From Planctomycetaceae bacterium (lineage in GTDB: Bacteria; Planctomycetota; Phycisphaerae; Sedimentisphaerales; Anaerohalosphaeraceae), in the NCBI GenBank assembly GCA_021372945.1, contig JAJFTK010000123.1:31278-95277 (forward strand): a stretch of DNA of 64,000 nt, given 5' to 3'. Below, one piece after another: positions 1 through 64,000 of this stretch (position 1 is its first letter; each line of letters starts with the position of its first letter). The position numbers and the translations under genes were made by a program. Below the pieces are notes generated by a model that was not told the origin of the DNA, searched no databases, and saw nothing but the letters and a program-made list of their open reading frames with translations.

Positions 1-1
1 G

Positions 2-1252
2 GACCTGATGTGCGCGGCCGTGGAGTGGTCAACCGACGGCCTTGAATTTGAGTTCGACGTCCAATCCTCCGAGTACGCAGAGAATGGCGTTTCATGTTAT
101 TATGAATTCAGAAGGCCGGACGGAGAAATCCTCGAGCGATCCCCCTCGCTTAAGCAAGATGAATCCATCCATTTTGAACCGGGGAATCGGCCCATTGCGT
201 TCAGGACATGGGCGATGAACGATGCCGCAAGAGTACGCGGTATCGCGGTCATGTTTCATCCGCGCACCGAAAGTGAGCAGCCCGGAGCAGCGCCCGTTCT
301 TGTTTTGACGGTCGCCAGGAATTTTGAAGAAATCGCAAAGCAATTGGCGTTTTTGAAATATCTCCTGGCCGCCGCGTCGGCGGCGATCATAGCCCTTGCC
401 TGCGGCGTCGCAGCGATTGTCGTGAAGGTTTCCCTGGCGCCGCTGACATCCGTCGCCCATCAAATTGAGGATGTCGGCGAAGAGAATCTGGGCAGACGCG
501 TTTTGGGAGAACGGCTGCCTGCGGAGGTCGCTCTTATTCAAAACAGGATCAACAGCCTGCTCGAGCGTCTGGAGTTGTCCTTCCAGCGCGAGCGTTCGCT
601 CAACGCAAACCTGGCGCATGAACTGAGAACGCCTCTTGCGGGCATGCGGTCGATCATCGATGTCACACTGGTAAAAGAGCGTGCGGCAGGGGATTACCGT
701 GAGGCCCTGGCTGAATTGATTCCCATCATCGACGACATGAATCAAATGTCTGAAACACTGTTACTAATGACCAAGATCGAAACCGGCCAGGCCGTGTTTG
801 AACCGGAGTTGCTCAGGGTATCGCCGCTGGTGGATAAATGCTGGGCCGCGATGGCTGCAAAGGCTCACAGCTCCGCGATCGTTTTCGAGAATAATCTGAA
901 CCAAAACATCTTGTGCAGATCCAATGCCGACGGGCTCTTGGTTGTATTCTCAAACCTCTTGGGAAATGCTGTCGAATATACGAACAAAGGTGGAAGGATA
1001 TGGGTTACTTCGCAAAAGAGGAAAGAAAATGTCGAGATTGTATTTGAGAATACCGGCAGCCAATTGACGGATGAACAGGTCAGGAACGTGTTTGATCCTT
1101 ACTGGCGAGCAGACCTTGTGCGGAGCAAAACGAACGTTCATTTTGGGCTGGGTTTAGCGTTGGCCAAGAGGATTATCAAGGTTCTAGGCGGAAAAATGCG
1201 TGCTGAAACGGCGAGTGGCCTGTTCCGTGTGTTTGTCCTCCTGCCTTGCTGA
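2..1252 (+). CDS. Sensor histidine kinase, 5'-truncated by the window edge
   Basis: Membrane histidine kinase of a two-component system. The reading frame is open to the window start, and the part seen begins inside a periplasmic sensor region, so the first transmembrane segment and true start lie upstream. Counting from the Met at base 8, a hydrophobic segment lies at about residues 113-142, followed by a HAMP-like linker. The H-box HELRTPL is at about 204-210 with the phospho-accepting His, an N-box NLLGNAVEYT is at about 316-325, and a glycine-rich GLGLALAK box is near 380. All ATP-binding landmarks are present, so it should be active. The order of parts fits a HAMP/HisKA/HATPase_c sensor. 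The partner response regulator is presumably just upstream. The signal sensed cannot be told from this fragment. Confidence 0.9.
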   Translation, partial: DLMCAAVEWSTDGLEFEFDVQSSEYAENGVSCYYEFRRPDGEILERSPSLKQDESIHFEPGNRPIAFRTWAMNDAARVRGIAVMFHPRTESEQPGAAPVLVLTVARNFEEIAKQLAFLKYLLAAASAAIIALACGVAAIVVKVSLAPLTSVAHQIEDVGEENLGRRVLGERLPAEVALIQNRINSLLERLELSFQRERSLNANLAHELRTPLAGMRSIIDVTLVKERAAGDYREALAELIPIIDDMNQMSETLLLMTKIETGQAVFEPELLRVSPLVDKCWAAMAAKAHSSAIVFENNLNQNILCRSNADGLLVVFSNLLGNAVEYTNKGGRIWVTSQKRKENVEIVFENTGSQLTDEQVRNVFDPYWRADLVRSKTNVHFGLGLALAKRIIKVLGGKMRAETASGLFRVFVLLPC

Positions 1253-1322
1253 TTGGCGATAGAATATATGTAGTATATCGCTATAATTTTCTAAAATTTT
1301 GTTTGATTTTTAAAAATTAGGA

Positions 1323-1351
1323 TTGACAGGAATATACCAAGGCGGTACAAT
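1323..1351 (+). promoter_or_regulatory. Strong sigma-70-type promoter for the prepilin-like gene
   Basis: TTGACA at 1323-1328 and TACAAT at 1346-1351 are separated by exactly 17 bases, close to the housekeeping consensus. The predicted start point is near 1358. It lies in an AT-rich gap after the histidine kinase and reads into the prepilin-like gene. Confidence 0.75.
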
Positions 1352-1438
1352 TCTGGTCAACACATAGAACACTTTGGCATATTTGCCTGAGAGGGTGAAA
1401 TGAGGAACGGACACACTGCTTTAGGTAAGGGCACTGAG

Positions 1439-2374
1439 ATGGCAAACAAAAAGAACCATGGATTCACCCTGATTGAGTTATTGGTTGTCATTGCTGTTAT
1501 CGCATTGCTCATGTCTATCTTGATGCCCGCATTGAGCCGGGTTCGCCAATCAGCGAAGATCACCATTTGCGGCGTTAATACCAAACAGATCGGTACTTAT
1601 GTTTCCCTGTACCAGGCCGAAAACAAAGAGGCGGTCCCGGTGATGCTCAACCGTTTTGACGCGACGGCAACCGTGCCCGCACGGGCACGCCTGCTTTCGC
1701 TGGCATTTGCAGCTTACTCTCCTGAAACGGCTGACCTGGCGGGCGTGGAAGACGGAAAATTCGATCCGAACAGATCCTGGGGCTGGAATACGGATCGGCG
1801 CACGCTCGGCGAATATTTTTCCAGATACCTTCCCGATTTTTATGTCTGCCCGTTCGTGCGGGGACGCGATACGCAAGTTGAATTTGAGGATGCCGGAACG
1901 ATCACGTTAACCGGTCCGGCCGGGACACAAACATATCGTTCGCTTGATCGGAAAATGGCGGGCGAGAGTTACTCTGTCTGGCGATGGGAACGTCGCCGCG
2001 GATCGACCGGTGACCCGACTACCATTTTGACGGCCAATCACCCATATGGTTTTCCGCACGGGGCGCCCAAATACGGTGCATTGTCATGGAATAATTACGG
2101 TGATCTGATGACGACAGACTGGGCTACATTAGATAGGACGCCTGTGAAGTGGACAGGGCGGCAGCTTCGCCGGATAGGGGCTGGTGCATTGGCCAATGCT
2201 ACGATCGTTTATTGTGAGCAGGGGCAAAATGACAGCCATTCCACCGGTTCCAATGCGCATAACGGGATTTACAATTACGGCAGCCACAAGAAGGGAAGCA
2301 GCGGCGGGACCAATGTGCTGATGGGAGATACCCACGTCGAATGGGTCGAAGGCACGCAGGTCGGTTGGCCATAA
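1439..2374 (+). CDS. Prepilin-type N-terminal methylation protein with H-x9-DG-like end
   Basis: Secreted protein with a type IV prepilin/type II secretion pseudopilin signal. A short basic leader ends in Gly, followed by FTLIELLVVIAVIALLMS, with Glu at mature position 5 as peptidase/methylase substrates require. The rest is a globular domain ending in HKKGSSGGTNVLMGDTHVEW, which resembles the H-x9-DG processing-associated motif common in planctomycete prepilin-like proteins. The start at 1439 gives the usual short leader (MANKKNHG) and has AAGG about 8 bases upstream. An in-frame ATG at 1400 with GAGAGGG before it would add 13 residues and is an alternative. A near-consensus promoter lies upstream. 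Its role is unknown: probably a surface or secretion-associated protein rather than a true pilin. Confidence 0.85.
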   Translation: MANKKNHGFTLIELLVVIAVIALLMSILMPALSRVRQSAKITICGVNTKQIGTYVSLYQAENKEAVPVMLNRFDATATVPARARLLSLAFAAYSPETADLAGVEDGKFDPNRSWGWNTDRRTLGEYFSRYLPDFYVCPFVRGRDTQVEFEDAGTITLTGPAGTQTYRSLDRKMAGESYSVWRWERRRGSTGDPTTILTANHPYGFPHGAPKYGALSWNNYGDLMTTDWATLDRTPVKWTGRQLRRIGAGALANATIVYCEQGQNDSHSTGSNAHNGIYNYGSHKKGSSGGTNVLMGDTHVEWVEGTQVGWP

Positions 2375-2388
2375 TCGTCAGATGAAAG

Positions 2389-2407
2389 TAACGGCGTGTT
2401 GCCGTTA
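2389..2407 (+). other. Short intergenic hairpin
   Basis: A perfect 7-bp stem (TAACGGC / GCCGTTA) with a 5-base loop lies just downstream of the prepilin-like gene. No T-run follows, so it is not a standard intrinsic terminator. It may stabilise or process the transcript between the two genes. Confidence 0.35.
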
Positions 2408-2444
2408 GGGGGCGTATAAAATCCAATTTTTGGAGGACGGTCAG

Positions 2445-3281
2445 ATGAAGACAATCGCAGTACTCATGTTGTGCACTTTTTCGGTTGTTGCGTCAGCTGC
2501 GGAGATGCAGTGGTTCGGCGGCGCGCACGATCAGGATTGGTTCAACACGGCCAATTGGGGTCCCGAAGGCGGCCCGATCCCCACGGCCAACGACAAGGTC
2601 AAATTGAATTACGTTTGGGCCAACGCCGGCCCCAGTGTCAATGACGCGGGTTTTGCGGGCGAGATCTTCATTTCCGAGGACCGCGATCTTGGCACGATTG
2701 GCGAGCAAAGCCTGACGATTGCGACGGGCGGCAACCTGATTACCGGCGGCGCGGTGTATGGCGGGCAAGTCATTCTGGGTTATTCCGGAGCGGACTCCCG
2801 CGCGGGGCTGCCTGCCAATGAAGGCCGGCTGGTGATGGACGGCGGTACGATGGTCATCGGCGCCGGCGCCACCAATCCCGGCGGCGGGCATTTGTTCGTC
2901 GGGTTCGGCGGCATCGGTCACCTGGAAGTGAACGCCGGAACGCTCACCGTGCTCAATATGTTCGGGCTGGGTTGGAACGGCGGAAGCGCCACCGTGCAGC
3001 TCAACGGCGGAAGCCTGGAAACCGAAGGCTGGAATTTTGGCAACGCCTCATCGTACACGTTTGACATTACCGGTGGTGCGTGGGTCCAGAATCATTTTTG
3101 GGTCAATGAGATCCAGGCCTTGGTCGATGCCGGCAAGATCACCGCTTACGGCGGAACCGGCGACGTCGTGATTACCTGGGACGCGGTCAACGAAAAGACG
3201 ATTGTGACCGCCATCCCGGAACCGGCGACCCTGGTGCTGCTGGGCATGGGGATGCTGAGTCTGCTCAGAAGAAAGAGATAA
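2445..3281 (+). CDS. PEP-CTERM sorted secreted protein with beta-repeat body
   Basis: Exported protein with a signal peptide (MKTIAVLMLCTFSVVASAAE). The body is Gly/Asn-rich and beta-strand-like, with repeated phrases such as NGGTLTV, NGGSLET and DGGTMVI typical of parallel beta or autotransporter-type passenger repeats. The C-terminus is a canonical PEP-CTERM signal, IPEPATLVLLGMGMLSLLRRKR: PEP box, hydrophobic segment, basic tail. It is therefore a predicted exosortase substrate, and an exosortase gene is present in this window on the minus strand near 57 kb. The start is ATG 2445 because GGAGG sits at 2432-2436; an in-frame TTG at 2430 overlaps that site and is unlikely. Function beyond surface display or EPS association is unknown. 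Confidence 0.88.
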   Translation: MKTIAVLMLCTFSVVASAAEMQWFGGAHDQDWFNTANWGPEGGPIPTANDKVKLNYVWANAGPSVNDAGFAGEIFISEDRDLGTIGEQSLTIATGGNLITGGAVYGGQVILGYSGADSRAGLPANEGRLVMDGGTMVIGAGATNPGGGHLFVGFGGIGHLEVNAGTLTVLNMFGLGWNGGSATVQLNGGSLETEGWNFGNASSYTFDITGGAWVQNHFWVNEIQALVDAGKITAYGGTGDVVITWDAVNEKTIVTAIPEPATLVLLGMGMLSLLRRKR

Positions 3282-3299
3282 GTTTCACGATCGTGCATA

Positions 3300-3325
3300 G
3301 GGCGCACCGCCGGTGCGCCCTTTTT
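3300..3325 (+). terminator. Intrinsic terminator after the PEP-CTERM gene
   Basis: GGGCGCACCG at 3300-3309 pairs with CGGTGCGCCC at 3311-3320, and five T follow directly. Confidence 0.85.
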
Positions 3326-3381
3326 AGTATCGACCTGTAAATAAAAAACAATGCTGTCGTGCAAAGTCAGGAGAAGTCAGT

Positions 3382-6300
3382 ATGAGTCGGAAGCGTTTTG
3401 TCTATCTATCGGTTGCCGTAATGGTGTCATTATTGGTAGGCCGTGCGGCAGCGTTGAAAGTGGCACCTTTCCATTATGCAAACGACGAGGATGAGCAATG
3501 GAAGCCCCTGGGCGGCGGTCCCATCGGGCAGGACTGGAGCAACCCGGAAAACTGGTGGCACAACGTGCTGCCGACCAGTGCGCAGAAAGCCAAGGTCAAC
3601 CGCGTTCCGGGCCCCATCATCGACAGCCCGGTGAACATCTACCAACTTTTCGTCAGCGAAGGTAATTTGAGCGCGTTCGAGTATTCACCGTGCACGCTGC
3701 AGGTGCTGGACGGCGCCAACCTGCAGATCGGGCAGGTCGCGATCCTGGGTTATTACCCGCTGGATACCGGCATTCTGCAGATCGACGGCGGCACCGTGAA
3801 TATCGCCAGCCACCTGTTCGTGGGACGCATGGGCAAGGGCAAGCTGGTGATGAACGGCGGCGACCTGACCGTGGGCGGCAACTTCGCGGTTGCTTTCCAG
3901 GGCGGCGACGGGCGCGTGGAACTCAACGGCGGAACGCTGCACATCAACCAGTTAACGTATGAGTTTGCTTTTACCGAAGCGGACCCGAATATCCCGTTGC
4001 CCGGCGGACCGGGTATTGCGGCGATCGACCTTTCCGGCGGCTCGATCGTGCACAGCGGCACGGCCGTACCGGCGGTCTATCAGCAGATGATCGATGCCGG
4101 CAAACTGACCGCGTACCACGGCAAGGGCGACGTGATCGTTCGTTTCGACGCCGCGACTCAGCAGACCACCGTCACGGGTCAGAAGCTGTTATGGAATTAT
4201 TCCGATATTAACGTCAGCGCCAGCAGCATCGTGGTGGACGAGGGCTGGAGCGGACTGGATCGCATGTTCAAGGCCAGCGTCACCGACCCCAACGCGACGA
4301 TCTTCCTGGATGACCCAGCCGGCGCCGTTTACTTTGTGGAATGGCAGACGGCGGGACCGGTCACGGTGGAATCGATCGAGATGACGGCCGAACGCGATAA
4401 CGAAAGCGGCGTGCCGCCGTTCGGACGCGCGGTCCGGCACTTCACCCTGAAGGCCCGCAGCGCCGGCTCGCCGACGTATGACCAGGTCCTGTACAACGGC
4501 GACATCACTTACACCACCAATGTAACCGAACTTATCTATGCCTTGCCTGAGGCCGTGACGGCGCAGGATTTCCGCGCCGAATTCACTGGCAACGATATTC
4601 GCGGCGTTCGCATCCGGCGTTTGAACGCGTCAGGCACGCGAACGGTCGATCAGCGCTGGAACTTTTCCGATTTGACGATGACCGCGGGCGGCAGCCCGGT
4701 AGTGGTCGATCCGAACCAGCCGGGCGCCTTTGACCTGGCCAACATGTTTGAGAACCAGCGGCTGGATAACCTGGCGACCATCTTCATGGACGGTGCGGGA
4801 GTCGACCCGGTGTATACCGTCGTGTTCAGGCCGGTCCATCCGGGCGACGTTCGTTCGATCGAGTTTGTGGCAGAACATGACAATATGGATAACGGCTACC
4901 AGCGCGCCGTCAAGCATTTCAAATTGAAGGCCAAGAGCATCGGTTCGGATATCTATGACCGGGTGCTGTATGACGCCGACATCGCGGTGCCGTATCAAAA
5001 CAACGTGTTTCGAACGACATTTGACGTGCCCGGCGGCGTGATCGCTTATGAATACTGCGCCGAATTCACGGGCAACGACGCGCTGGGCGTGCGGGTTCGC
5101 GAACTCAACGCCTTCGGAACGGATTCGGATATCGAGCCGGTGTGGAACCCGGATAACGTGATCATCGGCAACCGCACGCCGTTCCAGGTGTACAATGAAT
5201 TCTATGATGTGGATAATATGTTCCAGAAGAGCGGCGAAGCGATCGATCCGAACTTCGCGTCAACGATCTTCGAGGATTTCCCGGCGGACAGCGTTTACTA
5301 CGTGGAATGGAAGACCAAGTCCAGGGTGTGCGTCAACACCGTCCATCTGCTGGCGACACACGATGCCGTGACGGATCCGATCACACCGATGAAGCGGGCG
5401 ATGAAGCAGTTTGTCCTGAAGGCCAAGAGCGCCGGCTCGACTACGTATGACCTGACGCTTTACAGCGGTGCCGTGGCCGTACCCTACAATGCTCCGTATA
5501 ACCCGGCGGTGCTGGATAAGTGGATCAACCTGGCCGTGCCGGTGGTGGCCAGTGAGTTCCGTGCCGAGTTTACCGGCAATGACAACCTGGGCATTCGCCT
5601 TGGAGAACTGGACGCGCTGGGGACCATCCTGCCGAACGTGGCGGGCGACCTCAACGACAGCAGCGACGTCGACTTGGACGATTTCGCGGTGCTGGCAGGC
5701 AACTGGGCGCTCGACAACAGCGGTACGATGCCGATGCAGTCGCTGGAGACGTTCGAATCGTATGCGTCGCTGCCTAACACGGTTTGGTTCAACTGGGACG
5801 GCCAAACCAGCTCGTATTACAATAAGCTTTACCTGGAAACGGGAATCGTCAAGTCCGGCACGAAGGCGCTGAAATGGACGTATGACCTGGATCCGGGCGT
5901 GGTGACAGGCGATGACAAATCGGGCTTGGTCTACAAACTGGCGACGCCGGTCGACCTGCGGAATTACAGCAAGATGCGGGTCTGGATCTATCGCGATGCG
6001 ACCAACAGCCTAGAGAATTATCTCGGCGTCAAATTCATGTGGTCGGGTACGACGGATCAGCCCCACGACAGCAAGACGCAGGCGGAAGCCATGATTCTCA
6101 GTGCCAACGGCTCCTCGAAGACGCCGGGCGGCGTATGGACCGAGTGGGTCATCGATCTTAAGAATGACCTGGTCTTCAGGAATCGGTCAACCACGGGCGC
6201 GGATGACATATATGATGTCGGCAGCATTATCTTCTACCTGAACAATCGCCAGGAATTCAGAGGCGGCATGGGAACGCTGTGGCTGGATGAGATCCGGCTC

Positions 6301-6402
6301 GAACAGGATTGCGTAAGCCCCGAAGCCGACCTCAATGACGACTGCAAGGTCGATATCAATGACCTGGCGGTTCTCGTAGGCAACTGGCTGGTTGGTAAAT
6401 AA
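3382..6402 (+). CDS. Large secreted protein with three homologous domains and two dockerin-like repeats
   Basis: A signal peptide at the N-terminus is followed by a beta-repeat region like that of the preceding PEP-CTERM protein (phrases such as DGGTVNI, NGGDLTV, NGGTLHI). Three homologous modules of roughly 150-165 residues then begin near residues 268, 423 and 584. Each has W-N-(Y/F/P), a TIF(L/M/E)D motif, a RA(V/M)(R/K)(H/Q)F-LKA(R/K)S--S--YD--LY block and an AEFTGND--G(V/I)R end. A dockerin-like segment (DLNDSSDVDLDDFAVLAGNW) lies near 753. A jelly-roll-like, probably carbohydrate-binding domain runs from about 780 to 960. A second dockerin-like segment (DLNDDCKVDINDLAVLVGNW) closes the protein. 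There is no PEP-CTERM tail. AGGAGAAG precedes the start. No catalytic domain was recognised; an adhesive or scaffold role is inferred. Confidence 0.85.
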   Translation: MSRKRFVYLSVAVMVSLLVGRAAALKVAPFHYANDEDEQWKPLGGGPIGQDWSNPENWWHNVLPTSAQKAKVNRVPGPIIDSPVNIYQLFVSEGNLSAFEYSPCTLQVLDGANLQIGQVAILGYYPLDTGILQIDGGTVNIASHLFVGRMGKGKLVMNGGDLTVGGNFAVAFQGGDGRVELNGGTLHINQLTYEFAFTEADPNIPLPGGPGIAAIDLSGGSIVHSGTAVPAVYQQMIDAGKLTAYHGKGDVIVRFDAATQQTTVTGQKLLWNYSDINVSASSIVVDEGWSGLDRMFKASVTDPNATIFLDDPAGAVYFVEWQTAGPVTVESIEMTAERDNESGVPPFGRAVRHFTLKARSAGSPTYDQVLYNGDITYTTNVTELIYALPEAVTAQDFRAEFTGNDIRGVRIRRLNASGTRTVDQRWNFSDLTMTAGGSPVVVDPNQPGAFDLANMFENQRLDNLATIFMDGAGVDPVYTVVFRPVHPGDVRSIEFVAEHDNMDNGYQRAVKHFKLKAKSIGSDIYDRVLYDADIAVPYQNNVFRTTFDVPGGVIAYEYCAEFTGNDALGVRVRELNAFGTDSDIEPVWNPDNVIIGNRTPFQVYNEFYDVDNMFQKSGEAIDPNFASTIFEDFPADSVYYVEWKTKSRVCVNTVHLLATHDAVTDPITPMKRAMKQFVLKAKSAGSTTYDLTLYSGAVAVPYNAPYNPAVLDKWINLAVPVVASEFRAEFTGNDNLGIRLGELDALGTILPNVAGDLNDSSDVDLDDFAVLAGNWALDNSGTMPMQSLETFESYASLPNTVWFNWDGQTSSYYNKLYLETGIVKSGTKALKWTYDLDPGVVTGDDKSGLVYKLATPVDLRNYSKMRVWIYRDATNSLENYLGVKFMWSGTTDQPHDSKTQAEAMILSANGSSKTPGGVWTEWVIDLKNDLVFRNRSTTGADDIYDVGSIIFYLNNRQEFRGGMGTLWLDEIRLEQDCVSPEADLNDDCKVDINDLAVLVGNWLVGK

Positions 6403-6437
6403 CCAGCTTGGCCGCGTTCAAATAGTTTAATCGTGAG

Positions 6438-6467
6438 GGGCTGGGTAAAAAGTACCCAGCCCTTTTT
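6438..6467 (+). terminator. Intrinsic terminator
   Basis: A 10-bp perfect stem, GGGCTGGGTA (6438-6447) with TACCCAGCCC (6453-6462), is followed by TTTTT. It separates the surface-protein genes from the mannoside operon. Confidence 0.88.
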
Positions 6468-6502
6468 GTCGAAGCGTGAATAGCCCGAAAGGCAAAAGGG
6501 CA

Positions 6503-6531
6503 TTGACTTGTATGCCTAAATGGACTAAAAT
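6503..6531 (+). promoter_or_regulatory. Sigma-70-type promoter of the mannoside operon
   Basis: TTGACT at 6503-6508 and TAAAAT at 6526-6531 are spaced by 17 bases, directly after the terminator. The predicted start near 6538 gives a leader of about 50 bases to the HAD gene. Confidence 0.7.
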
Positions 6532-6586
6532 ATTTTAAGTTAAACACTTTTTGTACTTTCGGATGCGACTTTTTACAAAGGATATT

Positions 6587-7561
6587 ATGGACGTTCGTTT
6601 TCTGGGTTCTTTGGCAAATGAATCTGACTTTATTCCGCTTGAGCGGTGCTCGGACGGCCGTTTTATCGCGGGCAAAGATGGCGTGAAAGCCGTGCTGGCA
6701 ACAGGCGACCGAAAAGTAGAGTTCATCCTGTTTCACCAGCATATGCTGGCGTATGTGCATTCGGCTCTGGGATACCCGGCCTACTATCCGATTGAGCCCG
6801 TGAGTATGGCAAAACCCATCAAGGCTGTGCTGATGGACCTGGACGGGACGAGCGTTCGCAGCGAATCATTTTGGATTTGGATCATACAACTGACCACCGC
6901 AAGCCTGCTGAACAACCCCAAATTCGAGCTGGACGAATCAGATACCCCCTTCGTATCGGGGCACAGCGTATCAGAGCATTTACAGCATTGCATACGCAAG
7001 TACTGCCCCGATAAGACGCTGGAAGAGGCGCGGCGCTATTATTTCGAGCATACGCATTTTCAAATGGAAGAGATCGTTAAGGGCCGGGGCAAGGCCAACG
7101 CGTTTACGCCCTCGCCAGGTCTTAAAGAGTTCCTGCTGGAGTTGAAGAATGCTAACATCAAGATCGGCCTGGTGACTTCCGGCCTATACGAGAAGGCTTG
7201 GCCCGAGATCGTGTCGGCGTTTCGCACGCTGGGGATGGGCGATCCGAAAGATTTTTATGATGCGATCATTACCGCCGGCTACCCGTTGCGGAAAGGGGAA
7301 GTGGGAACGCTCGGCGAGTTGTCGCCCAAGCCGCACCCGTGGCTCTATGCGGAAACCAGCCGCGTGGGTCTGGGACTCAGCGCTGACCAGCGAAGCCATG
7401 TTGTCGGCATCGAAGACAGCGGCGCCGGCGTGTGTGCCATCCGCCTGGCCAACTTTTCGGTCATCGGATTTGGCGGCGGCAATATTATCGAAAGTGGAAC
7501 CAAGGGTCTTTGTGACCATTATTGTGAATCGTTTGAAGAGATTTGGAGAGTGATACGATGA
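6587..7561 (+). CDS. HAD-superfamily phosphatase/phosphomutase-like protein
   Basis: Cytosolic HAD hydrolase, about 324 residues. Motif I is DLDGTS (nucleophile Asp and acid Asp), motif II is VTSG, the motif III lysine lies in the SPKPHPW segment, and motif IV is GIEDSGAGV. This layout is close to beta-phosphoglucomutase/sugar-phosphatase-type HADs. An N-terminal extension of about 80 residues precedes the HAD core and was not recognised. ATG 6587 is chosen because AAAGGA lies 4-5 bases upstream and the promoter predicts a start at about 6538; a TTG at 6551 would leave little leader. It is the first gene of an operon with GH38, a symporter and a GH99-like protein, and it overlaps the next gene by ATGA. 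Dephosphorylation of a sugar phosphate in mannoside metabolism is inferred. Confidence 0.82.
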   Translation: MDVRFLGSLANESDFIPLERCSDGRFIAGKDGVKAVLATGDRKVEFILFHQHMLAYVHSALGYPAYYPIEPVSMAKPIKAVLMDLDGTSVRSESFWIWIIQLTTASLLNNPKFELDESDTPFVSGHSVSEHLQHCIRKYCPDKTLEEARRYYFEHTHFQMEEIVKGRGKANAFTPSPGLKEFLLELKNANIKIGLVTSGLYEKAWPEIVSAFRTLGMGDPKDFYDAIITAGYPLRKGEVGTLGELSPKPHPWLYAETSRVGLGLSADQRSHVVGIEDSGAGVCAIRLANFSVIGFGGGNIIESGTKGLCDHYCESFEEIWRVIR

Positions 7562-10470
7562 AAGACGCAACTACGCCTGAGACTGTCCAAAGCGCATCGA
7601 CGCCGAAAGCCGTGTCGAAGCGCGCTCAATGTCATTTTATATCCAATACCCATTGGGACAGGGAATGGCGATTCTCCATGCAGCGCACGCGTCACATGCT
7701 CGTTTATATGATGGACATGCTGCTGGACATTTTTGAAAAGGAACCGCATTTCAAGTCCTTCCACCTGGACTCGCAAACGATCCCGCTGCAGGATTACCTG
7801 GAGATCCGGCCGGAACGAAAACCGCTGCTTGAAAAATATGTGCGCGAAAAGAAGCTGTTTGTGGGCCCGTGGTTCTGCCTGCCGGATGAATTCTGTGTCG
7901 GCGGCGAGTCGCTGGTGCGCAACCTGCTGCTGGGCCACAAGATCGCCCGCGAATTCGGCCACGTCAGCAAGACCGGGTATTCGCCGTTTTCCTGGGGCCA
8001 GATCTCGCAGATGCCGCAGATCTATAACAACTTCGGCATCCAGTTCGCCGCCTTCTACCGCGGCGTCAACACCATCGTCGCGCCCCGTTCGGAATATCTG
8101 TGGGAGGGCGCCGATGGAACAACCCTGATCGCGTCACGGCTGGCCGTGCGGCCGCGCTACAATATCTGGTATGTCGTTCAGCGTCCGGCGTATTGGAACC
8201 AGCAGGACGTCAATAACCGCGTGATGCTCTGGAAAAATGGCCACGGCCCGTTCAAGTTCGCCGACGAAGCGCATTACGGGCTGGATATGCAATACGTTCA
8301 TCCCCGCTTTGACTATTTCAAGGACAATCTGCCGCAGCGGGCACGACAGGCCTACGACGAACAGGATGGCGACTGGACGACCGTTCACCGGTTCTGGTCG
8401 TGTGGGCATGATTCTTCGTGCCCGGATATTCGCGAGGTCCGAATGATTGCCGATTGTGGAGCCGCCCTCAAGGATGAGGCGGATGTCTTTCACAGCAGCT
8501 TCGAGGAATTTCAAAAGGGCGTTTGCCAAAACGCCTCCACGGACCTTCCCAGGGCCAAGGGCGAGATGCGGCACTACTACACTGCCGGCAGCACCAGCGT
8601 TCTGTTCGGCTGGGTTATTTCCGCCCGCATGGACCTCAAGAAAGACAACTTTATCACCGAACGAGCCCTGACCGCTTACGCCGAGCCGCTGGCCGTATTT
8701 TCCGGCCTCCTCGGGGCGGGCTACCCGCAGGGCTTTATCGATAACGCCTATAATTGGCTGCTGCAAAACCACGGGCACGATTCGATCGGGGGCTGCAGCC
8801 GCGATATCATCGGAATGGATATGCTTCATCGAACGCGCCAGAGCCGCGAGATCAGTTCCTGCGTCACCGAGCGCGCGATGATGAATCTTGTCGGTTCGAT
8901 TGACTTGTCAAAGTGCAAGCCAAACGATATGACGCTGGTCGTTTATAATCCGTCTGCGTTCAAGAGAACCGAGATCATGCCCGCGGTGATCGATATTCCG
9001 CAAGAGTGGGAATGTGACGCGTTCGAGGTCCAGGATGAACATCACAACCGCGTCGGCATGCAGCTTTGCGGCACTTCCTCCAAAAGCACGCCGATCGTGC
9101 AATCGCCGAATGATACGCCGAACACAATGCAGATGAAACGGCATCACGTGCGTTTGAAACTGGAGGAGATCTCCTCCATGGGTTATCGCACGTTCATGAT
9201 CAAGCCGCTCAAGAAATTCTGCGCTCGCAAGCCCAAGAGCCTCTTAACCGGGCCGGACATGATGGAAAACGAATTTCTTGCCGTCAAGATCAACTCTAAC
9301 GGAACGCTTCGCGTGACGGACAAACAAACCGGCAAGGTTTTTGACAACATGGGCTACTTCCGCGATTCGAGCGAGATCGGCAATCCCTGGGAACATCACA
9401 CAGTCGCCAGTGAATCCCGCTATACCAGCCTGAACGAAAATGCCGAAGTGGTGCTGGTCCAGGAAGGACCCCTGGAGACGGAATTTCGGGTGACGTTATG
9501 CATGATGCTGCCGCAGGGCCGCACCAAAGATGACCGTGCACGCAGCGAACAGCTCGTACCCTTCAAGATCGTCAATCATGTCAGACTTCGCTGGGGGCAG
9601 CCCTGGGTGGAGATCTCGACGGCGATCGACAATATCATTGAGGACCACTACCTGCAGGTGGCCTTCCCGACAAATATTCTCAGCGACAAAGTCATGGTGC
9701 AGGGGCAGTTCGATACGATCGAACGTTCGGTCATCCCGCCGGATCCATCTTTATTCGATGAAAAGCCGCAAACCGAACAGCCGATGAATTCGTTTGTCGA
9801 TATCAGTGACGCTGCGCATGGACTGGCGCTGCTCAATGAAGGGCTAAAGGCCTATGAAGCTGCCGATGACCCCGCGCGCACGATCAGTTTGACTTTGCTT
9901 CGATGTTTCCCGCTACGGATCTGCGTCACACAGGACATGCTGGATTACAGCCAGGTCGATAAAGGTTCGCAGTGTCTTGGCCGCCACGTTTTCCGCTATG
10001 CCGTGATGCCGCACGCCGGCGACTGGGAGCAGGCGAAGGTCTGGCAGGCTGCGGATCGTTTCAACCTTGATTTCCTGGCGGCTCAGGTCGGGCCGACTCA
10101 TCACGGGACCGAGCCTTTGACAAAGTCGTTTCTTGAGATCAAACCGGATGTGCTGCTCATCAGTTGCGTCAAGCGCAGTGAAAGCGGTAAAGGCTGGGTG
10201 GTGCGGTTTTACAATCCGTTTAACAGAACGATCCAGGGCGCTGTCCGCTTGAACAAGGGTTTTGCCGAGCCGGCAAAGGTTCTTTCGCCGGTGGAGCGGG
10301 TTGGATTGGAATTTTCACTTCCGACCGAAAAAACCGGCAAATGGGAAACCGTCCGGCAGGTTACAATGGAAGAATTGCCGGAATACGACCTGGTAATGGA
10401 TCCGGAAGGCTGGGTCCAGTTTGAATTGACGAAGAAGAAAATCATGACGATCGAATTTTTGGCGACATAA
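7558..10470 (+). CDS. GH38-family alpha-mannosidase-like protein with altered nucleophile motif
   Basis: About 970 residues, the full length of bacterial GH38 enzymes, without a signal peptide, so cytosolic. The N-terminal zinc motif SNTHWDREW and the second histidine region NHGHDSIGGCS are present, as are the family landmarks HLDSQTIPLQDY and a C-terminal GH38-type beta domain. In known members the loop reading about GYLPDSFGQ carries the Asp that is both nucleophile and zinc ligand. Here it reads GYSPFSWGQ, with Phe at that position. Either this is a divergent clade using another residue or the protein is not a classical retaining mannosidase. ATG 7558 has GGAGAG 7 bases upstream and overlaps the stop of the HAD gene. 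Together with the symporter and GH99-like lipoprotein it points to mannose-containing glycans as substrate. Confidence 0.88.
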   Translation: MKDATTPETVQSASTPKAVSKRAQCHFISNTHWDREWRFSMQRTRHMLVYMMDMLLDIFEKEPHFKSFHLDSQTIPLQDYLEIRPERKPLLEKYVREKKLFVGPWFCLPDEFCVGGESLVRNLLLGHKIAREFGHVSKTGYSPFSWGQISQMPQIYNNFGIQFAAFYRGVNTIVAPRSEYLWEGADGTTLIASRLAVRPRYNIWYVVQRPAYWNQQDVNNRVMLWKNGHGPFKFADEAHYGLDMQYVHPRFDYFKDNLPQRARQAYDEQDGDWTTVHRFWSCGHDSSCPDIREVRMIADCGAALKDEADVFHSSFEEFQKGVCQNASTDLPRAKGEMRHYYTAGSTSVLFGWVISARMDLKKDNFITERALTAYAEPLAVFSGLLGAGYPQGFIDNAYNWLLQNHGHDSIGGCSRDIIGMDMLHRTRQSREISSCVTERAMMNLVGSIDLSKCKPNDMTLVVYNPSAFKRTEIMPAVIDIPQEWECDAFEVQDEHHNRVGMQLCGTSSKSTPIVQSPNDTPNTMQMKRHHVRLKLEEISSMGYRTFMIKPLKKFCARKPKSLLTGPDMMENEFLAVKINSNGTLRVTDKQTGKVFDNMGYFRDSSEIGNPWEHHTVASESRYTSLNENAEVVLVQEGPLETEFRVTLCMMLPQGRTKDDRARSEQLVPFKIVNHVRLRWGQPWVEISTAIDNIIEDHYLQVAFPTNILSDKVMVQGQFDTIERSVIPPDPSLFDEKPQTEQPMNSFVDISDAAHGLALLNEGLKAYEAADDPARTISLTLLRCFPLRICVTQDMLDYSQVDKGSQCLGRHVFRYAVMPHAGDWEQAKVWQAADRFNLDFLAAQVGPTHHGTEPLTKSFLEIKPDVLLISCVKRSESGKGWVVRFYNPFNRTIQGAVRLNKGFAEPAKVLSPVERVGLEFSLPTEKTGKWETVRQVTMEELPEYDLVMDPEGWVQFELTKKKIMTIEFLAT

Positions 10471-10488
10471 CCCCAAAATGGAGTTTCT

Positions 10489-12585
10489 ATGAGCTCACTG
10501 CACTTGGTGGACCGCGTCATCATCTTTGTTTATTTTGTGTGTCTCGTCGGACTGGGCTTGCATCTTAAGAAAAAGGCTTCCGGCGGGATGGATGACTACT
10601 TCTTGGGCGGACGCCAGTTGCCGTGGTGGGCGTTGGGCATTTCCGGGATGGCCAGTTTTTTGGACCTCACCGGAACGATGATCATCGTTTCCTTTCTATA
10701 CATGATGGGCCCGCGCGGGCTTTTTGTCGAATTTCGCGGGGGAGCGGTGCTCGTGCTGGCGGTGATGATGTTATGGACAGGCAAGTGGCATCGTCGTTCC
10801 GGCTGCATCACCGGCGCCGAGTGGATGGTCTATCGCTTTGGCGACACGCTGGGCGGACGATTTGCCCGTATGTCGGGTGCCCTTGCCGCCATCGTTAGTT
10901 CCGTTGGGATGATCGCTTACCTGATCAAGGGTTCCGGCCTGTTCGTGGCGATGTTTCTGCCGATCTCGCCGGAATGGTGCGCGATCGTCATGATCGGCCT
11001 GGCGACGATTTACATCTTGACCTCGGGTTTTTACGGCGTCGTTTATACGGACATTTTCCAATCGGGCATCATCCTCGTGGCGGTCGTTTTCATCTCGGTG
11101 ATGGCTTTTATGAAGGTAGAAAGCCTGGATCAGATCGCCGCACTGGCCAAAGAGGTTACCGGCCAGGCTGCCTGGACAACTTCTTCGTGCAGTTGGAAAA
11201 CCCCAATGCCTAAGGGCTATGAACAATATAATTTCCTGTTCATCGTCGCGGCGTTCTACCTGTTCAGGAACATCATTTTTGGAATGGGCTCCGGCGGCGA
11301 CCAGCGGTACTTTGGCGCCAAGGACGATAAAGAATGCGGCAAGCTCACCTTCCTGTGGACCAACCTCATGATGTTCCGCTGGCCGATGATGATGGGTTTT
11401 GCGGTGCTGGGTTTGTTCATGGTCAAGAACCTGTTTCCGGACCAGACCGTGCTGGCCGAGGCCGCGACGCTGGTTAAGGCGCAAGTTGGGCAGGTTGACA
11501 AGAGCCGCTGGGCGGAAGTGCTTGCCAGTATCTCCAATTCGCCGCAGAATTTTCCGGCCGAATTCGTGGAGCGATTGCAGGTCCTTTTCGGCGCGGAGTG
11601 GCAGGTCAAAATGCACCTGTTGAGTTATGAAGGGACGATCGATCCCGAGCGGATCCTGCCAGCGGTGATACTCTATAATATGCCGGTGGGGCTCAAGGGC
11701 CTCGTGCTGGTGGCCCTGATCGCGGCGTCGCTGTCGACGTTCGGCTCGATCGTCAACTGGACGATTGGATTTTTCACACGGGATTTTTATCAAGCTTACC
11801 TGCGGCCCAAGGCCTCAAATCAGGAATTATTGAGAGTCAGTTGGATATTCGGATTTGTATTTGTGGTAGCCAGTTTCCTGTTTGCTTATTCCGTAAAGAA
11901 CATCAATGATATCTGGGACTGGTTCATTATGGCGCTGGGCGGAGGACTTGTGATCCCAAGCATCCTGCGCTTCTACTGGTGGCGGTTCAACGGCGGCGGA
12001 TTTGCGATCGGGACAATGGTTGGTCTGATCGGCGCTATCGTTTTTCGAATTGCCCAGGTCTATTACGGTGACGCCAGCCCCCAGATCAGTATGATCCTGA
12101 GCAATCCCGTGCTCCAATTCTTTATTACTGTGCTGATCGGATTGATCGGAACCATCATTGGCACCTATCTGACCCGTCCGACCGACCAGAAGATACTGCA
12201 GCAGTTTTACCGTACGACACGTCCGTTCGGGTTCTGGAAACCGCTTCTGAACACGCTCAGTCCGCAGGTTAGGGCCGAGGTGAAGAAGGAACACATTCGC
12301 GATGTTGTCGCGTTGCCGTTCGCGTTGGCCTGGCAGATTACCTTGTTCCTGCTGCCGATGCTTCTTCTGATCAAGAATTGGTCGGCGTTTTGGATCACGC
12401 TGTCTATCTTTGCGGTTTCGCTGGCGGGTCTTTACTTTATCTGGCTGAGGAAGTGGGGCGAGGAGGTGGTCTTTGAGGGTTCCGTGCAGCCGAGGGCCGC
12501 GCAAATCCTCGACCCGACCGTACCTTCCGAAAAGGCCAAAGCGGCGGTGCACGTGAAGCCTGAAATTGCGGAAGTGAAAAAATGA
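10489..12585 (+). CDS. Sodium:solute symporter family (SSF) transporter
   Basis: Inner-membrane Na+-coupled transporter of 698 residues with about 13 hydrophobic segments. Typical SSF phrases occur near the N-terminus (DYFLGGRQLPWWALGISGMA) and around the fifth to seventh helices (TSGFYGVVYTDIFQSGIIL). Near the middle a soluble stretch of about 75 residues (roughly positions 320-395) separates two helices, and the C-terminus carries an extra soluble tail ending in a Lys/Glu-rich segment. Both make it longer than the usual 500-550 residue SSF protein; such long forms are common in planctomycete sugar loci. TGGAG lies upstream of the start, and the stop overlaps the next start (ATGA). From its neighbours it probably imports mannose or mannosides; the substrate is inferred. 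Confidence 0.92.
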   Translation: MSSLHLVDRVIIFVYFVCLVGLGLHLKKKASGGMDDYFLGGRQLPWWALGISGMASFLDLTGTMIIVSFLYMMGPRGLFVEFRGGAVLVLAVMMLWTGKWHRRSGCITGAEWMVYRFGDTLGGRFARMSGALAAIVSSVGMIAYLIKGSGLFVAMFLPISPEWCAIVMIGLATIYILTSGFYGVVYTDIFQSGIILVAVVFISVMAFMKVESLDQIAALAKEVTGQAAWTTSSCSWKTPMPKGYEQYNFLFIVAAFYLFRNIIFGMGSGGDQRYFGAKDDKECGKLTFLWTNLMMFRWPMMMGFAVLGLFMVKNLFPDQTVLAEAATLVKAQVGQVDKSRWAEVLASISNSPQNFPAEFVERLQVLFGAEWQVKMHLLSYEGTIDPERILPAVILYNMPVGLKGLVLVALIAASLSTFGSIVNWTIGFFTRDFYQAYLRPKASNQELLRVSWIFGFVFVVASFLFAYSVKNINDIWDWFIMALGGGLVIPSILRFYWWRFNGGGFAIGTMVGLIGAIVFRIAQVYYGDASPQISMILSNPVLQFFITVLIGLIGTIIGTYLTRPTDQKILQQFYRTTRPFGFWKPLLNTLSPQVRAEVKKEHIRDVVALPFALAWQITLFLLPMLLLIKNWSAFWITLSIFAVSLAGLYFIWLRKWGEEVVFEGSVQPRAAQILDPTVPSEKAKAAVHVKPEIAEVKK

Positions 12586-13946
12586 GAATTCATCGTAAGA
12601 GTTTTTGGGCTATCGCATTGTTTGGGGCCGTTTGCTCCATCTTACCCGTGTCATGCTGCGCAACGTCAACGATGCCAACGGAATCGGCCGATCTCACGAG
12701 ACAGCAGGCGATCGAAATGACATTAAAATCCTATGATGGTCCGCATGCGGAGGGGACTGACAGGCACACGATGATCGGCAAGGTTCTGACAGGCTACCAG
12801 GGATGGTTTACCTGCCCTGGCGATGGTTCGGGGCGGGGCTGGTTTCATTGGGGCAAGGACGTTTTTGAGCCGGGCAACTGCAAGATCGATATGTGGCCGG
12901 ATATGACCGAGTACGGACCCGACGAACGGTTTGCCACGTCGTTTAAGCATGCCGATGGCAGCACGGCGTACGTCTTTAGTTCCATGCATCCGGCGACGGT
13001 AAACCGTCATTTTAAGTGGATGGCCGATTACGGCATTGACGGCGCGTTCGTTCAGCGTTTTATCACCGAAACACAGCAGCCCAGGTCGCTTTTACATGCG
13101 AACACGGTTTTGGCGAACTGCCGCAGTGCAGCGAATCGAAACGGCCGAGTTTACGCGCTGATGTACGATATTTCCGGCCTGCAGAAAGGGCAGATCGAGT
13201 TAGTGATCCAGGATTGGAAGATGCTCGTGGATCGCATGCGTCTCACTCAGGACCCCAATGACAAGGCGTATCTGCGACATAATGGTAAGCCAGTGATCGC
13301 TGTGTGGGGTATCGGCTTTGAGGGAAGAGACTATACATTGCAGGAATGCGCGGCTCTGGTCGATTTTCTCAAGAACGATAAAACGTACGGCGGACTGACC
13401 GTGATGCTTGGCATCCCAACCTATTGGCGGACGCTCCGGAACGATTCTGTTACGGATCCCTTCCTGCATCAGATCGTCAAGAAGGCCGATGTGCTCAGTC
13501 CCTGGATGGTCGGAAGGGTGAAAAACAAGGCGGACGTCGAAGAATTTGCCTACAATCGCATTTGGAAACCGGACTTGGAATGGTGCAAACAGAACGGTAA
13601 AGACTATCTGCCTGTGGTGTTCCCCGGATTTAGCTGGTACAACCTCAAACAGGACCCATCTACCTTCAATGCCATCCCCCGCAACGGCGGCCGGTTCCTG
13701 TGGGATCAGTACGTGGCGGCCAAAAAGGTGGGCGCCGCGATGGTCTACCAGGCCATGTTCGACGAAGTGGACGAAGGCACGGCGATCTTCAAGGTCACCA
13801 ACGACCCGCCGACCGGCCCATCGAAGTTTCTTACCTATGAAGGACTGCCAAGCGACCACTACTTATGGCTGACCGGACAGGGGGCAAAACTGATCAGGGG
13901 AGAAATTCCGACCGATTTTCCTGAACGAAACCAGCCGCAAAACTGA
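12582..13946 (+). CDS. GH99/GH71-like endo-alpha-mannosidase-type lipoprotein
   Basis: Lipoprotein: basic start, hydrophobic stretch and lipobox LPVSC with Cys at about residue 25, so anchored outside the cytoplasm. The mature part matches the GH99/GH71-like TIM barrel: GYQGWFTCPGDGSGRGWFHW near residue 70, HFKWMADYGIDGAFVQRF, and a C-terminal acidic segment YQAMFDEVDEGTAIFK that corresponds to the catalytic region of such enzymes. Family members cleave internal alpha-mannosyl linkages of mannans or N-glycans. This one would release fragments outside the cell for import by the symporter and trimming by the GH38-like protein. The start overlaps the stop of the transporter gene (ATGA). No terminator was seen after it; the next promoter overlaps its end. 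Confidence 0.85.
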   Translation: MRIHRKSFWAIALFGAVCSILPVSCCATSTMPTESADLTRQQAIEMTLKSYDGPHAEGTDRHTMIGKVLTGYQGWFTCPGDGSGRGWFHWGKDVFEPGNCKIDMWPDMTEYGPDERFATSFKHADGSTAYVFSSMHPATVNRHFKWMADYGIDGAFVQRFITETQQPRSLLHANTVLANCRSAANRNGRVYALMYDISGLQKGQIELVIQDWKMLVDRMRLTQDPNDKAYLRHNGKPVIAVWGIGFEGRDYTLQECAALVDFLKNDKTYGGLTVMLGIPTYWRTLRNDSVTDPFLHQIVKKADVLSPWMVGRVKNKADVEEFAYNRIWKPDLEWCKQNGKDYLPVVFPGFSWYNLKQDPSTFNAIPRNGGRFLWDQYVAAKKVGAAMVYQAMFDEVDEGTAIFKVTNDPPTGPSKFLTYEGLPSDHYLWLTGQGAKLIRGEIPTDFPERNQPQN

Positions 13947-13952
13947 TATAAT
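13944..13952 (+). promoter_or_regulatory. Extended -10 promoter of the radical SAM operon
   Basis: TGATATAAT is a perfect extended -10 element. No convincing -35 was found 16-18 bases upstream, which the TGn extension can offset. It overlaps the end of the GH99-like gene, with a predicted start near 13959. Confidence 0.55.
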
Positions 13953-13999
13953 ACTCCTGATGTTCAGGTGAATCGGAGTTTTCCGGGGTCGCATTGTCG

Positions 14000-16039
14000 A
14001 TGCTTAAACGTATTGTTCTTATACTGGCAGCTCTTTTAGCAACAGTCTGCGTGGCCTTTTGGGTCAGATCAGACAAACCTATCCAACAAGATTTGATTCC
14101 GGAGATTTTGGATATCCGAACTTCCCAAGCAATGATTGTCTGGATATCCGCAGATAGCTATAAAGGCGCTGTGGATTTTTGGCCCGCCGGCAAAGAGCAG
14201 GAACGTATGACCGCTGCCGAAAGCTTCCCAGGCGCTTCCCGCCGGCATGAAGTTAAGCTTACCGGTCTGCGGGCAGGGACGCGTTATATCTACCAGGTCC
14301 AGGGTTCTCAAACCCGCTGCCAGTTCCAGACCCAACCGCCTGTGAATAGTCCTTTTTCATTGCTTCTGCTTTGGGGCGATATGTCTGGCAAATTAACCTC
14401 GCTCTTAAGGTCAGAGGTGCCAGAGTTTGTTGTTACACTGAACCGTGAAGTCGAAGAAGATCAGAAGGATGCCTTTGCGGCCATTCGTCCGTATGTTCCA
14501 GTTTACACGATAGAAGGCGTGGATTCGCCTTTTCTCAAGCTTCTGAACGATTCAAAACAGCAAAAAACCAGGGATCCGTGGTCTCTGGACTGGGCGGGTC
14601 TGCGGCTCATTTTTACAGACAAGACCGATTTTCCGGATGAACTCTTGAATGCGCCGGCTGCACACACGATTGGCTTGATTGTTACTCCGGCAGGGCAAAA
14701 TATAGATATCGAAGCTTTGTCCAAATCGGACTTTCATGATCGCCTGCGGCAGCACAATGGACGATACCCCAACAGCCCCGTGGCGTTTGTTGCCATTGCG
14801 GACCGGCAAGCTGAAGGGGTTCAAACAGACGGCATCAGGTACTTGGGGCCCGGTACGGCAGGGCAGAATGACACCGGGGCGATCCGCATCGATGTCGATG
14901 TCGATTCCGCCAGGGCCGTGCTGCTTGGCGAAAACAAGGAAATTGTCCTCAAGGAACCGCCGCTTGGCGAGAAACTGACCTGTGAGGATTGCCGTCGTTT
15001 GGCCGACAAGGGCGCCTATGAAGCAAGCATCCAAGCGTATCTGAAGTTTATCGAAGCCAACAAAGGACATTTTCAGATTGATGATGCCTATTACGCGATC
15101 GCCGATATCTATGATTTTAAGCTCTTCGAGTTTGAGCAGGCTGTTTCCTGGTACGAACAATTGATCAAGGAATATCCCAACGGCACGCTTGTACCTTTGG
15201 CCAATCAGCGGATCAAGCATATCACCGCTTACTCCGATTTCAGCTACGAACCTTTAACGCGGTTCGAGAGGATCCGTGCCGTGGAGTACGCCCGAAAAAA
15301 AGAGCAGACATCCCAGCGAGATCAATTGCTCGCGAATGTCGAACAATTGATCCGGCAATATCCCGATAGTCGGCTTGCGCCGGTTATGCAGCTTTGGCTT
15401 GCAAATCAATACCGCACCTTCTCACCGGCCAAAGCCGTCGAGGCGTACCTCTTGCTCAAAAAGAATTACGGCCCCAGCGACGAGGCAAAAGAGGCGGCGT
15501 TTGAGATCGGGTCGACCTATTACGATGCCGGGCAGTATCGGCAGGCCATTGCCGCCTTCGAGCAGGCCATGACCGAATTGCCTTCGCTGAGCGATACGAT
15601 CAAAGCCCAGGTCGCGCGCTCTTATCGCAACATTCGGCGAGACTGCATTGCGTACGGCTGCTGGGCAGCCGTTGCGGTGATTGGCTTACTGGCGATTTGC
15701 CTAAAACCCCGGCGTCTGCAAAACGATGTCTTGCTGCATGGGAGCGTGGTCTTTGTTGCGGCGGCGGTGCTGCTGTACGCCGGCGCTTGGATGATCCGAG
15801 AACAGTTCAATTCCGTGCGTGAAATGCATTCGATCGTACTGTTGTTTGCGCTTGCCTCCGGCTTGAGCGCGGCGTGCGCTGTGAAAGTATCTTCAAGCCT
15901 TGTGCAAATGGGCAAAACAAGAAGGCCCTTGATGAGCTTTTTTGCCGGGTGCGGTGCTTCGGTCATTCTGTTTCCTGCGGCGATTTACCTGGCTGTTTAT
16001 TATTCTTATGCGCATTACCTCATTGTAGTACATTTGTGA
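14000..16039 (+). CDS. Membrane protein: Fn3/phosphoesterase-like N-terminus, TPR repeats, four C-terminal TM helices
   Basis: First gene of the radical SAM operon. It has an N-terminal signal anchor, then a fibronectin-like domain of the kind that precedes purple acid phosphatases (GLRAGTRYIYQVQ). Next comes a region that follows the phosphoesterase fold but has lost most metal ligands (LLWGDMSGK, TLNREVEED). Residues from about 330 to 540 hold TPR-type helices, for example AYYAIADIYDFKLFEFEQAV and GSTYYDAGQYRQAIAAFEQA. The last 140 residues hold four hydrophobic segments. The N-terminal half resembles the fusion protein encoded at 17596, and the TPR plus four-TM half resembles the protein at 20135. 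ATG 14000 is used; a TTG at 13994 is possible, since GGGG lies 5 bases before it and 11 before the ATG. A periplasm-facing scaffold is inferred; function unknown. Confidence 0.7.
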   Translation: MLKRIVLILAALLATVCVAFWVRSDKPIQQDLIPEILDIRTSQAMIVWISADSYKGAVDFWPAGKEQERMTAAESFPGASRRHEVKLTGLRAGTRYIYQVQGSQTRCQFQTQPPVNSPFSLLLLWGDMSGKLTSLLRSEVPEFVVTLNREVEEDQKDAFAAIRPYVPVYTIEGVDSPFLKLLNDSKQQKTRDPWSLDWAGLRLIFTDKTDFPDELLNAPAAHTIGLIVTPAGQNIDIEALSKSDFHDRLRQHNGRYPNSPVAFVAIADRQAEGVQTDGIRYLGPGTAGQNDTGAIRIDVDVDSARAVLLGENKEIVLKEPPLGEKLTCEDCRRLADKGAYEASIQAYLKFIEANKGHFQIDDAYYAIADIYDFKLFEFEQAVSWYEQLIKEYPNGTLVPLANQRIKHITAYSDFSYEPLTRFERIRAVEYARKKEQTSQRDQLLANVEQLIRQYPDSRLAPVMQLWLANQYRTFSPAKAVEAYLLLKKNYGPSDEAKEAAFEIGSTYYDAGQYRQAIAAFEQAMTELPSLSDTIKAQVARSYRNIRRDCIAYGCWAAVAVIGLLAICLKPRRLQNDVLLHGSVVFVAAAVLLYAGAWMIREQFNSVREMHSIVLLFALASGLSAACAVKVSSSLVQMGKTRRPLMSFFAGCGASVILFPAAIYLAVYYSYAHYLIVVHL

Positions 16040-16052
16040 CAGGAGATGCTCT

Positions 16053-16883
16053 ATGAAGATGCGTTTTAAACTTGCAGGTGTTTTAGCGATGTTGTTGATT
16101 CCCGCTGCTGTGGCTGCAGACCAGCCTAATGTGCCCGACCAGGCGGCTGCGGAGCAGTACGTCAAAGCAACGAGGGATCTGGCAAGCCGGCGGATTTTTG
16201 AAGTCGGGGGCCGTGAGAAGATCGATTTATTATTTGCCGCGATGCTGCCGGTCATCAACAGTGTGGACGCTTATTACGCAACCGGGTACAAGGATGAGAT
16301 CTCCAAGTCCTTGCAGCAATGCCTGTCAAACACCAACATGGATATCAACCAGCAGATCATCGGCAAAGGCCTGCAGCATGTCACGGTTCAGGCGATCCGG
16401 CGAGAACTGGATATCATGGCCGCCGCTGCCGCCGCCGGGCGCAAGGCCTCCGGCGAGCGGATCAAGATCTACTTCGAACATATCCGCCCGACCTTTGTCC
16501 GCCGGGATAAAGGATTCTTTGGCGACCAAAAGCCGCTCGAAACAGCCGCCGACCAAAGCATTCAACGTCTAATCGATGCACCCGAAACGGAGTTTCTCTC
16601 CGCTTCGCGAGACCTGGAAGATGTTATTGCGCGAACAATTGCCTTGTCGGTCTTGTACGAAGCAGGGGAACTCGAAAAATCGCGCGATACCGACCTTCAT
16701 TTTTGTGATATCAAAAAAACCGAGGCGACGGTGTACTATCGCATTATTCAGTCGCGAATTCAAAGACGCAGTCCCAAAACGAATGAGACCATTTTGGCCA
16801 TGCTCAACGGCAATTACGCCTCGTGGAATGCCGTCGAACTTGAAAAATACATGGTCCGGGGCCTGGCCATTCCACTAAAGTAA
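16053..16883 (+). CDS. Exported alpha-helical protein of unknown function
   Basis: 276 residues with a clear signal peptide ending near VAADQ. The mature part is predicted to be mostly helical, with an Ala-rich stretch (DIMAAAAAAGRKAS) and no Cys pair, metal motif or repeat that I recognise. AGGAGAT lies 6 bases before ATG 16053. It sits between the TPR/TM protein and the first GYNPNSSS peptide, 13 and 3 bases from its neighbours, so it is cotranscribed with them. It may be a periplasmic accessory protein of this operon. No function is assigned. Confidence 0.75.
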   Translation: MKMRFKLAGVLAMLLIPAAVAADQPNVPDQAAAEQYVKATRDLASRRIFEVGGREKIDLLFAAMLPVINSVDAYYATGYKDEISKSLQQCLSNTNMDINQQIIGKGLQHVTVQAIRRELDIMAAAAAAGRKASGERIKIYFEHIRPTFVRRDKGFFGDQKPLETAADQSIQRLIDAPETEFLSASRDLEDVIARTIALSVLYEAGELEKSRDTDLHFCDIKKTEATVYYRIIQSRIQRRSPKTNETILAMLNGNYASWNAVELEKYMVRGLAIPLK

Positions 16884-16886
16884 ACT

Positions 16887-17096
16887 ATGCAGCAGAATAC
16901 GGAAAAAGGCAGAATTCTCCGCGTCAAAACCGGCTATAACCCGAATTCCAGTTCGATCGGCAGCCAGATACCGGCATTTCTTGCTTACGCGGTGGGTACG
17001 GGCGCTCTGGCGGTTTTTATTTCGCAATTGTCCAGTGCCGTGAAGGCGCATCTCGGTCAAAAGAAATCGGCTCCAGATGCGGAGAAGACCAAGTGA
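16887..17096 (+). CDS. Small membrane peptide 1 with GYNPNSSS motif
   Basis: 69 residues. A basic N-terminal part carries GRILRVKTGYNPNSSSIGS at residues 8-26, followed by one hydrophobic segment (PAFLAYAVGTGALAVFISQL) and a polar Lys-rich tail. The same 19-residue block recurs with two differences in the protein at 19884, while the remaining sequence differs, so this block is the conserved functional part. The start follows the previous stop by 3 bases, and the stop overlaps the GTG of the thioredoxin gene. The operon also encodes a radical SAM/SPASM enzyme, so this peptide may be its substrate; that is inference. It lacks Cys and a recognisable leader cleavage site. Confidence 0.78.
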   Translation: MQQNTEKGRILRVKTGYNPNSSSIGSQIPAFLAYAVGTGALAVFISQLSSAVKAHLGQKKSAPDAEKTK

Positions 17097-17599
17097 AGGC
17101 GGCTGTGAGGATAATACCAGCGGTCCTTTTGTGTCTTTGTGCGAGCGGCTGTCGTGACCGTGACCCGGTTGCGAAAAACCAACTGCATGTTCCGGATTTC
17201 CGCCTTGATGCGATCGGGCATGAACGTTTCTATCTGAACGACCATCGCGGCAAGGTTGTGGTGCTTGCGTTTTGGGCTACCTGGTGTCAACCCTGCAAGA
17301 CCGAACTGCTCGAATTGAAGACGCTTGCCGCCGATCTTGAGGATAAAAACGTGGTCGCGGCGGCCGTTTGCACCGATCCTGAAAACGTGAGCGATCTCAA
17401 ATCCGTCGTCGAATCCCTTGAGATCGATTACCCCGTGCTGCTTGACAGTCGGGGCGATCTGTTCAAACGATTGGGCCTGACCGCTGTGCCGACCACGCTG
17501 GTGCTCGATCCCGAAGGCAATACGGTCTTAAAGCGGGAGGGCTTTGATCCTGCGATCATGCAGCAGATTCGCAAAAGTATCGAGCAGCTTACAAAATGA
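17093..17599 (+). CDS. TlpA/ResA-like thioredoxin lipoprotein
   Basis: Periplasm-facing thiol-disulfide protein of 168 residues. It has a lipobox LCASGC, then a thioredoxin fold with the redox motif FWATWCQPCK and the cis-Pro loop TAVPTTLVLD. The AhpC/TSA-like start (VPDFRLDAIG) is typical of TlpA/ResA proteins, which reduce disulfides in cytochrome c or partner proteins. GTG 17093 has GGAGAAG 5 bases upstream and overlaps the stop of the small peptide gene; the stop overlaps the next ATG. The next gene encodes a CcdA/DsbD-type electron conduit, the expected source of electrons for this protein. Confidence 0.9.
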   Translation: MKAAVRIIPAVLLCLCASGCRDRDPVAKNQLHVPDFRLDAIGHERFYLNDHRGKVVVLAFWATWCQPCKTELLELKTLAADLEDKNVVAAAVCTDPENVSDLKSVVESLEIDYPVLLDSRGDLFKRLGLTAVPTTLVLDPEGNTVLKREGFDPAIMQQIRKSIEQLTK

Positions 17600-19887
17600 A
17601 AACGATTCATTATGCCATCCTGTTGACCCTTCTATGCGGTCTGTCTGGGGCTGCAGCGCTGCCCGGATTTACGGCGGGGCCTTACTTGCTGAATGTTACC
17701 ACTAATTCGGCCGTTGTCGCGTTTCATCTTGAAAAGGCTCTCGCGGCCAAGGTGCGGGTTTTCAACGGGACCGATTGGATGGAGTTTGACTCACCTCAGC
17801 CCAGCACATCGCATTTTGTTGAGGTGCACGGGCTGGAGCCGGATTTTACTTATGATTACGAGGTCATCTGCGCCGACGGCATGACGCAAGCTGGGTTGGG
17901 GGATAAAAGTTTCCAGATACGAACCGCCTGCCTGCCCGGGAATTCATTTTCGTTTGCGGTATATGGGGACCCTCGCCCCGGCGACAACCAGACCACACGT
18001 TACCACCAGGAAATCATGAACCAGCTTACGCGGGAAGAGCCGCTCTTTGCGCTGGTGCTGGGCGATATGGTCGATGATGGCAGCCGCGGGGAGCTTTGGC
18101 GGCAATTCTTTGATGTCGAGTCAAACCTGCTTCGCAGAACAGCGGTATATCCGGTGCTGGGTGATAACGATTTCGCCGGCGGCAAGGGACTCTATGGCGA
18201 CTATTTTCCTTCTCTCGAAAAAGGATACTACGGCTTTCAATGGGGCGGCGTCTACTTTTTCGGCCTGCAGGCGTGGGGCACGCGCCAGTCCGGCCAATCC
18301 TTTGGAGCCGACAGCGAGCAGTACAAGTGGCTCGAAAGCGAACTGTCCTCCGCGGCGGCGCAAAGCGCGCCATTCCGAGTGGTCTTTCTCCATGACCCGG
18401 TTTTTATTTCGCGCGGCCGCTCATCGGAGATCCTTCGCCGTGTTTGGGCGCCCTTGTTCGAAAAGTACAAAGTCGATGTCGTGTTCGCCAGTTGGCACAT
18501 GTACGAGCGTTCGATGCACGAGGGCGTCAGTTACATCATCTCCGGCGGTGCCGGCGCCGAGCTGATCTGGATGGATCCCGATCCCATGTATCCTTCACAA
18601 GCCGAAGCGCGGCAATATCATTTCTGCAAGGTGGACGTCAGCTCCAATATGATGACCATCAGCGCGATCACGACTGACCGAACCGTACTGGACAGTATTA
18701 CACTCATGCCGCGGTCGCAGGAACAGCTTGATTCGGGCCTCATGGAACGTGCCGCCAAACGGCTTGGGGCTGAGATGATCATCGAGCCTCAGCCGGGCTG
18801 TCCCCAGGTTCCGATGACGTTCTTTTCAACGGACTGCCTGTATTGTCGAAGGCTTTTGAATCACGACTTGCCTCGATGGGCTGCCGTCAACAACGTCTCT
18901 TTGAAAATAACCTATTTTGATTTGAGCCAGGAAGGCATTTACGATCTCTTCCTCAGCGCAGGAATGGATTTCGGCCGTCAGGATCTGGATGTTCCGGCCA
19001 TCTTCATCGGGCGGCAGGCCTTGGGCGGCCAGGAGCAGATCGACAGCCAATTGCCGCAGGAGCTGCAAGAATTTAAAGAAGATCCCAAGTCCTACGTCGA
19101 GCAGATGATTACGCCATTTTCTAATGTACACGATACAAAAAGCGCTAAGGAAAGCGCCTTTAATGCGCTGACCTTGGGCGTGGTGCTGACCGCGGGATTG
19201 CTGGATGGGATCAACCCATGCGCGTTTACGACGGTGATCCTGCTGATCTCCTACCTGGGCCTGGTCGGCGGCGGACGCAGGCAGATGGTCTATACCGGCA
19301 GTGTCTTTACGGCGGCGGTTTTCATCACGTATTTCATCATCGGCTTGGCATTCTTTGGTTTTATCAAAGTGATCTTGAAGGGTCCGATCTTCGTAACAAT
19401 CGTAAATGCCGCTCTGCTGATCGCCGTTGCCGCACTTGCGTTTTTTTCACTCGTTGATTTTGTCCGCTGCCTGAAAGGAAACCCCAGGGACATGACGCTG
19501 CAACTGCCGGAATTGCTCAAAAACAAGATACGTCAGCGGATCAGGGATTTCGCACGGCATAAGACGGCGGTCCTTGGCGCCGCGTTCGGGTTAGGCGTGA
19601 TGGTGACAGGTATGGAACTGGCCTGCACGGGACAGGTCTATTTGCCCATCATCACAATGATCTCCGAACCAACGCACCGCCTGGCGGCAACAGGCTATCT
19701 GCTTTCGTATAATGCGGCATTTATTATCCCGCTGATCGCCGTCTTTATGCTGACGGTATTTGGAGTGAGTTCGCAAAGGCTGGGTGCTTTTTTTGGCCGG
19801 CGGGTCGCGCTGGTCAAACTCGCTTTGGCGCTGCTGTTTATCGGTATGGGAGTTTTGATCGCTTTTAATATGGGTCTTTTCCAATGA
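17596..19887 (+). CDS. Fusion of degenerate purple-acid-phosphatase-like, thioredoxin-like and CcdA/DsbD transmembrane domains
   Basis: 763 residues. Signal peptide, Fn3-like domain (about 24-110), metallophosphoesterase domain (about 115-360), thioredoxin/glutaredoxin-like domain with DCLYC (about 413-417), and a six-helix CcdA/DsbD membrane domain (about 520-763) with GINPCAF and ELACTGQVY cysteines. In the phosphoesterase part YGDPRPG, GDMVDDG and FLHDPVF are kept. The usual GNH(D/E) reads GDND and the usual GHxH reads SWHM, so catalytic and metal positions are altered and activity is doubtful. The membrane part would pass reducing power from the cytoplasm through its Cys pair to the attached CxxC domain and the TlpA-like lipoprotein. 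ATGA overlaps occur at both ends. I know of no standard family with this full architecture. Confidence 0.85.
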   Translation: MKTIHYAILLTLLCGLSGAAALPGFTAGPYLLNVTTNSAVVAFHLEKALAAKVRVFNGTDWMEFDSPQPSTSHFVEVHGLEPDFTYDYEVICADGMTQAGLGDKSFQIRTACLPGNSFSFAVYGDPRPGDNQTTRYHQEIMNQLTREEPLFALVLGDMVDDGSRGELWRQFFDVESNLLRRTAVYPVLGDNDFAGGKGLYGDYFPSLEKGYYGFQWGGVYFFGLQAWGTRQSGQSFGADSEQYKWLESELSSAAAQSAPFRVVFLHDPVFISRGRSSEILRRVWAPLFEKYKVDVVFASWHMYERSMHEGVSYIISGGAGAELIWMDPDPMYPSQAEARQYHFCKVDVSSNMMTISAITTDRTVLDSITLMPRSQEQLDSGLMERAAKRLGAEMIIEPQPGCPQVPMTFFSTDCLYCRRLLNHDLPRWAAVNNVSLKITYFDLSQEGIYDLFLSAGMDFGRQDLDVPAIFIGRQALGGQEQIDSQLPQELQEFKEDPKSYVEQMITPFSNVHDTKSAKESAFNALTLGVVLTAGLLDGINPCAFTTVILLISYLGLVGGGRRQMVYTGSVFTAAVFITYFIIGLAFFGFIKVILKGPIFVTIVNAALLIAVAALAFFSLVDFVRCLKGNPRDMTLQLPELLKNKIRQRIRDFARHKTAVLGAAFGLGVMVTGMELACTGQVYLPIITMISEPTHRLAATGYLLSYNAAFIIPLIAVFMLTVFGVSSQRLGAFFGRRVALVKLALALLFIGMGVLIAFNMGLFQ

Positions 19888-20138
19888 GTACATTAGATCG
19901 CGAGAAAAATCAGGAAAAGCAAATTGCGCAAGGCCGGATCCTCCGCGTCAAGCAGGGATACAATCCGAATTCGAGTTCCATGGGCTCGATGATATTTATT
20001 CTTCCGGCGTCGTTAATGGCCGTTACCGCCTGTTTCGGCATCGTCTCAGCGGTCATTATGGCCAAAACGCTTAAGCATTCCGATGAAGCCCCCGGCATAC
20101 CCGAGAATACAGACGTACAGAAAGGTAACCCCCAGTGA
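19884..20138 (+). CDS. Small membrane peptide 2 with GYNPNSSS motif
   Basis: 84 residues. A charged N-terminus leads to GRILRVKQGYNPNSSSMGS (residues 17-35), then one hydrophobic segment of about 24 residues (IFILPASLMAVTACFGIVSAV) and a polar tail. Paralogue of the 16887 peptide: the shared block is kept at protein level, while many codons differ at the third position and the rest has diverged, which indicates selection on the motif. The start overlaps the stop of the fusion gene (ATGA), and the stop overlaps the next GTG. Possible radical SAM substrate or small membrane subunit of a complex. Confidence 0.78.
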   Translation: MSTLDREKNQEKQIAQGRILRVKQGYNPNSSSMGSMIFILPASLMAVTACFGIVSAVIMAKTLKHSDEAPGIPENTDVQKGNPQ

Positions 20139-21400
20139 AACATGCCTTTTGCATCCTCGTTCTGATCTGTACCGCGGTTGTCTGGGCGCAAACCGATCCG
20201 GTCGAACAGGCACAATCGTTATTCAAGCAAGGGGATTACCTTGCGGGCATGAATCTGCTGACCGCCGAACTCAACAGCCCCGACGCAGTCAAACAAGCCG
20301 CTGCTTTGGAGGCATTCGCGCGTTACCAGGAAGAACTGGTGGGCAATTACGATTATGCCTTACGGCTTTACCAGAGCATTCTCAAGAACAATCTGCCCAA
20401 GGATGACCCTCTTAAGGCAGACGCCAAAGAACAAATGGCGCGGATCATCGAGCTGAAATCTCGCTATCGGGCCGAGGATGTGCTGCTGCGCAGCTTGCAG
20501 CCGCCGGAGGTGGCCAAGCCGGACCGCTGCGACAGGCAAACCATGCTCCTGCGTTCCATTATGGAAAGCAAACCGGATTACTACAGGAACTACGAAGTGT
20601 TTTATCATCTGGGCCGGCATTACCTTGTGACGCAGGATTATCGCCGATCATGTGAACTGCTCGATCGGGCCCTGCAATTGAAACCGGCCATAAACTTCTA
20701 TCTGCCCTTGCATACGTGCAGAGAAAGGGCGCACCGGCTGTGGGTTCAATCCAATGTTAATAAAGGCTCTTTCATTTCCGTCGGCGTTCTGCTGGCCGTG
20801 ACGATCGTTTCATTTTATGCGGCAAGGCCATGGCGATGGGTGCGCATGCGGCATTTGGCAATTGGGTTTGCAGGTGCGGCGCTGTGGGTCATTGTGTTTG
20901 CGGTCTTCTATAAGCTGACCGCGGCGCGGCAGATCATTCCTGACGAGAGCCAGACGCAGATCAGTATCGTGCCGCCGTTTTATCCCGATTTCGGACCAGG
21001 CAGTCCCTATTGGCATGTGGCTCAAAACCTTTGTATCTATGGGTTGGTCGGCACGCTTGGCGTATTTGTATTTGCTGTCGGGGCCGCAAAATTCAAACGC
21101 AGGTGGATGGCTGTTATGGGCAATGGAATCTTCAGTGTGCTGCTTTTTGGAACGCTTTTGACAATCTTCTACATGTACAACTGTAATGAAAAGAGCGTTT
21201 TCTATTCGGTTGCTCAGCAGGGTTCTTTGGGCAGACTGAATGGCGCCAGTTATTTCGTAAATTATGGGATGGAACCGTATATCCTGACCAATCCCAAGGC
21301 GTATCCGGACCTGGCGCTTGAAAATGTCTCGGATGCTCACATGTACGAGTGGGTTAAACGCTATTGCACGTTTTCAACGCCCGAGAAGGAAAGTAAATAG
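20135..21400 (+). CDS. TPR protein with four C-terminal transmembrane helices
   Basis: 421 residues with a signal peptide (cut near VWAQTD). TPR-type helices follow, for example AQSLFKQGDYLAGMNLL, YDYALRLYQSILK and LGRHYLVTQDYRRSCELLDRAL, then four hydrophobic segments between about residues 215 and 355 and a periplasmic tail. The same arrangement ends the protein encoded at 14000. GTG 20135 overlaps the stop of the second small peptide gene, with AAAGG upstream. It lies directly before the radical SAM gene. It could present or organise the small peptides in the membrane; function unknown. Confidence 0.78.
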   Translation: MKHAFCILVLICTAVVWAQTDPVEQAQSLFKQGDYLAGMNLLTAELNSPDAVKQAAALEAFARYQEELVGNYDYALRLYQSILKNNLPKDDPLKADAKEQMARIIELKSRYRAEDVLLRSLQPPEVAKPDRCDRQTMLLRSIMESKPDYYRNYEVFYHLGRHYLVTQDYRRSCELLDRALQLKPAINFYLPLHTCRERAHRLWVQSNVNKGSFISVGVLLAVTIVSFYAARPWRWVRMRHLAIGFAGAALWVIVFAVFYKLTAARQIIPDESQTQISIVPPFYPDFGPGSPYWHVAQNLCIYGLVGTLGVFVFAVGAAKFKRRWMAVMGNGIFSVLLFGTLLTIFYMYNCNEKSVFYSVAQQGSLGRLNGASYFVNYGMEPYILTNPKAYPDLALENVSDAHMYEWVKRYCTFSTPEKESK

Positions 21401-22588
21401 ATGCAGCATTTGCCAAAAGATAACGCCATCAAGTACCGCTTTGAAAACTTCGGCGGCATCATTGCCGGCGATCAGCCGCCGTTTTTGGTATTCGTGGACA
21501 AGAACTACATGCGGCAGCTTGGGCTGGATGAATCCGTTCTGTGGAATGCGCAGGATGAATCCATCGGCCGTTTATCGGCGCCGACCGAAGTGCATTTCGC
21601 GATCACCAACCGGTGTTCGGTTCGATGTCCGCATTGCTATATGGATGCCGGCGCTCCGGATGAAGGCGAACTGGATACGTCCTCGCTCATGAAGGCGCTC
21701 GATATACTGGCCCAATTGAACGTGTTCCACATCGCGCTCGGAGGCGGTGAAGCCCTCGAACGGGATGACCTTTTCGAGATCGCTCAATATGCCCGGCGAA
21801 AAGGCCTCATACCCAATCTAACCGTTTCCGGCGCCAATCTCACGGCAGCAGTCGCCGAGAAGATGACCGTTTTCGGTCAGGTCAACGTCTCGCTTGACGG
21901 CGTTGGCAGCGTATACAGCGCTTTCAGAGGCAAAGAGATGTTCTCCGCTGCGGATTCCGCTCTCGATGCCCTGATTCAAGCAGGTGTCTCCGCTGGGATC
22001 AACTGCGTTGTCGGTAAACAGAATTTTGAGGGCATTCCAGAACTATTCGAGTATGCCGCCAAAAAGAAAGTCAACGAAATCGAATTCCTGCGTCTGAAAC
22101 CCTCGGGTCGAGGCAGGCAGAAGTACTTCAATGAACGAACGACGGTTCTGCAGAACCGCGCCTTGACGCCCATGCTGGCCGACCTGTCGGACAAATTCAA
22201 GATCGCCGCCAAGATCGATTGTTCGTTTGTGCCTATGTTCTGCTATCATCGTCCGCCGCGCGAATTGCTGCAGGCGATGGCAACCTACGGCTGCGAGGCC
22301 GGCAATGTCCTGCTGGGCATTCGCAGCAACGGCAAGGTGGCAGGCTGTTCGTTCATGCAAAGCAGCGGCCATTCCGTCTTTGATCTGGCGACCGACCCCG
22401 CCTGCCGGCAAGATGCCGACCGTATCGCCGCATGGACGCATGATGCCCCTGAGCCGTGCCGGTCATGCGACTACCTGGATATCTGCAAAGGCGGCTGTCA
22501 CGCGGTTTCTGAATTTGTAACCGGGGACTTTAACGCTGCGGATCCGGATTGCCCGCGGGTGGTCGATTTTCGCAAGGATCAACCATGA
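21401..22588 (+). CDS. Radical SAM/SPASM-domain enzyme, peptide-maturase type
   Basis: 395 residues, cytosolic. CSVRCPHC at about 72-79 gives the CxxxCxxC site for the SAM-cleaving [4Fe-4S] cluster. The C-terminal SPASM-type region has Cys in YGCEAGN, GCSFM, CRSCDYLDICKGGC and DPDC, binding extra clusters as in peptide-modifying enzymes such as PqqE and AlbA. The first 60 residues (KYRFENFGGIIAGDQPPFLVFVD) look like the N-terminal segment of other peptide maturases, which often binds a precursor. The start follows the previous stop directly, with AAGGAAAG upstream, and the stop overlaps the next ATG. The two GYNPNSSS membrane peptides in the same operon are the obvious candidate substrates, but this is inferred from linkage only. 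Confidence 0.9.
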   Translation: MQHLPKDNAIKYRFENFGGIIAGDQPPFLVFVDKNYMRQLGLDESVLWNAQDESIGRLSAPTEVHFAITNRCSVRCPHCYMDAGAPDEGELDTSSLMKALDILAQLNVFHIALGGGEALERDDLFEIAQYARRKGLIPNLTVSGANLTAAVAEKMTVFGQVNVSLDGVGSVYSAFRGKEMFSAADSALDALIQAGVSAGINCVVGKQNFEGIPELFEYAAKKKVNEIEFLRLKPSGRGRQKYFNERTTVLQNRALTPMLADLSDKFKIAAKIDCSFVPMFCYHRPPRELLQAMATYGCEAGNVLLGIRSNGKVAGCSFMQSSGHSVFDLATDPACRQDADRIAAWTHDAPEPCRSCDYLDICKGGCHAVSEFVTGDFNAADPDCPRVVDFRKDQP

Positions 22589-23250
22589 ACGTATGTACAA
22601 AGCAAGAGACAGGTTTGAAGCCTGTCGCGCAAAAACATTTTAATTTTACCGGCACATTATTCACCGTGGTCGTATCGGTCGGGTTCGTCTGGGCGGCAGC
22701 AGAATGGTTTGCGCTGGCGGGCGGACCGAAAAACGAATTGCAGACAAGTACCGCTTCGGACGCGCCGAAGGCATACTTCAATCTAAAATCTATTTCGCAG
22801 GCTCAAAGCGAATACATCAAGACCGATTGGGACAAAGACGGCAAAAAGACGTATGCCGGATATTACACGCATTTGTGGACCAGCGTGGACCTTCAAAGCA
22901 ATCCCATTTTGATCGACCTGCTCCCGCGTAAACTGGCCTTTGCGATCGACCCTGCCCGGGCGATTGACAATTACTATTTTGTTAATCTGCAGGATCGAAG
23001 CATCCCGACAACCGGCGAGATCAAGCCTTTGGATTACGAAAAGGAATGGGCTGTTATGGCGGCTCCGCTGGGCGACGGCAGGGCGGAAATGCTGCATCTG
23101 CTGGCAGACAGTTCCGGCCGCATTTACGCCAAATTCGCCCGTTATGCCGCAACGCAGTACATTGATGACCCCGCCGCAAACGGCTGGACGGTTATTGACT
23201 CTTTGGAACAACTGGTCAATATCCAAAAACAGCAAACATCCGCAAAATAG
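22585..23250 (+). CDS. Single-TM exported protein, last gene of the radical SAM operon
   Basis: 221 residues from ATG 22585, which overlaps the previous stop (ATGA) and has AAGGATC upstream. An in-frame TTG at 22549 would lie inside the radical SAM gene. One N-terminal hydrophobic anchor (about 24-46) is followed by a soluble domain containing SISQAQSEYIKTDWDKDGKKTY and YYFVNLQDRSIP. That pattern, early A/S-Q-(S/Y)-x-Y followed by Asp-rich DxDxxGxxxY and a later Y-x-Y-F-V, resembles globular domains of planctomycete pseudopilin-like proteins, but no prepilin cleavage motif is present. Role in the operon unknown. Confidence 0.72.
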   Translation: MNVCTKQETGLKPVAQKHFNFTGTLFTVVVSVGFVWAAAEWFALAGGPKNELQTSTASDAPKAYFNLKSISQAQSEYIKTDWDKDGKKTYAGYYTHLWTSVDLQSNPILIDLLPRKLAFAIDPARAIDNYYFVNLQDRSIPTTGEIKPLDYEKEWAVMAAPLGDGRAEMLHLLADSSGRIYAKFARYAATQYIDDPAANGWTVIDSLEQLVNIQKQQTSAK

Positions 23251-23474
23251 GATGAGAGTCCCTCAAGTAATTATCTGCAGGACGTGACGGCTAGTTGCTT
23301 TTGCATAAAGGGTAAAAGTCGAGCCGTTATAATGCAAATAGCAAAAAAGCGGTTTTTCAACTCAAAAATTCTGTCAGATTCGGCCCATTTGTTCTAATAA
23401 GTGTTGCCGTGACGCTGCCGCCGCTAGTGTTGGCGACTTAGGCGGTTTTACTCGATAATAAGCCCCAAATCGGG

Positions 23475-23480
23475 TATAAT
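23475..23480 (+). promoter_or_regulatory. Candidate -10 box for the sigma factor gene
   Basis: TATAAT, preceded by GGG and lacking a good -35 at 16-18 bases. A second TATAAT occurs at 23328-23333. The gap 23251-23509 holds no gene that I can see, only these AT-rich promoter-like boxes and weak inverted repeats. Confidence 0.35.
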
Positions 23481-23512
23481 GCAGTCTTGCACGAACTTAG
23501 AGGAGTGTTGTG

Positions 23513-24043
23513 GTGGGCATACAGGAACTTAAAAGCGAGCAGTTTTTCCGCCTCTATAATGCCGCCCAGAAAAGGGTTTATGCATACCTTTTAATGCTAG
23601 TACATAACCAGAACGATGCCGACGACTTATTTCAGGAAACGGCCAGTGTTCTCTGGGAGCGCTTCGACGAATTCGATAAGACAGGCAGTTTTGCCGCTTG
23701 GGGCATCGGCATTGCACGTAACAAGGCCTTTGATTTTCTCAAGTCCAAGCAGACCTCGCGGCCCTTATTCGATGACAGTTTTTACAGGGACATCTCGGAA
23801 ATTGCAGCCGCCCAAACCGCCGAAACCGACAGGCGTCTAAAAGCCCTGCAGGATTGCAGCAAGAAGATGTCCGTCCAGAATCAGCGGTTGATCCACCTGC
23901 GTTTCGAGCAGGGGGTTACGGTCAAGAAGATCTCGCAGATATCCGAGTTTTCGGCCGATGCCATTTATAAAAGGTTGTCGCGCATCTATACCGCTCTGCA
24001 CGATTGCATCGACCGCACGATGCTCCAATGGGAGAGGACCTGA
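23513..24043 (+). CDS. ECF-type RNA polymerase sigma factor (planctomycete/verrucomicrobial subfamily)
   Basis: About 176 residues. Region 2 is recognisable in AYLLMLVHNQNDADDLFQET and AWGIGIARNKAFDFLK. Region 4 is recognisable in LIHLRFEQGVTVKKISQI followed by a helix-turn-helix (SADAIYKRLSRIYTALHDCI). This order and length match ECF sigma factors expanded in Planctomycetes and Verrucomicrobia. GTG 23513 has GAGGAG 7 bases upstream; GTG 23510 is only 4 bases from it and less likely. The stop overlaps the start of the FecR-like gene by one base (TGATG), so the pair is translationally coupled. It probably directs transcription of a surface or polysaccharide gene set, perhaps the alpha-glucan genes that follow. 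Confidence 0.88.
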   Translation: MGIQELKSEQFFRLYNAAQKRVYAYLLMLVHNQNDADDLFQETASVLWERFDEFDKTGSFAAWGIGIARNKAFDFLKSKQTSRPLFDDSFYRDISEIAAAQTAETDRRLKALQDCSKKMSVQNQRLIHLRFEQGVTVKKISQISEFSADAIYKRLSRIYTALHDCIDRTMLQWERT

Positions 24044-25764
24044 TGCGTACCGAGCAGGCGATCATCAATGAGCTGCTTTTCAGGCTGCTGGATAACGAGA
24101 TCACGGACCAGGATTTCGCCCGCCTGAAGAATTGGGTCAATTCGGATCCAGCGGCAAAAGATTACTACTGCCGTTTCATGACCGATTACAGCACGCTATC
24201 CATGCGGCCCATAACGGGCATTCAGGAGGCCGATTCGTTGTTCCTGCAGGAGGAATTGCTGGATCGCAATTTCTGGACGCTCATGTCGGAGGAAGAGGAA
24301 AGCGCCCCCGGCATAGAGCCGTCGGCTGCGCCGCCGGTTCAAGCGGCGCCCATTGCCAAGGTCCACCGGAGCCGCGTCGTGCGAACCGTTAATAAGACAT
24401 CGCTTGCCGTGGCGGTTGCCTCCATGGCAGCCCTTTGCCTGTTGGTCTGTTATGTCCACCTTTCCGGGCCCGCCCCTTACGAAGTGGCAACGCTGGTCGA
24501 CTGCATGGATGCCGAATGGTCATCCGATCTTAGGCTGCGGCCCGGCGCTCGAATCTGCTCCAACATCAAGCCCATCCGCCTGACCGGCGGTATCGTCAAG
24601 CTCGTAACCGATGACAACGTACAAGTCGTGCTCGAAGCCCCGACGGAATTTCACTTTGTGTCCTATTCCGAGATCGCTCTCGGTTACGGCAAATTGTTCG
24701 CCAATGTCTCGGAGCAGGGCCGGGGATTTCTCGTGGCCGCTCCAAACGCCAGGATCGTTGACCTGGGTACCGAGTTCAGCGTGCTTTCACACCTTGACGG
24801 CAACACGGAAGTGCACATGTACAAGGGCACGGCCAACTTGTTCAGCGGCCACAAGAATGAAATAAAAACGTCGCAGATCTTGTCAGCCGGGTCAGCCAGA
24901 CAGATCGAGCGTGCGGATTCGACGGTGAGGGAAATTGCGCTGCAGCGCGATCTGGTGGTCCGGCAGATCGATTCCACGGCCGCGTTTGCCTGGCGGGGGC
25001 AGCCGCTTGATCTGGCGGATATTGTCGGCGGAGGCTCCGGATTCGGCACGGGAAGGCTCGATCGCGGACTGGACCCGCTCAGCGGCCGCACGGTCGAGTC
25101 GCTCCGCACGACTGACGTCTATGCCGCGCCGGCAGGCTATCTGCGGGCCGTAGAAAACGCTTTCATAGACGGCGTGTTTGTCCCCGCAAACGCGCAAGCC
25201 GCGTCACAAATTACCTCCACCGGCCTGGTGGCGAACTTCCCACGCACCTCCGGTAAGGTGTGGGGCTATGTTTTCAATGGGGCCTGGCATGAGAGCTTTG
25301 ATGCGCCGCATCATAATCTGCAGCTCGACGGCAAGATTCTGGACGGTAGGAATAATCCTGCGATCGCGATGCATTCCAACCTGGGGATCACGTACGATCT
25401 GGCGGCCATCCGCCGGTCGCTGCCGCAACTGAGGATCAAATCGTTCTGTGCCTCCTACGGCATTTCCGAAACAGTTGACAACTGGCTCAAAGCCGCCGCA
25501 TTCGAGGGGGCGACTGCGAGTCTTGAATTCGACAGGCTCGCCGCTGTGCGCCGGTCCGCCGCGGAGTTTTGGGTTTTTCTCGATGGCAAGAACGTGCTGC
25601 ATGACCGGCGCCTGAGCGGCGGCAAAAGCGGTTCCTTGAACATCCCGATCGATGACGGAGCGCGTTTTCTGACGCTGGCAGTAACCGAATCGGATGATAC
25701 GTTTATGTTTGACTGGGCGGTATTCGTGCAGCCCGAACTGAATTTAGAGTTAACAGGAAAATAG
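24043..25764 (+). CDS. FecR-domain anti-sigma/transducer protein with carbohydrate-binding-like C-terminus
   Basis: 573 residues. The N-terminal cytoplasmic part (ELLFRLLDNEITDQDFARL) resembles the anti-sigma segment paired with ECF factors. One TM helix lies near residues 112-132. A FecR domain follows (VKLVTDDNVQVVLEAPTEF, LGTEFSV, EVHMYKGTANL). The C-terminal 200 residues look like an NPCBM- or jelly-roll-type carbohydrate-binding domain (AWHESFDAPHHNLQLDGKIL, GITYDLAAIR, EFWVFLDGK, FLTLAVTES). ATG 24043 is chosen because GGGAGAGGA lies 5 bases upstream and it overlaps the sigma stop. By analogy with FecR systems it should hold and release the sigma factor in response to an outside signal; the C-terminal domain suggests that signal is a glycan. 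Confidence 0.82.
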   Translation: MRTEQAIINELLFRLLDNEITDQDFARLKNWVNSDPAAKDYYCRFMTDYSTLSMRPITGIQEADSLFLQEELLDRNFWTLMSEEEESAPGIEPSAAPPVQAAPIAKVHRSRVVRTVNKTSLAVAVASMAALCLLVCYVHLSGPAPYEVATLVDCMDAEWSSDLRLRPGARICSNIKPIRLTGGIVKLVTDDNVQVVLEAPTEFHFVSYSEIALGYGKLFANVSEQGRGFLVAAPNARIVDLGTEFSVLSHLDGNTEVHMYKGTANLFSGHKNEIKTSQILSAGSARQIERADSTVREIALQRDLVVRQIDSTAAFAWRGQPLDLADIVGGGSGFGTGRLDRGLDPLSGRTVESLRTTDVYAAPAGYLRAVENAFIDGVFVPANAQAASQITSTGLVANFPRTSGKVWGYVFNGAWHESFDAPHHNLQLDGKILDGRNNPAIAMHSNLGITYDLAAIRRSLPQLRIKSFCASYGISETVDNWLKAAAFEGATASLEFDRLAAVRRSAAEFWVFLDGKNVLHDRRLSGGKSGSLNIPIDDGARFLTLAVTESDDTFMFDWAVFVQPELNLELTGK

Positions 25765-25822
25765 AATTAGAAAAATGCGGCGTTGCAATGAGCAAATAAT
25801 AAGAATTCAGGAAAGGAGTAGT

Positions 25823-27334
25823 ATGATGAAAAAACTATGCTTAACGGTATTGGTTTTGTGTATGATGGGCATTGTTCCGGCAAACGCGACCGTGTACAAT
25901 GATGCAGTTGGAGAGGCGCTTGGCAATTGGGGGCATTTGGATATCGTATCAGTTGAAGTCTCTAACGATGCAACTCATATCACCTTTATTATTACGTTAG
26001 GGGGCGATCCCATCGCAACGAACTGGGGCAAGTACCTGGTCGGGATCGACAATGTCGCCGGCGGCGATACCGCCAGCAATGGCTGGGGTCGGGCTATCGC
26101 GATGTCTGCCGGTATGGATTACTTTATTGGAAGCTGGGCCGACTCGGGCGGCGGAGCGGAAACATACAGTTGGGACGGCGACAGTTGGAATCGCGACAAC
26201 GCCACTTATTCATCGCCCAGCGATATCGAAATCCCGGTGATCACCACCAGCTCCATCACTCTAAAAACTTCCCTGGCCTCACTGGGGCTTAGTCACGGCG
26301 ATTCTTTCGTGTTCGATGTGTTCACAACCGGAGGCGGCGGCCAGGACACCGCCACCGATGCCCTGTCGGATCCACTCCAGACCGCTGGGGAGTGGTCGGT
26401 TCCGTATAGTTCGACCTCTTCGCTTTCTTACACCGTGGTTGTTGACAAGGCGTACGCTCCGGCTCCTGCCAATGGTGAAATCGTCGGGACCAATATCGGT
26501 TCATTGAGCTGGACGAATCCGGCCCCGACCAATCCGGCCGACACGATCACGTGCGATGTCTATTTTCTGGATGCTGGAACGTCACCGTTGACGGCCGACC
26601 CGAACATGGGGCCAATCATTGCAGATCCCGGCGTCATTCAGATCGCAAATGATATTACCGATGAGACAGTTGCCTTGCCCGGTTCGGTTTTGCCGCTCCA
26701 GGACGATCATTACTATTACTGGAAGGTTCATGCGACCGATCCCAACACGCCGGGCAATCCGGTGACTGCTCAGGGGTATCTATGGTATTTCTTTGCCGGA
26801 GATGCGGCCCCCGAGCCGAGTAAACCGCTTGACCAGTATATGTGGCTGGGCCAGGATGACGCCGCGATCGGCGGCATTGGCGACACCAATCCGAATATCA
26901 GATATTTCGAGGTCACGGCATCGTACACGGACGACGGCAAGAGTCCGATTGCCGATGTCAACATGGTCAATCTGAATTGGGACTGGGCCAATGGCCAACT
27001 CGGTATCGCAAAGGTCAGCCAAGTCCATGATCCTGTGGCAAAGACGGTCACCGCCGTATATAGGACCATTTGGGCCGAAGGCGGCGATCCGGACAACACT
27101 ACCGTGCTTCCGGGCTATTGGGCGATTCGTCTGGAGGTGACCGACGGAACCGGCACGGTGCAAGGAGCCCAGGGTATTCACCGGATTTTTGCAACCTGCG
27201 GAGAAGCGGCCGAGGCCGATCCCGCTGACGACTTTGATGGGTACTATGATACCAATGACGACTGTATCGTGAACCTGGCCGATTTTGCGGATTTCGCGGC
27301 AAAATGGCTGTATCAAGGCAGCAAGTACGAGTAA
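25823..27334 (+). CDS. Secreted multidomain protein with dockerin-like C-terminus
   Basis: 503 residues from ATG 25823, chosen because AAAGGAG lies 4-5 bases upstream (25826 is an equally good in-frame Met; 25775 would precede the binding site). Signal peptide cut near ANATVYND. Domain 1 (VYNDAVGEALGNWGHLDIVS to about residue 205) is a beta-rich module of the type found next to starch-active enzymes. Two further beta-sandwich-like modules follow, one Fn3-like (SLSWTNPAPTNPADTITCDV). The tail DDFDGYYDTNDDCIVNLADF ending in FAAKWLYQG is a dockerin-like segment. No catalytic residues were recognised. It sits after the sigma/FecR pair and before glycogen-binding, GH31 and GH13 genes, so binding of an alpha-glucan is a reasonable guess. 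Confidence 0.78.
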   Translation: MMKKLCLTVLVLCMMGIVPANATVYNDAVGEALGNWGHLDIVSVEVSNDATHITFIITLGGDPIATNWGKYLVGIDNVAGGDTASNGWGRAIAMSAGMDYFIGSWADSGGGAETYSWDGDSWNRDNATYSSPSDIEIPVITTSSITLKTSLASLGLSHGDSFVFDVFTTGGGGQDTATDALSDPLQTAGEWSVPYSSTSSLSYTVVVDKAYAPAPANGEIVGTNIGSLSWTNPAPTNPADTITCDVYFLDAGTSPLTADPNMGPIIADPGVIQIANDITDETVALPGSVLPLQDDHYYYWKVHATDPNTPGNPVTAQGYLWYFFAGDAAPEPSKPLDQYMWLGQDDAAIGGIGDTNPNIRYFEVTASYTDDGKSPIADVNMVNLNWDWANGQLGIAKVSQVHDPVAKTVTAVYRTIWAEGGDPDNTTVLPGYWAIRLEVTDGTGTVQGAQGIHRIFATCGEAAEADPADDFDGYYDTNDDCIVNLADFADFAAKWLYQGSKYE

Positions 27335-27354
27335 TTGCGTTGGACGGCGGAAGA

Positions 27355-27373
27355 CATGGGCGAGATGCCCGTG
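27355..27373 (+). repeat. Palindromic REP-like hairpin, copy 1
   Basis: CATGGGC-gagat-GCCCGTG forms a 7-bp stem with one G-T pair and is followed by ATA. A similar element, CACGGGCGtctCGCCCGTG followed by ATA, lies at 33069-33087. Both are intergenic. Neither has a T-run. Confidence 0.4.
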
Positions 27374-27438
27374 ATACGTGTTGTGTGTACAAGACGCAAA
27401 GTTTACGTGTTTAACAACTTTTTTTGGAGGATCGAAAG

Positions 27439-28113
27439 ATGAAACAATGTTTGATTTTGATTCTGGTGGTTTTAGGGCTGGCTGTGTCGGCCAACGCCGA
27501 CTACTACGTTGCGGGCGACTTCAACGGCTGGGACGCGGTGGGTAACCTGATGACGGACAATGGCGATGGAACCTACGCTGTCACGATAACGGGTCTTGTT
27601 GCCGATTCCAGGCACGAGTTCAAAGTGACCATTGGAGATTGGTCAACGGCTTATCCAGGGGACAACAGTTGGCTCTATGCGGATGCCTCCGGCAGCGTTG
27701 ACATCACGTTCAACTCGAATTGGGTTGCGGACGGCTGGAAGATCGAACAGTACCGCATCGGCGAAAGCACCGATCCCGGTTCATGGACTCTTGCAGGCAG
27801 CTTCCAGGGCTGGAACAACGCCGAAGGGAATATGACCCCGCAGGGCGGCGGCATTTACCTGTTCAGCCAGACGTTATCCGCCGGTGAACATTGGTTTAAA
27901 CCCGTTGTGACCGGTACGTGGGATTCGATCGCCGAAAACGGACGTTCCGGAAACACATGGAACATGTATGTCAATCTGGCCTCGGCCTCCGTCGTAAATG
28001 TTTATGTCGATGCGCTCAATGGCGTCGTCAAGACGGAAGTCGTCCCGGAACCTGCGACCATGACCATGCTGGGACTTGGCTCATTGCTCATGGCGATTCG
28101 GCGCCGGAAGTAA
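27439..28113 (+). CDS. PEP-CTERM protein with two tandem glycogen-binding-like (CBM48/AMPK-type) domains
   Basis: 224 residues. Signal peptide MKQCLILILVVLGLAVSANA. Domain 1 opens with YYVAGDFNGWDAVGNLMTDN and domain 2 with WTLAGSFQGWNNAEGNMTPQ. Both have the (G)xFNGW-type entry, followed by a charged turn and a strand with F(K)V or WFKPV, typical of AMPK-glycogen-binding/CBM48-like folds. The C-terminus VPEPATMTMLGLGSLLMAIRRRK is a PEP-CTERM sorting signal. ATG 27439 has GGAGG 8 bases upstream; TTG 27424 overlaps that region and is rejected. It probably displays starch- or glycogen-binding domains at the surface next to the secreted GH31 and GH13 enzymes encoded downstream. Confidence 0.85.
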   Translation: MKQCLILILVVLGLAVSANADYYVAGDFNGWDAVGNLMTDNGDGTYAVTITGLVADSRHEFKVTIGDWSTAYPGDNSWLYADASGSVDITFNSNWVADGWKIEQYRIGESTDPGSWTLAGSFQGWNNAEGNMTPQGGGIYLFSQTLSAGEHWFKPVVTGTWDSIAENGRSGNTWNMYVNLASASVVNVYVDALNGVVKTEVVPEPATMTMLGLGSLLMAIRRRK

Positions 28114-28134
28114 GCGGTCTCGCAGCACAATAAC

Positions 28135-28171
28135 AGCCTCCTCCCGGTAAACAGGCCGGGAGGGGCTTTTT
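28135..28171 (+). terminator. Intrinsic terminator
   Basis: AGCCTC-CTCCCGG pairs with CCGGGAG-GGGCT around a short loop, followed by TTTT. It lies between the PEP-CTERM gene and the GH31 gene, which starts only about 25 bases later; the GH31 gene may depend on partial readthrough. Confidence 0.75.
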
Positions 28172-28196
28172 GTAAAGCACTTTAGAAAGGTCTATT

Positions 28197-30995
28197 GTGT
28201 TTAAAGGGTTTGTTTGTACACTTTTTGCTCAACTAACGCTTTGCTTTGCCCCGGCGCAGGTGCTGTTTGAGGAAAGCTTCTCTCCGCGGACAGCCGTCGG
28301 GGCTCAAATGGAGAACGGCAGTCTAGATTATAAATTTCATCGTGAAAAAGACGGCAGGCTTGTACTCAAAGATAATACGGCCGGCGTTGTTTACGATCTC
28401 GCTTCGATCCCGCTTGACCCGGCTCAATACAAAACGCTTTACCTCAGCTTCTGCCTTCGCAGCCTCAATGTCTCCGCAAAGGATAAATTCGCCGGCGTGG
28501 TATTCTATGATGAGGATAGGGAAGTATTTGGGCTGGGCAACGACTACGCCTCTGAGCTTTTCAGTTTTTGGACCTCCAACGGGCAGGGTCTTGCGATTGG
28601 CGAAATCCCGACCATCGTTGATAATGACGTGCACATGATCGTTATGCGAGTCGATTTCAACCCGAACGGGCCGGAGAAGATCAAGATCGGACTGGATCCA
28701 TTCTGTCAACGGACCGAGGACCGCCAGCCTGACCACATCTGGACCAATTACGAATGCGAATTGAATTTTGACGAGCTGCGACTGCGATGCGGCAATACCG
28801 ACTGCAATTGGGAGTTTGATGAACTCCTGGTTGGGACCAATTGGCAATCGGTAACACCGTCCGACAATGAGCCCGGCGTTTACATCGAGAATCTTACCGC
28901 TGTTTCCATGCCGCCGGGTAAGACAGAGCGGATTGGCGAGGGCGTCACCCGATTCTGGCCGGAGGGGGTCGATCCCAAAGACACTCTTCCTTCATTGGCG
29001 CTGGAGCAGTCGTTGAAGGCTGTCGGACCTGTGACCGAGAAATGGCCGTTGAGGCCTGTGTTTGGAATTTCCGGCGGCAAAAAATACGCTTACATTGACA
29101 TCGATCCCGAGATCGATCTGTATGGCACAGGCGAGGTGACCGGCAGCCTGCTCCGCAACGGCCGCAAGATCGTCCTTTTTAACAAAGACAATTATGGCTA
29201 TGGCAAACCCGATCAGCTCTATCAATCTCACCCGTGGGTGCTGGGCCTTCGCCGGGACGGAACCGCGATGGGCATACTCTTCGATACCTGCTGGAAAGCG
29301 GAACTGGATTTGCGCTCCGGCGTGCTTTTTACGATCCCGGAGGCGGCGCCGTTCTTTGCCGTCATCGTGATTGATGGCCGCGATCCCCAGCAGGTCATGA
29401 GCCGCCTGGCTGAACTGACGGGCAAAATGCCGATGCCGCCGCGGTGGGCGCTCGGATACCATCAATGCCGCTACTCGTACAACCCCGATGCGCGGGTGCG
29501 TCAGATCGCCGATACCTTTCGCGCCAAGCGGATCCCATGCGATGTGATTTGGTTCGACATCGATTACATGAACGGCTTTCGCATCTTTACATTCGACCCG
29601 AACCAGTTTGCCGATCCCAAAGCCATCAACGATTACCTGCATGCAAGCGGCTTCAAGAGTGTCTGGATGATCGACCCCGGCGTGAAACGGGATCCCGGCT
29701 ATTTTGTTTATGAAGGCGGAACCCGCGCTGGCGCCTGGGTTAAAGACGCTTTTGGCAATCCCTTCGTCGGCCCCGTCTGGCCTGGCGATTGCGTTTTTCC
29801 CGACTTCACTGTGCCAGCCGTTCGTAAATGGTGGGGCGGTCTCTACGAAGCCTTTATGGCCATGGGCATCGATGGCGTCTGGAATGATATGAACGAGCCT
29901 GCGGTTTTTAAGGAAGAGACGGGCTGGACCATGTCGCCGGATTGTTATCATCGCGGAGGCGACGGCCTGCCCGCCGGACCGCACGAGCAGTATCATAATG
30001 TTTACGGCATGCTCATGGTCAAGGCCTCTCGCGATGGTATCCAGAAGGCCAACCCGGACAAACGTCCGTTCGTTCTGTCACGTGCCAATTTCCTGGGCGG
30101 CCATCGCTACGCGGCCACGTGGACCGGCGACAATAAATCCACATGGGAACATCTCAAGTGGTCGGTTCCGATGTCGCTGAACCTGAGCCTGTCGGGACAG
30201 CCGTTTAATGGGCCTGATATCGGCGGGTTTATCGATAACGCAACGCCGGACTTGTGGGCGCAGTGGATTGCCGTCGGGGCGTTCTTCCCGTTCAGCCGCG
30301 CCCATACATCGAAAGACACTGCGGACCATGAACCGTGGTCGTTTGGACCAAAAACAGAGAATGCGGCCCGCATTGCGCTGCAGCGGCGCTACCGTTTGAT
30401 GCCTTATCTGTATACGGCTTTTCATGAATCGCACGTACAAGGTCTTCCGATCATGCGGCCGGTTTTTTTTGCCGATCCCGCCGACATCCGCCTGCGCTTA
30501 GAGGATCAATCGTTTCTCGTCGGCCAGGATTTGATGGTGACGCCAAACTGGGCAGACGATCTGCCGATGCCGACAGGAATTTGGCGGCACATATCGATCG
30601 TTCCTGAAGATGCCGCCGATGAGTACCAGTGCACGCTGAGAGTCAGGGGCGGAGCGATCGTGCCGCTTGGGCCGATCGTGCAGACCACGGAAGAAATTAC
30701 GGATCACCAGCCGTTGACATTGATGGTCGTACTGGATGAGCGAGGACAGGCACGCGGGACGCTTTATGAGGATGCCGGCGATGGATACGGTTATCTCAAG
30801 GGAGAGTTTTGCCTTTCCGGTTTTGAAGCACGCCAAACGCCAGATTCTGTCACCGTCCAATGCGTTCGGCAGGAGGGGCAATGGAAATTGCAAAAGCGGC
30901 TGGTTTCAGTGACCATCGTCGGCGACGGCAGAAACTACTACGGCTTTGGCGATATCATCAGCGGCGTCAAAGTGCGGACGGGAAATGACGTATGA
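28197..30995 (+). CDS. GH31-family alpha-glucosidase, secreted
   Basis: 932 residues with an N-terminal signal peptide (FVCTLFAQLTLCFAPAQ). An extra N-terminal beta-sandwich of about 200 residues precedes the GH31 N-domain and (beta/alpha)8 barrel. Family landmarks: WALGYHQCRYSY, CDVIWFDIDYM, the nucleophile motif WNDMNEPAVF, and the acid/base motif ATWTGDNKSTWEHL. Distal and proximal C-terminal beta domains follow (RGGAIVPLGPI). GH31 enzymes of this type cleave terminal alpha-glucosyl residues from maltodextrins or isomalto-oligosaccharides. GTG 28197 has GAAAGG 6 bases upstream. The stop overlaps the start of the GH13 gene (ATGA), so the two are coupled. Confidence 0.93.
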   Translation: MFKGFVCTLFAQLTLCFAPAQVLFEESFSPRTAVGAQMENGSLDYKFHREKDGRLVLKDNTAGVVYDLASIPLDPAQYKTLYLSFCLRSLNVSAKDKFAGVVFYDEDREVFGLGNDYASELFSFWTSNGQGLAIGEIPTIVDNDVHMIVMRVDFNPNGPEKIKIGLDPFCQRTEDRQPDHIWTNYECELNFDELRLRCGNTDCNWEFDELLVGTNWQSVTPSDNEPGVYIENLTAVSMPPGKTERIGEGVTRFWPEGVDPKDTLPSLALEQSLKAVGPVTEKWPLRPVFGISGGKKYAYIDIDPEIDLYGTGEVTGSLLRNGRKIVLFNKDNYGYGKPDQLYQSHPWVLGLRRDGTAMGILFDTCWKAELDLRSGVLFTIPEAAPFFAVIVIDGRDPQQVMSRLAELTGKMPMPPRWALGYHQCRYSYNPDARVRQIADTFRAKRIPCDVIWFDIDYMNGFRIFTFDPNQFADPKAINDYLHASGFKSVWMIDPGVKRDPGYFVYEGGTRAGAWVKDAFGNPFVGPVWPGDCVFPDFTVPAVRKWWGGLYEAFMAMGIDGVWNDMNEPAVFKEETGWTMSPDCYHRGGDGLPAGPHEQYHNVYGMLMVKASRDGIQKANPDKRPFVLSRANFLGGHRYAATWTGDNKSTWEHLKWSVPMSLNLSLSGQPFNGPDIGGFIDNATPDLWAQWIAVGAFFPFSRAHTSKDTADHEPWSFGPKTENAARIALQRRYRLMPYLYTAFHESHVQGLPIMRPVFFADPADIRLRLEDQSFLVGQDLMVTPNWADDLPMPTGIWRHISIVPEDAADEYQCTLRVRGGAIVPLGPIVQTTEEITDHQPLTLMVVLDERGQARGTLYEDAGDGYGYLKGEFCLSGFEARQTPDSVTVQCVRQEGQWKLQKRLVSVTIVGDGRNYYGFGDIISGVKVRTGNDV

Positions 30996-33061
30996 TTACA
31001 GCATCCAAGAGAGCGAAATCAACTTTGCGCGGCCTGCGCAGCGTCCTGCTTTTGTCTGCGGCACTGCTGTGCGACAGTTTGTTGTCTGCCGCTGTTCCGT
31101 CAACACGGCCCGGTCTTGGGGCAACGCCTTATGCCGGCGGCACGACCTTTCGGGTCTGGGCGCCGCATGCCTCTACCGTCAGCGTCGCCGGAACGTTCAA
31201 CTCCTGGAGCACCACATCCAGACCGCTTGCGGCCGAGCCGGGCGGCTGGTGGTCGGTCGATGTGCCGGGGGCCGCGGTGCCGCATGCGTACAAATACGTC
31301 ATCAACGGCAGTTTGTGGAAGGTTGATCCGCGCGCCAAGGATGTTGTCTGGAATGCCGGCAACTCAACATACAACGGAATTATTGTCAATACGGCATACC
31401 CCTGGACGCCGTTTGAGCCGCCGGCGTGGAACGATATGGTTATCTATGAAATGCATATCGGCACGTACAATGACGCACCCGGCGGAACTGTCGGGACCTG
31501 GAGTTCCGCTATCGCCATGCTCGATCATATCCAATCGCTCGGCGTCAATGCCGTCGAGCTTATGCCGATTGGTGAATTTGCCGGCGATTATTCGATGGGA
31601 TACAACCCCGCACACCTGTTCGCGCCGGAAAGCGCTTACGGAAGCCCGGCGCAAATGAAAGCGTTTATCGACCAATGCCATCAGCGCCGGATCGCCGTGC
31701 TGCTGGATGTAGTGTACAACCATCTTGGCCCCAGCGACCTGGGCCATTCCCTGTGGAAGTTTGACGGCTACAGCGCCTATGATTATACCGGCGGCATCTA
31801 TTTTTACGAAGATGACAACCGGTTTACGCCCTGGGGCGATACGCGCCCGAATTTTTCATCCGGTCCCGTGCGATCTTTGATCCGTGATAACGTCATGTAC
31901 TGGCTGACCGATTTAAATATGGACGGCATCCGCATGGACGGCACCGCATATATCCGCGAGCGCGGCATCGGCGAGCCCGAGATTCCCGAGGGCTGGTCTT
32001 TGATGCAATGGATCAATAACGACGTCGATGCGGCGCTGCCGCAGAAGATCATGATTGCCGAGGACATGCGCGATAATGAGTGGATCACCAAGACCACGGG
32101 CGCCGGCGGCGCGGGCTTTGATTCGCAGTGGGATGCCGGCTTTCATCACAAGGTCGTCCCAGCGCTGACGACATCGGATGACAATTCTCGCAACATGTGG
32201 GATGTGAGAGATGCGATTGTGCATCTCTATAATGGCTGGGATACGCAGCGCGTGATCTATACGGAAAGCCATGATGAGGTCGGCTCCTCAAGCGACAAGT
32301 CCCGCGTGCCCGAGCAGATCTGGCCCGGCAACGCTGACAGCTACTATTCCAAGAAGCGCTCGACGCTGGGCGCAGGATTGGTATTCACCAGTCCGGGCAT
32401 ACCGATGCTGTTCATGGGGCAGGAATTCCTCGAAGACGGCGCATGGCAGGATACCGACCCGCTGGACTGGTCGAAGAACACGACCTTCGCCGGAATCAAG
32501 ATGCTGTATCAGCATTTGATAGGGCTTCGCCGCAATCTTTCCGGCAATACACGCGGTCTGTTGGCGAAGAATACGAACGTGTTCCACGTGAACAATACCG
32601 GCAAGGTGATCGCCTTTCACCGCTGGTGGAACGGCGGCCCCGGCGACGATGTTGTTGTGGTCGCCAATTTTAAGAACCAGGGCTTTACGAACTACAATAT
32701 TGGAATGCCGCGGCCGGGCCGATGGCGTGTGCGGTTCAACAGCGACTGGAACGGCTACGATGCTGAATTCGGCAATTGGAATTCTTACGATACGCTCGCC
32801 TCGGCAGGCGCTAAAGACGGCTTGTCCTTTAATGCCAATGTCGGCATCGGTCCGTATTCGCTCATCATCCTGTCGCAGGGAACGTCGCCGGACCTGAACG
32901 ATAACGGCGGCGTCGATCTCGAGGATTTCGCTCGGTTTGCCGAGCAGTGGCTGCGTGCATGCGACAATTGGGATTCTTGCGGCGGGGCCGATTTTGACAT
33001 GAGCGGAAGCGTCGATCTAACCGATCTCTATCGTTTTGTTTCCGAATGGCTCGCCAATTAA
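30992..33061 (+). CDS. GH13-family alpha-glucan enzyme (branching-enzyme-like), secreted, dockerin-like tail
   Basis: 689 residues. Signal peptide, then a CBM48-like domain (TFRVWAPHASTVSVAGTFNSW). GH13 barrel regions: I VLLDVVYNH, II GIRMDGTAY with nucleophile Asp, III IMIAEDM with acid/base Glu, IV TESHDEVG with the transition-state Asp. The CBM48-barrel order and the ESHDEVG form are close to glycogen branching enzymes (GH13_8/9), but branching enzymes are normally cytosolic. Here a signal peptide and a C-terminal dockerin-like pair (DLNDNGGVDLEDFARFAEQW, DMSGSVDLTDLYRFVSEW) indicate export. It may therefore be an extracellular amylase or alpha-1,6-active enzyme. Coupled to GH31 by an ATGA overlap. 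Confidence 0.9.
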   Translation: MITASKRAKSTLRGLRSVLLLSAALLCDSLLSAAVPSTRPGLGATPYAGGTTFRVWAPHASTVSVAGTFNSWSTTSRPLAAEPGGWWSVDVPGAAVPHAYKYVINGSLWKVDPRAKDVVWNAGNSTYNGIIVNTAYPWTPFEPPAWNDMVIYEMHIGTYNDAPGGTVGTWSSAIAMLDHIQSLGVNAVELMPIGEFAGDYSMGYNPAHLFAPESAYGSPAQMKAFIDQCHQRRIAVLLDVVYNHLGPSDLGHSLWKFDGYSAYDYTGGIYFYEDDNRFTPWGDTRPNFSSGPVRSLIRDNVMYWLTDLNMDGIRMDGTAYIRERGIGEPEIPEGWSLMQWINNDVDAALPQKIMIAEDMRDNEWITKTTGAGGAGFDSQWDAGFHHKVVPALTTSDDNSRNMWDVRDAIVHLYNGWDTQRVIYTESHDEVGSSSDKSRVPEQIWPGNADSYYSKKRSTLGAGLVFTSPGIPMLFMGQEFLEDGAWQDTDPLDWSKNTTFAGIKMLYQHLIGLRRNLSGNTRGLLAKNTNVFHVNNTGKVIAFHRWWNGGPGDDVVVVANFKNQGFTNYNIGMPRPGRWRVRFNSDWNGYDAEFGNWNSYDTLASAGAKDGLSFNANVGIGPYSLIILSQGTSPDLNDNGGVDLEDFARFAEQWLRACDNWDSCGGADFDMSGSVDLTDLYRFVSEWLAN

Positions 33062-33068
33062 GCAGTGA

Positions 33069-33087
33069 CACGGGCGTCTCGCCCGTG
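33069..33087 (+). repeat. Palindromic REP-like hairpin, copy 2
   Basis: CACGGGCG at 33069-33076 pairs with CGCCCGTG at 33080-33087 (8 bp, 3-base loop). No T-run follows. It shares the GCCCGTGATA side with the element at 27355, and it may also act as a weak transcript end after the GH13 gene. Confidence 0.45.
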
Positions 33088-33131
33088 ATATTACTATTTC
33101 ATCTTGCTTGGAGGTTGCTAGCATTTTCTTC

Positions 33132-33161
33132 TTGACATATATGGTTGTTTGACCATATACT
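33132..33161 (+). promoter_or_regulatory. lexA promoter with embedded operator-like palindrome
   Basis: TTGACA at 33132-33137 and TATACT at 33156-33161 are 18 bases apart. A perfect inverted repeat, TATATGGT-N6-ACCATATA (33138-33159), fills the spacer and overlaps the -10. This is where a self-repressing LexA would be expected to bind. It is neither the E. coli CTGT-N8-ACAG nor the Bacillus GAAC-N4-GTTC form. The predicted start point falls at or next to the ATG at 33168, implying a leaderless mRNA. Confidence 0.72.
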
Positions 33162-33167
33162 TTATGT

Positions 33168-33782
33168 ATGGAATTATTGACCGAAAAGCAGCAAAGAATC
33201 CTCGAATTTATTGAGCTTCGATTGGCTGAAAATGTCCCTCCGAGCCAAAAGGAGATTGCCGCACATTTTGGTCTTGTACAGAATGCCGCTTTCCAGTTGA
33301 TAGGTTATCTGAAAAAGAAAGGCTATCTCGAGCAGCAGAATAGCTTTCATAGGGGACTGCGGCTATCAAGTGAATACCTTGCGTACAAAGAGCAAACGCG
33401 GGGGCTTCCTCTGGTCGGCAGGGTGGCTGCGGGCGAACCGATCCTGGCCGAACAGAATATTGAAACCTATATCGATATCCCCGAGTTAGTCAAAAAGCAG
33501 TACCGGGATGCGTTTCTGCTCAAGGTCGTCGGCGACAGCATGATCGAGGATGGGATCATGGATGGCGATTACGTCATCGTGCGGCCGCAATCAACGGTTG
33601 AGAACGATCAGATCGCGGTCGTTCTGCTCGAGGATGAAGCGACGGTGAAACGGGTGTTTTTCAAATCCGGCCAGGTCATCCTCAAGCCCGCCAATCCTAA
33701 ATACAAATCCAAATCTTTTAAAAAAGGCGACAAGTCCGTTCGAATCGTCGGCAAAGTCGCAGGCTGTTTTAGAATGCTATGA
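33168..33782 (+). CDS. lexA: LexA repressor
   Basis: 204 residues. An N-terminal winged helix (LTEKQQRILEFIELRLAENV, SQKEIAAHFGL) is followed by an S24 self-cleavage domain. The cleavage site is Ala88-Gly89 in GRVAAGEP, the catalytic Ser is S124 in VVGDSM, and the Lys is K161 in ATVKRV. All are at the spacing seen in E. coli LexA. It represses SOS genes until RecA filaments trigger self-cleavage. No ribosome-binding site precedes the ATG, which fits the leaderless start predicted from the promoter. It heads an operon with a DUF72 gene and a dnaE2-like polymerase gene, coupled by ATGA overlaps. Confidence 0.93.
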   Translation: MELLTEKQQRILEFIELRLAENVPPSQKEIAAHFGLVQNAAFQLIGYLKKKGYLEQQNSFHRGLRLSSEYLAYKEQTRGLPLVGRVAAGEPILAEQNIETYIDIPELVKKQYRDAFLLKVVGDSMIEDGIMDGDYVIVRPQSTVENDQIAVVLLEDEATVKRVFFKSGQVILKPANPKYKSKSFKKGDKSVRIVGKVAGCFRML

Positions 33783-34657
33783 GCCATCCGATTTACATAG
33801 GCATCGCCGGCTGGTCGTACCCCGACTGGAAGGGGATTGTCTATCCCGGCCGCGGCGTCGATCCGCTGGAGTACGTGGCGCGTTTTGTCGATGTAGTCGA
33901 GATCAATAATACCTTTTACCGGCCGCCGGAAGAACGCATCTGCCGCTCATGGCTGGCCAAGGTCTCGGGCTTTCCGGAATTCTTTTTTACGGCCAAGCTG
34001 CACAAGGATTTTACGCACGAAAAAAAGATCGATCCTGGAATGGTTCGCCAGTTCTGCATCGGCTTTGAGCCAATGCTGGAGGCGGGTAAACTCCGACAGC
34101 TTCTGATGCAATTTAAGTACGACTTCAATGATACTCTGTCTAATCGCAATTACCTAAAGGAACTCATTGGTTCTTTCTGCGGCATATTCAATATCGCCCT
34201 CGAGGTCCGGCACTGCAGTTGGCAGCAGCCCGATGCGCTGCAATTTCTGTGCGGACTTGGTGTGGCCGTCTGCAATCTGGATTACCCTCTTTCCTCGACC
34301 GCCTTCGACCTGCCGCTGTGCACGGTCGGAAAGCACGGCTATTTTCGGCTGCATGGAAGAAACGCCGAAAAATGGTTCACCAAAAACGCCGGCCGCGATG
34401 AGGTGTATCATTACTATTACAAGGAAGACGAACTGCGGCAGATTTTTGCGAGAATGCAGCAGCTTGCCGAATCGTTCGAGCAGTTGACCGTCATCGCGAA
34501 TAATCATTATCGCGGCGGAGAATTGGCCAACGCCCTCGAACTCAAATGGATGCTGACCGGCCTGCCGCAATCGGTTCCGCCGGGTCTGCTCAAGGAATAC
34601 CCGCAACTGGCACGGATCGCCTCGACGAAGCACTTGCCGGGCGACAGCCTGTTATGA
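33779..34657 (+). CDS. DUF72 (YecE-like) TIM-barrel protein
   Basis: 292 residues, cytosolic. The start IYIGIAGWSYPDWKGIVYPG and the following VEINNTFYRPP are hallmarks of DUF72 proteins. Later landmarks are FFFTAKLHKDFTHE, ALEVRHCSW and YFRLHGRNAEKW. The family has a TIM-barrel structure and no settled function. It overlaps lexA and the polymerase gene by ATGA at both ends, so it is produced in the SOS response. It occupies the place where imuA/imuB genes stand in typical lexA-imuA-imuB-dnaE2 cassettes. Confidence 0.93.
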   Translation: MSHPIYIGIAGWSYPDWKGIVYPGRGVDPLEYVARFVDVVEINNTFYRPPEERICRSWLAKVSGFPEFFFTAKLHKDFTHEKKIDPGMVRQFCIGFEPMLEAGKLRQLLMQFKYDFNDTLSNRNYLKELIGSFCGIFNIALEVRHCSWQQPDALQFLCGLGVAVCNLDYPLSSTAFDLPLCTVGKHGYFRLHGRNAEKWFTKNAGRDEVYHYYYKEDELRQIFARMQQLAESFEQLTVIANNHYRGGELANALELKWMLTGLPQSVPPGLLKEYPQLARIASTKHLPGDSLL

Positions 34658-37533
34658 GGGCCGCGGCGCTTCTATGCCGAAGTTATTTCAGCCTGCTCCG
34701 CGGAGCCGTTGCGCCTGATCGCTGGGCAAAGGCCGCCAAAGAGCTTGGTTATGGTGCGCTGGCCATGGCTGACACCAACAATCTCTACGGCATCAAAGAC
34801 TTTTTCAACGCCGCCAAAGAAGCGGGCATCAAGCCGATTGTTGGTGCTGAGGTTTTGACTTCCTCGCAGCGTGCCTTCTTTATGGTTGAAAACGAACAGG
34901 GCTATCGCAATCTCTGCCGGATCATCACCGCCTGCAACCTGGATACGGAATTTTGCTTGTTGAAAGAATTGTCCGTTAGTGCCGAGGGTCTGATTTGTAT
35001 TTGCTTTCAAAAGGATCTTTCAATTCAGTTAAAATCGCTTCTGCCGCAGGAAGCTCTCTTCTTCGGCTGCACCAGCGAAGCCGATGCCGAATGGTCCATG
35101 GCGAATCGCGTCGAACCGGTTGCGGCCGATACTTATACGATAATCGATAAGGAAGACGTGGTCGCCGGCAGGATCCTGAACCGCATCAGGGAACTGGGCG
35201 TCGAAGGCCCCGGCCCGGCGGATGGATGCGGGTTTGTGCCGCTGCCGCCGGAAGCTCAACTCAAGGAACGGTTCCGGCGTTCCCCCCGCGCGGTAACCAA
35301 TTCGCTGCAGATCGAGTCAAGGTGCGAGTTTGAACTGTTTACCGGCCGCTGCTGGTTGCCCAAGATCCAAATCGAAAAAGACAGGAGCGGCGATGACCGG
35401 CTCGCCCGGATTTGCCATAAGGCCATCGCCGGCCGATATCGTCCGCTCACTCAGCTCATCCTGAAAAGACTCGAGCACGAACTGAACGTCATTAAAGGCA
35501 ACGGCTTCAGCGACTATTTCCTGCTCGTGAACGAAATCGTCTCTTTCGCCAAGAGCCGGAACATCCCCGTCGAAATACGCGGTTCGGCGGCCGGTTCGCT
35601 CGTGTCCCACGTCCTAGGCTTTACCCGCGTATGCCCGCTGGAGTATGACCTGTACTTCGAACGCTTCATGAATCCCGGCAGGAAGGATTGCCCCGATATC
35701 GACATCGACCTGTGCTGGAGGGGCCGCGATGAAGTCATTCAATTCTGTTACGAGCATTGGGGCCATGACCATGTGGCGATGATCTCGACGATGAACACGT
35801 ACCGGCTTAAAGGTGCCATCCGCGACGTGGGCAGGTTCCTGGCGTTGCCGCCGCACCAGGTCGATGAATACGTGCGAAAACGCCGCACGCCGGACGAGTC
35901 CATTATCTATAAACTCGCCCGCAAGATCACCGGTATGCCGCGGCACGTCGGCATTCATTGCGGCGGCATCGTCATCACGCCCTGTCCCGTCGGCGAACTG
36001 GCCCCGCTGCAGTACACCAACAAGGGCGTCATCGTAACGCAGTACGAAAAAGATACCGCCGAGGCCGTCGGCCTGGTCAAGATCGACCTGCTGGGCAACC
36101 GCGCCTTATCCACCGTCAATGAAGCCGTCAAGCTGGTGAATCAAAATCAAAGCGAGCCGCTCGATATCGATGCCGTCAGCCGGACCGATGCGAAAATCGG
36201 CCGCCTGCTCACGCACGGAAAAACCATGGGCGTCTTTCAGTGCGAATCTCCCGGCATGAGCCAGCTTTGTCGCGGGCTCAAGGTCAAGAGCCAAAAGGAT
36301 GTCATGATCGCGCTGTCGCTGATCCGGCCCGGCCCCGCTTCCGGCGGCATGAAAAAGGAGTTCATCGAACGCTGTCTCAACGGCAAACCATTCAAATATC
36401 TTCATCCGCGGCTTGAAAAGATGCTCAAGGATACGTACGGCCTGTTATTGTACCAGGAAGATGTGATGAAGATCGCCGTCGAGGTTGCCGGCTACACCCT
36501 GGCCGAGGCCAATCAGTTCCGCACTGATGTCTCCAAGCACGTCTCCTCGATCAAGCTTCATCAGCAGTACACGAATTTCGTCTATCACAAGGCCAACCAG
36601 GCCGGCATCGACAAGGAGACCGCCGAAACCATCTGGGAACAGGTCCTCAAGTTCGCCGCCTATTCCTACTGCAAGGCCCACGCAACCGTCTATGCCAATA
36701 TCGCCTGGCAGACCGCCTATCTAAAGACCCATCACCCGCGGGAATTTTATATCTCCCTGTTCAACAACCATCACGGCATGTACCCGCTGCGAGTCTATGT
36801 CTGGGACGCGATTCGTTCCGGCGTGCGGGTCCTGCCTCCGCATGTCAATTACAGCCTGCCCGAATGGTCCAAAGAAGGCACCGCGATCCGTGCCGGGCTT
36901 GGGATCGTAAGCGGCCTGACGTGTAAAACCATGCGGGCGATTGTCGAGCAGCGTCAGCAAAAGCCCTTCACGGATCTCAACGATTTCAGGTCGCGCGTCA
37001 AATGCAGCAGGCCCGAGATCGAGAACCTCGTTCATCTGGGCGCCTGCGATGGGCTTGGCCAAACCCGCCCGCTGATGTTCATGCAGCTTCGCTCGTCGCC
37101 CGTGCAAGCCGGCCAGATGCTCCTATTCGATCTCTATAAAAATCCCAGCCAGCGCCTGCTCGATTACGACCGCCTGGCCAGGCTCAGGGCCGAGATCGAA
37201 ATCACCGGCATCGGCTTCAGCGTGCATCCGGCCGTCTACCTGGATACCGAACATGTCCTCGCGGCCGAGTTGTATAAGTTCATAAACAGCCAGGTGACCG
37301 TCGCCGGTTTCGTCGCCACCGCCCGCACCGAGGATGGCCGCATGATGGGTTTTGCCACTATCGAAGACGCCTCCGGCCTGGCGGAACTGAGCTTCTTTCC
37401 CGACCGCATCGACGATTACTACCGCGTCTCCGCGGCGGCGGGGGCCGTCTGGGCGCGGGGCGTCGTCAACGAACATCTCGCCTCCATTTCGATCGATTGC
37501 CGCTGCTGCGGCGGCCTCAAAATGCCGGCCTAG
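34654..37533 (+). CDS. dnaE2: DnaE2-like error-prone DNA polymerase III alpha subunit
   Basis: 959 residues, shorter than replicative DnaE (about 1,100-1,200). N-terminal PHP domain: where active PHP domains have HxHxxYS, this reads CRSYFS, so metal-dependent proofreading is not expected. The C-family polymerase core has the catalytic acids in CPDIDIDLCW near residue 347, followed by GHDHVAMISTMNTYR. Helix-hairpin-helix and OB-fold (TVAGFVATARTEDGRMMGF) domains are at the C-terminus. ATG 34654 overlaps the DUF72 stop; the longer open frame to 34546 lies inside DUF72. LexA control and small size favour a translesion (DnaE2) role over replication. Confidence 0.87.
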   Translation: MRAAALLCRSYFSLLRGAVAPDRWAKAAKELGYGALAMADTNNLYGIKDFFNAAKEAGIKPIVGAEVLTSSQRAFFMVENEQGYRNLCRIITACNLDTEFCLLKELSVSAEGLICICFQKDLSIQLKSLLPQEALFFGCTSEADAEWSMANRVEPVAADTYTIIDKEDVVAGRILNRIRELGVEGPGPADGCGFVPLPPEAQLKERFRRSPRAVTNSLQIESRCEFELFTGRCWLPKIQIEKDRSGDDRLARICHKAIAGRYRPLTQLILKRLEHELNVIKGNGFSDYFLLVNEIVSFAKSRNIPVEIRGSAAGSLVSHVLGFTRVCPLEYDLYFERFMNPGRKDCPDIDIDLCWRGRDEVIQFCYEHWGHDHVAMISTMNTYRLKGAIRDVGRFLALPPHQVDEYVRKRRTPDESIIYKLARKITGMPRHVGIHCGGIVITPCPVGELAPLQYTNKGVIVTQYEKDTAEAVGLVKIDLLGNRALSTVNEAVKLVNQNQSEPLDIDAVSRTDAKIGRLLTHGKTMGVFQCESPGMSQLCRGLKVKSQKDVMIALSLIRPGPASGGMKKEFIERCLNGKPFKYLHPRLEKMLKDTYGLLLYQEDVMKIAVEVAGYTLAEANQFRTDVSKHVSSIKLHQQYTNFVYHKANQAGIDKETAETIWEQVLKFAAYSYCKAHATVYANIAWQTAYLKTHHPREFYISLFNNHHGMYPLRVYVWDAIRSGVRVLPPHVNYSLPEWSKEGTAIRAGLGIVSGLTCKTMRAIVEQRQQKPFTDLNDFRSRVKCSRPEIENLVHLGACDGLGQTRPLMFMQLRSSPVQAGQMLLFDLYKNPSQRLLDYDRLARLRAEIEITGIGFSVHPAVYLDTEHVLAAELYKFINSQVTVAGFVATARTEDGRMMGFATIEDASGLAELSFFPDRIDDYYRVSAAAGAVWARGVVNEHLASISIDCRCCGGLKMPA

Positions 37534-37767
37534 GCGTTCGTCCCAATAGGCATTCTTTTAAAATCTCGTGAGTGAAATGCCAGTTTTCAGTTGTATGGCC
37601 TTCCTTTAACCTGGATTCTGCAAAAAAGCGAAAGGAATTAGTATGATTCCATTGTCTGGATGCAACCCTCCTGGATTCCGCTGATTCAAACGATGAACCT
37701 TCGAAGCCATTTGCTCCCTTTACACGACGGCTCGCGCTGCGATTTGACACGTTTGGCGTGTTGCGGT

Positions 37768-40362
37768 TTAGTACTCGAATGCCCCCATGCTTGGAGGATT
37801 GGACCATGCCTTGGCGTTTATATCGCGTTGGCAGTTGTAGGAAGGAAAGGTCTGGCCGATCACACTTAGTTCTGAGGAAAGATTTGCGCCTGATCTAAAG
37901 GCGTGCGAGGTTGACTTGATTCTATAATCTTCATTGAAGTAATCGATGAATTCGCTCGTGTGCCCGTTGAAATTGGTGATTTCATGGCTTCTATAAACCC
38001 AGGGCGCGCAATTCGAGCAGGTTCCTGCCTGATGGCTTGATCGCTCAAGATAGAGGTTGTAATCGTGGAACGTCACGCTATTCCAGTCCGAGGCATATTC
38101 GAAGCCGTCAATGATATTGTTTTTTACTACAACGGATGCGCCGGCAGGCAGGAAGCTATTGTTCTGGTCCAAAAAGAACAACGCGCGTGTCTGGGAAGGA
38201 CTCGACGTCAGTATCGTATTCTGCAGGATATACAGGTTCCCCGTTACGGCTCTGTAATCGACATCCCAGATCGACACACTGCCGGACTCATCCGTGCACC
38301 GAAATACATTTCCAAACAGATACATGTTGTTCATGTCCTTCATCACCATGGCGTTCGTTCCGCCTGAAACAAAATTATGGGCGACAAGGACGTTGTCGCA
38401 GGAACCATAAACGGTCACTGCGTTGCCGTGCACCCCGTCAAATTGAGTGATGACATTTCCCGTGATCTGCACATCCGCCGCAAAGTAAGGCCGGATGTTG
38501 GATCCCCATACGCGTGAAAGGGTGCAGTTGGCCACTGTGACGCCCTGTATCTTATCATTCGTCTGGCCATAAAGCCGTATGCCGGCGCCTCGCCCCACAT
38601 CACTGATAGTGCAGTTTCTCAGCATGATATTGCCCTCGCATTCGCCAAAGGCAATGGCGCCGCCTTCGTTACCGTAAAAGTTTCGAAAGGTGCAGTCCTC
38701 GATCGTGATATCGGAAAGTGAGTTGCACCAGTTCGTGCAGCAGATGAATCCGCATTCGCCGATCGGGCCGCCTTCAATCGTTCGTCCCCAAAAATCCATG
38801 TCGCCGCGCGTTTGATAGTTCCTGAAATGCAGACCCCGGATGATCAAGTTTCCAGAGCTGACGGAAAAGCGGATCCCGGCGGATTTTGAAAGAACCCGCA
38901 TATGGGCGTTCAGATCCGCCGGACTTTCCTGCGGCGTCTTATAATAGTAAACCACATAATGCCCTTTCGTCTCGTTCGGATCCCAATAGAATTCCCCGGG
39001 GTTATTGAGATAATGGGGATGATTGAAGATCCAGTACTTTTTATTGCGATTTACGCCTGCCAAACATGGTTCAAACGTGATGGTGTGCGTGGCGGCGTTA
39101 AAATCCAGGATCTCTTGGCAATAAGCCACGTTATCCCAACTGCCTATGAACCAGACGAATGCCCCGTTCCAGTAATCGTTCGCTTGCGTCAGATGCACAT
39201 CGTCCCGTAAGGAGGTCGTTGTTGAGGAGGTCATGCTCCAACCGTAGTTCTCCAGATCCGGGAACACCGCGTAGGGCATGTCCATCGTACTGCCGGGATA
39301 CTTCAGTTCGCCGTCGTAAGCCAGCTTGACTCCATAGTAGGGCCGGTCAATCGCCGTATAAACGGCATTGACGTCAACGCAGGCTTTATAGATTTTGGTG
39401 CGGCTGCTTGCCCAGTCCGGCGGCATGAGACCGTTGACCGCCAAGTTCGGCTCATTGGCGTCGCAGATCACCCAACCGGTGATGGGTTCTCCGCCGTCAA
39501 GGTACACCTGCTCATCGCCATAGTTTTGGATGATGACCGGGCCGGCGGCATTGATGCCTCCAAAACTCGTGCATTCTTCATAATAGATGCCTCCCCGGAT
39601 AGACAGGATATCGCCGGGAGAATCCCGCAGGGCCAGGACCGTAAGCCCTTTTTGAATAGTTGCGAACGGACCGTTTACGCCGCCCTGCGGCGTTGGATAA
39701 TATCCATTAGCGGAATCGCTTCCCTGCTTGGAGACGTAAAAACACGTTGGTCCGATCGAAATCCATAGGTGGACCGTGGCCGCGGCCTTCACGTATTGTC
39801 CCGGCGCAGGCGATTGCCTGATCACGCAACCGGCTGCGATCACGCCGCTATGCTCCTGGCTGGCGCTTCCTGGCGACAATCCGGCGGCCAGAATTGCCTG
39901 GACAGCATCGGACTGCGTCATGCCCGTCAGGTCGGGGACAATAATGGTGAACTCCGATAGCCAGTTAGCCGCTATGATCATTAAGTCATTCATGTCAGCC
40001 AACCCATCATGCTCAAAATCCGCTCCTTCGCACCAATCCGGAACATTGCAGTCGCTGTTCAGCCAGTAAGACGCAAGGATGTCAAAATCAAAATAATTAA
40101 CGATCCCATCCAGGCTGATATCGCCCGTCAGGATATTATTCGGGTCGTTGGGATCATAAGGTTCGTTAGGGTCGTTCGGGTCATAAGGCTGATTAGGGTC
40201 GTTTGGATCATTCGGATCGTATGTGCCAAGCTGCAGCGAAAAAGAAGCCAAGGCAAAGATCGGCCTGGCCAAAAGGAGCAGCCCAATTGAAAAGACACTA
40301 AGAAGGCAAAGAAGAGATACAATATTGATTCTTCTCAATTTGACGACTCTTTCGGAATTCAA
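37768..40362 (-). CDS. Secreted right-handed parallel beta-helix protein with dockerin-like and PASTA domains
   Basis: 864 residues. Hydrophobic signal segment (about 14-38), a Pro/Asp/Asn repeat linker (48-76), then a dockerin-like pair (GDISLDGIVNYFDFDILASYWL, ADFEHDGLADMNDLMIIAANWL). A PASTA-type domain follows (about 141-205: VPDLTGMTQSDAVQAILAAG ending before a VHLWISIGP strand). A long beta-helix occupies the rest, with YVSKQGSDSANGYYP, GPFATIQKGL and repeated N-(I/V)-T(I/V)-x-(D/N)-C-T-(F/I) turns typical of Pbl1/polysaccharide-lyase-like folds. The annotated start is TTG 40362, which lacks a clear binding site; a TTG at 40338, with GAAAGAG upstream and followed directly by the hydrophobic segment, may be real. 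Polysaccharide binding or lyase activity is inferred. Confidence 0.82.
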   Translation of the reverse strand: MNSERVVKLRRINIVSLLCLLSVFSIGLLLLARPIFALASFSLQLGTYDPNDPNDPNQPYDPNDPNEPYDPNDPNNILTGDISLDGIVNYFDFDILASYWLNSDCNVPDWCEGADFEHDGLADMNDLMIIAANWLSEFTIIVPDLTGMTQSDAVQAILAAGLSPGSASQEHSGVIAAGCVIRQSPAPGQYVKAAATVHLWISIGPTCFYVSKQGSDSANGYYPTPQGGVNGPFATIQKGLTVLALRDSPGDILSIRGGIYYEECTSFGGINAAGPVIIQNYGDEQVYLDGGEPITGWVICDANEPNLAVNGLMPPDWASSRTKIYKACVDVNAVYTAIDRPYYGVKLAYDGELKYPGSTMDMPYAVFPDLENYGWSMTSSTTTSLRDDVHLTQANDYWNGAFVWFIGSWDNVAYCQEILDFNAATHTITFEPCLAGVNRNKKYWIFNHPHYLNNPGEFYWDPNETKGHYVVYYYKTPQESPADLNAHMRVLSKSAGIRFSVSSGNLIIRGLHFRNYQTRGDMDFWGRTIEGGPIGECGFICCTNWCNSLSDITIEDCTFRNFYGNEGGAIAFGECEGNIMLRNCTISDVGRGAGIRLYGQTNDKIQGVTVANCTLSRVWGSNIRPYFAADVQITGNVITQFDGVHGNAVTVYGSCDNVLVAHNFVSGGTNAMVMKDMNNMYLFGNVFRCTDESGSVSIWDVDYRAVTGNLYILQNTILTSSPSQTRALFFLDQNNSFLPAGASVVVKNNIIDGFEYASDWNSVTFHDYNLYLERSSHQAGTCSNCAPWVYRSHEITNFNGHTSEFIDYFNEDYRIKSTSHAFRSGANLSSELSVIGQTFPSYNCQRDINAKAWSNPPSMGAFEY
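40135..40221 (-). repeat. In-frame Asp-Pro-Asn repeat tract
   Basis: Encodes residues 48-76 of the beta-helix protein: units of DPN, with Tyr or Gln/Glu-Pro interruptions. It is repetitive at DNA level in 9-18 base units (GGGTCGTT / GGATCAT on the plus strand). It forms a flexible linker after the signal segment. Confidence 0.8.
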
Positions 40363-40402
40363 GAAATTATTGCGTTAATTCATAGACTGATTTCGTCATA
40401 AC

Positions 40403-40430
40403 TAATTAGGATTACAGAGGACTGAGACAA
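40403..40430 (-). promoter_or_regulatory. Possible minus-strand promoter for the beta-helix gene
   Basis: On the minus strand TTGTCT (40430-40425) and TAATTA (40408-40403) are separated by 16 bases, ending about 40 bases before the predicted start codon. The match is moderate. Confidence 0.4.
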
Positions 40431-40567
40431 AGGATGCGACTCTGACGTTTTCTGCCCTCACTTTTCTGAACAATGTCTGTTTTTAATAACTATGGATGAA
40501 CGGCAGGCTTAAAGGATGCGGTTTTTGCTGGAATTGTGTAAGAATAAGCCGGGCAAAATCCTCGCCA

Positions 40568-40595
40568 TTGACCGTCAACCCCTAAGGGTTAAAAT
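40568..40595 (+). promoter_or_regulatory. Sigma-70-type promoter for the GH27 gene
   Basis: TTGACC (40568-40573) and TAAAAT (40590-40595) are 16 bases apart. The predicted leader is about 50 bases. The rest of the divergent gap 40363-40652 holds no gene that I can see. Confidence 0.6.
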
Positions 40596-40652
40596 GCACT
40601 GACACTTGCGTCGGAATTATTAATCTTTACTTCATTTGGAGAGCGGCAGACA

Positions 40653-42611
40653 ATGAGGATCAATGGATCGATGTATCTTGGTATGTTGATATTAGGTTTC
40701 TGTGTGTTCGGGATCGCGGCCCAAGCTGAGGTCGTATGGCTCTCTGAACTGGATCTTTCGCGGATGTCCTGCAGCTTCGGGCAGGCCCAAGCGGATCGAA
40801 GCATCGAACAAAAGCAGTTGACCATCGCCTCGCAGGTTTTTCAAAAAGGGGTAGGCACCTGCGCTGACAGCATCCTTTGTGTCAATCTTAATGGCGGTTC
40901 GAGCCGGTTTTCTGCAAACGTAGGGATCGACGACGAAACCGGCGGCAAGGGCAGTGCTTGCTTCAAGGTCTATGGAGACGGTAAGCCCCTCTACAACAGC
41001 GGCATGGTCAAGGCAGGCGAGCGTGCCAAACCTGTGGATGTTTCCACGCGCGGCATCTCAAAGCTCGTTCTGGCGGTCTCTTCGGCCGCCGGCGGCAGCG
41101 AAATGGATCATGCGGATTGGGCCGACGCGTATTTTGAAGTAACCGGGGTACGGCCGCAGTCTGCCGAAGCCCCCGCTGAATCCAAAGAGATTCGCACTGC
41201 CCGTCCGGGTGCGGCCCCGCAGTTGAATCATCCGGCCGTATTAGGTGCGCGGCCGTCGAAACCCTTCATCTATCGCATTCCGGCAACGGGTGCACGTCCA
41301 ATGCGGTTTTCAGCGGATGGCCTGCCGGGGTCAATGAGGCTTGATCCTGAAAACGGGATATTGACCGGCTCTTCGCCGGAGCAGCGCGGCGAATATAAAT
41401 TGACTCTCACGGCCCAAAACTCTTCCGGCACGGCACAGCGGCCTTTCACGCTGATCGTGGGCGATAAACTGGCGTTGACTCCGCCCATGGGCTGGAACAG
41501 TTGGTACATCCATTACAACCGCGTCACCGATGGCGACGTGCGGACGGCGGCCGACGTGATGATTGCCTCAGGAATGGCCGATTACGGCTATCTTTACGTC
41601 AATCTTGACGATTGCTGGTCGAAGAAGCAGGGCGACGAGCCTTATCGTGACTCGTGCGGAAATATCTTGACCAATGAAAAGTTCCCCGACATGAAGGCCC
41701 TGACCGACTACATTCACAGCAAAGGCCTCCGCGCGGGCCTTTATACGTCGCCGGGCCCATGGACCTGCGGTAAATACGCCGGAAGCTACGGATATGAGCA
41801 GCTTGATGCCCAGCAGTTCGCCCGTTGGGGTTTTGATTTCCTCAAGTACGATTCATGTTCCTATCATCGCTCCAAACAGTACCTTCTCGATAAGAGCCGC
41901 TACGAGTACATGAAGCCCTACGCATTGATGGGCGAGATCCTCAAGAACCTCGATCGTGACATAGTGTACAATCTTTGTCAGTACGGCATGGACAGCGTCT
42001 GGGAGTGGGGGGCCGCCGTCCAGGGGCAGTCCTGGCGAACCATGGGCGACGTCGGTTTCATGTCATTTCTGGACGCGGGCCTTCGAAATTCCCAGTACGC
42101 TGCCTACGCCGGCCCGGGCCATTGGAACGACCCCGACTACATCCTCATCGGGTGGGTGGGCGACGCCCGCAAAATGGGCGAAGGCGCCCCCGTAAACCTC
42201 ACGCCCAATCAGCAGTACCAGTACATGTCCATGTGGTCGCTGATGGCCGCGCCGCTGTTCTTTTCCGGCGATATGGCGCGAATGGATGATTTTACGCTCA
42301 ATGTCCTGTGCAATCCGGAAGTGATTGCCGTCAATCAGGATATTCTCGGCCGACAGGCCGGTATCCCCATCCAGACTGAGGATTATTTCGTGATGATAAA
42401 GCCGCTGTCCGACGGTTCGGCGGCCATCGGCATCTTTAACAAGGCTCCCGTCGAACTGGCAATCGAGGTTACCTGGAAGCAGCTCGACCTGAAAGGTCGC
42501 CAGTCGGTGCGAGATCTGTGGCGGCAGCGTGAGTTGGGCTTGCACAAGACCGGCTACACCATGACATTGCCCGCGCACGGCGTTGAAATGCTGCGCTTGA
42601 CAAAGAACTAA
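40653..42611 (+). CDS. GH27-family alpha-galactosidase with NPCBM domain, secreted
   Basis: 652 residues. Signal peptide (MYLGMLILGFCVFGIAAQAE), then an NPCBM-type carbohydrate-binding domain (about 25-170: WLSELDLSRMSCSFGQAQAD, FQKGVGTCADS, FEVTGVRP). A putative Ig-like linker (IPATGARPMRFSADGLPGSM) follows, and the GH27 barrel starts at PPMGWNSWYIHYN. The nucleophile Asp is in FLKYDSCSY near residue 401 and the acid/base Asp in GHWNDPDYILIGWVG near 490. A C-terminal beta domain closes the protein. The enzyme removes terminal alpha-galactosyl groups, for instance from galactomannan. TGGAGAG precedes the start by 9 bases. It leads a group with a Tat-lipoprotein remnant and a GH115-like gene. 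Confidence 0.94.
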   Translation: MRINGSMYLGMLILGFCVFGIAAQAEVVWLSELDLSRMSCSFGQAQADRSIEQKQLTIASQVFQKGVGTCADSILCVNLNGGSSRFSANVGIDDETGGKGSACFKVYGDGKPLYNSGMVKAGERAKPVDVSTRGISKLVLAVSSAAGGSEMDHADWADAYFEVTGVRPQSAEAPAESKEIRTARPGAAPQLNHPAVLGARPSKPFIYRIPATGARPMRFSADGLPGSMRLDPENGILTGSSPEQRGEYKLTLTAQNSSGTAQRPFTLIVGDKLALTPPMGWNSWYIHYNRVTDGDVRTAADVMIASGMADYGYLYVNLDDCWSKKQGDEPYRDSCGNILTNEKFPDMKALTDYIHSKGLRAGLYTSPGPWTCGKYAGSYGYEQLDAQQFARWGFDFLKYDSCSYHRSKQYLLDKSRYEYMKPYALMGEILKNLDRDIVYNLCQYGMDSVWEWGAAVQGQSWRTMGDVGFMSFLDAGLRNSQYAAYAGPGHWNDPDYILIGWVGDARKMGEGAPVNLTPNQQYQYMSMWSLMAAPLFFSGDMARMDDFTLNVLCNPEVIAVNQDILGRQAGIPIQTEDYFVMIKPLSDGSAAIGIFNKAPVELAIEVTWKQLDLKGRQSVRDLWRQRELGLHKTGYTMTLPAHGVEMLRLTKN

Positions 42612-42632
42612 ACACAAACGAAGGCACCGTGG

Positions 42633-42791
42633 ATGGAACCAAAACCGTGTTCGCGACGCAAATTTCTTGATCTTTCAGTGCGGACTTCCGCGATGGGCAT
42701 GCTGCCGGCGTTCCTGGCGGGCTGTCGGTCCTCAAGGTTCCGCCCAATCAGCCTTCTGTCCAACTCAGGTAACATTGATCCCACTAAATAG
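42633..42791 (+). CDS. 52-residue Tat-type lipoprotein signal, truncated gene or small lipoprotein
   Basis: A short frame of 52 codons with GAAGG 8 bases before its ATG. It reads as a complete twin-arginine lipoprotein signal: SRRKFLDLSVRTSAMGMLPA followed by a hydrophobic run to the lipobox LAGC (Cys about residue 31). Only 21 residues follow before TAG. The next gene, with its own signal peptide, begins 13 bases later. In planctomycetes such Tat signals normally precede large secreted enzymes (oxidoreductases, sulfatases, DUF1501-type), so this is most likely the 5' remnant of a deleted gene. A genuine small lipoprotein is possible. Confidence 0.55.
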   Translation: MEPKPCSRRKFLDLSVRTSAMGMLPAFLAGCRSSRFRPISLLSNSGNIDPTK

Positions 42792-42803
42792 AATGGAAAA
42801 GAC

Positions 42804-44855
42804 ATGTCAAAACTATTGATCAGCAGCCTTATGTTGTTTTTTGCCGCTTTCTCTGCCTGTGTCGCGGCGGATGCGATTGTGCTCAAACCGGGATTTCAGA
42901 TCTACGTGGAAAAAGACGCCCCCATTTCGCTTCAGAATGCGATTGATATTCTCCGGCGGGATATAAAAAATGTGTTGGGTCAGGAGTCCATCATCATAAA
43001 CGATGTCTCTGCTCTGAATGCATCAGGAGCTGCGATCATCGTCGGCGGCTCAGAAGACCTGAAGATCCCCGCCATGCAAGGATTCGAGGCTCATAAGATC
43101 TTTGCCGACCGGGGCCGCCTGATCATTCAGGGAGCCGATCTGCGAGGAACGATCTTCGCCGTTTTCACATTTAGCGAGAGATTTCTGGGCATCAAGCCCC
43201 TATGGTACTGGGCCTGTCTGCAACCGCAAACGAAGGAGCAGATCGAAGTTGCGGCGGATTTCTTGCTGTCCGTTGATTCGCCCAGCGTTAAGTACCGCGC
43301 TTGGTTCCCCAACGATATGGATATGTTCACGCCCTGGCGCCAGCAGTCGGATTTCAATAACGGCGTCTGGCTGGAGACGATGCTTCGCCTCAAGCTCAAT
43401 ACGGTCAACTGGAACGGCGCCGTCTTCGACAAACCCTACGCCGTCTCGGACGACTTCAAGCTCATCCGCAAATACGGGCTTTACGTCACGTTCCATCACC
43501 ATAACCCCATGAACGCCTGTTTCTCCGGCTGGAAGGACTATTGGGCGCAGTACAAAAAACAGGATCCGCCACAGCTTCTCTTGTCCAATGAAGACCTCAT
43601 TAAGGACTACTGGCGCTACAATGTTCAAACACTGGTGAAGAACGGCTTGGATGTGATATGGGTCGTTAACTTCCGCGGCAATACCGATGGTCCGTACTGG
43701 GATACCTTCAAGGATGCGCCCACCGGCATGAAGGAACGCGCCGAGATCATCAATCGTATGGTTCGCGACCAGGTCGAGATCATCCGCCAGGAGACCGGCC
43801 AGTCCAATCCGCCCATCCGAATGATCTTCTACAATGAGCTTTCCGATTTGCTGGCACAAGGGCTGCTAAAACCGCCCGTGCAAGACAACTTGATGTGGAC
43901 CTTTGTGGCGGCCCGACGCGACCACTTCCCCAACTTTGATATCCAGCAGGTGCCTATTCCGAAAAACGTCAGCATCGGCTACTATATGAACCTCCAGTTT
44001 ACTTCCACCGGCTCTCACCTGGCGCAGGCCGAAGGCCCCTGGAAGATGGAACAGAATTACCGCTATGTGGCAAGCAAGGGCCATTTGGCATTTTCCGAAC
44101 TCAACGCCGGCAATCTCCGCGAGCACCTGCTGGGCCTGTCGGCCAATGCCGACATGCTCTGGGATTGGAACAACTACAGCACGGATAACTATGTTCTGGA
44201 TTTCTGCAGTGATTACTTTGGCGCCGCCCATGCGCAGGCTGCGGCGGGCCTTTATAAGGACTTCTTCAATGCGTATTGGCTGCCGAAAAAGAGCGACTTG
44301 CCCGGCTTTGACCGTCAGTACATCTTCCAGGACCTGCGTTATCAAAAGGCGATCGGCCAACTGGCGAAGGTGTTCTTTGCGCCGTATAATCCCAACCCGC
44401 TCCGCGATTTTCCCAACGAACAGTTTCCCGGCCGCACCTTCCGCATCGAACCGAAGGATAACAACGCGGACAACCAGGTGGACGCCATCCTCAATGGCAC
44501 GCGTGACAGCGCCGTCAGATTTGAAGCGGTCGTGCGGCAGGCAAATGAACTTTATGAAAAGCTTGATGCGCCAAGTAAACCGTTTTTCAACGACAATCTC
44601 AGGGCCCAAGCGAACTTCATGCTCAATCTGAACAACACGCTTTACAATTATTGTCTGGCTTATAAGCAAGGCGATCCAGCCCAACGGAAAAAAGATCTGC
44701 AGCTCGCCTGCCAGTATGCCGAGCAGACACAGGACGCGATCCTGCAGGCCGCGCATGATGATTTTGCCGAATGGTACGCGCAGGAACGGATCTTCAATCT
44801 GGAGAATTTTGTAAAGACTGTGCAAGGTACGTGGGCAAAAGCGCGGGCTCAATGA
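42804..44855 (+). CDS. GH115-like alpha-glucuronidase, secreted
   Basis: 683 residues with a signal peptide cut near CVAADA. The N-terminal domain (LQNAIDILRRDIKNVLG, AAIIVGGSEDL, LRGTIFAVFTFSERFLGIKP) and the barrel start (YRAWFPNDMDMFTPW, WLETMLRLKLNTVNWNG) match the GH115 layout. Family members remove (4-O-methyl)-glucuronic acid from xylan or arabinogalactan. This one is at the short end of the family, which often exceeds 800 residues, and lacks an extra C-terminal domain. The usual FINDEE-type segment reads FPNDMD here, so it is divergent and substrate specificity is uncertain. GGAAAAG lies before the ATG. Probably cotranscribed with the GH27 gene. Confidence 0.78.
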   Translation: MSKLLISSLMLFFAAFSACVAADAIVLKPGFQIYVEKDAPISLQNAIDILRRDIKNVLGQESIIINDVSALNASGAAIIVGGSEDLKIPAMQGFEAHKIFADRGRLIIQGADLRGTIFAVFTFSERFLGIKPLWYWACLQPQTKEQIEVAADFLLSVDSPSVKYRAWFPNDMDMFTPWRQQSDFNNGVWLETMLRLKLNTVNWNGAVFDKPYAVSDDFKLIRKYGLYVTFHHHNPMNACFSGWKDYWAQYKKQDPPQLLLSNEDLIKDYWRYNVQTLVKNGLDVIWVVNFRGNTDGPYWDTFKDAPTGMKERAEIINRMVRDQVEIIRQETGQSNPPIRMIFYNELSDLLAQGLLKPPVQDNLMWTFVAARRDHFPNFDIQQVPIPKNVSIGYYMNLQFTSTGSHLAQAEGPWKMEQNYRYVASKGHLAFSELNAGNLREHLLGLSANADMLWDWNNYSTDNYVLDFCSDYFGAAHAQAAAGLYKDFFNAYWLPKKSDLPGFDRQYIFQDLRYQKAIGQLAKVFFAPYNPNPLRDFPNEQFPGRTFRIEPKDNNADNQVDAILNGTRDSAVRFEAVVRQANELYEKLDAPSKPFFNDNLRAQANFMLNLNNTLYNYCLAYKQGDPAQRKKDLQLACQYAEQTQDAILQAAHDDFAEWYAQERIFNLENFVKTVQGTWAKARAQ

Positions 44856-44873
44856 ATGTGATCTGTTTTAAAA

Positions 44874-44910
44874 TAAAAAAGGACGCAGGGCAAATCCCCG
44901 GCGTCCTTTC
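44874..44910. terminator. Bidirectional intrinsic terminator between convergent genes
   Basis: GGACGC-aGGG-caaat-CCCCg-GCGTCC forms the stem (44881-44906). An A-run lies on its left (a T-run for the minus strand) and TTT on its right. It ends the GH115-like gene from the left and the deacetylase-like gene from the right. Confidence 0.85.
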
Positions 44911-44924
44911 TGTGTTAGCAGCTT

Positions 44925-46484
44925 TTAATTAAGCCATTGTTCGGACAACACCAACAGGTCGGCCAGATTCACCTGGCAATCCTCGCCCGCAAGGTCGGCC
45001 GTCAATGAGCAATCTGCCGGATCGCCGGCCGAAAGCCACTGTGCGGCCAGGACAGCAAAGTCGTCCATATTGATAAGGCAATCACCTGTCAGGTCCGCTT
45101 GCTTTGTGCACGGTACAGTAAACGTCGCATCCGCATGGGGCTGCACCAGGATGCCGTCCCACTCAGCAATGTAGGGATATTCGCCGGTAGGCAGTGAGGT
45201 CTGGATCAGCAGGGTGGCTGCGCCCGCGGCATCGGTTTGCGCCGTCTGTTCTTCCATCGTGCCGTTGCCATCGGCGTCGAACAGGAACGTAATCGTTTGT
45301 CCAACCAGCGGTGTAGTGCCATTCGTCAAAACGGCTCGCAGCGTGCCTTCTGCAACGGTCCCGTTGAAAGCGAGCGTAACATTATCAGCCACGACAGCGG
45401 CATTGTCGATGGCGTCTCCGATGCCGTCATGATCGCTATCCGCCTGATCCGGGTTGAATACCGTGGGGGCATTGTCGAACGCAACCGCCAGTGAGTAATC
45501 GCCCATGGTCATCGGCTGACCGTTGGCATTCACAAAATCCAGCAGGGTCATCCACATGTCCCAGCGGCCTGGGTCAACCATGTTGTTTTCGCGGTTGTCG
45601 CCGCCGGAAACAGAACAGTAGACCAATCGAGGAAGTTCGTTGCAATACCGAGTCGACCATTCGACCTCTTCGATCAGCCATGTATTCAGACCTCCAGACT
45701 GCATAATCGACTGCAGATAGGCCTCGTAACTGGGCTTTCCGTGTGTGTCGGGGTCCACTTGCAGGTCGGCACTGGCATGGAACAATCCGTAAGGATCAAA
45801 TTGTTCGTGCAGGTTGCCCTCAGGGCTAAATATTGGGTTATCTTCATCATAGAAGCTGGCACTGAAGCCGACATATCCAAGTTCCGCCGCCGCCTGACGG
45901 CTGGGAGTATCGTACGCGTTATAGGGCGGCGAATAGCTGATCAGCGGGTTAGCAGCAGTCGTCCAGTCCACTTTCGGCGATGTGGCCGGGTCAGCACCGC
46001 TATCTGCCAGCCACATATCGAGGTAATCGCCGGTAAGCGTGCGCTGCCCGACACGGAGGTACTGGAACATTTCAGCAGCGTTAAAGCCGCACGTCTCGCA
46101 CGAATAGAAATTCCGATCCGTCATATCGGCCCAGTCGCCTTTTAACGTATTGTTCGCGTGGTATGTACCGTGCTGGCCGATTTCGAGGTTAGGATTGCTG
46201 AGGCGAGCATTCATCCAGCGAATCGGGTCAGGGTCACCATACGCATTCCAGATCTTTTTTGGAATCGTTATCAAAGTAATCGGGGTTGATTTGCCGCCGG
46301 GCAGATCTGTGGGAACAGAGTAGTAAGGGTAGTTGGGATCAGCCGGGTTACCGTTGGTTGCAGGCTCGTCACCGACTCGGTTATAACTGTAATTTCGGTT
46401 GAGAGCCCACTCCTCAGGCGACAAAATGGCGGCATCCGTCATGGTTTGTATAAATTCATTTTGAAATTGCCGGCCCAATGCCAT
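44925..46484 (-). CDS. Secreted polysaccharide-deacetylase-like protein with dockerin-like tail, 5' end apparently lost
   Basis: 519 residues as read. The N-terminal half has deacetylase/NodB-like landmarks: PKKIWNAYGDPDPIRWMNAR, IEIGQHGTYHANNTLKGDW-type HGxxH segment (read here as IGQHGTYHANN) and ISYSPPYNAYDTPSRQAAAE. A beta-sandwich (GTVAEGTLRAVLTNGTTPLV) and two dockerin-like segments (ADLTGDCLINMDDFAVLAAQ, DLAGEDCQVNLADLLVLSEQ) follow. There is no signal peptide, although everything else says secreted. The ATG at 46484 lies exactly where minus-strand coding meets a 50-base copy of GH18 sequence, so the true 5' end is missing by rearrangement or mis-assembly. The exact enzyme activity is not established. 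Confidence 0.72.
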   Translation of the reverse strand: MALGRQFQNEFIQTMTDAAILSPEEWALNRNYSYNRVGDEPATNGNPADPNYPYYSVPTDLPGGKSTPITLITIPKKIWNAYGDPDPIRWMNARLSNPNLEIGQHGTYHANNTLKGDWADMTDRNFYSCETCGFNAAEMFQYLRVGQRTLTGDYLDMWLADSGADPATSPKVDWTTAANPLISYSPPYNAYDTPSRQAAAELGYVGFSASFYDEDNPIFSPEGNLHEQFDPYGLFHASADLQVDPDTHGKPSYEAYLQSIMQSGGLNTWLIEEVEWSTRYCNELPRLVYCSVSGGDNRENNMVDPGRWDMWMTLLDFVNANGQPMTMGDYSLAVAFDNAPTVFNPDQADSDHDGIGDAIDNAAVVADNVTLAFNGTVAEGTLRAVLTNGTTPLVGQTITFLFDADGNGTMEEQTAQTDAAGAATLLIQTSLPTGEYPYIAEWDGILVQPHADATFTVPCTKQADLTGDCLINMDDFAVLAAQWLSAGDPADCSLTADLAGEDCQVNLADLLVLSEQWLN

Positions 46485-47537
46485 CTGGACGGTGTGGATC
46501 TGGACTGGGAGCCTGTTTCGTCGTCAACCGATTATGCGTCCAGGCAGTTTCCGGTCTCTTCCATTCGCTTCAATGATTTCACGCACGTGATCTTCTTTTC
46601 CATCTATCCCAATTCAAATGGCAGTCTTAATTTCAGTCAGGTTACCCTGGATCATTTAACTTCGCTTGTTTCGCGGGCTCATGCACAAAACACGAAAGTC
46701 CTGATCTGCGCCGGAGGGTGGAATCTGTCCGGCGGCTTTAGCCCGATGGCCGCAAGTTCATCCGCACGCGCTGCATTTATTGAAAATATGAAGAACTTCT
46801 GTCTTACGTATCATCTGGACGGTGTGGATCTGGACTGGGAGCCTGTTTCGTCGTCAACCGACCGCACAAACTACACGCTCTTGATCCAGCAGATGAAGCC
46901 GGTGCTTGCGGCCGAAGGCCTTAGTCTGAGCATTGCCGTTTTCGCGCAAGGACAGGAATTCTTGCCCGCCGCCATCAGCAGTATCGATTGGATCAGCGTG
47001 ATGGCCTATGACCTGGGGTATCCGCATTCGACCTATGACGCGGCGATGTCTGCCGTCGATCATTGGCGAGCGTATGGCTTTGTACCGTCAAAGATTGTGC
47101 TTGGTGTTCCTTTTTACGGACGGGATTCTGTTCCCGGCTATTTTGCCTATACGGATATTGTTAAAGATTATCATCCGGCCCCTGAACAGGATATGATTGC
47201 CGGCATCAGTTACAATGGCCCGGCCACAATCGAAAGCAAGACTGCCTGGCTGGTGCAAAATGATTACGGCGGGATTATGTGCTGGGAGCTGACGCAAGAT
47301 ACAACGGATTCGACTTCGTTATTGAATGCGATAGCCAAAGGATTTCATGCGAACAGCCCGCCTGATTTCAATGGAGACAACGCCATTGACGCAATCGATC
47401 TGCGCTATGTGGTTGAACATTGGCTTATGGCCGAATGCAGTGTTACGAATGCGTGGTGCGGCAGGGCGGACCTGGATCTTTCAGCGCAAGTCACGCTCAC
47501 GGATGTTGCGGTTTTTGCAGGCCATTGGCTGGATTGA
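46446..47537 (+). CDS. GH18-family chitinase-like protein with dockerin-like tail, 5' end disrupted
   Basis: The GH18 barrel runs from about base 46532: FNDFTHVIFFSIYP, VLICAGGWNLSGGF, the catalytic motif LDGVDLDWEP near residue 125, WISVMAYDLGYP, KIVLGVPFYGRD and GIMCWELTQD. The C-terminus has dockerin-like segments (DFNGDNAIDAIDLRYVVEHW, DLDLSAQVTLTDVAVFAGHW). The first residues are not natural: bases 46446-46481 are the antisense of the neighbouring deacetylase gene, and 46482-46531 are an exact copy of 46812-46861, which encodes the catalytic motif. No signal peptide or real start remains. It would hydrolyse chitin or related beta-1,4-GlcNAc polymers if intact elsewhere. It overlaps the minus-strand GGDEF gene by 41 bases at its 3' end. 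Confidence 0.75.
   Translation: MYKFILKLPAQCHLDGVDLDWEPVSSSTDYASRQFPVSSIRFNDFTHVIFFSIYPNSNGSLNFSQVTLDHLTSLVSRAHAQNTKVLICAGGWNLSGGFSPMAASSSARAAFIENMKNFCLTYHLDGVDLDWEPVSSSTDRTNYTLLIQQMKPVLAAEGLSLSIAVFAQGQEFLPAAISSIDWISVMAYDLGYPHSTYDAAMSAVDHWRAYGFVPSKIVLGVPFYGRDSVPGYFAYTDIVKDYHPAPEQDMIAGISYNGPATIESKTAWLVQNDYGGIMCWELTQDTTDSTSLLNAIAKGFHANSPPDFNGDNAIDAIDLRYVVEHWLMAECSVTNAWCGRADLDLSAQVTLTDVAVFAGHWLD
46482..46531 (+). repeat. 50-base direct repeat, copy 1 (at gene junction)
   Basis: Identical to 46812-46861, 330 bases downstream and in the same reading frame. It contains the GH18 active-site coding sequence. Bases outside the repeat differ at once on both sides. Confidence 0.95.
46812..46861 (+). 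repeat. 50-base direct repeat, copy 2 (genuine GH18 active site)
   Basis: Exact match to 46482-46531. This copy is in its proper place within the GH18 barrel, after NFCLTYHLDG and before DRTNYTLLIQQMKPVL. Confidence 0.95.
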
Positions 47538-48510
47538 CTGGCTCGCCAACAAGGTAAACCCTGTTCTTGCCGCTGCGTTTGGCTTCGAGCATGGCCTGGT
47601 CAGCCCTTTCGAATAGGACCTCGGCGCTGGACGCATCATTGGGAAAAGTCGCTAGTCCGCCGCTGATGGTTAATGACCCCTTTCCCTTGATCCCGAGCAT
47701 ATCAAATGAAGCGGCACTCATCTCCTTCCGAAAGCGTTCGGCCATAAAGAATGCCTCTTTCGGATGGTCTCTGGCGGTGCGTCGATCCTCGGCGGTCTGT
47801 TCGGCCATGTCTCGCTCCACTGACCGGTCCCAAAAGACGACCGCGAATTCATCTCCTCCAAGTCGGGCCACGACGTCCTGGGTGCGGCAGCAGCGGCGCA
47901 TCAGGCTGGCCGTCTGACGCAGCACACGGTCCCCGACAGAGTGGCCATAGGTGTCGTTATAATGTTTGAAATCATCGATATCGAAAAGCAATAAGGTCAC
48001 CTGGAAACTGCATCGAACTGCCTCCTGCAGGATCGCCGGAAGAAAATGCCGCAGGTAACGCCTGTTCTTCAGCCCGGTCAAATCATCCTGCAGAACCAGG
48101 ATCTCTAATTCCCTGATCCTTCGATCCTTTTCATTTTCGTGCGCAAATTCCGCTGGCTTCATCCGGCGGCGGTCGAATGTCAGAAGATCCGCGTCGATCG
48201 GGCAGATTAAATAATCCGCTCTCTTGTTCCCTGCCTGCCTGAGGGCCTCGCGAACCTCGGGTTCTTCGTGCATTCGTGCCAAAACAATGATCTCGGTATC
48301 GGCGCAAGATTGGCAGAACGCCTTCAGGTTCCGGCGCTTGGGTTCCTGAAGATCGGAAAAAACGATAAAAACTTTTTCGAATGGATTATTGCTTGCGAGC
48401 TGCACACACTCTTGAATGGATTGACACGTTCTGCAGGAAATGCGGCCCCCGCGAACCACTCCCTCTTGCTTGCCCATCCAAAGGCAGTTTTTTGGGTCAA
48501 CGTTTATCAT
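47497..48510 (-). CDS. Diguanylate cyclase (GGDEF domain)
   Basis: 337 residues, no TM segment. The N-terminal 130 residues look like a receiver- or partner-binding fold (EKVFIVFSDL, TEIIVLARMHEE, RADYLICPID), but no clear phospho-acceptor Asp is evident. A GGDEF domain follows: DDLTGLKNRRYL, LLLFDIDDFKHYNDTYGH and the active site RLGGDEF. Its RxxD inhibitory site (RTQD) lies in the usual place upstream, so product inhibition by c-di-GMP is likely. It makes c-di-GMP, which commonly drives exopolysaccharide production; the EPS/exosortase locus lies immediately upstream on the same strand. It has its own promoter and overlaps the GH18 gene convergently. Confidence 0.92.
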   Translation of the reverse strand: MINVDPKNCLWMGKQEGVVRGGRISCRTCQSIQECVQLASNNPFEKVFIVFSDLQEPKRRNLKAFCQSCADTEIIVLARMHEEPEVREALRQAGNKRADYLICPIDADLLTFDRRRMKPAEFAHENEKDRRIRELEILVLQDDLTGLKNRRYLRHFLPAILQEAVRCSFQVTLLLFDIDDFKHYNDTYGHSVGDRVLRQTASLMRRCCRTQDVVARLGGDEFAVVFWDRSVERDMAEQTAEDRRTARDHPKEAFFMAERFRKEMSAASFDMLGIKGKGSLTISGGLATFPNDASSAEVLFERADQAMLEAKRSGKNRVYLVGEPVNPANGLQKPQHP

Positions 48511-48569
48511 TCGTCCCGGATGATCACCTCGTCAACGGCCATCAGGCTGAGGAATATTCTCCTATAATC

Positions 48570-48598
48570 AATATACTAAATATCGAGAACAAAGTCAA
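48570..48598 (-). promoter_or_regulatory. Minus-strand sigma-70-type promoter of the diguanylate cyclase gene
   Basis: On the minus strand TTGACT (48598-48593) and TATATT (48575-48570) are spaced by 17 bases. The predicted start near 48563 gives a leader of about 50 bases. Confidence 0.7.
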
Positions 48599-48611
48599 CC
48601 CAAACCTGGGC

Positions 48612-48650
48612 GCAAAAAAGAGGCCCGACCAGTCTGCGGCCAGGCCTCTT
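48612..48650 (-). terminator. Intrinsic terminator of the EPS/Wzc operon
   Basis: AAGAGGCC (48618-48625) pairs with GGCCTCTT (48643-48650). The minus strand then runs into TTTTT, directly downstream of the Wzc-like gene. Confidence 0.85.
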
Positions 48651-48665
48651 GTAAGCGGTAACGCA

Positions 48666-50954
48666 TTAAACAGGCTGTTGAACGTGAACCCGCTGGTACT
48701 CCTGGTACGAGCGGTAAACTTCCTGGAAATAGCCGCCTTTGCGGCTCTTAACGCCCATCAGGACCGAGCCGATGACATTCGCGTTGATGTCCTTAAGCTC
48801 GCGCAGCAGCCGTATGGCTGCCCCGCGGTGCGTGTTTTGTGCGTTGAAGACAACGATGGTCCCATCGGTTTGCGTCGCAAGAGTTTTCGAATCGCTGACC
48901 AGTGCCGCCGGGCCGTCGATGATGACATACTCGAACTGCTGGCGGCAGCTTTGAAGCAGCGTCTTCATCTGCTCGCTATTCAGCAATTCGGCCGGGTTTG
49001 CCGGCAGCGGACCGCTGTCGATGATCATCAGGTTCTCAATGCCGCTGGCACGGATCACCTGCTCGGCATCGCATTGGCCCATCAGGTAGTTGCTCAGGCC
49101 GTGATCGGCAAACTCCGCCGGCGTGCCGTCGGCCTGCGAACGCGGGAACAGCCGCGCGGTCGAAGGTCTGCGGAAATTGGCGTCGATCAGCAGAACCCGC
49201 CGGTTTTCTGCCAGCAGGGTGCTGGCCATGTTAACGGCTACTGTGGTCTTGCCGTCGCCCGCCTGACCGCTGGTGACCAGCAGCGTCTTGTGAAGATTGC
49301 TTTCCGGCCCAAGAAGCTTGAGGTTCAGCCGAAGCTGACGATAGCCCTCGCTCATGATCGAATAAGGCGCTTGACGCACCACGTGGTACAGATCGACCCC
49401 GTCGATTTCGTCGTCATCGTCCTGATGACAGATCGACCCCATGAGCGGCGCCCGGACGTGCCGCATGACCTCGCTCGGCGTCCGCAGCAGGTCATTGGAT
49501 AACTCAAGCAGAAACGCCAGTCCCAGACCCGCCAGCAGACCCAGCATAAAGCCTCCAGGCACAAACATCAACAGTTTGGGGAAGCTCGTTTCGCGCGGAA
49601 CCGTCGCGCTGTAAGGCGAGGACAGCTTGCTGATCTTGGGATCATCGTGCTGGGCAGTGATCTTTTCAATCAGCGTATTCATCTGCTGCAGCATCGCCTG
49701 CTGCTCATCCCTTTGCTTTTCGAAGATCGCGTACTGATTGCGAACCCGGTCCACTTCTTTGTACTCGGCGCGGGCGGCCTGAAGCTGCTGCGTCACGGTG
49801 TCCAACTGCTGGGTCATCGCGGCCAACTGCTCCTGCATCGTCTGCAGGTCGGACCGTCTCAGGATGTCGCCGATTTCAATTTTTCGCTTCACCAGCGCTT
49901 CGGCCATCTGGTCCAGGGCCGCCTGCGTTTGCTTAACCAGCGGATGATCCTCGCCAAAACGCGCCAACTGGCGGTTGAGCAAGGGCTCGACCGCCGCAAT
50001 ATTGGAGACCATTTGCCGCGAGACCGGGTCGTTCTCGATCTGCTCTTTCACATACTCGTCGTAATCAGGCGCGTTCACTCGCGCCGTGTAGATTGCGATA
50101 TAACTCTGGATCCTGCCTTTCTCGCTTTCGAAGTCGCTGTAGCGACGTTCAATGTCGGCCAGTTTTTGATCCATATAATCGCGAAACGTCTGGTTGCCCT
50201 GTCCCATGTTCAGCCGTGCAAATGGCGTTCCCAGACGGATCGCTTCAAGGCTGCGCTCGAATTGATCGATCTTGCTCTTGATTTCATCGCGCTGGGATGT
50301 ACGCTGGGCCAGCAGACCTTTGAGACCGCTTTGTGACAGGTCACGCTGCTGCTGCAGGAATAAGCGCACGGCTTCATCCACGATCCTCTGGGCTTCCTTG
50401 GGACTGCCGCAAGTCATCGAAACCAAAAGGTACGATTGGTCTCGCGGTGCCGACGCCTGGAGATTATCCTTGAGGTCCTTAAGCGCTTTCTTGATCGCCT
50501 TGTCCTTATCGCCGATGATCTGACCGTTGGCATCGATCTTAGCGAATTTTTTGAACCATTCTGTATCAACGATAACCTGCTGCTGAAGCAGGCTTTCGAG
50601 CATATTCTGCTGCTTGAGCAAAGAAGCCTTCGTAAATCGGAACTGGTAGTAAATATCTTTTTGCGGCTGATTCCCGACGATTTGCAGCGGGTCGGTGTCG
50701 ATCGGCGGATCTACATCAATGGGCCGGATTGACGTATATTTCGGCATGTAGCGGCTAAGCAGGAACCAGGAGCCGCCGCCTAAAGCGGTTCCGATAAACA
50801 CAAATAAGAAGATCATTAACAAATGTCGCCGCACGATCCCCAGGATCTCTTTAGGGGTCAAGGCGGCCGCTCCGGGACCCGCAGGCATCGCCTGCGGGCG
50901 AGTCACCGCAATGGCATGAGGCATATTCATAACCGGCTGAATTGCTTTATCCAT
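48666..50954 (-). CDS. Wzc-like polysaccharide chain-length regulator fused to BY-type tyrosine kinase
   Basis: 762 residues. The first TM helix near residue 40 (LLMIFLFVFIGTALGGGSWF) opens a Wzz-type periplasmic domain rich in coiled coil (QLAAMTQQLDTVTQQLQAAR). A second TM (FVPGGFMLGLLAGLGLAFLL) and a cytoplasmic kinase follow, with Walker A SGQAGDGKTTVAV, Walker A' LLIDANFRRP and Walker B YVIIDGPA. The C-terminus has a tyrosine cluster (YFQEVYRSYQEYQ), the usual autophosphorylation sites. It controls polymer length and export together with the Wza-like protein of the same locus. ATG 50954 is preferred because GGAG lies 8 bases upstream; ATG 50978 has none. Confidence 0.9.
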   Translation of the reverse strand: MDKAIQPVMNMPHAIAVTRPQAMPAGPGAAALTPKEILGIVRRHLLMIFLFVFIGTALGGGSWFLLSRYMPKYTSIRPIDVDPPIDTDPLQIVGNQPQKDIYYQFRFTKASLLKQQNMLESLLQQQVIVDTEWFKKFAKIDANGQIIGDKDKAIKKALKDLKDNLQASAPRDQSYLLVSMTCGSPKEAQRIVDEAVRLFLQQQRDLSQSGLKGLLAQRTSQRDEIKSKIDQFERSLEAIRLGTPFARLNMGQGNQTFRDYMDQKLADIERRYSDFESEKGRIQSYIAIYTARVNAPDYDEYVKEQIENDPVSRQMVSNIAAVEPLLNRQLARFGEDHPLVKQTQAALDQMAEALVKRKIEIGDILRRSDLQTMQEQLAAMTQQLDTVTQQLQAARAEYKEVDRVRNQYAIFEKQRDEQQAMLQQMNTLIEKITAQHDDPKISKLSSPYSATVPRETSFPKLLMFVPGGFMLGLLAGLGLAFLLELSNDLLRTPSEVMRHVRAPLMGSICHQDDDDEIDGVDLYHVVRQAPYSIMSEGYRQLRLNLKLLGPESNLHKTLLVTSGQAGDGKTTVAVNMASTLLAENRRVLLIDANFRRPSTARLFPRSQADGTPAEFADHGLSNYLMGQCDAEQVIRASGIENLMIIDSGPLPANPAELLNSEQMKTLLQSCRQQFEYVIIDGPAALVSDSKTLATQTDGTIVVFNAQNTHRGAAIRLLRELKDINANVIGSVLMGVKSRKGGYFQEVYRSYQEYQRVHVQQPV

Positions 50955-50983
50955 GAATCTATCTCCACTGTATTCCATGCTGC

Positions 50984-53900
50984 CTAGGATTGCTGTAGTT
51001 TCTGGATCAATTCCTGCATCTTCTGTTTTTCAGTCGCAGGGATTTCCTGTTTCTTGTCGCCCATCGAATCCGCTGACAGATCGATCGCCTGCTGATAAGC
51101 CTCGGCTGCCTGCTTGGCGCGGCCCAAGCCCTCGCGGGCCATTCCCAGATGCTTGTAAAGGTCCCACGGAATATCGATCTGTGCCCGCTCATAAAGCTCG
51201 ATTGCCCGAAGCAGGTTGCGTTCGGCATCGGCGTATTGCCCTTTCTTGCATTGGGCGAACCCGTACGTGTCCAGGTAAACCGCATTGCCCGGTTCACGCT
51301 GGTAGGCCTTGCGGGCATAGTCCACGGCCACATCCAGGTCCTGGTTGTTGTCGGCCAGCAGGTAGGCCAGGTTATTCAGAACGGAGACATTCTCCGGCTG
51401 AATCTCCAGGATCGTCTTGAACAGATCGATCGACTGCCTCAAATAAGCCGCGTCGGACGTGTTGGAATAGACCTGGATCATCAAATTGGCCTTCTTGATC
51501 ATCAGGCCCAGCCAGGCCGGGTGCTCTTTGCCGGCGATCGTGAGGCATTGTTCAACCGATTCCAGTGCTTTATTGAAAAGCCCTTTGCTTTGGGCCAGTT
51601 GACTGACCAGCAGGTGAGTTGAGAGCGATTTCGGATTCGCGGCAAGTGAGGCGGCGACCCATTGATTCACAGGTTCTTCGCCCACGTTGGTGATCATCTT
51701 GCCCAGGACGACCTGCTGCAGCGTTTCATCACCCTGGATCCGGTCCAGCGCCTTGCCGAAACTCTCGATCGCCTTGTCCTTTTGCTGCTTTTGAACCTGG
51801 ATCTGTCCGATGTAGGCGTACGCCACAGGCGCAAAATCGGTATCGATCAAACCCGATGCCAGTGAAAATGCCTCATCGTACTTCTTCATTTGGCACAGGC
51901 AATCCAAAGTATTGAACAGGACCGCCATATCACCCGGACCCTGCTTTCGGCTCAGGTCCCAGGCCTTTTGGAACAACGGCTGTGCAGCGGCTAATTGTCC
52001 GGTGGACATGTAGAATCGGCCCGCGCGCGAGTGCCAAAAGACGCTTTCGGGATATTTGGTCAGGCAATCCTTATATAGTTTTTCCAGGTTCGAAGTCTGT
52101 TGATTCTGAGCGTAAATGCGCTCCAGCATCAGCCGCATCTGGATCGGCGCCTGCGGATTCTCAAGCCCGGAGGTCAGTTCCCCGATGGCCGCCGACGTTT
52201 GCCGCGCTTCCATGTAAACCGTCGCCAGTTCGATTCGAATCGCCGGAGTGTCCTGCAGGCTCTTGCTGCGCTGCAGGTCATCAATGGCCTTTTGCGGCTG
52301 ATTCATCAGCCGGTCCAGCCGGCCGCGAAGCCGCCAGGCTCCGGCGTGATTGGTATCACCTTCCAGATAGCGGTTGGTCAGCGTCATCGCCTCGTCCAGT
52401 TGTCCCTGGCCCATCTGGATCCAGGCCTCGATCAGCAGCGCCGCCTTTTCGTTCGGGTACCGTTCCTTAAAACCCGCAAGCCGCTGTTCGGCTTCCGCTT
52501 CAAACCCGATGTCCAGGTATTTCTGAAGGATCAAAAGTTCCGTATCCTTGCTCGTGTCAACCTTCGCTAACTGGTCCAGGTAACCCTTCATTTTGCCGCG
52601 ATCGCCCTGGCCCTCAGTCGCCATGATCAATCCGCGCAGCAGCATCGGGTCTTCAGGAGTCTTCTGGATCAGCTTGCCCAGCAGTTCGGCGGCGTTCTCA
52701 AATTGGCCGTTGCGCAAATAGAACTTCCAGAGCATGTTCTCGTCGTCCTTGATCAGTTCGACCGCCTGGTCTTCCTTCTTGGTCATTTGCAGGTAATCGG
52801 CATAGGCCTGGCGTGCCGGCTGATAGTCCGGATCCAGCGCGATCGCCTTCTCAAACGACTTGCCCGCTGTCTCGATCAGGCCGCTCTTCTTGGCAGGATC
52901 CCATTCGGAGGCGGCCATACGCTGTGCCATATTGCCGAGCATAACCGCGTTGGAGGCGTTCGGATAGCTTTCCAGCAGATTCTTTCGGATCCGCAGTGCA
53001 TCGTCAGGGGCTTGAAGTTGAATGCTCTCGGCATAAACGCTCTGAAGCTGCCAGTCCGAAGGGTTCAGGATCATGGCATTCGTGATTGCCCGTTGGGCTT
53101 CATTTTTCTGCTCCACGGTCACTTTCGTGCCCAATCCTGAATTGCGCGCGAACAGGACCGACGCCAGGTTGCGGGCAAAAACAGGATTTTGAGGATTCAT
53201 CTGCACGGCCTTGGTTGCGCTCTCGCAAGCCGGTTGAAAATCCTGCTGCTGCTGATAAATCTGACTCTTCAGGAAATAGATCGTACTGTCCAGCGGCTTT
53301 AAGGCGACGCATTCATCCAGCCGGCGAAGCGCCAGCGGATAATTCTTTTTCATGATCTCAAGCTGCGCCGCGTTTAAAGTGCCTTCGCAGCCATCGGCGT
53401 TTTTCGACCGCAGGGAACCCAGCAGCCCTTCGGCCGCCGCGGTATCCTCCTTTTCCAGCGCGATTTCAAAACGCTCGCGCAGGATATCCGGCTCCTGGGC
53501 CGCTTCACCGCTTAATGCGGCAATCACCTTTAACGCGTCGTCCCGCCGGTCGTGCGTGCGGTAAAATTGCGATAGCGCCAGGGTTCGCAGCTTCGGGTCT
53601 TCAATCGTTTGATAGACTTGCTCCTGCAGGGTCGCCATCTGCTCGCTGCTCAGGTTCAGCGGATCTTCCGTGTCAGTCTGCGCGCGGAGCACTTTCAGAT
53701 TCAGCATATCCGGATGCGCCGGCAGATACTGGTCAAGAAAGGCGATGGCCTGGGCCTTTTGCCCGTTTCGCATCAGGTCAACGCACGTGACGTACAAGGT
53801 TTGAGGCTTGAGAACCCCAGGGCAGCTCTGAAGTATTTGCGTCATGAGCTGGTCACGCTGTTTTCGATATTGCTTCAACTGTTCGATTTGTGCGGCGGTC

Positions 53901-55780
53901 AGTGCCGGTTGATCCGCGCTCGACGCGGCAGTGGAATTCCTCTGAAGCAGGCCCACACGCGAGATCGCCAACTGAAGCTGCAGTTCCAATTGAGCCTCTT
54001 TGGAAAGTTCCGCTGAACCCAGCAGTTCGGCGGCGGTCTTGAACTTGCTCTCAGCCGTTTCGGGCTTCTGTTGTGCGAATAAATTAAGCCCTTCACCAAT
54101 GGTCGCTTCAATGAGCAGCCGCAGGCTCCGTTGGGTGGTACCGTACCGGTTCTGGTAGCTGCCTGCCAATTCGCTGACGACGCTCCAACTGCCGAGCTTT
54201 GCGACGATGTCCGCATAATCCAGCATCAGCCGCGGATTCTGAAAGATGATCGGCGTGCTGTTGCGCAGCGCGCGATCCAGAAATTCATGCTGCAGACCGA
54301 TCTGGTTATCCTCTTTCATCATCTGGGCGAGTACGACGCACAGCAGGGGGTCAACGTTGGACAACTCGTTTGGCTTGTCAAGGGCGCGCGACCGCTCGTA
54401 GGTCTTATACAATAACCGAATACCCTGTTCGCGTTGGCCCTTGACCAGCATCAGCAAACCCGCGTACTTTTCCGCGATCGGGTTATCCGTTGAACCCAGG
54501 AAATGATTGATCTGAGCCACTGACTGTTCGGTCTTCTCCAGCAGCGCTTTCTTATCCGACTCACTGACAGGCGATTCGGACAACAGGATTTGCTGCAGGT
54601 AGGAATCTGCCAGGAACGTATTCAAGGCAAAACGGTAGCTGCGATTGCGGCCGTTCAGCGGCCCGGGAATGTTCTGGGCGTCGGGCCAAGCCAGTGCGGC
54701 GCTGGCCGTCGCGACCGCGTCACTGAGCGCATCAGCGTCATTAAAGGCGCTGCCCTTGCGGTACAGCAGCCGCGCCATCCGCAATGCGTACTCCACGTTC
54801 TGCGGTTTGAGCTGCGCCGCTTGCCGAACCGCTTCGATGGCCCGGTTCAGTTCCGCTTCCGGCGCCGCGTCTGCAGGGATCTCATAGAGGCTGGAGATCG
54901 CGATCCAAAACTTATCATTGGGCTGGATCTGCTGAGCATAGGTTTCGATCTCTGCTCGCAGCGCCTTAAGCTGATTGGGATCGTTCGTAAGCGTCTGTCG
55001 TTTATAGAAGAACAGGTTCGCGGCCGCCGTCACCTTATCGTCAGATTGTTCAATTCCCTTGGCGAGCCAGGCCAGGGCCTTTTCCTTGCTTTTTGATGAG
55101 GCGTCAATGACGCCCGAGAGTTCATCCAGCTTGCCTTCGATCGAGGCGGCGTCGGCCAGCAGGCGGTACGTCTCTTGATCTTGCGGCTGCTGTTCGGCCA
55201 ATTGGTTCAGCGACGCGGTCGCTTGTTCGAGCAGACTGCGCCGGTTGGTCGTTTCGCCGCGATCCGCCATGGCCAACAGCGCCCGGCAATGCGTTTTCAG
55301 CAAGGCCGTGTCCGGCTCCAGGTTCTGCGTTTTCAGGACCTCGATGATCTTGCTGGTATTATCGTATACGTCCTTCCAAAGCGCAGCGCTGCCGGCATCG
55401 GCCGCCTGAAAATAGAAGTCCAGCAGCTTCTTGCGGGCCGCGATATTCTGCGGATCATTCGTGATGATCTGCTTCCAGCACCCCAGCGCCTTGGTCCAAT
55501 CCGCTTCGTGCTGATCATTCTGGATCAAATGAAAATCGGCAAGCTCAAACAATCGATCGATCTGGAACTGATCGGTCTTGCCGTAATAATAGGCAGTGCC
55601 CAGGAAGCCCTCGGCTTTCTTGTAATCGCCCGCAGCCAGCGCGGCTCGGCCCTTTTCCAGCGCCCGTTCGGGATTGCGCTGAATAGATCGGTGCACCAAA
55701 TAACCGGCGCAGGCCGCCACAAACAGCACGAACAGCACGATGCCGATCACGGCTACTTTACGGTTGATCTTTTTTGCCAT
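50984..55780 (-). CDS. Giant TPR-repeat membrane-anchored protein of the EPS/exosortase locus
   Basis: 1598 residues. One N-terminal anchor (VAVIGIVLFVLFVAACAGYL), then tetratricopeptide repeats almost to the end, for example ALEKGRAALAAGDYKKAEGF, LASGLIDTDFAPVAYAYIGQ and YADAERNLLRAIELYERAQI. Long TPR proteins of this type accompany exosortase/PEP-CTERM loci and are thought to scaffold EPS synthesis or export. It is preceded by the EpsI-like gene (70 bases) and followed closely by the Wzc-like gene. TAAGGA lies about 11 bases before the ATG. Residue-level function cannot be assigned. Confidence 0.85.
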   Translation of the reverse strand: MAKKINRKVAVIGIVLFVLFVAACAGYLVHRSIQRNPERALEKGRAALAAGDYKKAEGFLGTAYYYGKTDQFQIDRLFELADFHLIQNDQHEADWTKALGCWKQIITNDPQNIAARKKLLDFYFQAADAGSAALWKDVYDNTSKIIEVLKTQNLEPDTALLKTHCRALLAMADRGETTNRRSLLEQATASLNQLAEQQPQDQETYRLLADAASIEGKLDELSGVIDASSKSKEKALAWLAKGIEQSDDKVTAAANLFFYKRQTLTNDPNQLKALRAEIETYAQQIQPNDKFWIAISSLYEIPADAAPEAELNRAIEAVRQAAQLKPQNVEYALRMARLLYRKGSAFNDADALSDAVATASAALAWPDAQNIPGPLNGRNRSYRFALNTFLADSYLQQILLSESPVSESDKKALLEKTEQSVAQINHFLGSTDNPIAEKYAGLLMLVKGQREQGIRLLYKTYERSRALDKPNELSNVDPLLCVVLAQMMKEDNQIGLQHEFLDRALRNSTPIIFQNPRLMLDYADIVAKLGSWSVVSELAGSYQNRYGTTQRSLRLLIEATIGEGLNLFAQQKPETAESKFKTAAELLGSAELSKEAQLELQLQLAISRVGLLQRNSTAASSADQPALTAAQIEQLKQYRKQRDQLMTQILQSCPGVLKPQTLYVTCVDLMRNGQKAQAIAFLDQYLPAHPDMLNLKVLRAQTDTEDPLNLSSEQMATLQEQVYQTIEDPKLRTLALSQFYRTHDRRDDALKVIAALSGEAAQEPDILRERFEIALEKEDTAAAEGLLGSLRSKNADGCEGTLNAAQLEIMKKNYPLALRRLDECVALKPLDSTIYFLKSQIYQQQQDFQPACESATKAVQMNPQNPVFARNLASVLFARNSGLGTKVTVEQKNEAQRAITNAMILNPSDWQLQSVYAESIQLQAPDDALRIRKNLLESYPNASNAVMLGNMAQRMAASEWDPAKKSGLIETAGKSFEKAIALDPDYQPARQAYADYLQMTKKEDQAVELIKDDENMLWKFYLRNGQFENAAELLGKLIQKTPEDPMLLRGLIMATEGQGDRGKMKGYLDQLAKVDTSKDTELLILQKYLDIGFEAEAEQRLAGFKERYPNEKAALLIEAWIQMGQGQLDEAMTLTNRYLEGDTNHAGAWRLRGRLDRLMNQPQKAIDDLQRSKSLQDTPAIRIELATVYMEARQTSAAIGELTSGLENPQAPIQMRLMLERIYAQNQQTSNLEKLYKDCLTKYPESVFWHSRAGRFYMSTGQLAAAQPLFQKAWDLSRKQGPGDMAVLFNTLDCLCQMKKYDEAFSLASGLIDTDFAPVAYAYIGQIQVQKQQKDKAIESFGKALDRIQGDETLQQVVLGKMITNVGEEPVNQWVAASLAANPKSLSTHLLVSQLAQSKGLFNKALESVEQCLTIAGKEHPAWLGLMIKKANLMIQVYSNTSDAAYLRQSIDLFKTILEIQPENVSVLNNLAYLLADNNQDLDVAVDYARKAYQREPGNAVYLDTYGFAQCKKGQYADAERNLLRAIELYERAQIDIPWDLYKHLGMAREGLGRAKQAAEAYQQAIDLSADSMGDKKQEIPATEKQKMQELIQKLQQS

Positions 55781-55850
55781 GAATGTAATTCCTTAGATAA
55801 CTTGCCAATCTTTCGCGTTGGTAAAATGACGGTTTAAGCCGCCGCTTCTC

Positions 55851-56624
55851 TTATTCATTTGGTCCCTTGAAAATCTGCCGGTCGGGCCAATGATTCCGCT
55901 CCAGCTCGCTCAGCAGCAGCGGCAGCAGTTTCCGGCTGGCCTCCAGCGTTTGGGACCGGTCGGGATAGACCAGCCCAAAGGAATCAAATCCATAGAACTT
56001 CCATTCCACTTTGCAGAAATACGAATACTTGCAGAACCAGTTGCTGCCAAGCGCCCAGCGTGCCTCCGTGCGGCTGCCGCAGTAATCGCCGTTGGCGTGG
56101 AAAAGATACTGCACGGAAAACGTTTCATCCTTCATCCATTCCTTGTTCGTCCGCGTGAAAAGAGCGTACTGAAACGCAATCTTCTCCGGACGGGATTGAA
56201 TGGGGATGTCCACCGCCAGCGTTTCAGTGCCCTGCAAAAGGTTGCCTCCGCCGACGTAACATTCATCCGGCACGTGCGGCACCATGTCCGGGTTGCCCGT
56301 ATAATAGGTTATAAAGATCGAGCCATAGCGCGTTGGACTGCCGGCCGGCGCGGTCGGGTCCTCTACGATCCATTGCAGATACTCTTCCGTTCCCAGGCTC
56401 TCCAGCACATCCCGGTTCTCGATCTTGCTCTTGTCTTTTACAACATAGGGCAGCAGGGCCGCTTCACTGAACTGCTCAAACGAATGCTGCGGCGCGATCG
56501 CTTCCTTCGTCATGTGCACCCCAAATACACGGATCACGGCTTCCTTGGAAGCCGCGGCCGTCAGCAGGATCACTGCGCAGATAATAAACGCAGGTTTGAA
56601 ATGGGTTTTCACGGAAGCGGTCAC
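55851..56624 (-). CDS. EpsI-like exosortase-associated protein
   Basis: 257 residues. One N-terminal hydrophobic segment (FIICAVILLTAAASKEAV), then a soluble domain with SIFITYYTGNPDMVPHVPDECYVGGG (EpsI-family proteins have a comparable H-x-P-x-x-C-(x)-x-G-G-G element), followed by strands to the end. It is encoded directly after the exosortase with an ATGA overlap. In related systems this domain is fused to the exosortase C-terminus or encoded next to it. It probably assists processing or EPS export; the biochemical role is unknown. Confidence 0.82.
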   Translation of the reverse strand: MTASVKTHFKPAFIICAVILLTAAASKEAVIRVFGVHMTKEAIAPQHSFEQFSEAALLPYVVKDKSKIENRDVLESLGTEEYLQWIVEDPTAPAGSPTRYGSIFITYYTGNPDMVPHVPDECYVGGGNLLQGTETLAVDIPIQSRPEKIAFQYALFTRTNKEWMKDETFSVQYLFHANGDYCGSRTEARWALGSNWFCKYSYFCKVEWKFYGFDSFGLVYPDRSQTLEASRKLLPLLLSELERNHWPDRQIFKGPNE

Positions 56625-57616
56625 TTAAGATCCTCCTTCACCGAGGCCAAGGACCTTCGCACGATAATATCTTCTTTTTGTTCGCCTGCTTCATCCACGT
56701 ACAGATTGCTCATCAGCCAGGCCAGACCGCCATATAAACAAAACGCCAGCGGCAGCATCAGCATACCGAGCATATCATGATAGATCCCCTGCGCATATTG
56801 CGGATCCCACAACACGTAGATCAATCCCGTGATCGTCACCCGAACAATGTTGCACACGATGGCGATCGGGATCGTGCTGCACAGCAGGATCAGCCGCTGC
56901 CAGATCGGCCGCCAGTGCAGGTAAGCCATCGCCACGCCCAGCGCCACGAACGCCATCAGCAGCCGGATGCCGCTGCACGCGTCCGCCACGTCCAGCCCGG
57001 GGACAAGCGGAGCCCCTTTGTAAATCACGTCAATGGTGGACCCCTGCACCGTCGCCTCCAGTTGCGGGACCAGGTTCAGGATCATGGTCGAAACCGTGGC
57101 TGCCAGTTGCCGCATCGGGTTGGTGATCTGAAAATACAGCTGCTGCGGCAGCGGCACCGCGAAGAACAGGTAGGCTACCGGAAGCCAGGTATATTGCAGC
57201 AGTTTCCAGCCGCCCAAAAACAGCACGACCGCGCCGATGGTAGCGATCATGATCAGCGGTTTGCCGTACATGAACTTCAATACCGCCACATCGACCGGGT
57301 ACAGCACCAAAAGAAAAAGAACGCTCCCCAGCCCGATGATCCAACTGGGATGAAATTGCCTGATCGATAAAATGTTTTTCTTATTCTGATGCAGGAAGTA
57401 AAGGCTGAAGAAAGGGATCAAAAACCCGTGCGACCAGCTTGAATCCGTGACCCAGCGGTTCACGATCGTATGGATCTCTTCCCGGAAGATCCACCAGATC
57501 AATCCCGCCAAGAAAGCGATCTTGACGTACGTGACCCAACCAAGGTCCAGCCAGCTTGGTTCCTGAACCGGTTCCGAGGATACCCCGGCAGTGTTGCTTT
57601 GCGGATGTTGGCTCAT
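56621..57616 (-). CDS. Exosortase (PEP-CTERM transpeptidase-like membrane protease)
   Basis: 331 residues with about eight hydrophobic helices. The catalytic triad is visible in order: Cys in DACSGIRLLMAF, Arg in CNIVRVTITG, and His in HDMLGMLML. SSWSHGFLIPFFSLYFL near the N-terminus is another exosortase hallmark. It cleaves PEP-CTERM sorting signals, and two such substrates are encoded in this window (2445 and 27439). It starts 9 bases after the Wza-like stop and overlaps the EpsI-like gene by ATGA, so it belongs to the EPS operon. Confidence 0.93.
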   Translation of the reverse strand: MSQHPQSNTAGVSSEPVQEPSWLDLGWVTYVKIAFLAGLIWWIFREEIHTIVNRWVTDSSWSHGFLIPFFSLYFLHQNKKNILSIRQFHPSWIIGLGSVLFLLVLYPVDVAVLKFMYGKPLIMIATIGAVVLFLGGWKLLQYTWLPVAYLFFAVPLPQQLYFQITNPMRQLAATVSTMILNLVPQLEATVQGSTIDVIYKGAPLVPGLDVADACSGIRLLMAFVALGVAMAYLHWRPIWQRLILLCSTIPIAIVCNIVRVTITGLIYVLWDPQYAQGIYHDMLGMLMLPLAFCLYGGLAWLMSNLYVDEAGEQKEDIIVRRSLASVKEDLK

Positions 57617-57625
57617 AGTAATTGG

Positions 57626-59173
57626 TTAAAACGGCAACGGGTCGTTGCCGAAATCGCGATCGGCAAAATTGCGGTCATAAATAAACCCAAACCCATACGT
57701 TGCGCGAAACGCATTGCGCAGAACGGCCAGCCACCGGCTGGTTCCGTGCGTACCTACGTTGATCAGGTCGTAAGGTTTTATGAAAAAGTCCGGCTGCGAG
57801 CCCGTCGAGATTTTTTGAAGGTCCACCAGGACGATTTCTTCCTGCATTAAACCGGACTTATTCTTTCCAATCCGGCGAATAACTTCCACTTTTTTGGGCC
57901 AGGCGATGGTATTGAGGCCGCCGGCCGTCGCAATGGCATGTTTCAGCGTAATGGGACGCCCCGTGATGGGATAAGCGTTCGGCGCATTGACATTGCCCGA
58001 AACCCAGAATTCTCCCACGAGGTCGCGCGGCACGGTAATGCGGTCCCCAGGACGGATCACGATATTGTACCGCGGGTCGCCTGCCAGCAGCCGGTCCACC
58101 GGGATCTTGAGCACGCGGGTCACCTCTCCGGCGGTCCCCACGTCTTCAAGCCCGTACCCCATCGGCATTTCCTGCGCTTGTGCACGGCTCCTGTTCAGTT
58201 CTTTCCGATCCAGCACCGGAGGCTGCTGTGCCTGCGGTTCCTGGCTGCTGCCTTCCACCTGAACGGGCTTCCATTGACCATTCTCAAAAACCCATTCGAT
58301 CCGGCCGGTACCTTGACTGGGAAGAAACGTGTCCACGTTTTCGCCCGCGCCGGTCAGTTCCTCTAAGGGGTCGATACCTTCAGGTGCGGCAAGGGACTCC
58401 AGTTCCTTGCCGCTGGCCATCTCGGCTGAAGCGATATACAGCCCGGCGGCCTTGCGATGCACGCTAGGCGTGATCATTTCAAGCATTTCATTCTCTGTGC
58501 TCTTCTCCGGGCTCGGCTGCTCAGCGCCCTGGCCGGGTTGAACGCGCTGCACATCCTGCTCCATAACATCGCGCGATACGTAAACATAGCTGACGTTGAA
58601 ATCCCCAATGCCTCCGGCGTAAGCGATCGCATCGGTCAGACGGATCGTATAACGAGGCATTGGGTAGCGGCTGGACTGCGCCACGCCCTGGCCGACGATC
58701 GAGAAATACCGCGCTTGTGAATTTACCAGGGTAGCGGTCACGGATGGGTTCTTCAAAATGCTGGGCGACAGAATATCGGCGATCTCCTGCTCGAGCTGCG
58801 CCTCCGTCAATCCCTCTGCCCTCACCAGGCCCACATCCGGAATCGAGATGCGCCCCGTTTCGGTAACAACGTATTGGTTAAGGTAGGTTTGCCCCTCCTG
58901 ATACAACTCATAGATGCTGATGCGAACCTCGTCGCCGGGGCCGAAAACATAATCCTTTTCGAACTCTACCAGGTCCTGGGGCTTGGGGTCCTCCGCCCCT
59001 TCGTACGTGGGGGTTGGTTCATCGGCCACTCCCAAAGTATCGAGAATGACGTTCACCGTAGGGGTTGGCTCGAAACGGCCCAATTGCGTGGGATCCAAGG
59101 CATCATTGTAGCAACCGCTCAGTCCGGCCAAGAAAAGCGGCCCTGCAATGAAATAACGGACTCTTTTCAGCAT
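57626..59173 (-). CDS. Wza-like polysaccharide export lipoprotein
   Basis: 515 residues from ATG 59173 (a TTG at 59197 gives 8 more residues without a better ribosome site). Lipobox LAGLSGC near residue 22. The polysaccharide export domain starts at YVFGPGDEVRISIYELYQEG, with GRISIPDVGLVRAEGLTEAQ. SLBB-type beta-grasp domains follow (FSIVGQGVAQSSRYPMPRYT, FWVSGNVNAPNAYPITGRPI). Outer-membrane channel for exopolysaccharide, working with the Wzc-like protein. An insertion of about 130 residues rich in Glu/Pro/Gln (around residues 210-340) between SLBB parts is unusual. It is the first gene of the EPS/exosortase operon. Confidence 0.9.
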   Translation of the reverse strand: MLKRVRYFIAGPLFLAGLSGCYNDALDPTQLGRFEPTPTVNVILDTLGVADEPTPTYEGAEDPKPQDLVEFEKDYVFGPGDEVRISIYELYQEGQTYLNQYVVTETGRISIPDVGLVRAEGLTEAQLEQEIADILSPSILKNPSVTATLVNSQARYFSIVGQGVAQSSRYPMPRYTIRLTDAIAYAGGIGDFNVSYVYVSRDVMEQDVQRVQPGQGAEQPSPEKSTENEMLEMITPSVHRKAAGLYIASAEMASGKELESLAAPEGIDPLEELTGAGENVDTFLPSQGTGRIEWVFENGQWKPVQVEGSSQEPQAQQPPVLDRKELNRSRAQAQEMPMGYGLEDVGTAGEVTRVLKIPVDRLLAGDPRYNIVIRPGDRITVPRDLVGEFWVSGNVNAPNAYPITGRPITLKHAIATAGGLNTIAWPKKVEVIRRIGKNKSGLMQEEIVLVDLQKISTGSQPDFFIKPYDLINVGTHGTSRWLAVLRNAFRATYGFGFIYDRNFADRDFGNDPLPF

Positions 59174-59213
59174 GGTTTCAATTCCATTTAAACCCAATCC
59201 ATTAACTGCATAA

Positions 59214-59237
59214 AGCCTCCAAAGTCGTTTGAAGGCT
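59214..59237 (-). other. Hairpin upstream of the EPS operon
   Basis: AGCCT-c-CAAA-gtcg-TTTG-a-AGGCT is an imperfect stem between the lipoprotein and Wza-like genes. The minus-strand copy is followed by TTTAT only, so it is a weak terminator or a leader structure. The rest of the gap 59174-59413 holds no gene that I can see. Confidence 0.4.
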
Positions 59238-59413
59238 ATTTATCATCGGGCCTATTCTTGTATCACTTTATCTCTTTATTCGGCGATAACGTGCCGGATA
59301 CAGTAATTTTACATACACATGCCTGAGTGCAAAAACCCGGTAGAAAAATCACCCGTCGAGCCGCATGGACCGAAATTAAACCAGTTTTAATACTCCTCTT
59401 TTATTAAGGATGT

Positions 59414-60142
59414 TCATTGCTGTTGCAAACCGTTCGTTTCTGACAATTCTGCCTCCTTTGAAACACGGACATCCTTGTAATCAAACTTGACGATGAGCCT
59501 CTTTGAGGCCAACCCGTTTGCCACATCGTAGATATCGATCGTTCTTGGTATTCGAGTTCCTAAGTCGCTGTTATAGCGAAAGTTATAGCTCCTGGCCATG
59601 TATTGCACACCGGAGCCGGGCTCAGAAACCCTAACCAATTCTATCTGTTGCGAATCTTGATTTCTTAGCAAAGTGACAGAAAGGCTGTTATTTGGCCATT
59701 CAGGTTTGATCGGCACATACCATTGGCCTTCGATCTTGGCAGGTTCTTCTGAACTCATTGCTGACGTATCAAGTAAACTGCCGCCTGCACTGACGCCATA
59801 AAAGACCGCCGTCGCCAGCGCCTGGTTAAAAAACGATTGCGGCAGGTCAGATAATGTCTTGCCCGTCTCTGCAGCGGTGAATTGCTCTTGCTGCAGGATG
59901 TAATGAAAACGGCCGCTCGGCTCATTCGCCGTTATCGACAATTGGCCCGATTCAGGTGTGAATTGATGCGTTTGTTCCGTAATATAAGCTGAGGAATCCA
60001 CTTTGTAGTAACTGGCGATGCATTCGGCTGTGAGGACTGTTTGCGCTATGGGGATCTCCGAAGCGGGCTGACCCTGCCTGCATCCGACCAAAGAAAGGCC
60101 GACCACGATCGTCAACAAGATTATCAGGTTCTGCCGCCTCAT
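59414..60142 (-). CDS. Lipoprotein of unknown function
   Basis: 243 residues from ATG 60142, which has GGAGG 4 bases upstream. The open frame extends to 60259 but that part overlaps the oxidoreductase gene and lacks a site. Signal RRQNLIILLTIVVGLSLVGC gives a lipobox with Cys near residue 22. The mature part is beta-rich (SAYITEQTHQFTPESGQLSI, RFHYILQQEQFTAAETGKTL, YNFRYNSDLGTRIPRTIDIY). It could be an outer-membrane lipoprotein with a LolA/LolB-like open barrel (short strands, weak match), but I cannot assign a family. It stands alone between the oxidoreductase and EPS genes. Confidence 0.78.
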   Translation of the reverse strand: MRRQNLIILLTIVVGLSLVGCRQGQPASEIPIAQTVLTAECIASYYKVDSSAYITEQTHQFTPESGQLSITANEPSGRFHYILQQEQFTAAETGKTLSDLPQSFFNQALATAVFYGVSAGGSLLDTSAMSSEEPAKIEGQWYVPIKPEWPNNSLSVTLLRNQDSQQIELVRVSEPGSGVQYMARSYNFRYNSDLGTRIPRTIDIYDVANGLASKRLIVKFDYKDVRVSKEAELSETNGLQQQ

Positions 60143-60179
60143 ACGTCCTCCGCGATTGTCTGATGTTCCAGTTAGAAAG

Positions 60180-60205
60180 AACAGCCCCGGGTCAAACCCG
60201 GGGCC
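60180..60205 (-). terminator. Probable terminator of the oxidoreductase gene
   Basis: CCCCGGGT (60185-60192) pairs with ACCCGGGG (60196-60203). On the minus strand it is followed by CTGTTCTTT, a weak T-tract. Confidence 0.55.
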
Positions 60206-60218
60206 ATCAGGGTAACAT

Positions 60219-63200
60219 TTAGTCCTTGCAGTCACATTCCATTTGTGAAAGTTTTTCAAGAAGCGAATACTTTTTCGTCACAAACTTCCTGGCCTGTTCG
60301 AGCAGTTGTGCCGCGACATCCGGCTGCGACTTTGTCAGTGACCGGAACCGGTCCTGGCCGCTCATGAAGGCCTCCAAGTCGATCGATGGGGCCTTTGAAT
60401 CCATCTGCAGCGGGTTCTTGCCTTGTTCTTTCAAACGAGGATCGAACCGGTACAGCGGCCAATGTCCGCTGGCCACCGCCTTTTTCTGTTCCTCGTAACC
60501 GGTGGACATGTTGATGCCGTGTGCGATACAATGCGAGTACGCCAGGATCAATGACGGACCATTGTAGCTTTCGGCCTCGACGAACGCCCGGACTGCCTGG
60601 TTGGGATTAGCGCCCATCGCAATCGAGGCGACGTAGATTCTGCCATAGCTCATCGCGATCAGGCCCATATCCTTCTTGGGTATGCGCTTGCCGCCGGCGG
60701 CGAACTGCGCCACGGCTCCGAGCGGCGTCGATTTGGACATCTGGCCGCCCGTGTTGGAATACACTTCCGTATCCAGCACCAGCACGTTGATATTCTCGCC
60801 GCTGGCCAGCACGTGGTCCAGGCCGCCATAGCCGATATCGTACGCCCAGCCATCGCCGCCGACGATCCACACGCTCTTATCCACGAGGTAGTCAGCCACG
60901 GTGACTAATTGATTACATTCACTGCATGGGCTGCCGGCCTTGCAGGCGGCCTTGAGTTTTTCGATGCGCCCGCGCTGCAGCTCGATCTCGGCTTGTTCCA
61001 TCCGCGTCGAAGCCGCCGTCTTGATCTGCTCGGCCAGTTCTTTATCCACGCAGCCCTTGGCCGCGGCCTTTTCCAGCAGTTCCAGCGCAAAGCCCTTGAA
61101 CTTATTGATCGCCAGCCGCATCCCAAAGCCGTACTCGGCGTTGTCTTCGAACAGGCTGTTGCTCCAGGCCGGCCCGCGTCCGTCCGCCCGTTTGGTGTAG
61201 GGCGTCGTCGGCAGGTTGCCGCCGTAGATCGAAGAGCACCCCGTCGCGTTGGCGATGAAGGCCCGGTCGCCGAACAACTGCGTCAGCAGTTTGACATTGG
61301 CCGTCTCGCCGCAGCCCGCGCAGGCGCCGCTGTATTCGAACAGCGCCGGCACCAACTGGCTGCCCTTGACGCTGCCGATCTTGAACTTGCTCGGGTCCGT
61401 GTTCGGGATCGTCTGGAAGAACTCGTAATTGACGCGTTCCTGCTCCCGAAGCGGTTCCTGCAGCGACATGTTGATGGCCTTGCGCTGCGGGTTGGTCTTG
61501 TCCTTGGCGGGACAGTTGACCACGCAGGCCGTGCAGCCCGTGCAGTCTTCCGGCGCCACCTGCACCGTGAACTTCATGCCCGCGAATTCCTTGCCCTTGG
61601 CGTCGGCGCTCTTGAACGTCTCGGGCGCGTTGGCCAATTGGCTCGCTTCATACGCCTTGATGCGGATGGCCGCGTGCGGGCACACCAGCGAACACTGGCC
61701 GCACTGAATGCACACGTCCGGTTCCCACACGGGGATATGCACGGCGATATTGCGTTTCTCGTATTGCGTCGTGGCCGTCGGGAACTTGCCGTCGCAGGGC
61801 ATCTTGCTCACCGGCAGTTGGTCGCCGCGTCCGGCCAATATTTCCGCCGTCACTTCCTTGACGAACAGCGGCGCGTTTTCCGGCACGGGGCTCAGCAGGT
61901 GCGTCTTGCTGGTGACCTGCGCCGGTACCTTCACCTCATAGATCTGGCTCAGTGCCGCATCGACGGCCTCATTGTTCATCTTGATGACTTTTTCGCCCTT
62001 CTTGCCGTACGATTTCTTGATCGCCGTTTTGATGGCCTCGACTGCCGTATTGATGTCGATCACGCCGCTGATCTTAAAGAACGCCGTCTGCATGATCACG
62101 TTGATGCGCGAGCCCAGCCCGAGCCCTTCGGCGATGCGGATCGCGTCGATCACGTAGAACTTCAGCTTCTTCTTAATGATCTGCTGCTGCATTTCCGCCG
62201 GCAGCGTATCCCACACCTGGTCCGGCCCGTACATGCTGGTCAGCAGGAATGTGCCGCCGTTCTTGACGTTGCTCAGCATGTCATAACGTTCAAGAAAGCT
62301 CGGATTGTGGCAGGCCAAAAAGTCCGCCTTGCTCACCAGGTAGGGGCTGCGGATCGCTTCGGGACCGAACCGCAAATGCGAAACCGTCATCGCACCGGCC
62401 TTCTTCGAGTCATACACGAAGTAGCCCTGCGCGTAGTTCTTGGTCTGCTCGCCGATGATCTTGATGCTGTTCTTATTGGCGCCCACGGTGCCGTCCGAGC
62501 CGAGCCCGTAGAACATCGCCGTAAATGCTTTGGTTGGAATGTCGAAATTCTCATCGACGTCCAGGCTCGTCTGGCAGACGTCGTCCACGATACCCACCGT
62601 GAAATGATTCTTCGGCTTGGCGGCGTCCAGGTTGTCGAAGATCGCCTTGACCATCGCAGGGCTGAATTCCTTCGAGCCCAGTCCGTAGCGTCCGCCCACG
62701 CATACCGGGTAGCTCTTGAACGGGGCCGAGCCGTCAGCCATGGCCTCGCCGATCGCCGTGCGCACGTCCATATACAGCGGCTCGCCGATCGAGCCCGGCT
62801 CTTTCGTGCGGTCCATCACCGCGATCTTGCGTGTCGTCGCCGGCAGCGCCTTGATGAAGTGCTCCACGCTGAACGGCCTGAACAGCCGAACCTTCAGCAC
62901 GCCCACCTTCTGGCCCAGGCTGTTCAAGTGGTCCACCGTCTCGTGAACCGTCTCGCCGCCCGAACACAGGATGACGATCACCTTCTCGGCGTCGCGCGCC
63001 CCGTAATAATCAAACAGATGATACTGGCGGCCCACCAGCTTGCCCAGCGCATCCATCGTCTGCTGGACCACGGCAGGGGCCCCCAGGTAAAAACGATTGA
63101 CCGTCTCACGACCCTGGAAATACACGTCCGGGTTCTGTGCCGTGCCGCTCATCATCGGGCGGTCGGGGCTCAGGGCGCGGGCCTTGTGCGCCGCCACGAG

Positions 63201-63794
63201 CTTATCGTCAATGATCGCACGCATATCGTCATAGGTCAGCTCCTCGACCTTCTGCACCTCGTGGCTTGTGCGGAACCCATCAAAGAAATGCAGGAACGGC
63301 ACGCGGCAGGCCAGAGTGGACTGCTGAGCGATCAGCGCCATATCCATCACTTCCTGCACGTTGCCGCTGGCCAGCATCGCGTAACCCGTCTGACGGCACG
63401 CCATCACGTCCGAATGGTCGCCGAAAATGCTCAGCCCCTGGCACGCCAGGGACCGCGCGGTTACATGGAACACCGTCGGCACCAGTTCGCCGGCGATCTT
63501 GTACATGTTCGGGATCATCAACAGAAGTCCCTGCGACGCCGTAAAGGTCGTTGTCAACGCGCCGGCCGTCAGTGCCCCATGAACAGCGCCCGCGGCTCCG
63601 CCTTCCGACTGCATCTCCGTCACCGACGGGATCGTTCCCCAGATATTCGTCTGGCCCGCGGCGCTCTTGGCGTCCGAGATCTCGCCCATGGTCGAGCTGG
63701 GCGTGATCGGATAGATCGCGATCACTTCGTTCGTGGCATGCGCCACGTGTGCCGCGGCGGTATTACCGTCAATGGTAACCATTTTTCGAGTCAT
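60219..63794 (-). CDS. nifJ: Pyruvate:ferredoxin (flavodoxin) oxidoreductase
   Basis: 1191 residues, the normal length of the fused homodimeric enzyme. Domain order: pyruvate-binding start (MVTIDGNTAAAHVAHATNEV, YPITPSSTMGEISD), transketolase-like C-terminal and gamma domains, two [4Fe-4S] ferredoxin sites (CIQCGQCSLVCPHA, CTGCTACVVNCPAKD), and a thiamine-diphosphate domain with YSGACAGCGETANVKLLTQL and GGDGWAYDIGYGGLDHVLAS. It oxidises pyruvate with CoA to acetyl-CoA, CO2 and reduced ferredoxin in the cytoplasm and implies anaerobic metabolism. ATG 63794 is preferred with GGAG 9 bases upstream; upstream in-frame codons extend the frame to 63863 but are poorly placed. Confidence 0.95.
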   Translation of the reverse strand: MTRKMVTIDGNTAAAHVAHATNEVIAIYPITPSSTMGEISDAKSAAGQTNIWGTIPSVTEMQSEGGAAGAVHGALTAGALTTTFTASQGLLLMIPNMYKIAGELVPTVFHVTARSLACQGLSIFGDHSDVMACRQTGYAMLASGNVQEVMDMALIAQQSTLACRVPFLHFFDGFRTSHEVQKVEELTYDDMRAIIDDKLVAAHKARALSPDRPMMSGTAQNPDVYFQGRETVNRFYLGAPAVVQQTMDALGKLVGRQYHLFDYYGARDAEKVIVILCSGGETVHETVDHLNSLGQKVGVLKVRLFRPFSVEHFIKALPATTRKIAVMDRTKEPGSIGEPLYMDVRTAIGEAMADGSAPFKSYPVCVGGRYGLGSKEFSPAMVKAIFDNLDAAKPKNHFTVGIVDDVCQTSLDVDENFDIPTKAFTAMFYGLGSDGTVGANKNSIKIIGEQTKNYAQGYFVYDSKKAGAMTVSHLRFGPEAIRSPYLVSKADFLACHNPSFLERYDMLSNVKNGGTFLLTSMYGPDQVWDTLPAEMQQQIIKKKLKFYVIDAIRIAEGLGLGSRINVIMQTAFFKISGVIDINTAVEAIKTAIKKSYGKKGEKVIKMNNEAVDAALSQIYEVKVPAQVTSKTHLLSPVPENAPLFVKEVTAEILAGRGDQLPVSKMPCDGKFPTATTQYEKRNIAVHIPVWEPDVCIQCGQCSLVCPHAAIRIKAYEASQLANAPETFKSADAKGKEFAGMKFTVQVAPEDCTGCTACVVNCPAKDKTNPQRKAINMSLQEPLREQERVNYEFFQTIPNTDPSKFKIGSVKGSQLVPALFEYSGACAGCGETANVKLLTQLFGDRAFIANATGCSSIYGGNLPTTPYTKRADGRGPAWSNSLFEDNAEYGFGMRLAINKFKGFALELLEKAAAKGCVDKELAEQIKTAASTRMEQAEIELQRGRIEKLKAACKAGSPCSECNQLVTVADYLVDKSVWIVGGDGWAYDIGYGGLDHVLASGENINVLVLDTEVYSNTGGQMSKSTPLGAVAQFAAGGKRIPKKDMGLIAMSYGRIYVASIAMGANPNQAVRAFVEAESYNGPSLILAYSHCIAHGINMSTGYEEQKKAVASGHWPLYRFDPRLKEQGKNPLQMDSKAPSIDLEAFMSGQDRFRSLTKSQPDVAAQLLEQARKFVTKKYSLLEKLSQMECDCKD

Positions 63795-63985
63795 AATTAT
63801 TATCTCCATACCTGTAAAAATTACCCCAAAAGACCTGTACGTCGGTCTCAGTTTGACAACCACTACTGTCCCGTTAAAAAACGGTTGTTTTACGATAACT
63901 ACAACTACAAAAAAGAGTTACGATAGATTGTGACCTGTATCGATTTCATTTTGGTCCCGTGTTATTCTGGCTCCGGATGTTCTTC

Positions 63986-63999
63986 AGGAGTCCATTATG
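63986..63999 (+). promoter_or_regulatory. Ribosome-binding site and start codon of a gene running off the window
   Basis: AGGAG (63986-63990), six bases, then ATG at 63997-63999. Good spacing suggests a plus-strand gene divergent from the oxidoreductase. Only the first codon is in view. The gap 63795-63985 holds two copies of TTACGATA (63890-63897 and 63918-63925) and no gene that I can see. Confidence 0.5.
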
Positions 64000-64000
64000 A

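Follow-up and report, generated by a model that had tools for sequence, protein, structure and literature searches.

What could be the role of an operon that encodes a radical SAM (rSAM) enzyme together with small membrane peptides, TPR proteins, and thiol-redox proteins? Such an operon lies at positions 14000-23250 of the window, which here means the whole stretch of 64,000 nucleotides of DNA from a Planctomycetaceae bacterium that was analyzed. Its nine genes are all in frame and run in one direction, and the successive intergenic gaps from g1 to g9 are 13, 3, -4, -4, -4, -4, 0, and -4 nt, which confirms the tightly packed operon described in the initial annotation. The genes are as follows.

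14000..16039, plus strand: g1, with a signal/TM segment, a degenerate PapN-phosphoesterase-like region, TPR with an invariant CxxC, and four C-terminal TM
16053..16883, plus strand: g2, an exported, all-helical protein of no known family, lipoprotein-like in relatives
16887..17096, plus strand: peptide A (pepA), 69 aa, one TM, motif GYNPNSSSIG
17093..17599, plus strand: TlpA/ResA-like thioredoxin with WCQPC
17596..19887, plus strand: fusion of a PapN-metallophosphoesterase (non-canonical metal site), a thioredoxin-like domain with CLYC, and a CcdA-like membrane domain
19884..20138, plus strand: peptide B (pepB), 84 aa, one TM, motif GYNPNSSSMG, an old paralogue of peptide A
20135..21400, plus strand: TPR-4TM protein, with a signal peptide, TPR, and four C-terminal TM
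21401..22588, plus strand: radical SAM/SPASM enzyme, with CX3CX2C and eight invariant C-terminal Cys
22585..23250, plus strand: g9, with an N-terminal TM and a type IV pilin-like fold, prepilin cleavage motif not seen

The calls of an rSAM enzyme, a TlpA-like thioredoxin, and a phosphoesterase are borne out by Pfam scores above the cutoffs, namely Radical_SAM (48.7 bits, cutoff 29.5), AhpC-TSA (83.1, cutoff 26), and Metallophos (37.9, cutoff 21.5). TPR_8 is found in g1 (35.3, cutoff 25.7), and the second TPR protein (20135-21400) falls slightly below the cutoff (TPR_2, 24.9 vs 27). Hydropathy agrees with the presence of two single-TM peptides and two TPR/four-TM proteins: one TM is seen in each of peptides A and B, and an N-terminal segment plus four TM in both g1 and the second TPR protein. 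The phosphoesterase/Trx/CcdA fusion is upheld in part, in that the phosphoesterase scores above the Pfam cutoff, but its metal site is non-canonical and the CcdA region has no Pfam match at E ≤ 1. CcdA/DsbD proteins are marked by two redox Cys in the membrane domain; here, the CcdA assignment is pointed to only by NF040495 at E 0.088 and by the NPC and ACTGQ cysteines of the window copy. Purple acid phosphatase-like metal motifs are GNH[DE] and GHxH; in their place, GDND and SWH are found in all nine aligned operon-type copies, an alignment from which the copies of L064, L067, and L125 were left out. The canonical motifs occur in four stand-alone relatives (L082, L089, L090, and L166), and L083 differs again. 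For g2, the AF2 model has a mean pLDDT of 89.9 and no clear fold match. The fold of g9 matches type IV pilin; Foldseek by itself, however, yielded nothing at E ≤ 0.001, and barnase-type RNases headed its ranking. The hallmark of type IV pilins is a prepilin cleavage motif with Glu5, and no such leader motif was seen in the g9 alignment, so that the likeness is one of fold alone. The initial annotation could match the set to no named system, and none of the models in Pfam, NCBIfam, and PADLOC names it.

The GYNPNSSS motif first proposed for the peptides proved too narrow. A degenerate DNA pattern for it gave two matches in the organism's own genome, where a backward control gave none. Among 294 genomes of the phylum, it matched only one other (G071), without TM or operon context, and this lone match is at chance level because the backward control also gives one (G171). 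A profile search over 90 loci collected 99 distinct HMM domains, counted without a motif filter, although the HMM was itself built from motif-bearing peptides. Their core is G-x-x-[PA]-N-[SC]-S-S-x-G (G 99, N 98, S/C 75/24, S 99, S 99, and G 98 of the 99 domains in the HMM alignment), followed by a single TM, and the Tyr is present in 42/99. The motif is preceded by an N-terminal segment, G[RK][IV]L.[VI]K.G, and it is the motif rather than the TM that is conserved. An excess of K/R on the C-side of the TM was found in 81/88 peptides, and the reverse in none, within a set of 89 picked by a regular expression that fixes most motif positions. The C-side is probably cytosolic because of this excess and because natural fusions, described below, place a cytosolic enzyme there.

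The accompanying enzyme has the features of the rSAM/SPASM superfamily, with invariant Cys72, 76, and 79 (CX3CX2C) and eight invariant C-terminal cysteines (274, 298, 316, 353, 356, 362, 366, and 384). TIGR04085 scores above its cut-off for the rSAMs of L090 and L085 and is absent among the best 25 matches listed for the window. A family profile gives at least 413 bits for whole members and at most 172 bits for other SPASM proteins; the rSAMs accompanying the peptides are a distinct rSAM/SPASM family. RiPP maturases with an RRE/PqqD domain carry the RRE at the N-terminus; here, about 50 N-terminal residues are conserved, and PqqD has no Pfam match at E ≤ 1.

Association of enzyme and peptide is real and wider than initially described. 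In one Myxococcota class, the peptide occurs in 63 of the 192 genomes sampled, and 61 of these 63 carry the family rSAM; peptides widespread without the enzyme, the counter-case that was looked for, were thus not found. The two peptide-positive genomes in which the rSAM was not found are G1340 and G1383, the latter with its peptide at a contig edge. By comparison, the rSAM was found in 0/36 peptide-free controls from two classes, comprising 20 genomes of the Myxococcota class (the first 20 listed among 129 without a peptide match) and 16 genomes related to that of the window at the genus or family level. Conversely, the peptide is present in all 11 genomes from which the close rSAM loci L004-L014 derive. 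A tree was built from 63 rSAMs (>250 bits, ≥250 residues) in 83 loci; for 62 of these enzymes, a peptide lies no more than 2.5 kb away. Most pairs are encoded by separate genes, and in 4/62 pairs peptide and rSAM are fused in a single ORF (L089, L092, L169, and L170), at three separate places of the tree, although these ORFs contain internal start codons. A single branch parts the enzymes of Ser-type motifs from those of Cys-type motifs (43 vs 19, support 99/98); this is one tree event and therefore not repeated co-variation. At enzyme position 275, one motif-type clade has Ser throughout, and the other has Ala in 89% of its members. Collectively, the enzyme-peptide pair is co-inherited across several distant bacterial groups.

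Related operons occur in several phyla. All nine genes are found in identical order in L011 and L060, neither of which belongs to the Planctomycetota loci; L005 and L010 lack g2, and the operon is rearranged in L008, L013, and L125. In G625 and G630, peptide B is present and peptide A was not found. With its nine genes, the window operon is an elaborate version, and the commonest core elsewhere is a TPR protein, the peptide, and the rSAM. TPR neighbors were counted in loci where the rSAM follows the peptide on the same strand, no more than 2.5 kb away, and where the flanking sequence is long enough. Of these, 27/43 have a TPR protein upstream of the peptide, and 0/39 have one downstream of the rSAM; the other 16/43 lack an upstream TPR as judged by HMMs themselves built from such loci. 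In addition, six peptides lie in TatT-DctP TRAP operons, where the peptide gene comes third, behind tatT and dctP. The closest known counterparts of these operons are the TPAT-type TRAP transporters (TatT-DctP-DctQM). TatT has TPR-like helices, and the part of the description of these transporters available to us mentions neither a peptide nor an rSAM (PMC5812351). Five of the six genomes carry the rSAM elsewhere, and therefore the enzyme can be unlinked yet present.

These data are best explained, with somewhat better than even confidence, by an rSAM-modified peptide that is retained in the membrane beside TPR proteins. The locus would serve to mature small integral-membrane peptides: a cytosolic rSAM/SPASM enzyme would recognize the N-terminal segment of the peptide and modify the adjoining turn, the Ser/Cys and its neighbors being the likeliest site. 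The peptide may then insert N-out/C-in, which would expose the modified motif on the outside of the cytoplasmic membrane. There the peptide would act, without being released, as a modified accessory subunit next to a TPR protein that is extracytoplasmic. The co-inheritance, the fusions, the motif, the family tree, and the TPR context are observed; that the peptide is the substrate, as well as its modification site, topology, and docking, we infer. In the window operon, the old paralogues A and B would serve the two TPR-4TM proteins, g9 as a pilin-fold anchor and exported helical g2 may join the assembly, and the TlpA/thioredoxin unit probably manages the CxxC of g1. A tentative extension, which we regard as possible though less likely than not, is a new class of rSAM-matured membrane peptide that is not released: a portable 'prosthetic peptide', built post-translationally and supplied in trans by one cytosolic enzyme to different extracytoplasmic TPR machines. 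Among these machines would be TRAP transporters, the window's elaborate redox-pilin assembly, and a set with a phosphoesterase and a porin.

It is less probable, at about one chance in a few, that the peptide anchors the rSAM in the membrane or serves as its recognition subunit, and that the enzyme in fact acts on another partner such as the TPR protein. The natural fusions would keep the enzyme at the membrane, the commonest neighbor is a TPR protein, and the invariance of a motif without known chemistry could reflect binding rather than modification. However, peptides outnumber enzymes, with two per rSAM in the operon and others in TRAP operons away from it, conservation sits in the motif and not in the TM, and the Ser/Cys state of the motif tracks the enzyme clade.

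Release of a product is rather improbable. Here, the peptides would be precursors of a RiPP or a redox cofactor such as PQQ or mycofactocin, with the modified core cut out, as might be expected from a core that is invariant across phyla and from an enzyme nearest to MftC/PqqE-type models, which belong to the same superfamily and have a small conserved peptide partner. PqqE 6c8v is the best PDB match, and TIGR03962 (MftC) reaches 145.6 bits in the window against a cut-off of 265; its scores in relatives are likewise below 265 (L011 172.3, L083 138.7, L085 128.4, L089 111.6, and L090 100.5). Against this reading, the peptides span the membrane with a TM following the motif, are fused to the enzyme in some loci, and have membrane partners in a TPR context, and no peptidase model exceeds its cut-off in the nine genes (matches at E 0.068 and 0.24 are far below). 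TIGR02109 (PqqE, 99.2 bits, cut-off 381.35) and TIGR04303 (GeoRSP system, 119.2 bits, cut-off 400) also fall short.

Another SPASM enzyme, the anaerobic sulfatase-maturating enzyme (anSME), accepts both Ser and Cys, and its catalytic Asp follows the SPASM-strand Cys. It shares the SPASM cysteines with the window rSAM, and the Ser/Cys alternation recurs in the motif of the window family, but anSME structures (PDB 4k36-4k39) match at 66.4-66.7 bits only. Its Cys-Asp aligns with a Cys-Ser here (Ser317, at least 97% invariant), and an anSME-like reaction is unsupported because Ser replaces the catalytic Asp; Pfam finds no sulfatase among the nine genes. Fused borosin precursors of the OphMA type likewise join a peptide to the enzyme that modifies it in a single chain, according to the part of that account available to us (PMC8429565), although the borosin enzyme class is unrelated to rSAM and separate genes are the rule here.

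The initial proposal that a periplasmic thiol-redox relay subsequently acts on the rSAM-modified peptides is very improbable even though the two peptide genes flank tlpA and the Trx/CcdA-like fusion gene, with overlaps of 4 nt, because the Ser-type motif contains no Cys, both CcdA-like cysteines are kept in 4/9 aligned operon copies (L062 read in part), and TlpA is found among the divergent stretches in L083 only, plus one 14-bit match in L148. The CcdA-like domain is absent from L005. The relay looks accessory, and the CxxC of the TPR protein g1, invariant in 9/9 aligned copies, is a likelier redox partner than the peptides.

The set has the appearance of a new family of membrane peptides that undergo chemical modification. 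It adds an enzyme-peptide pair that is nameless in the libraries searched, yet occurs in 63/192 genomes of one Myxococcota class and is scattered in other phyla. The peptide appears to be retained in the membrane, which to our knowledge is not an established role for rSAM-modified peptides. Directly testable predictions on the substrate and the site of modification follow from the N-[SC]-S-S core, from the natural fusions, and from the division into Ser and Cys types. If the favored reading of a retained, modified subunit is right, the TRAP transporters of some bacteria would carry a modified subunit that has gone unrecognized.

Coordinates and translations confirmed that the nine genes of the window operon are genuine, run in the same direction and are closely packed. 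In Pfam and NCBIfam searches the radical SAM (rSAM)/SPASM enzyme, the metallophosphoesterase, the TlpA-like thioredoxin and the TPR region of the first gene (g1) are supported, and no family above the cut-off was found for the small membrane peptides A and B, the exported helical protein g2 or the pilin-like g9. The system described in the initial annotation is real and unnamed. For the outermost genes, the upstream TTG starts of the ORF list were not used and ATG starts were adopted:

14000, ATG, start of g1
22585, ATG, start of g9, overlapping the rSAM stop

A sodium/solute symporter-like gene, read by eye, and a GH99-family gene lie upstream (10489-13946); among the loci of the first rSAM-scan comparison only L005 shares this pair, and both genes are outside the system. 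After the operon (23510-27334) come genes that by eye look like those of an ECF-type sigma factor, a FecR-like protein and an exported protein resembling dockerin.

The rSAM scan of genome contigs gave 20 loci, of which eleven (L004-L014, titled as Planctomycetota, Bacteroidales, Desulfobacteraceae, Proteobacteria, Deltaproteobacteria and Delongbacteria) are close relatives with 58-68% identity and the remaining nine have 24-31%. The window order with all nine genes also occurs in L011 and L060 (genome G719), and without g2 in L005 and L010; g1 is inverted and moved in L008, and the rSAM comes first in the gene sets of L013 and L125. At L009 (1123-1807), the peptide A, TlpA and fusion genes are missing between g2 and peptide B, in which its sister L008 differs; this could be either a real loss or an assembly gap. 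The distribution of the operon is patchy: with centre genomes included, it was found in 4/348 genomes of the window genome's class (itself plus the species behind L006, L008 and L009), 2/146 of the order of L011's genome, 1/198 of the order of L010's genome, 1/13 of the phylum of L014 and 2/192 of the class of L012.

The peptide was found in all 11 genomes behind L004-L014. Assignment from sequences placed both A and B in 12 of the 14 operon-type genomes (these 11 plus G000, G719 and G1305), and B alone was found in G625 and G630; A and B form two old groups (tree of 24 rows, one change, support 99). Genome G628 carries, besides A and B, a third motif peptide, GYNPNSSSVG, with a different TM (L065:1883-2068), on a 9.7 kb contig without an rSAM.

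Beyond the operon, the first peptide HMM matched 12/188 genomes in the phylum of L013's genome. Ten of the twelve stretches around these divergent peptides (L081-L092) carry a related rSAM, which in eight lies no more than 100 nt from the peptide and on its strand (two of them fused), in L083 1.9 kb away, and in L090 0.7 kb away on the opposite strand; the fetched stretches of L081 and L084 have none. A broader HMM, built from 36 peptides, matched 63/192 genomes in the class of G1171 (Myxococcota by NCBI rank), which also contains L013's genome, and 2/198 in the phylum of L011's genome, namely that genome and one 22.3-bit match with internal stops. An rSAM was present on 42 of 60 further stretches. 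In an alignment of all 99 distinct HMM domains from 90 loci, made with no motif filter, position 1 is G in 99, position 4 P or A (76/23), position 5 N in 98, position 6 S or C (75/24), positions 7 and 8 S in 99 each, and position 10 G in 98. The unit first proposed, an rSAM with a GYNPNSSS peptide, stands as a pair, but its motif is too narrow: the family core is G-x-x-[PA]-N-[SC]-S-S-x-G, with Tyr at position 2 in 42 of the 99.

Co-occurrence was examined with an rSAM HMM from 24 sequences in 61 genomes, where family members scored at least 413 bits and other SPASM proteins at most 172; the rSAM gene of G630 is split across two contigs (416 and 220 bits). Among 21 peptide-bearing genomes checked because a peptide stretch had no rSAM or a partial one, or there was a second such peptide, a family rSAM is encoded in 19, and the search found none in G1340 and G1383. 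Family rSAMs occur in 61/63 peptide-positive genomes of the G1171 class (broader-HMM set) and are absent from all 36 genomes searched that lack the peptide, 20 from that class and 16 related to the window's genome; for 61/63 against the 20 class controls, a Fisher test ignoring relatedness gives p of about 3e-17. The proposed pairing of rSAM and small peptide is correct. Two large genomes, G1414 and G1405 (L229, L230), have two peptides and two family rSAMs apiece; next to the second rSAM there is a weak m4 match (28-29 bits), and its stretch carries no peptide. On 12 of 18 stretches fetched (L215-L225, L231), a peptide-unlinked rSAM lies upstream of a Kinase-PPPase gene (PF03618) on the same strand.

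Peptide and rSAM share a single stop-free open frame at L089, L092, L169 and L170. Since L089 and L092 are sisters and L173, the nearest relative of L170, is unfused, the fusions appear to have more than one origin. The fused frames place the rSAM, which must be cytosolic, on the C-side of the peptide TM, and K/R residues are in excess on that side in 81 of 88 peptides, equal in 7 and reversed in none. Together these point to a predicted position of the motif outside the membrane, so that modification would precede membrane insertion. In trees of 63 rSAMs, a single branch divides Ser-motif (43) from Cys-motif (19) enzymes (support 98 in a quick tree and 99/98 in a more careful reconstruction), and rSAM positions 113, 228 and 275 differ between the clades; the split is one event and shows an association and nothing beyond.

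Neighbours were counted at 43 loci with a peptide then an rSAM and enough flank. By TPR HMMs built partly from these same loci, a TPR protein precedes the peptide by at most 2.5 kb in 27/43 and lies downstream of the rSAM in 0/39. Six loci (L081, L131, L132, L160, L161, L162) have tatT and dctP of a TRAP transporter followed by the peptide on the same strand; dctQM is divergent in five, and five of the six genomes have the rSAM elsewhere. Representatives score 270.6 (TAtT), 124.6 (DctP) and 229.6 bits (DctM) against Pfam, and in TPAT-type TRAP transporters TatT has TPR-like helices (PMC5812351). Extra genes for m4 (a four-helix membrane protein with invariant His; 10/71 loci), a phosphoesterase (8/71, with L083 and L125 contributing fusion-type proteins) and a porin-like protein (5/71), weak members being labelled by HMM alone, are mostly at Cys-type loci and also at Ser-type L082 and L086. 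In four stand-alone phosphoesterases the metal motifs are canonical. Near the rSAM in L086, L089, L090 and L092 is a conserved four-TM protein with invariant His residues, weakly COX15-CtaA-like, which could possibly be a heme protein.

The proper unit is an rSAM with a membrane peptide of the G-x-x-[PA]-N-[SC]-S-S-x-G family, commonly beside TPR proteins. With putative peptide modification, site and function, the system belongs with the known rSAM-peptide kind, as a new variant.
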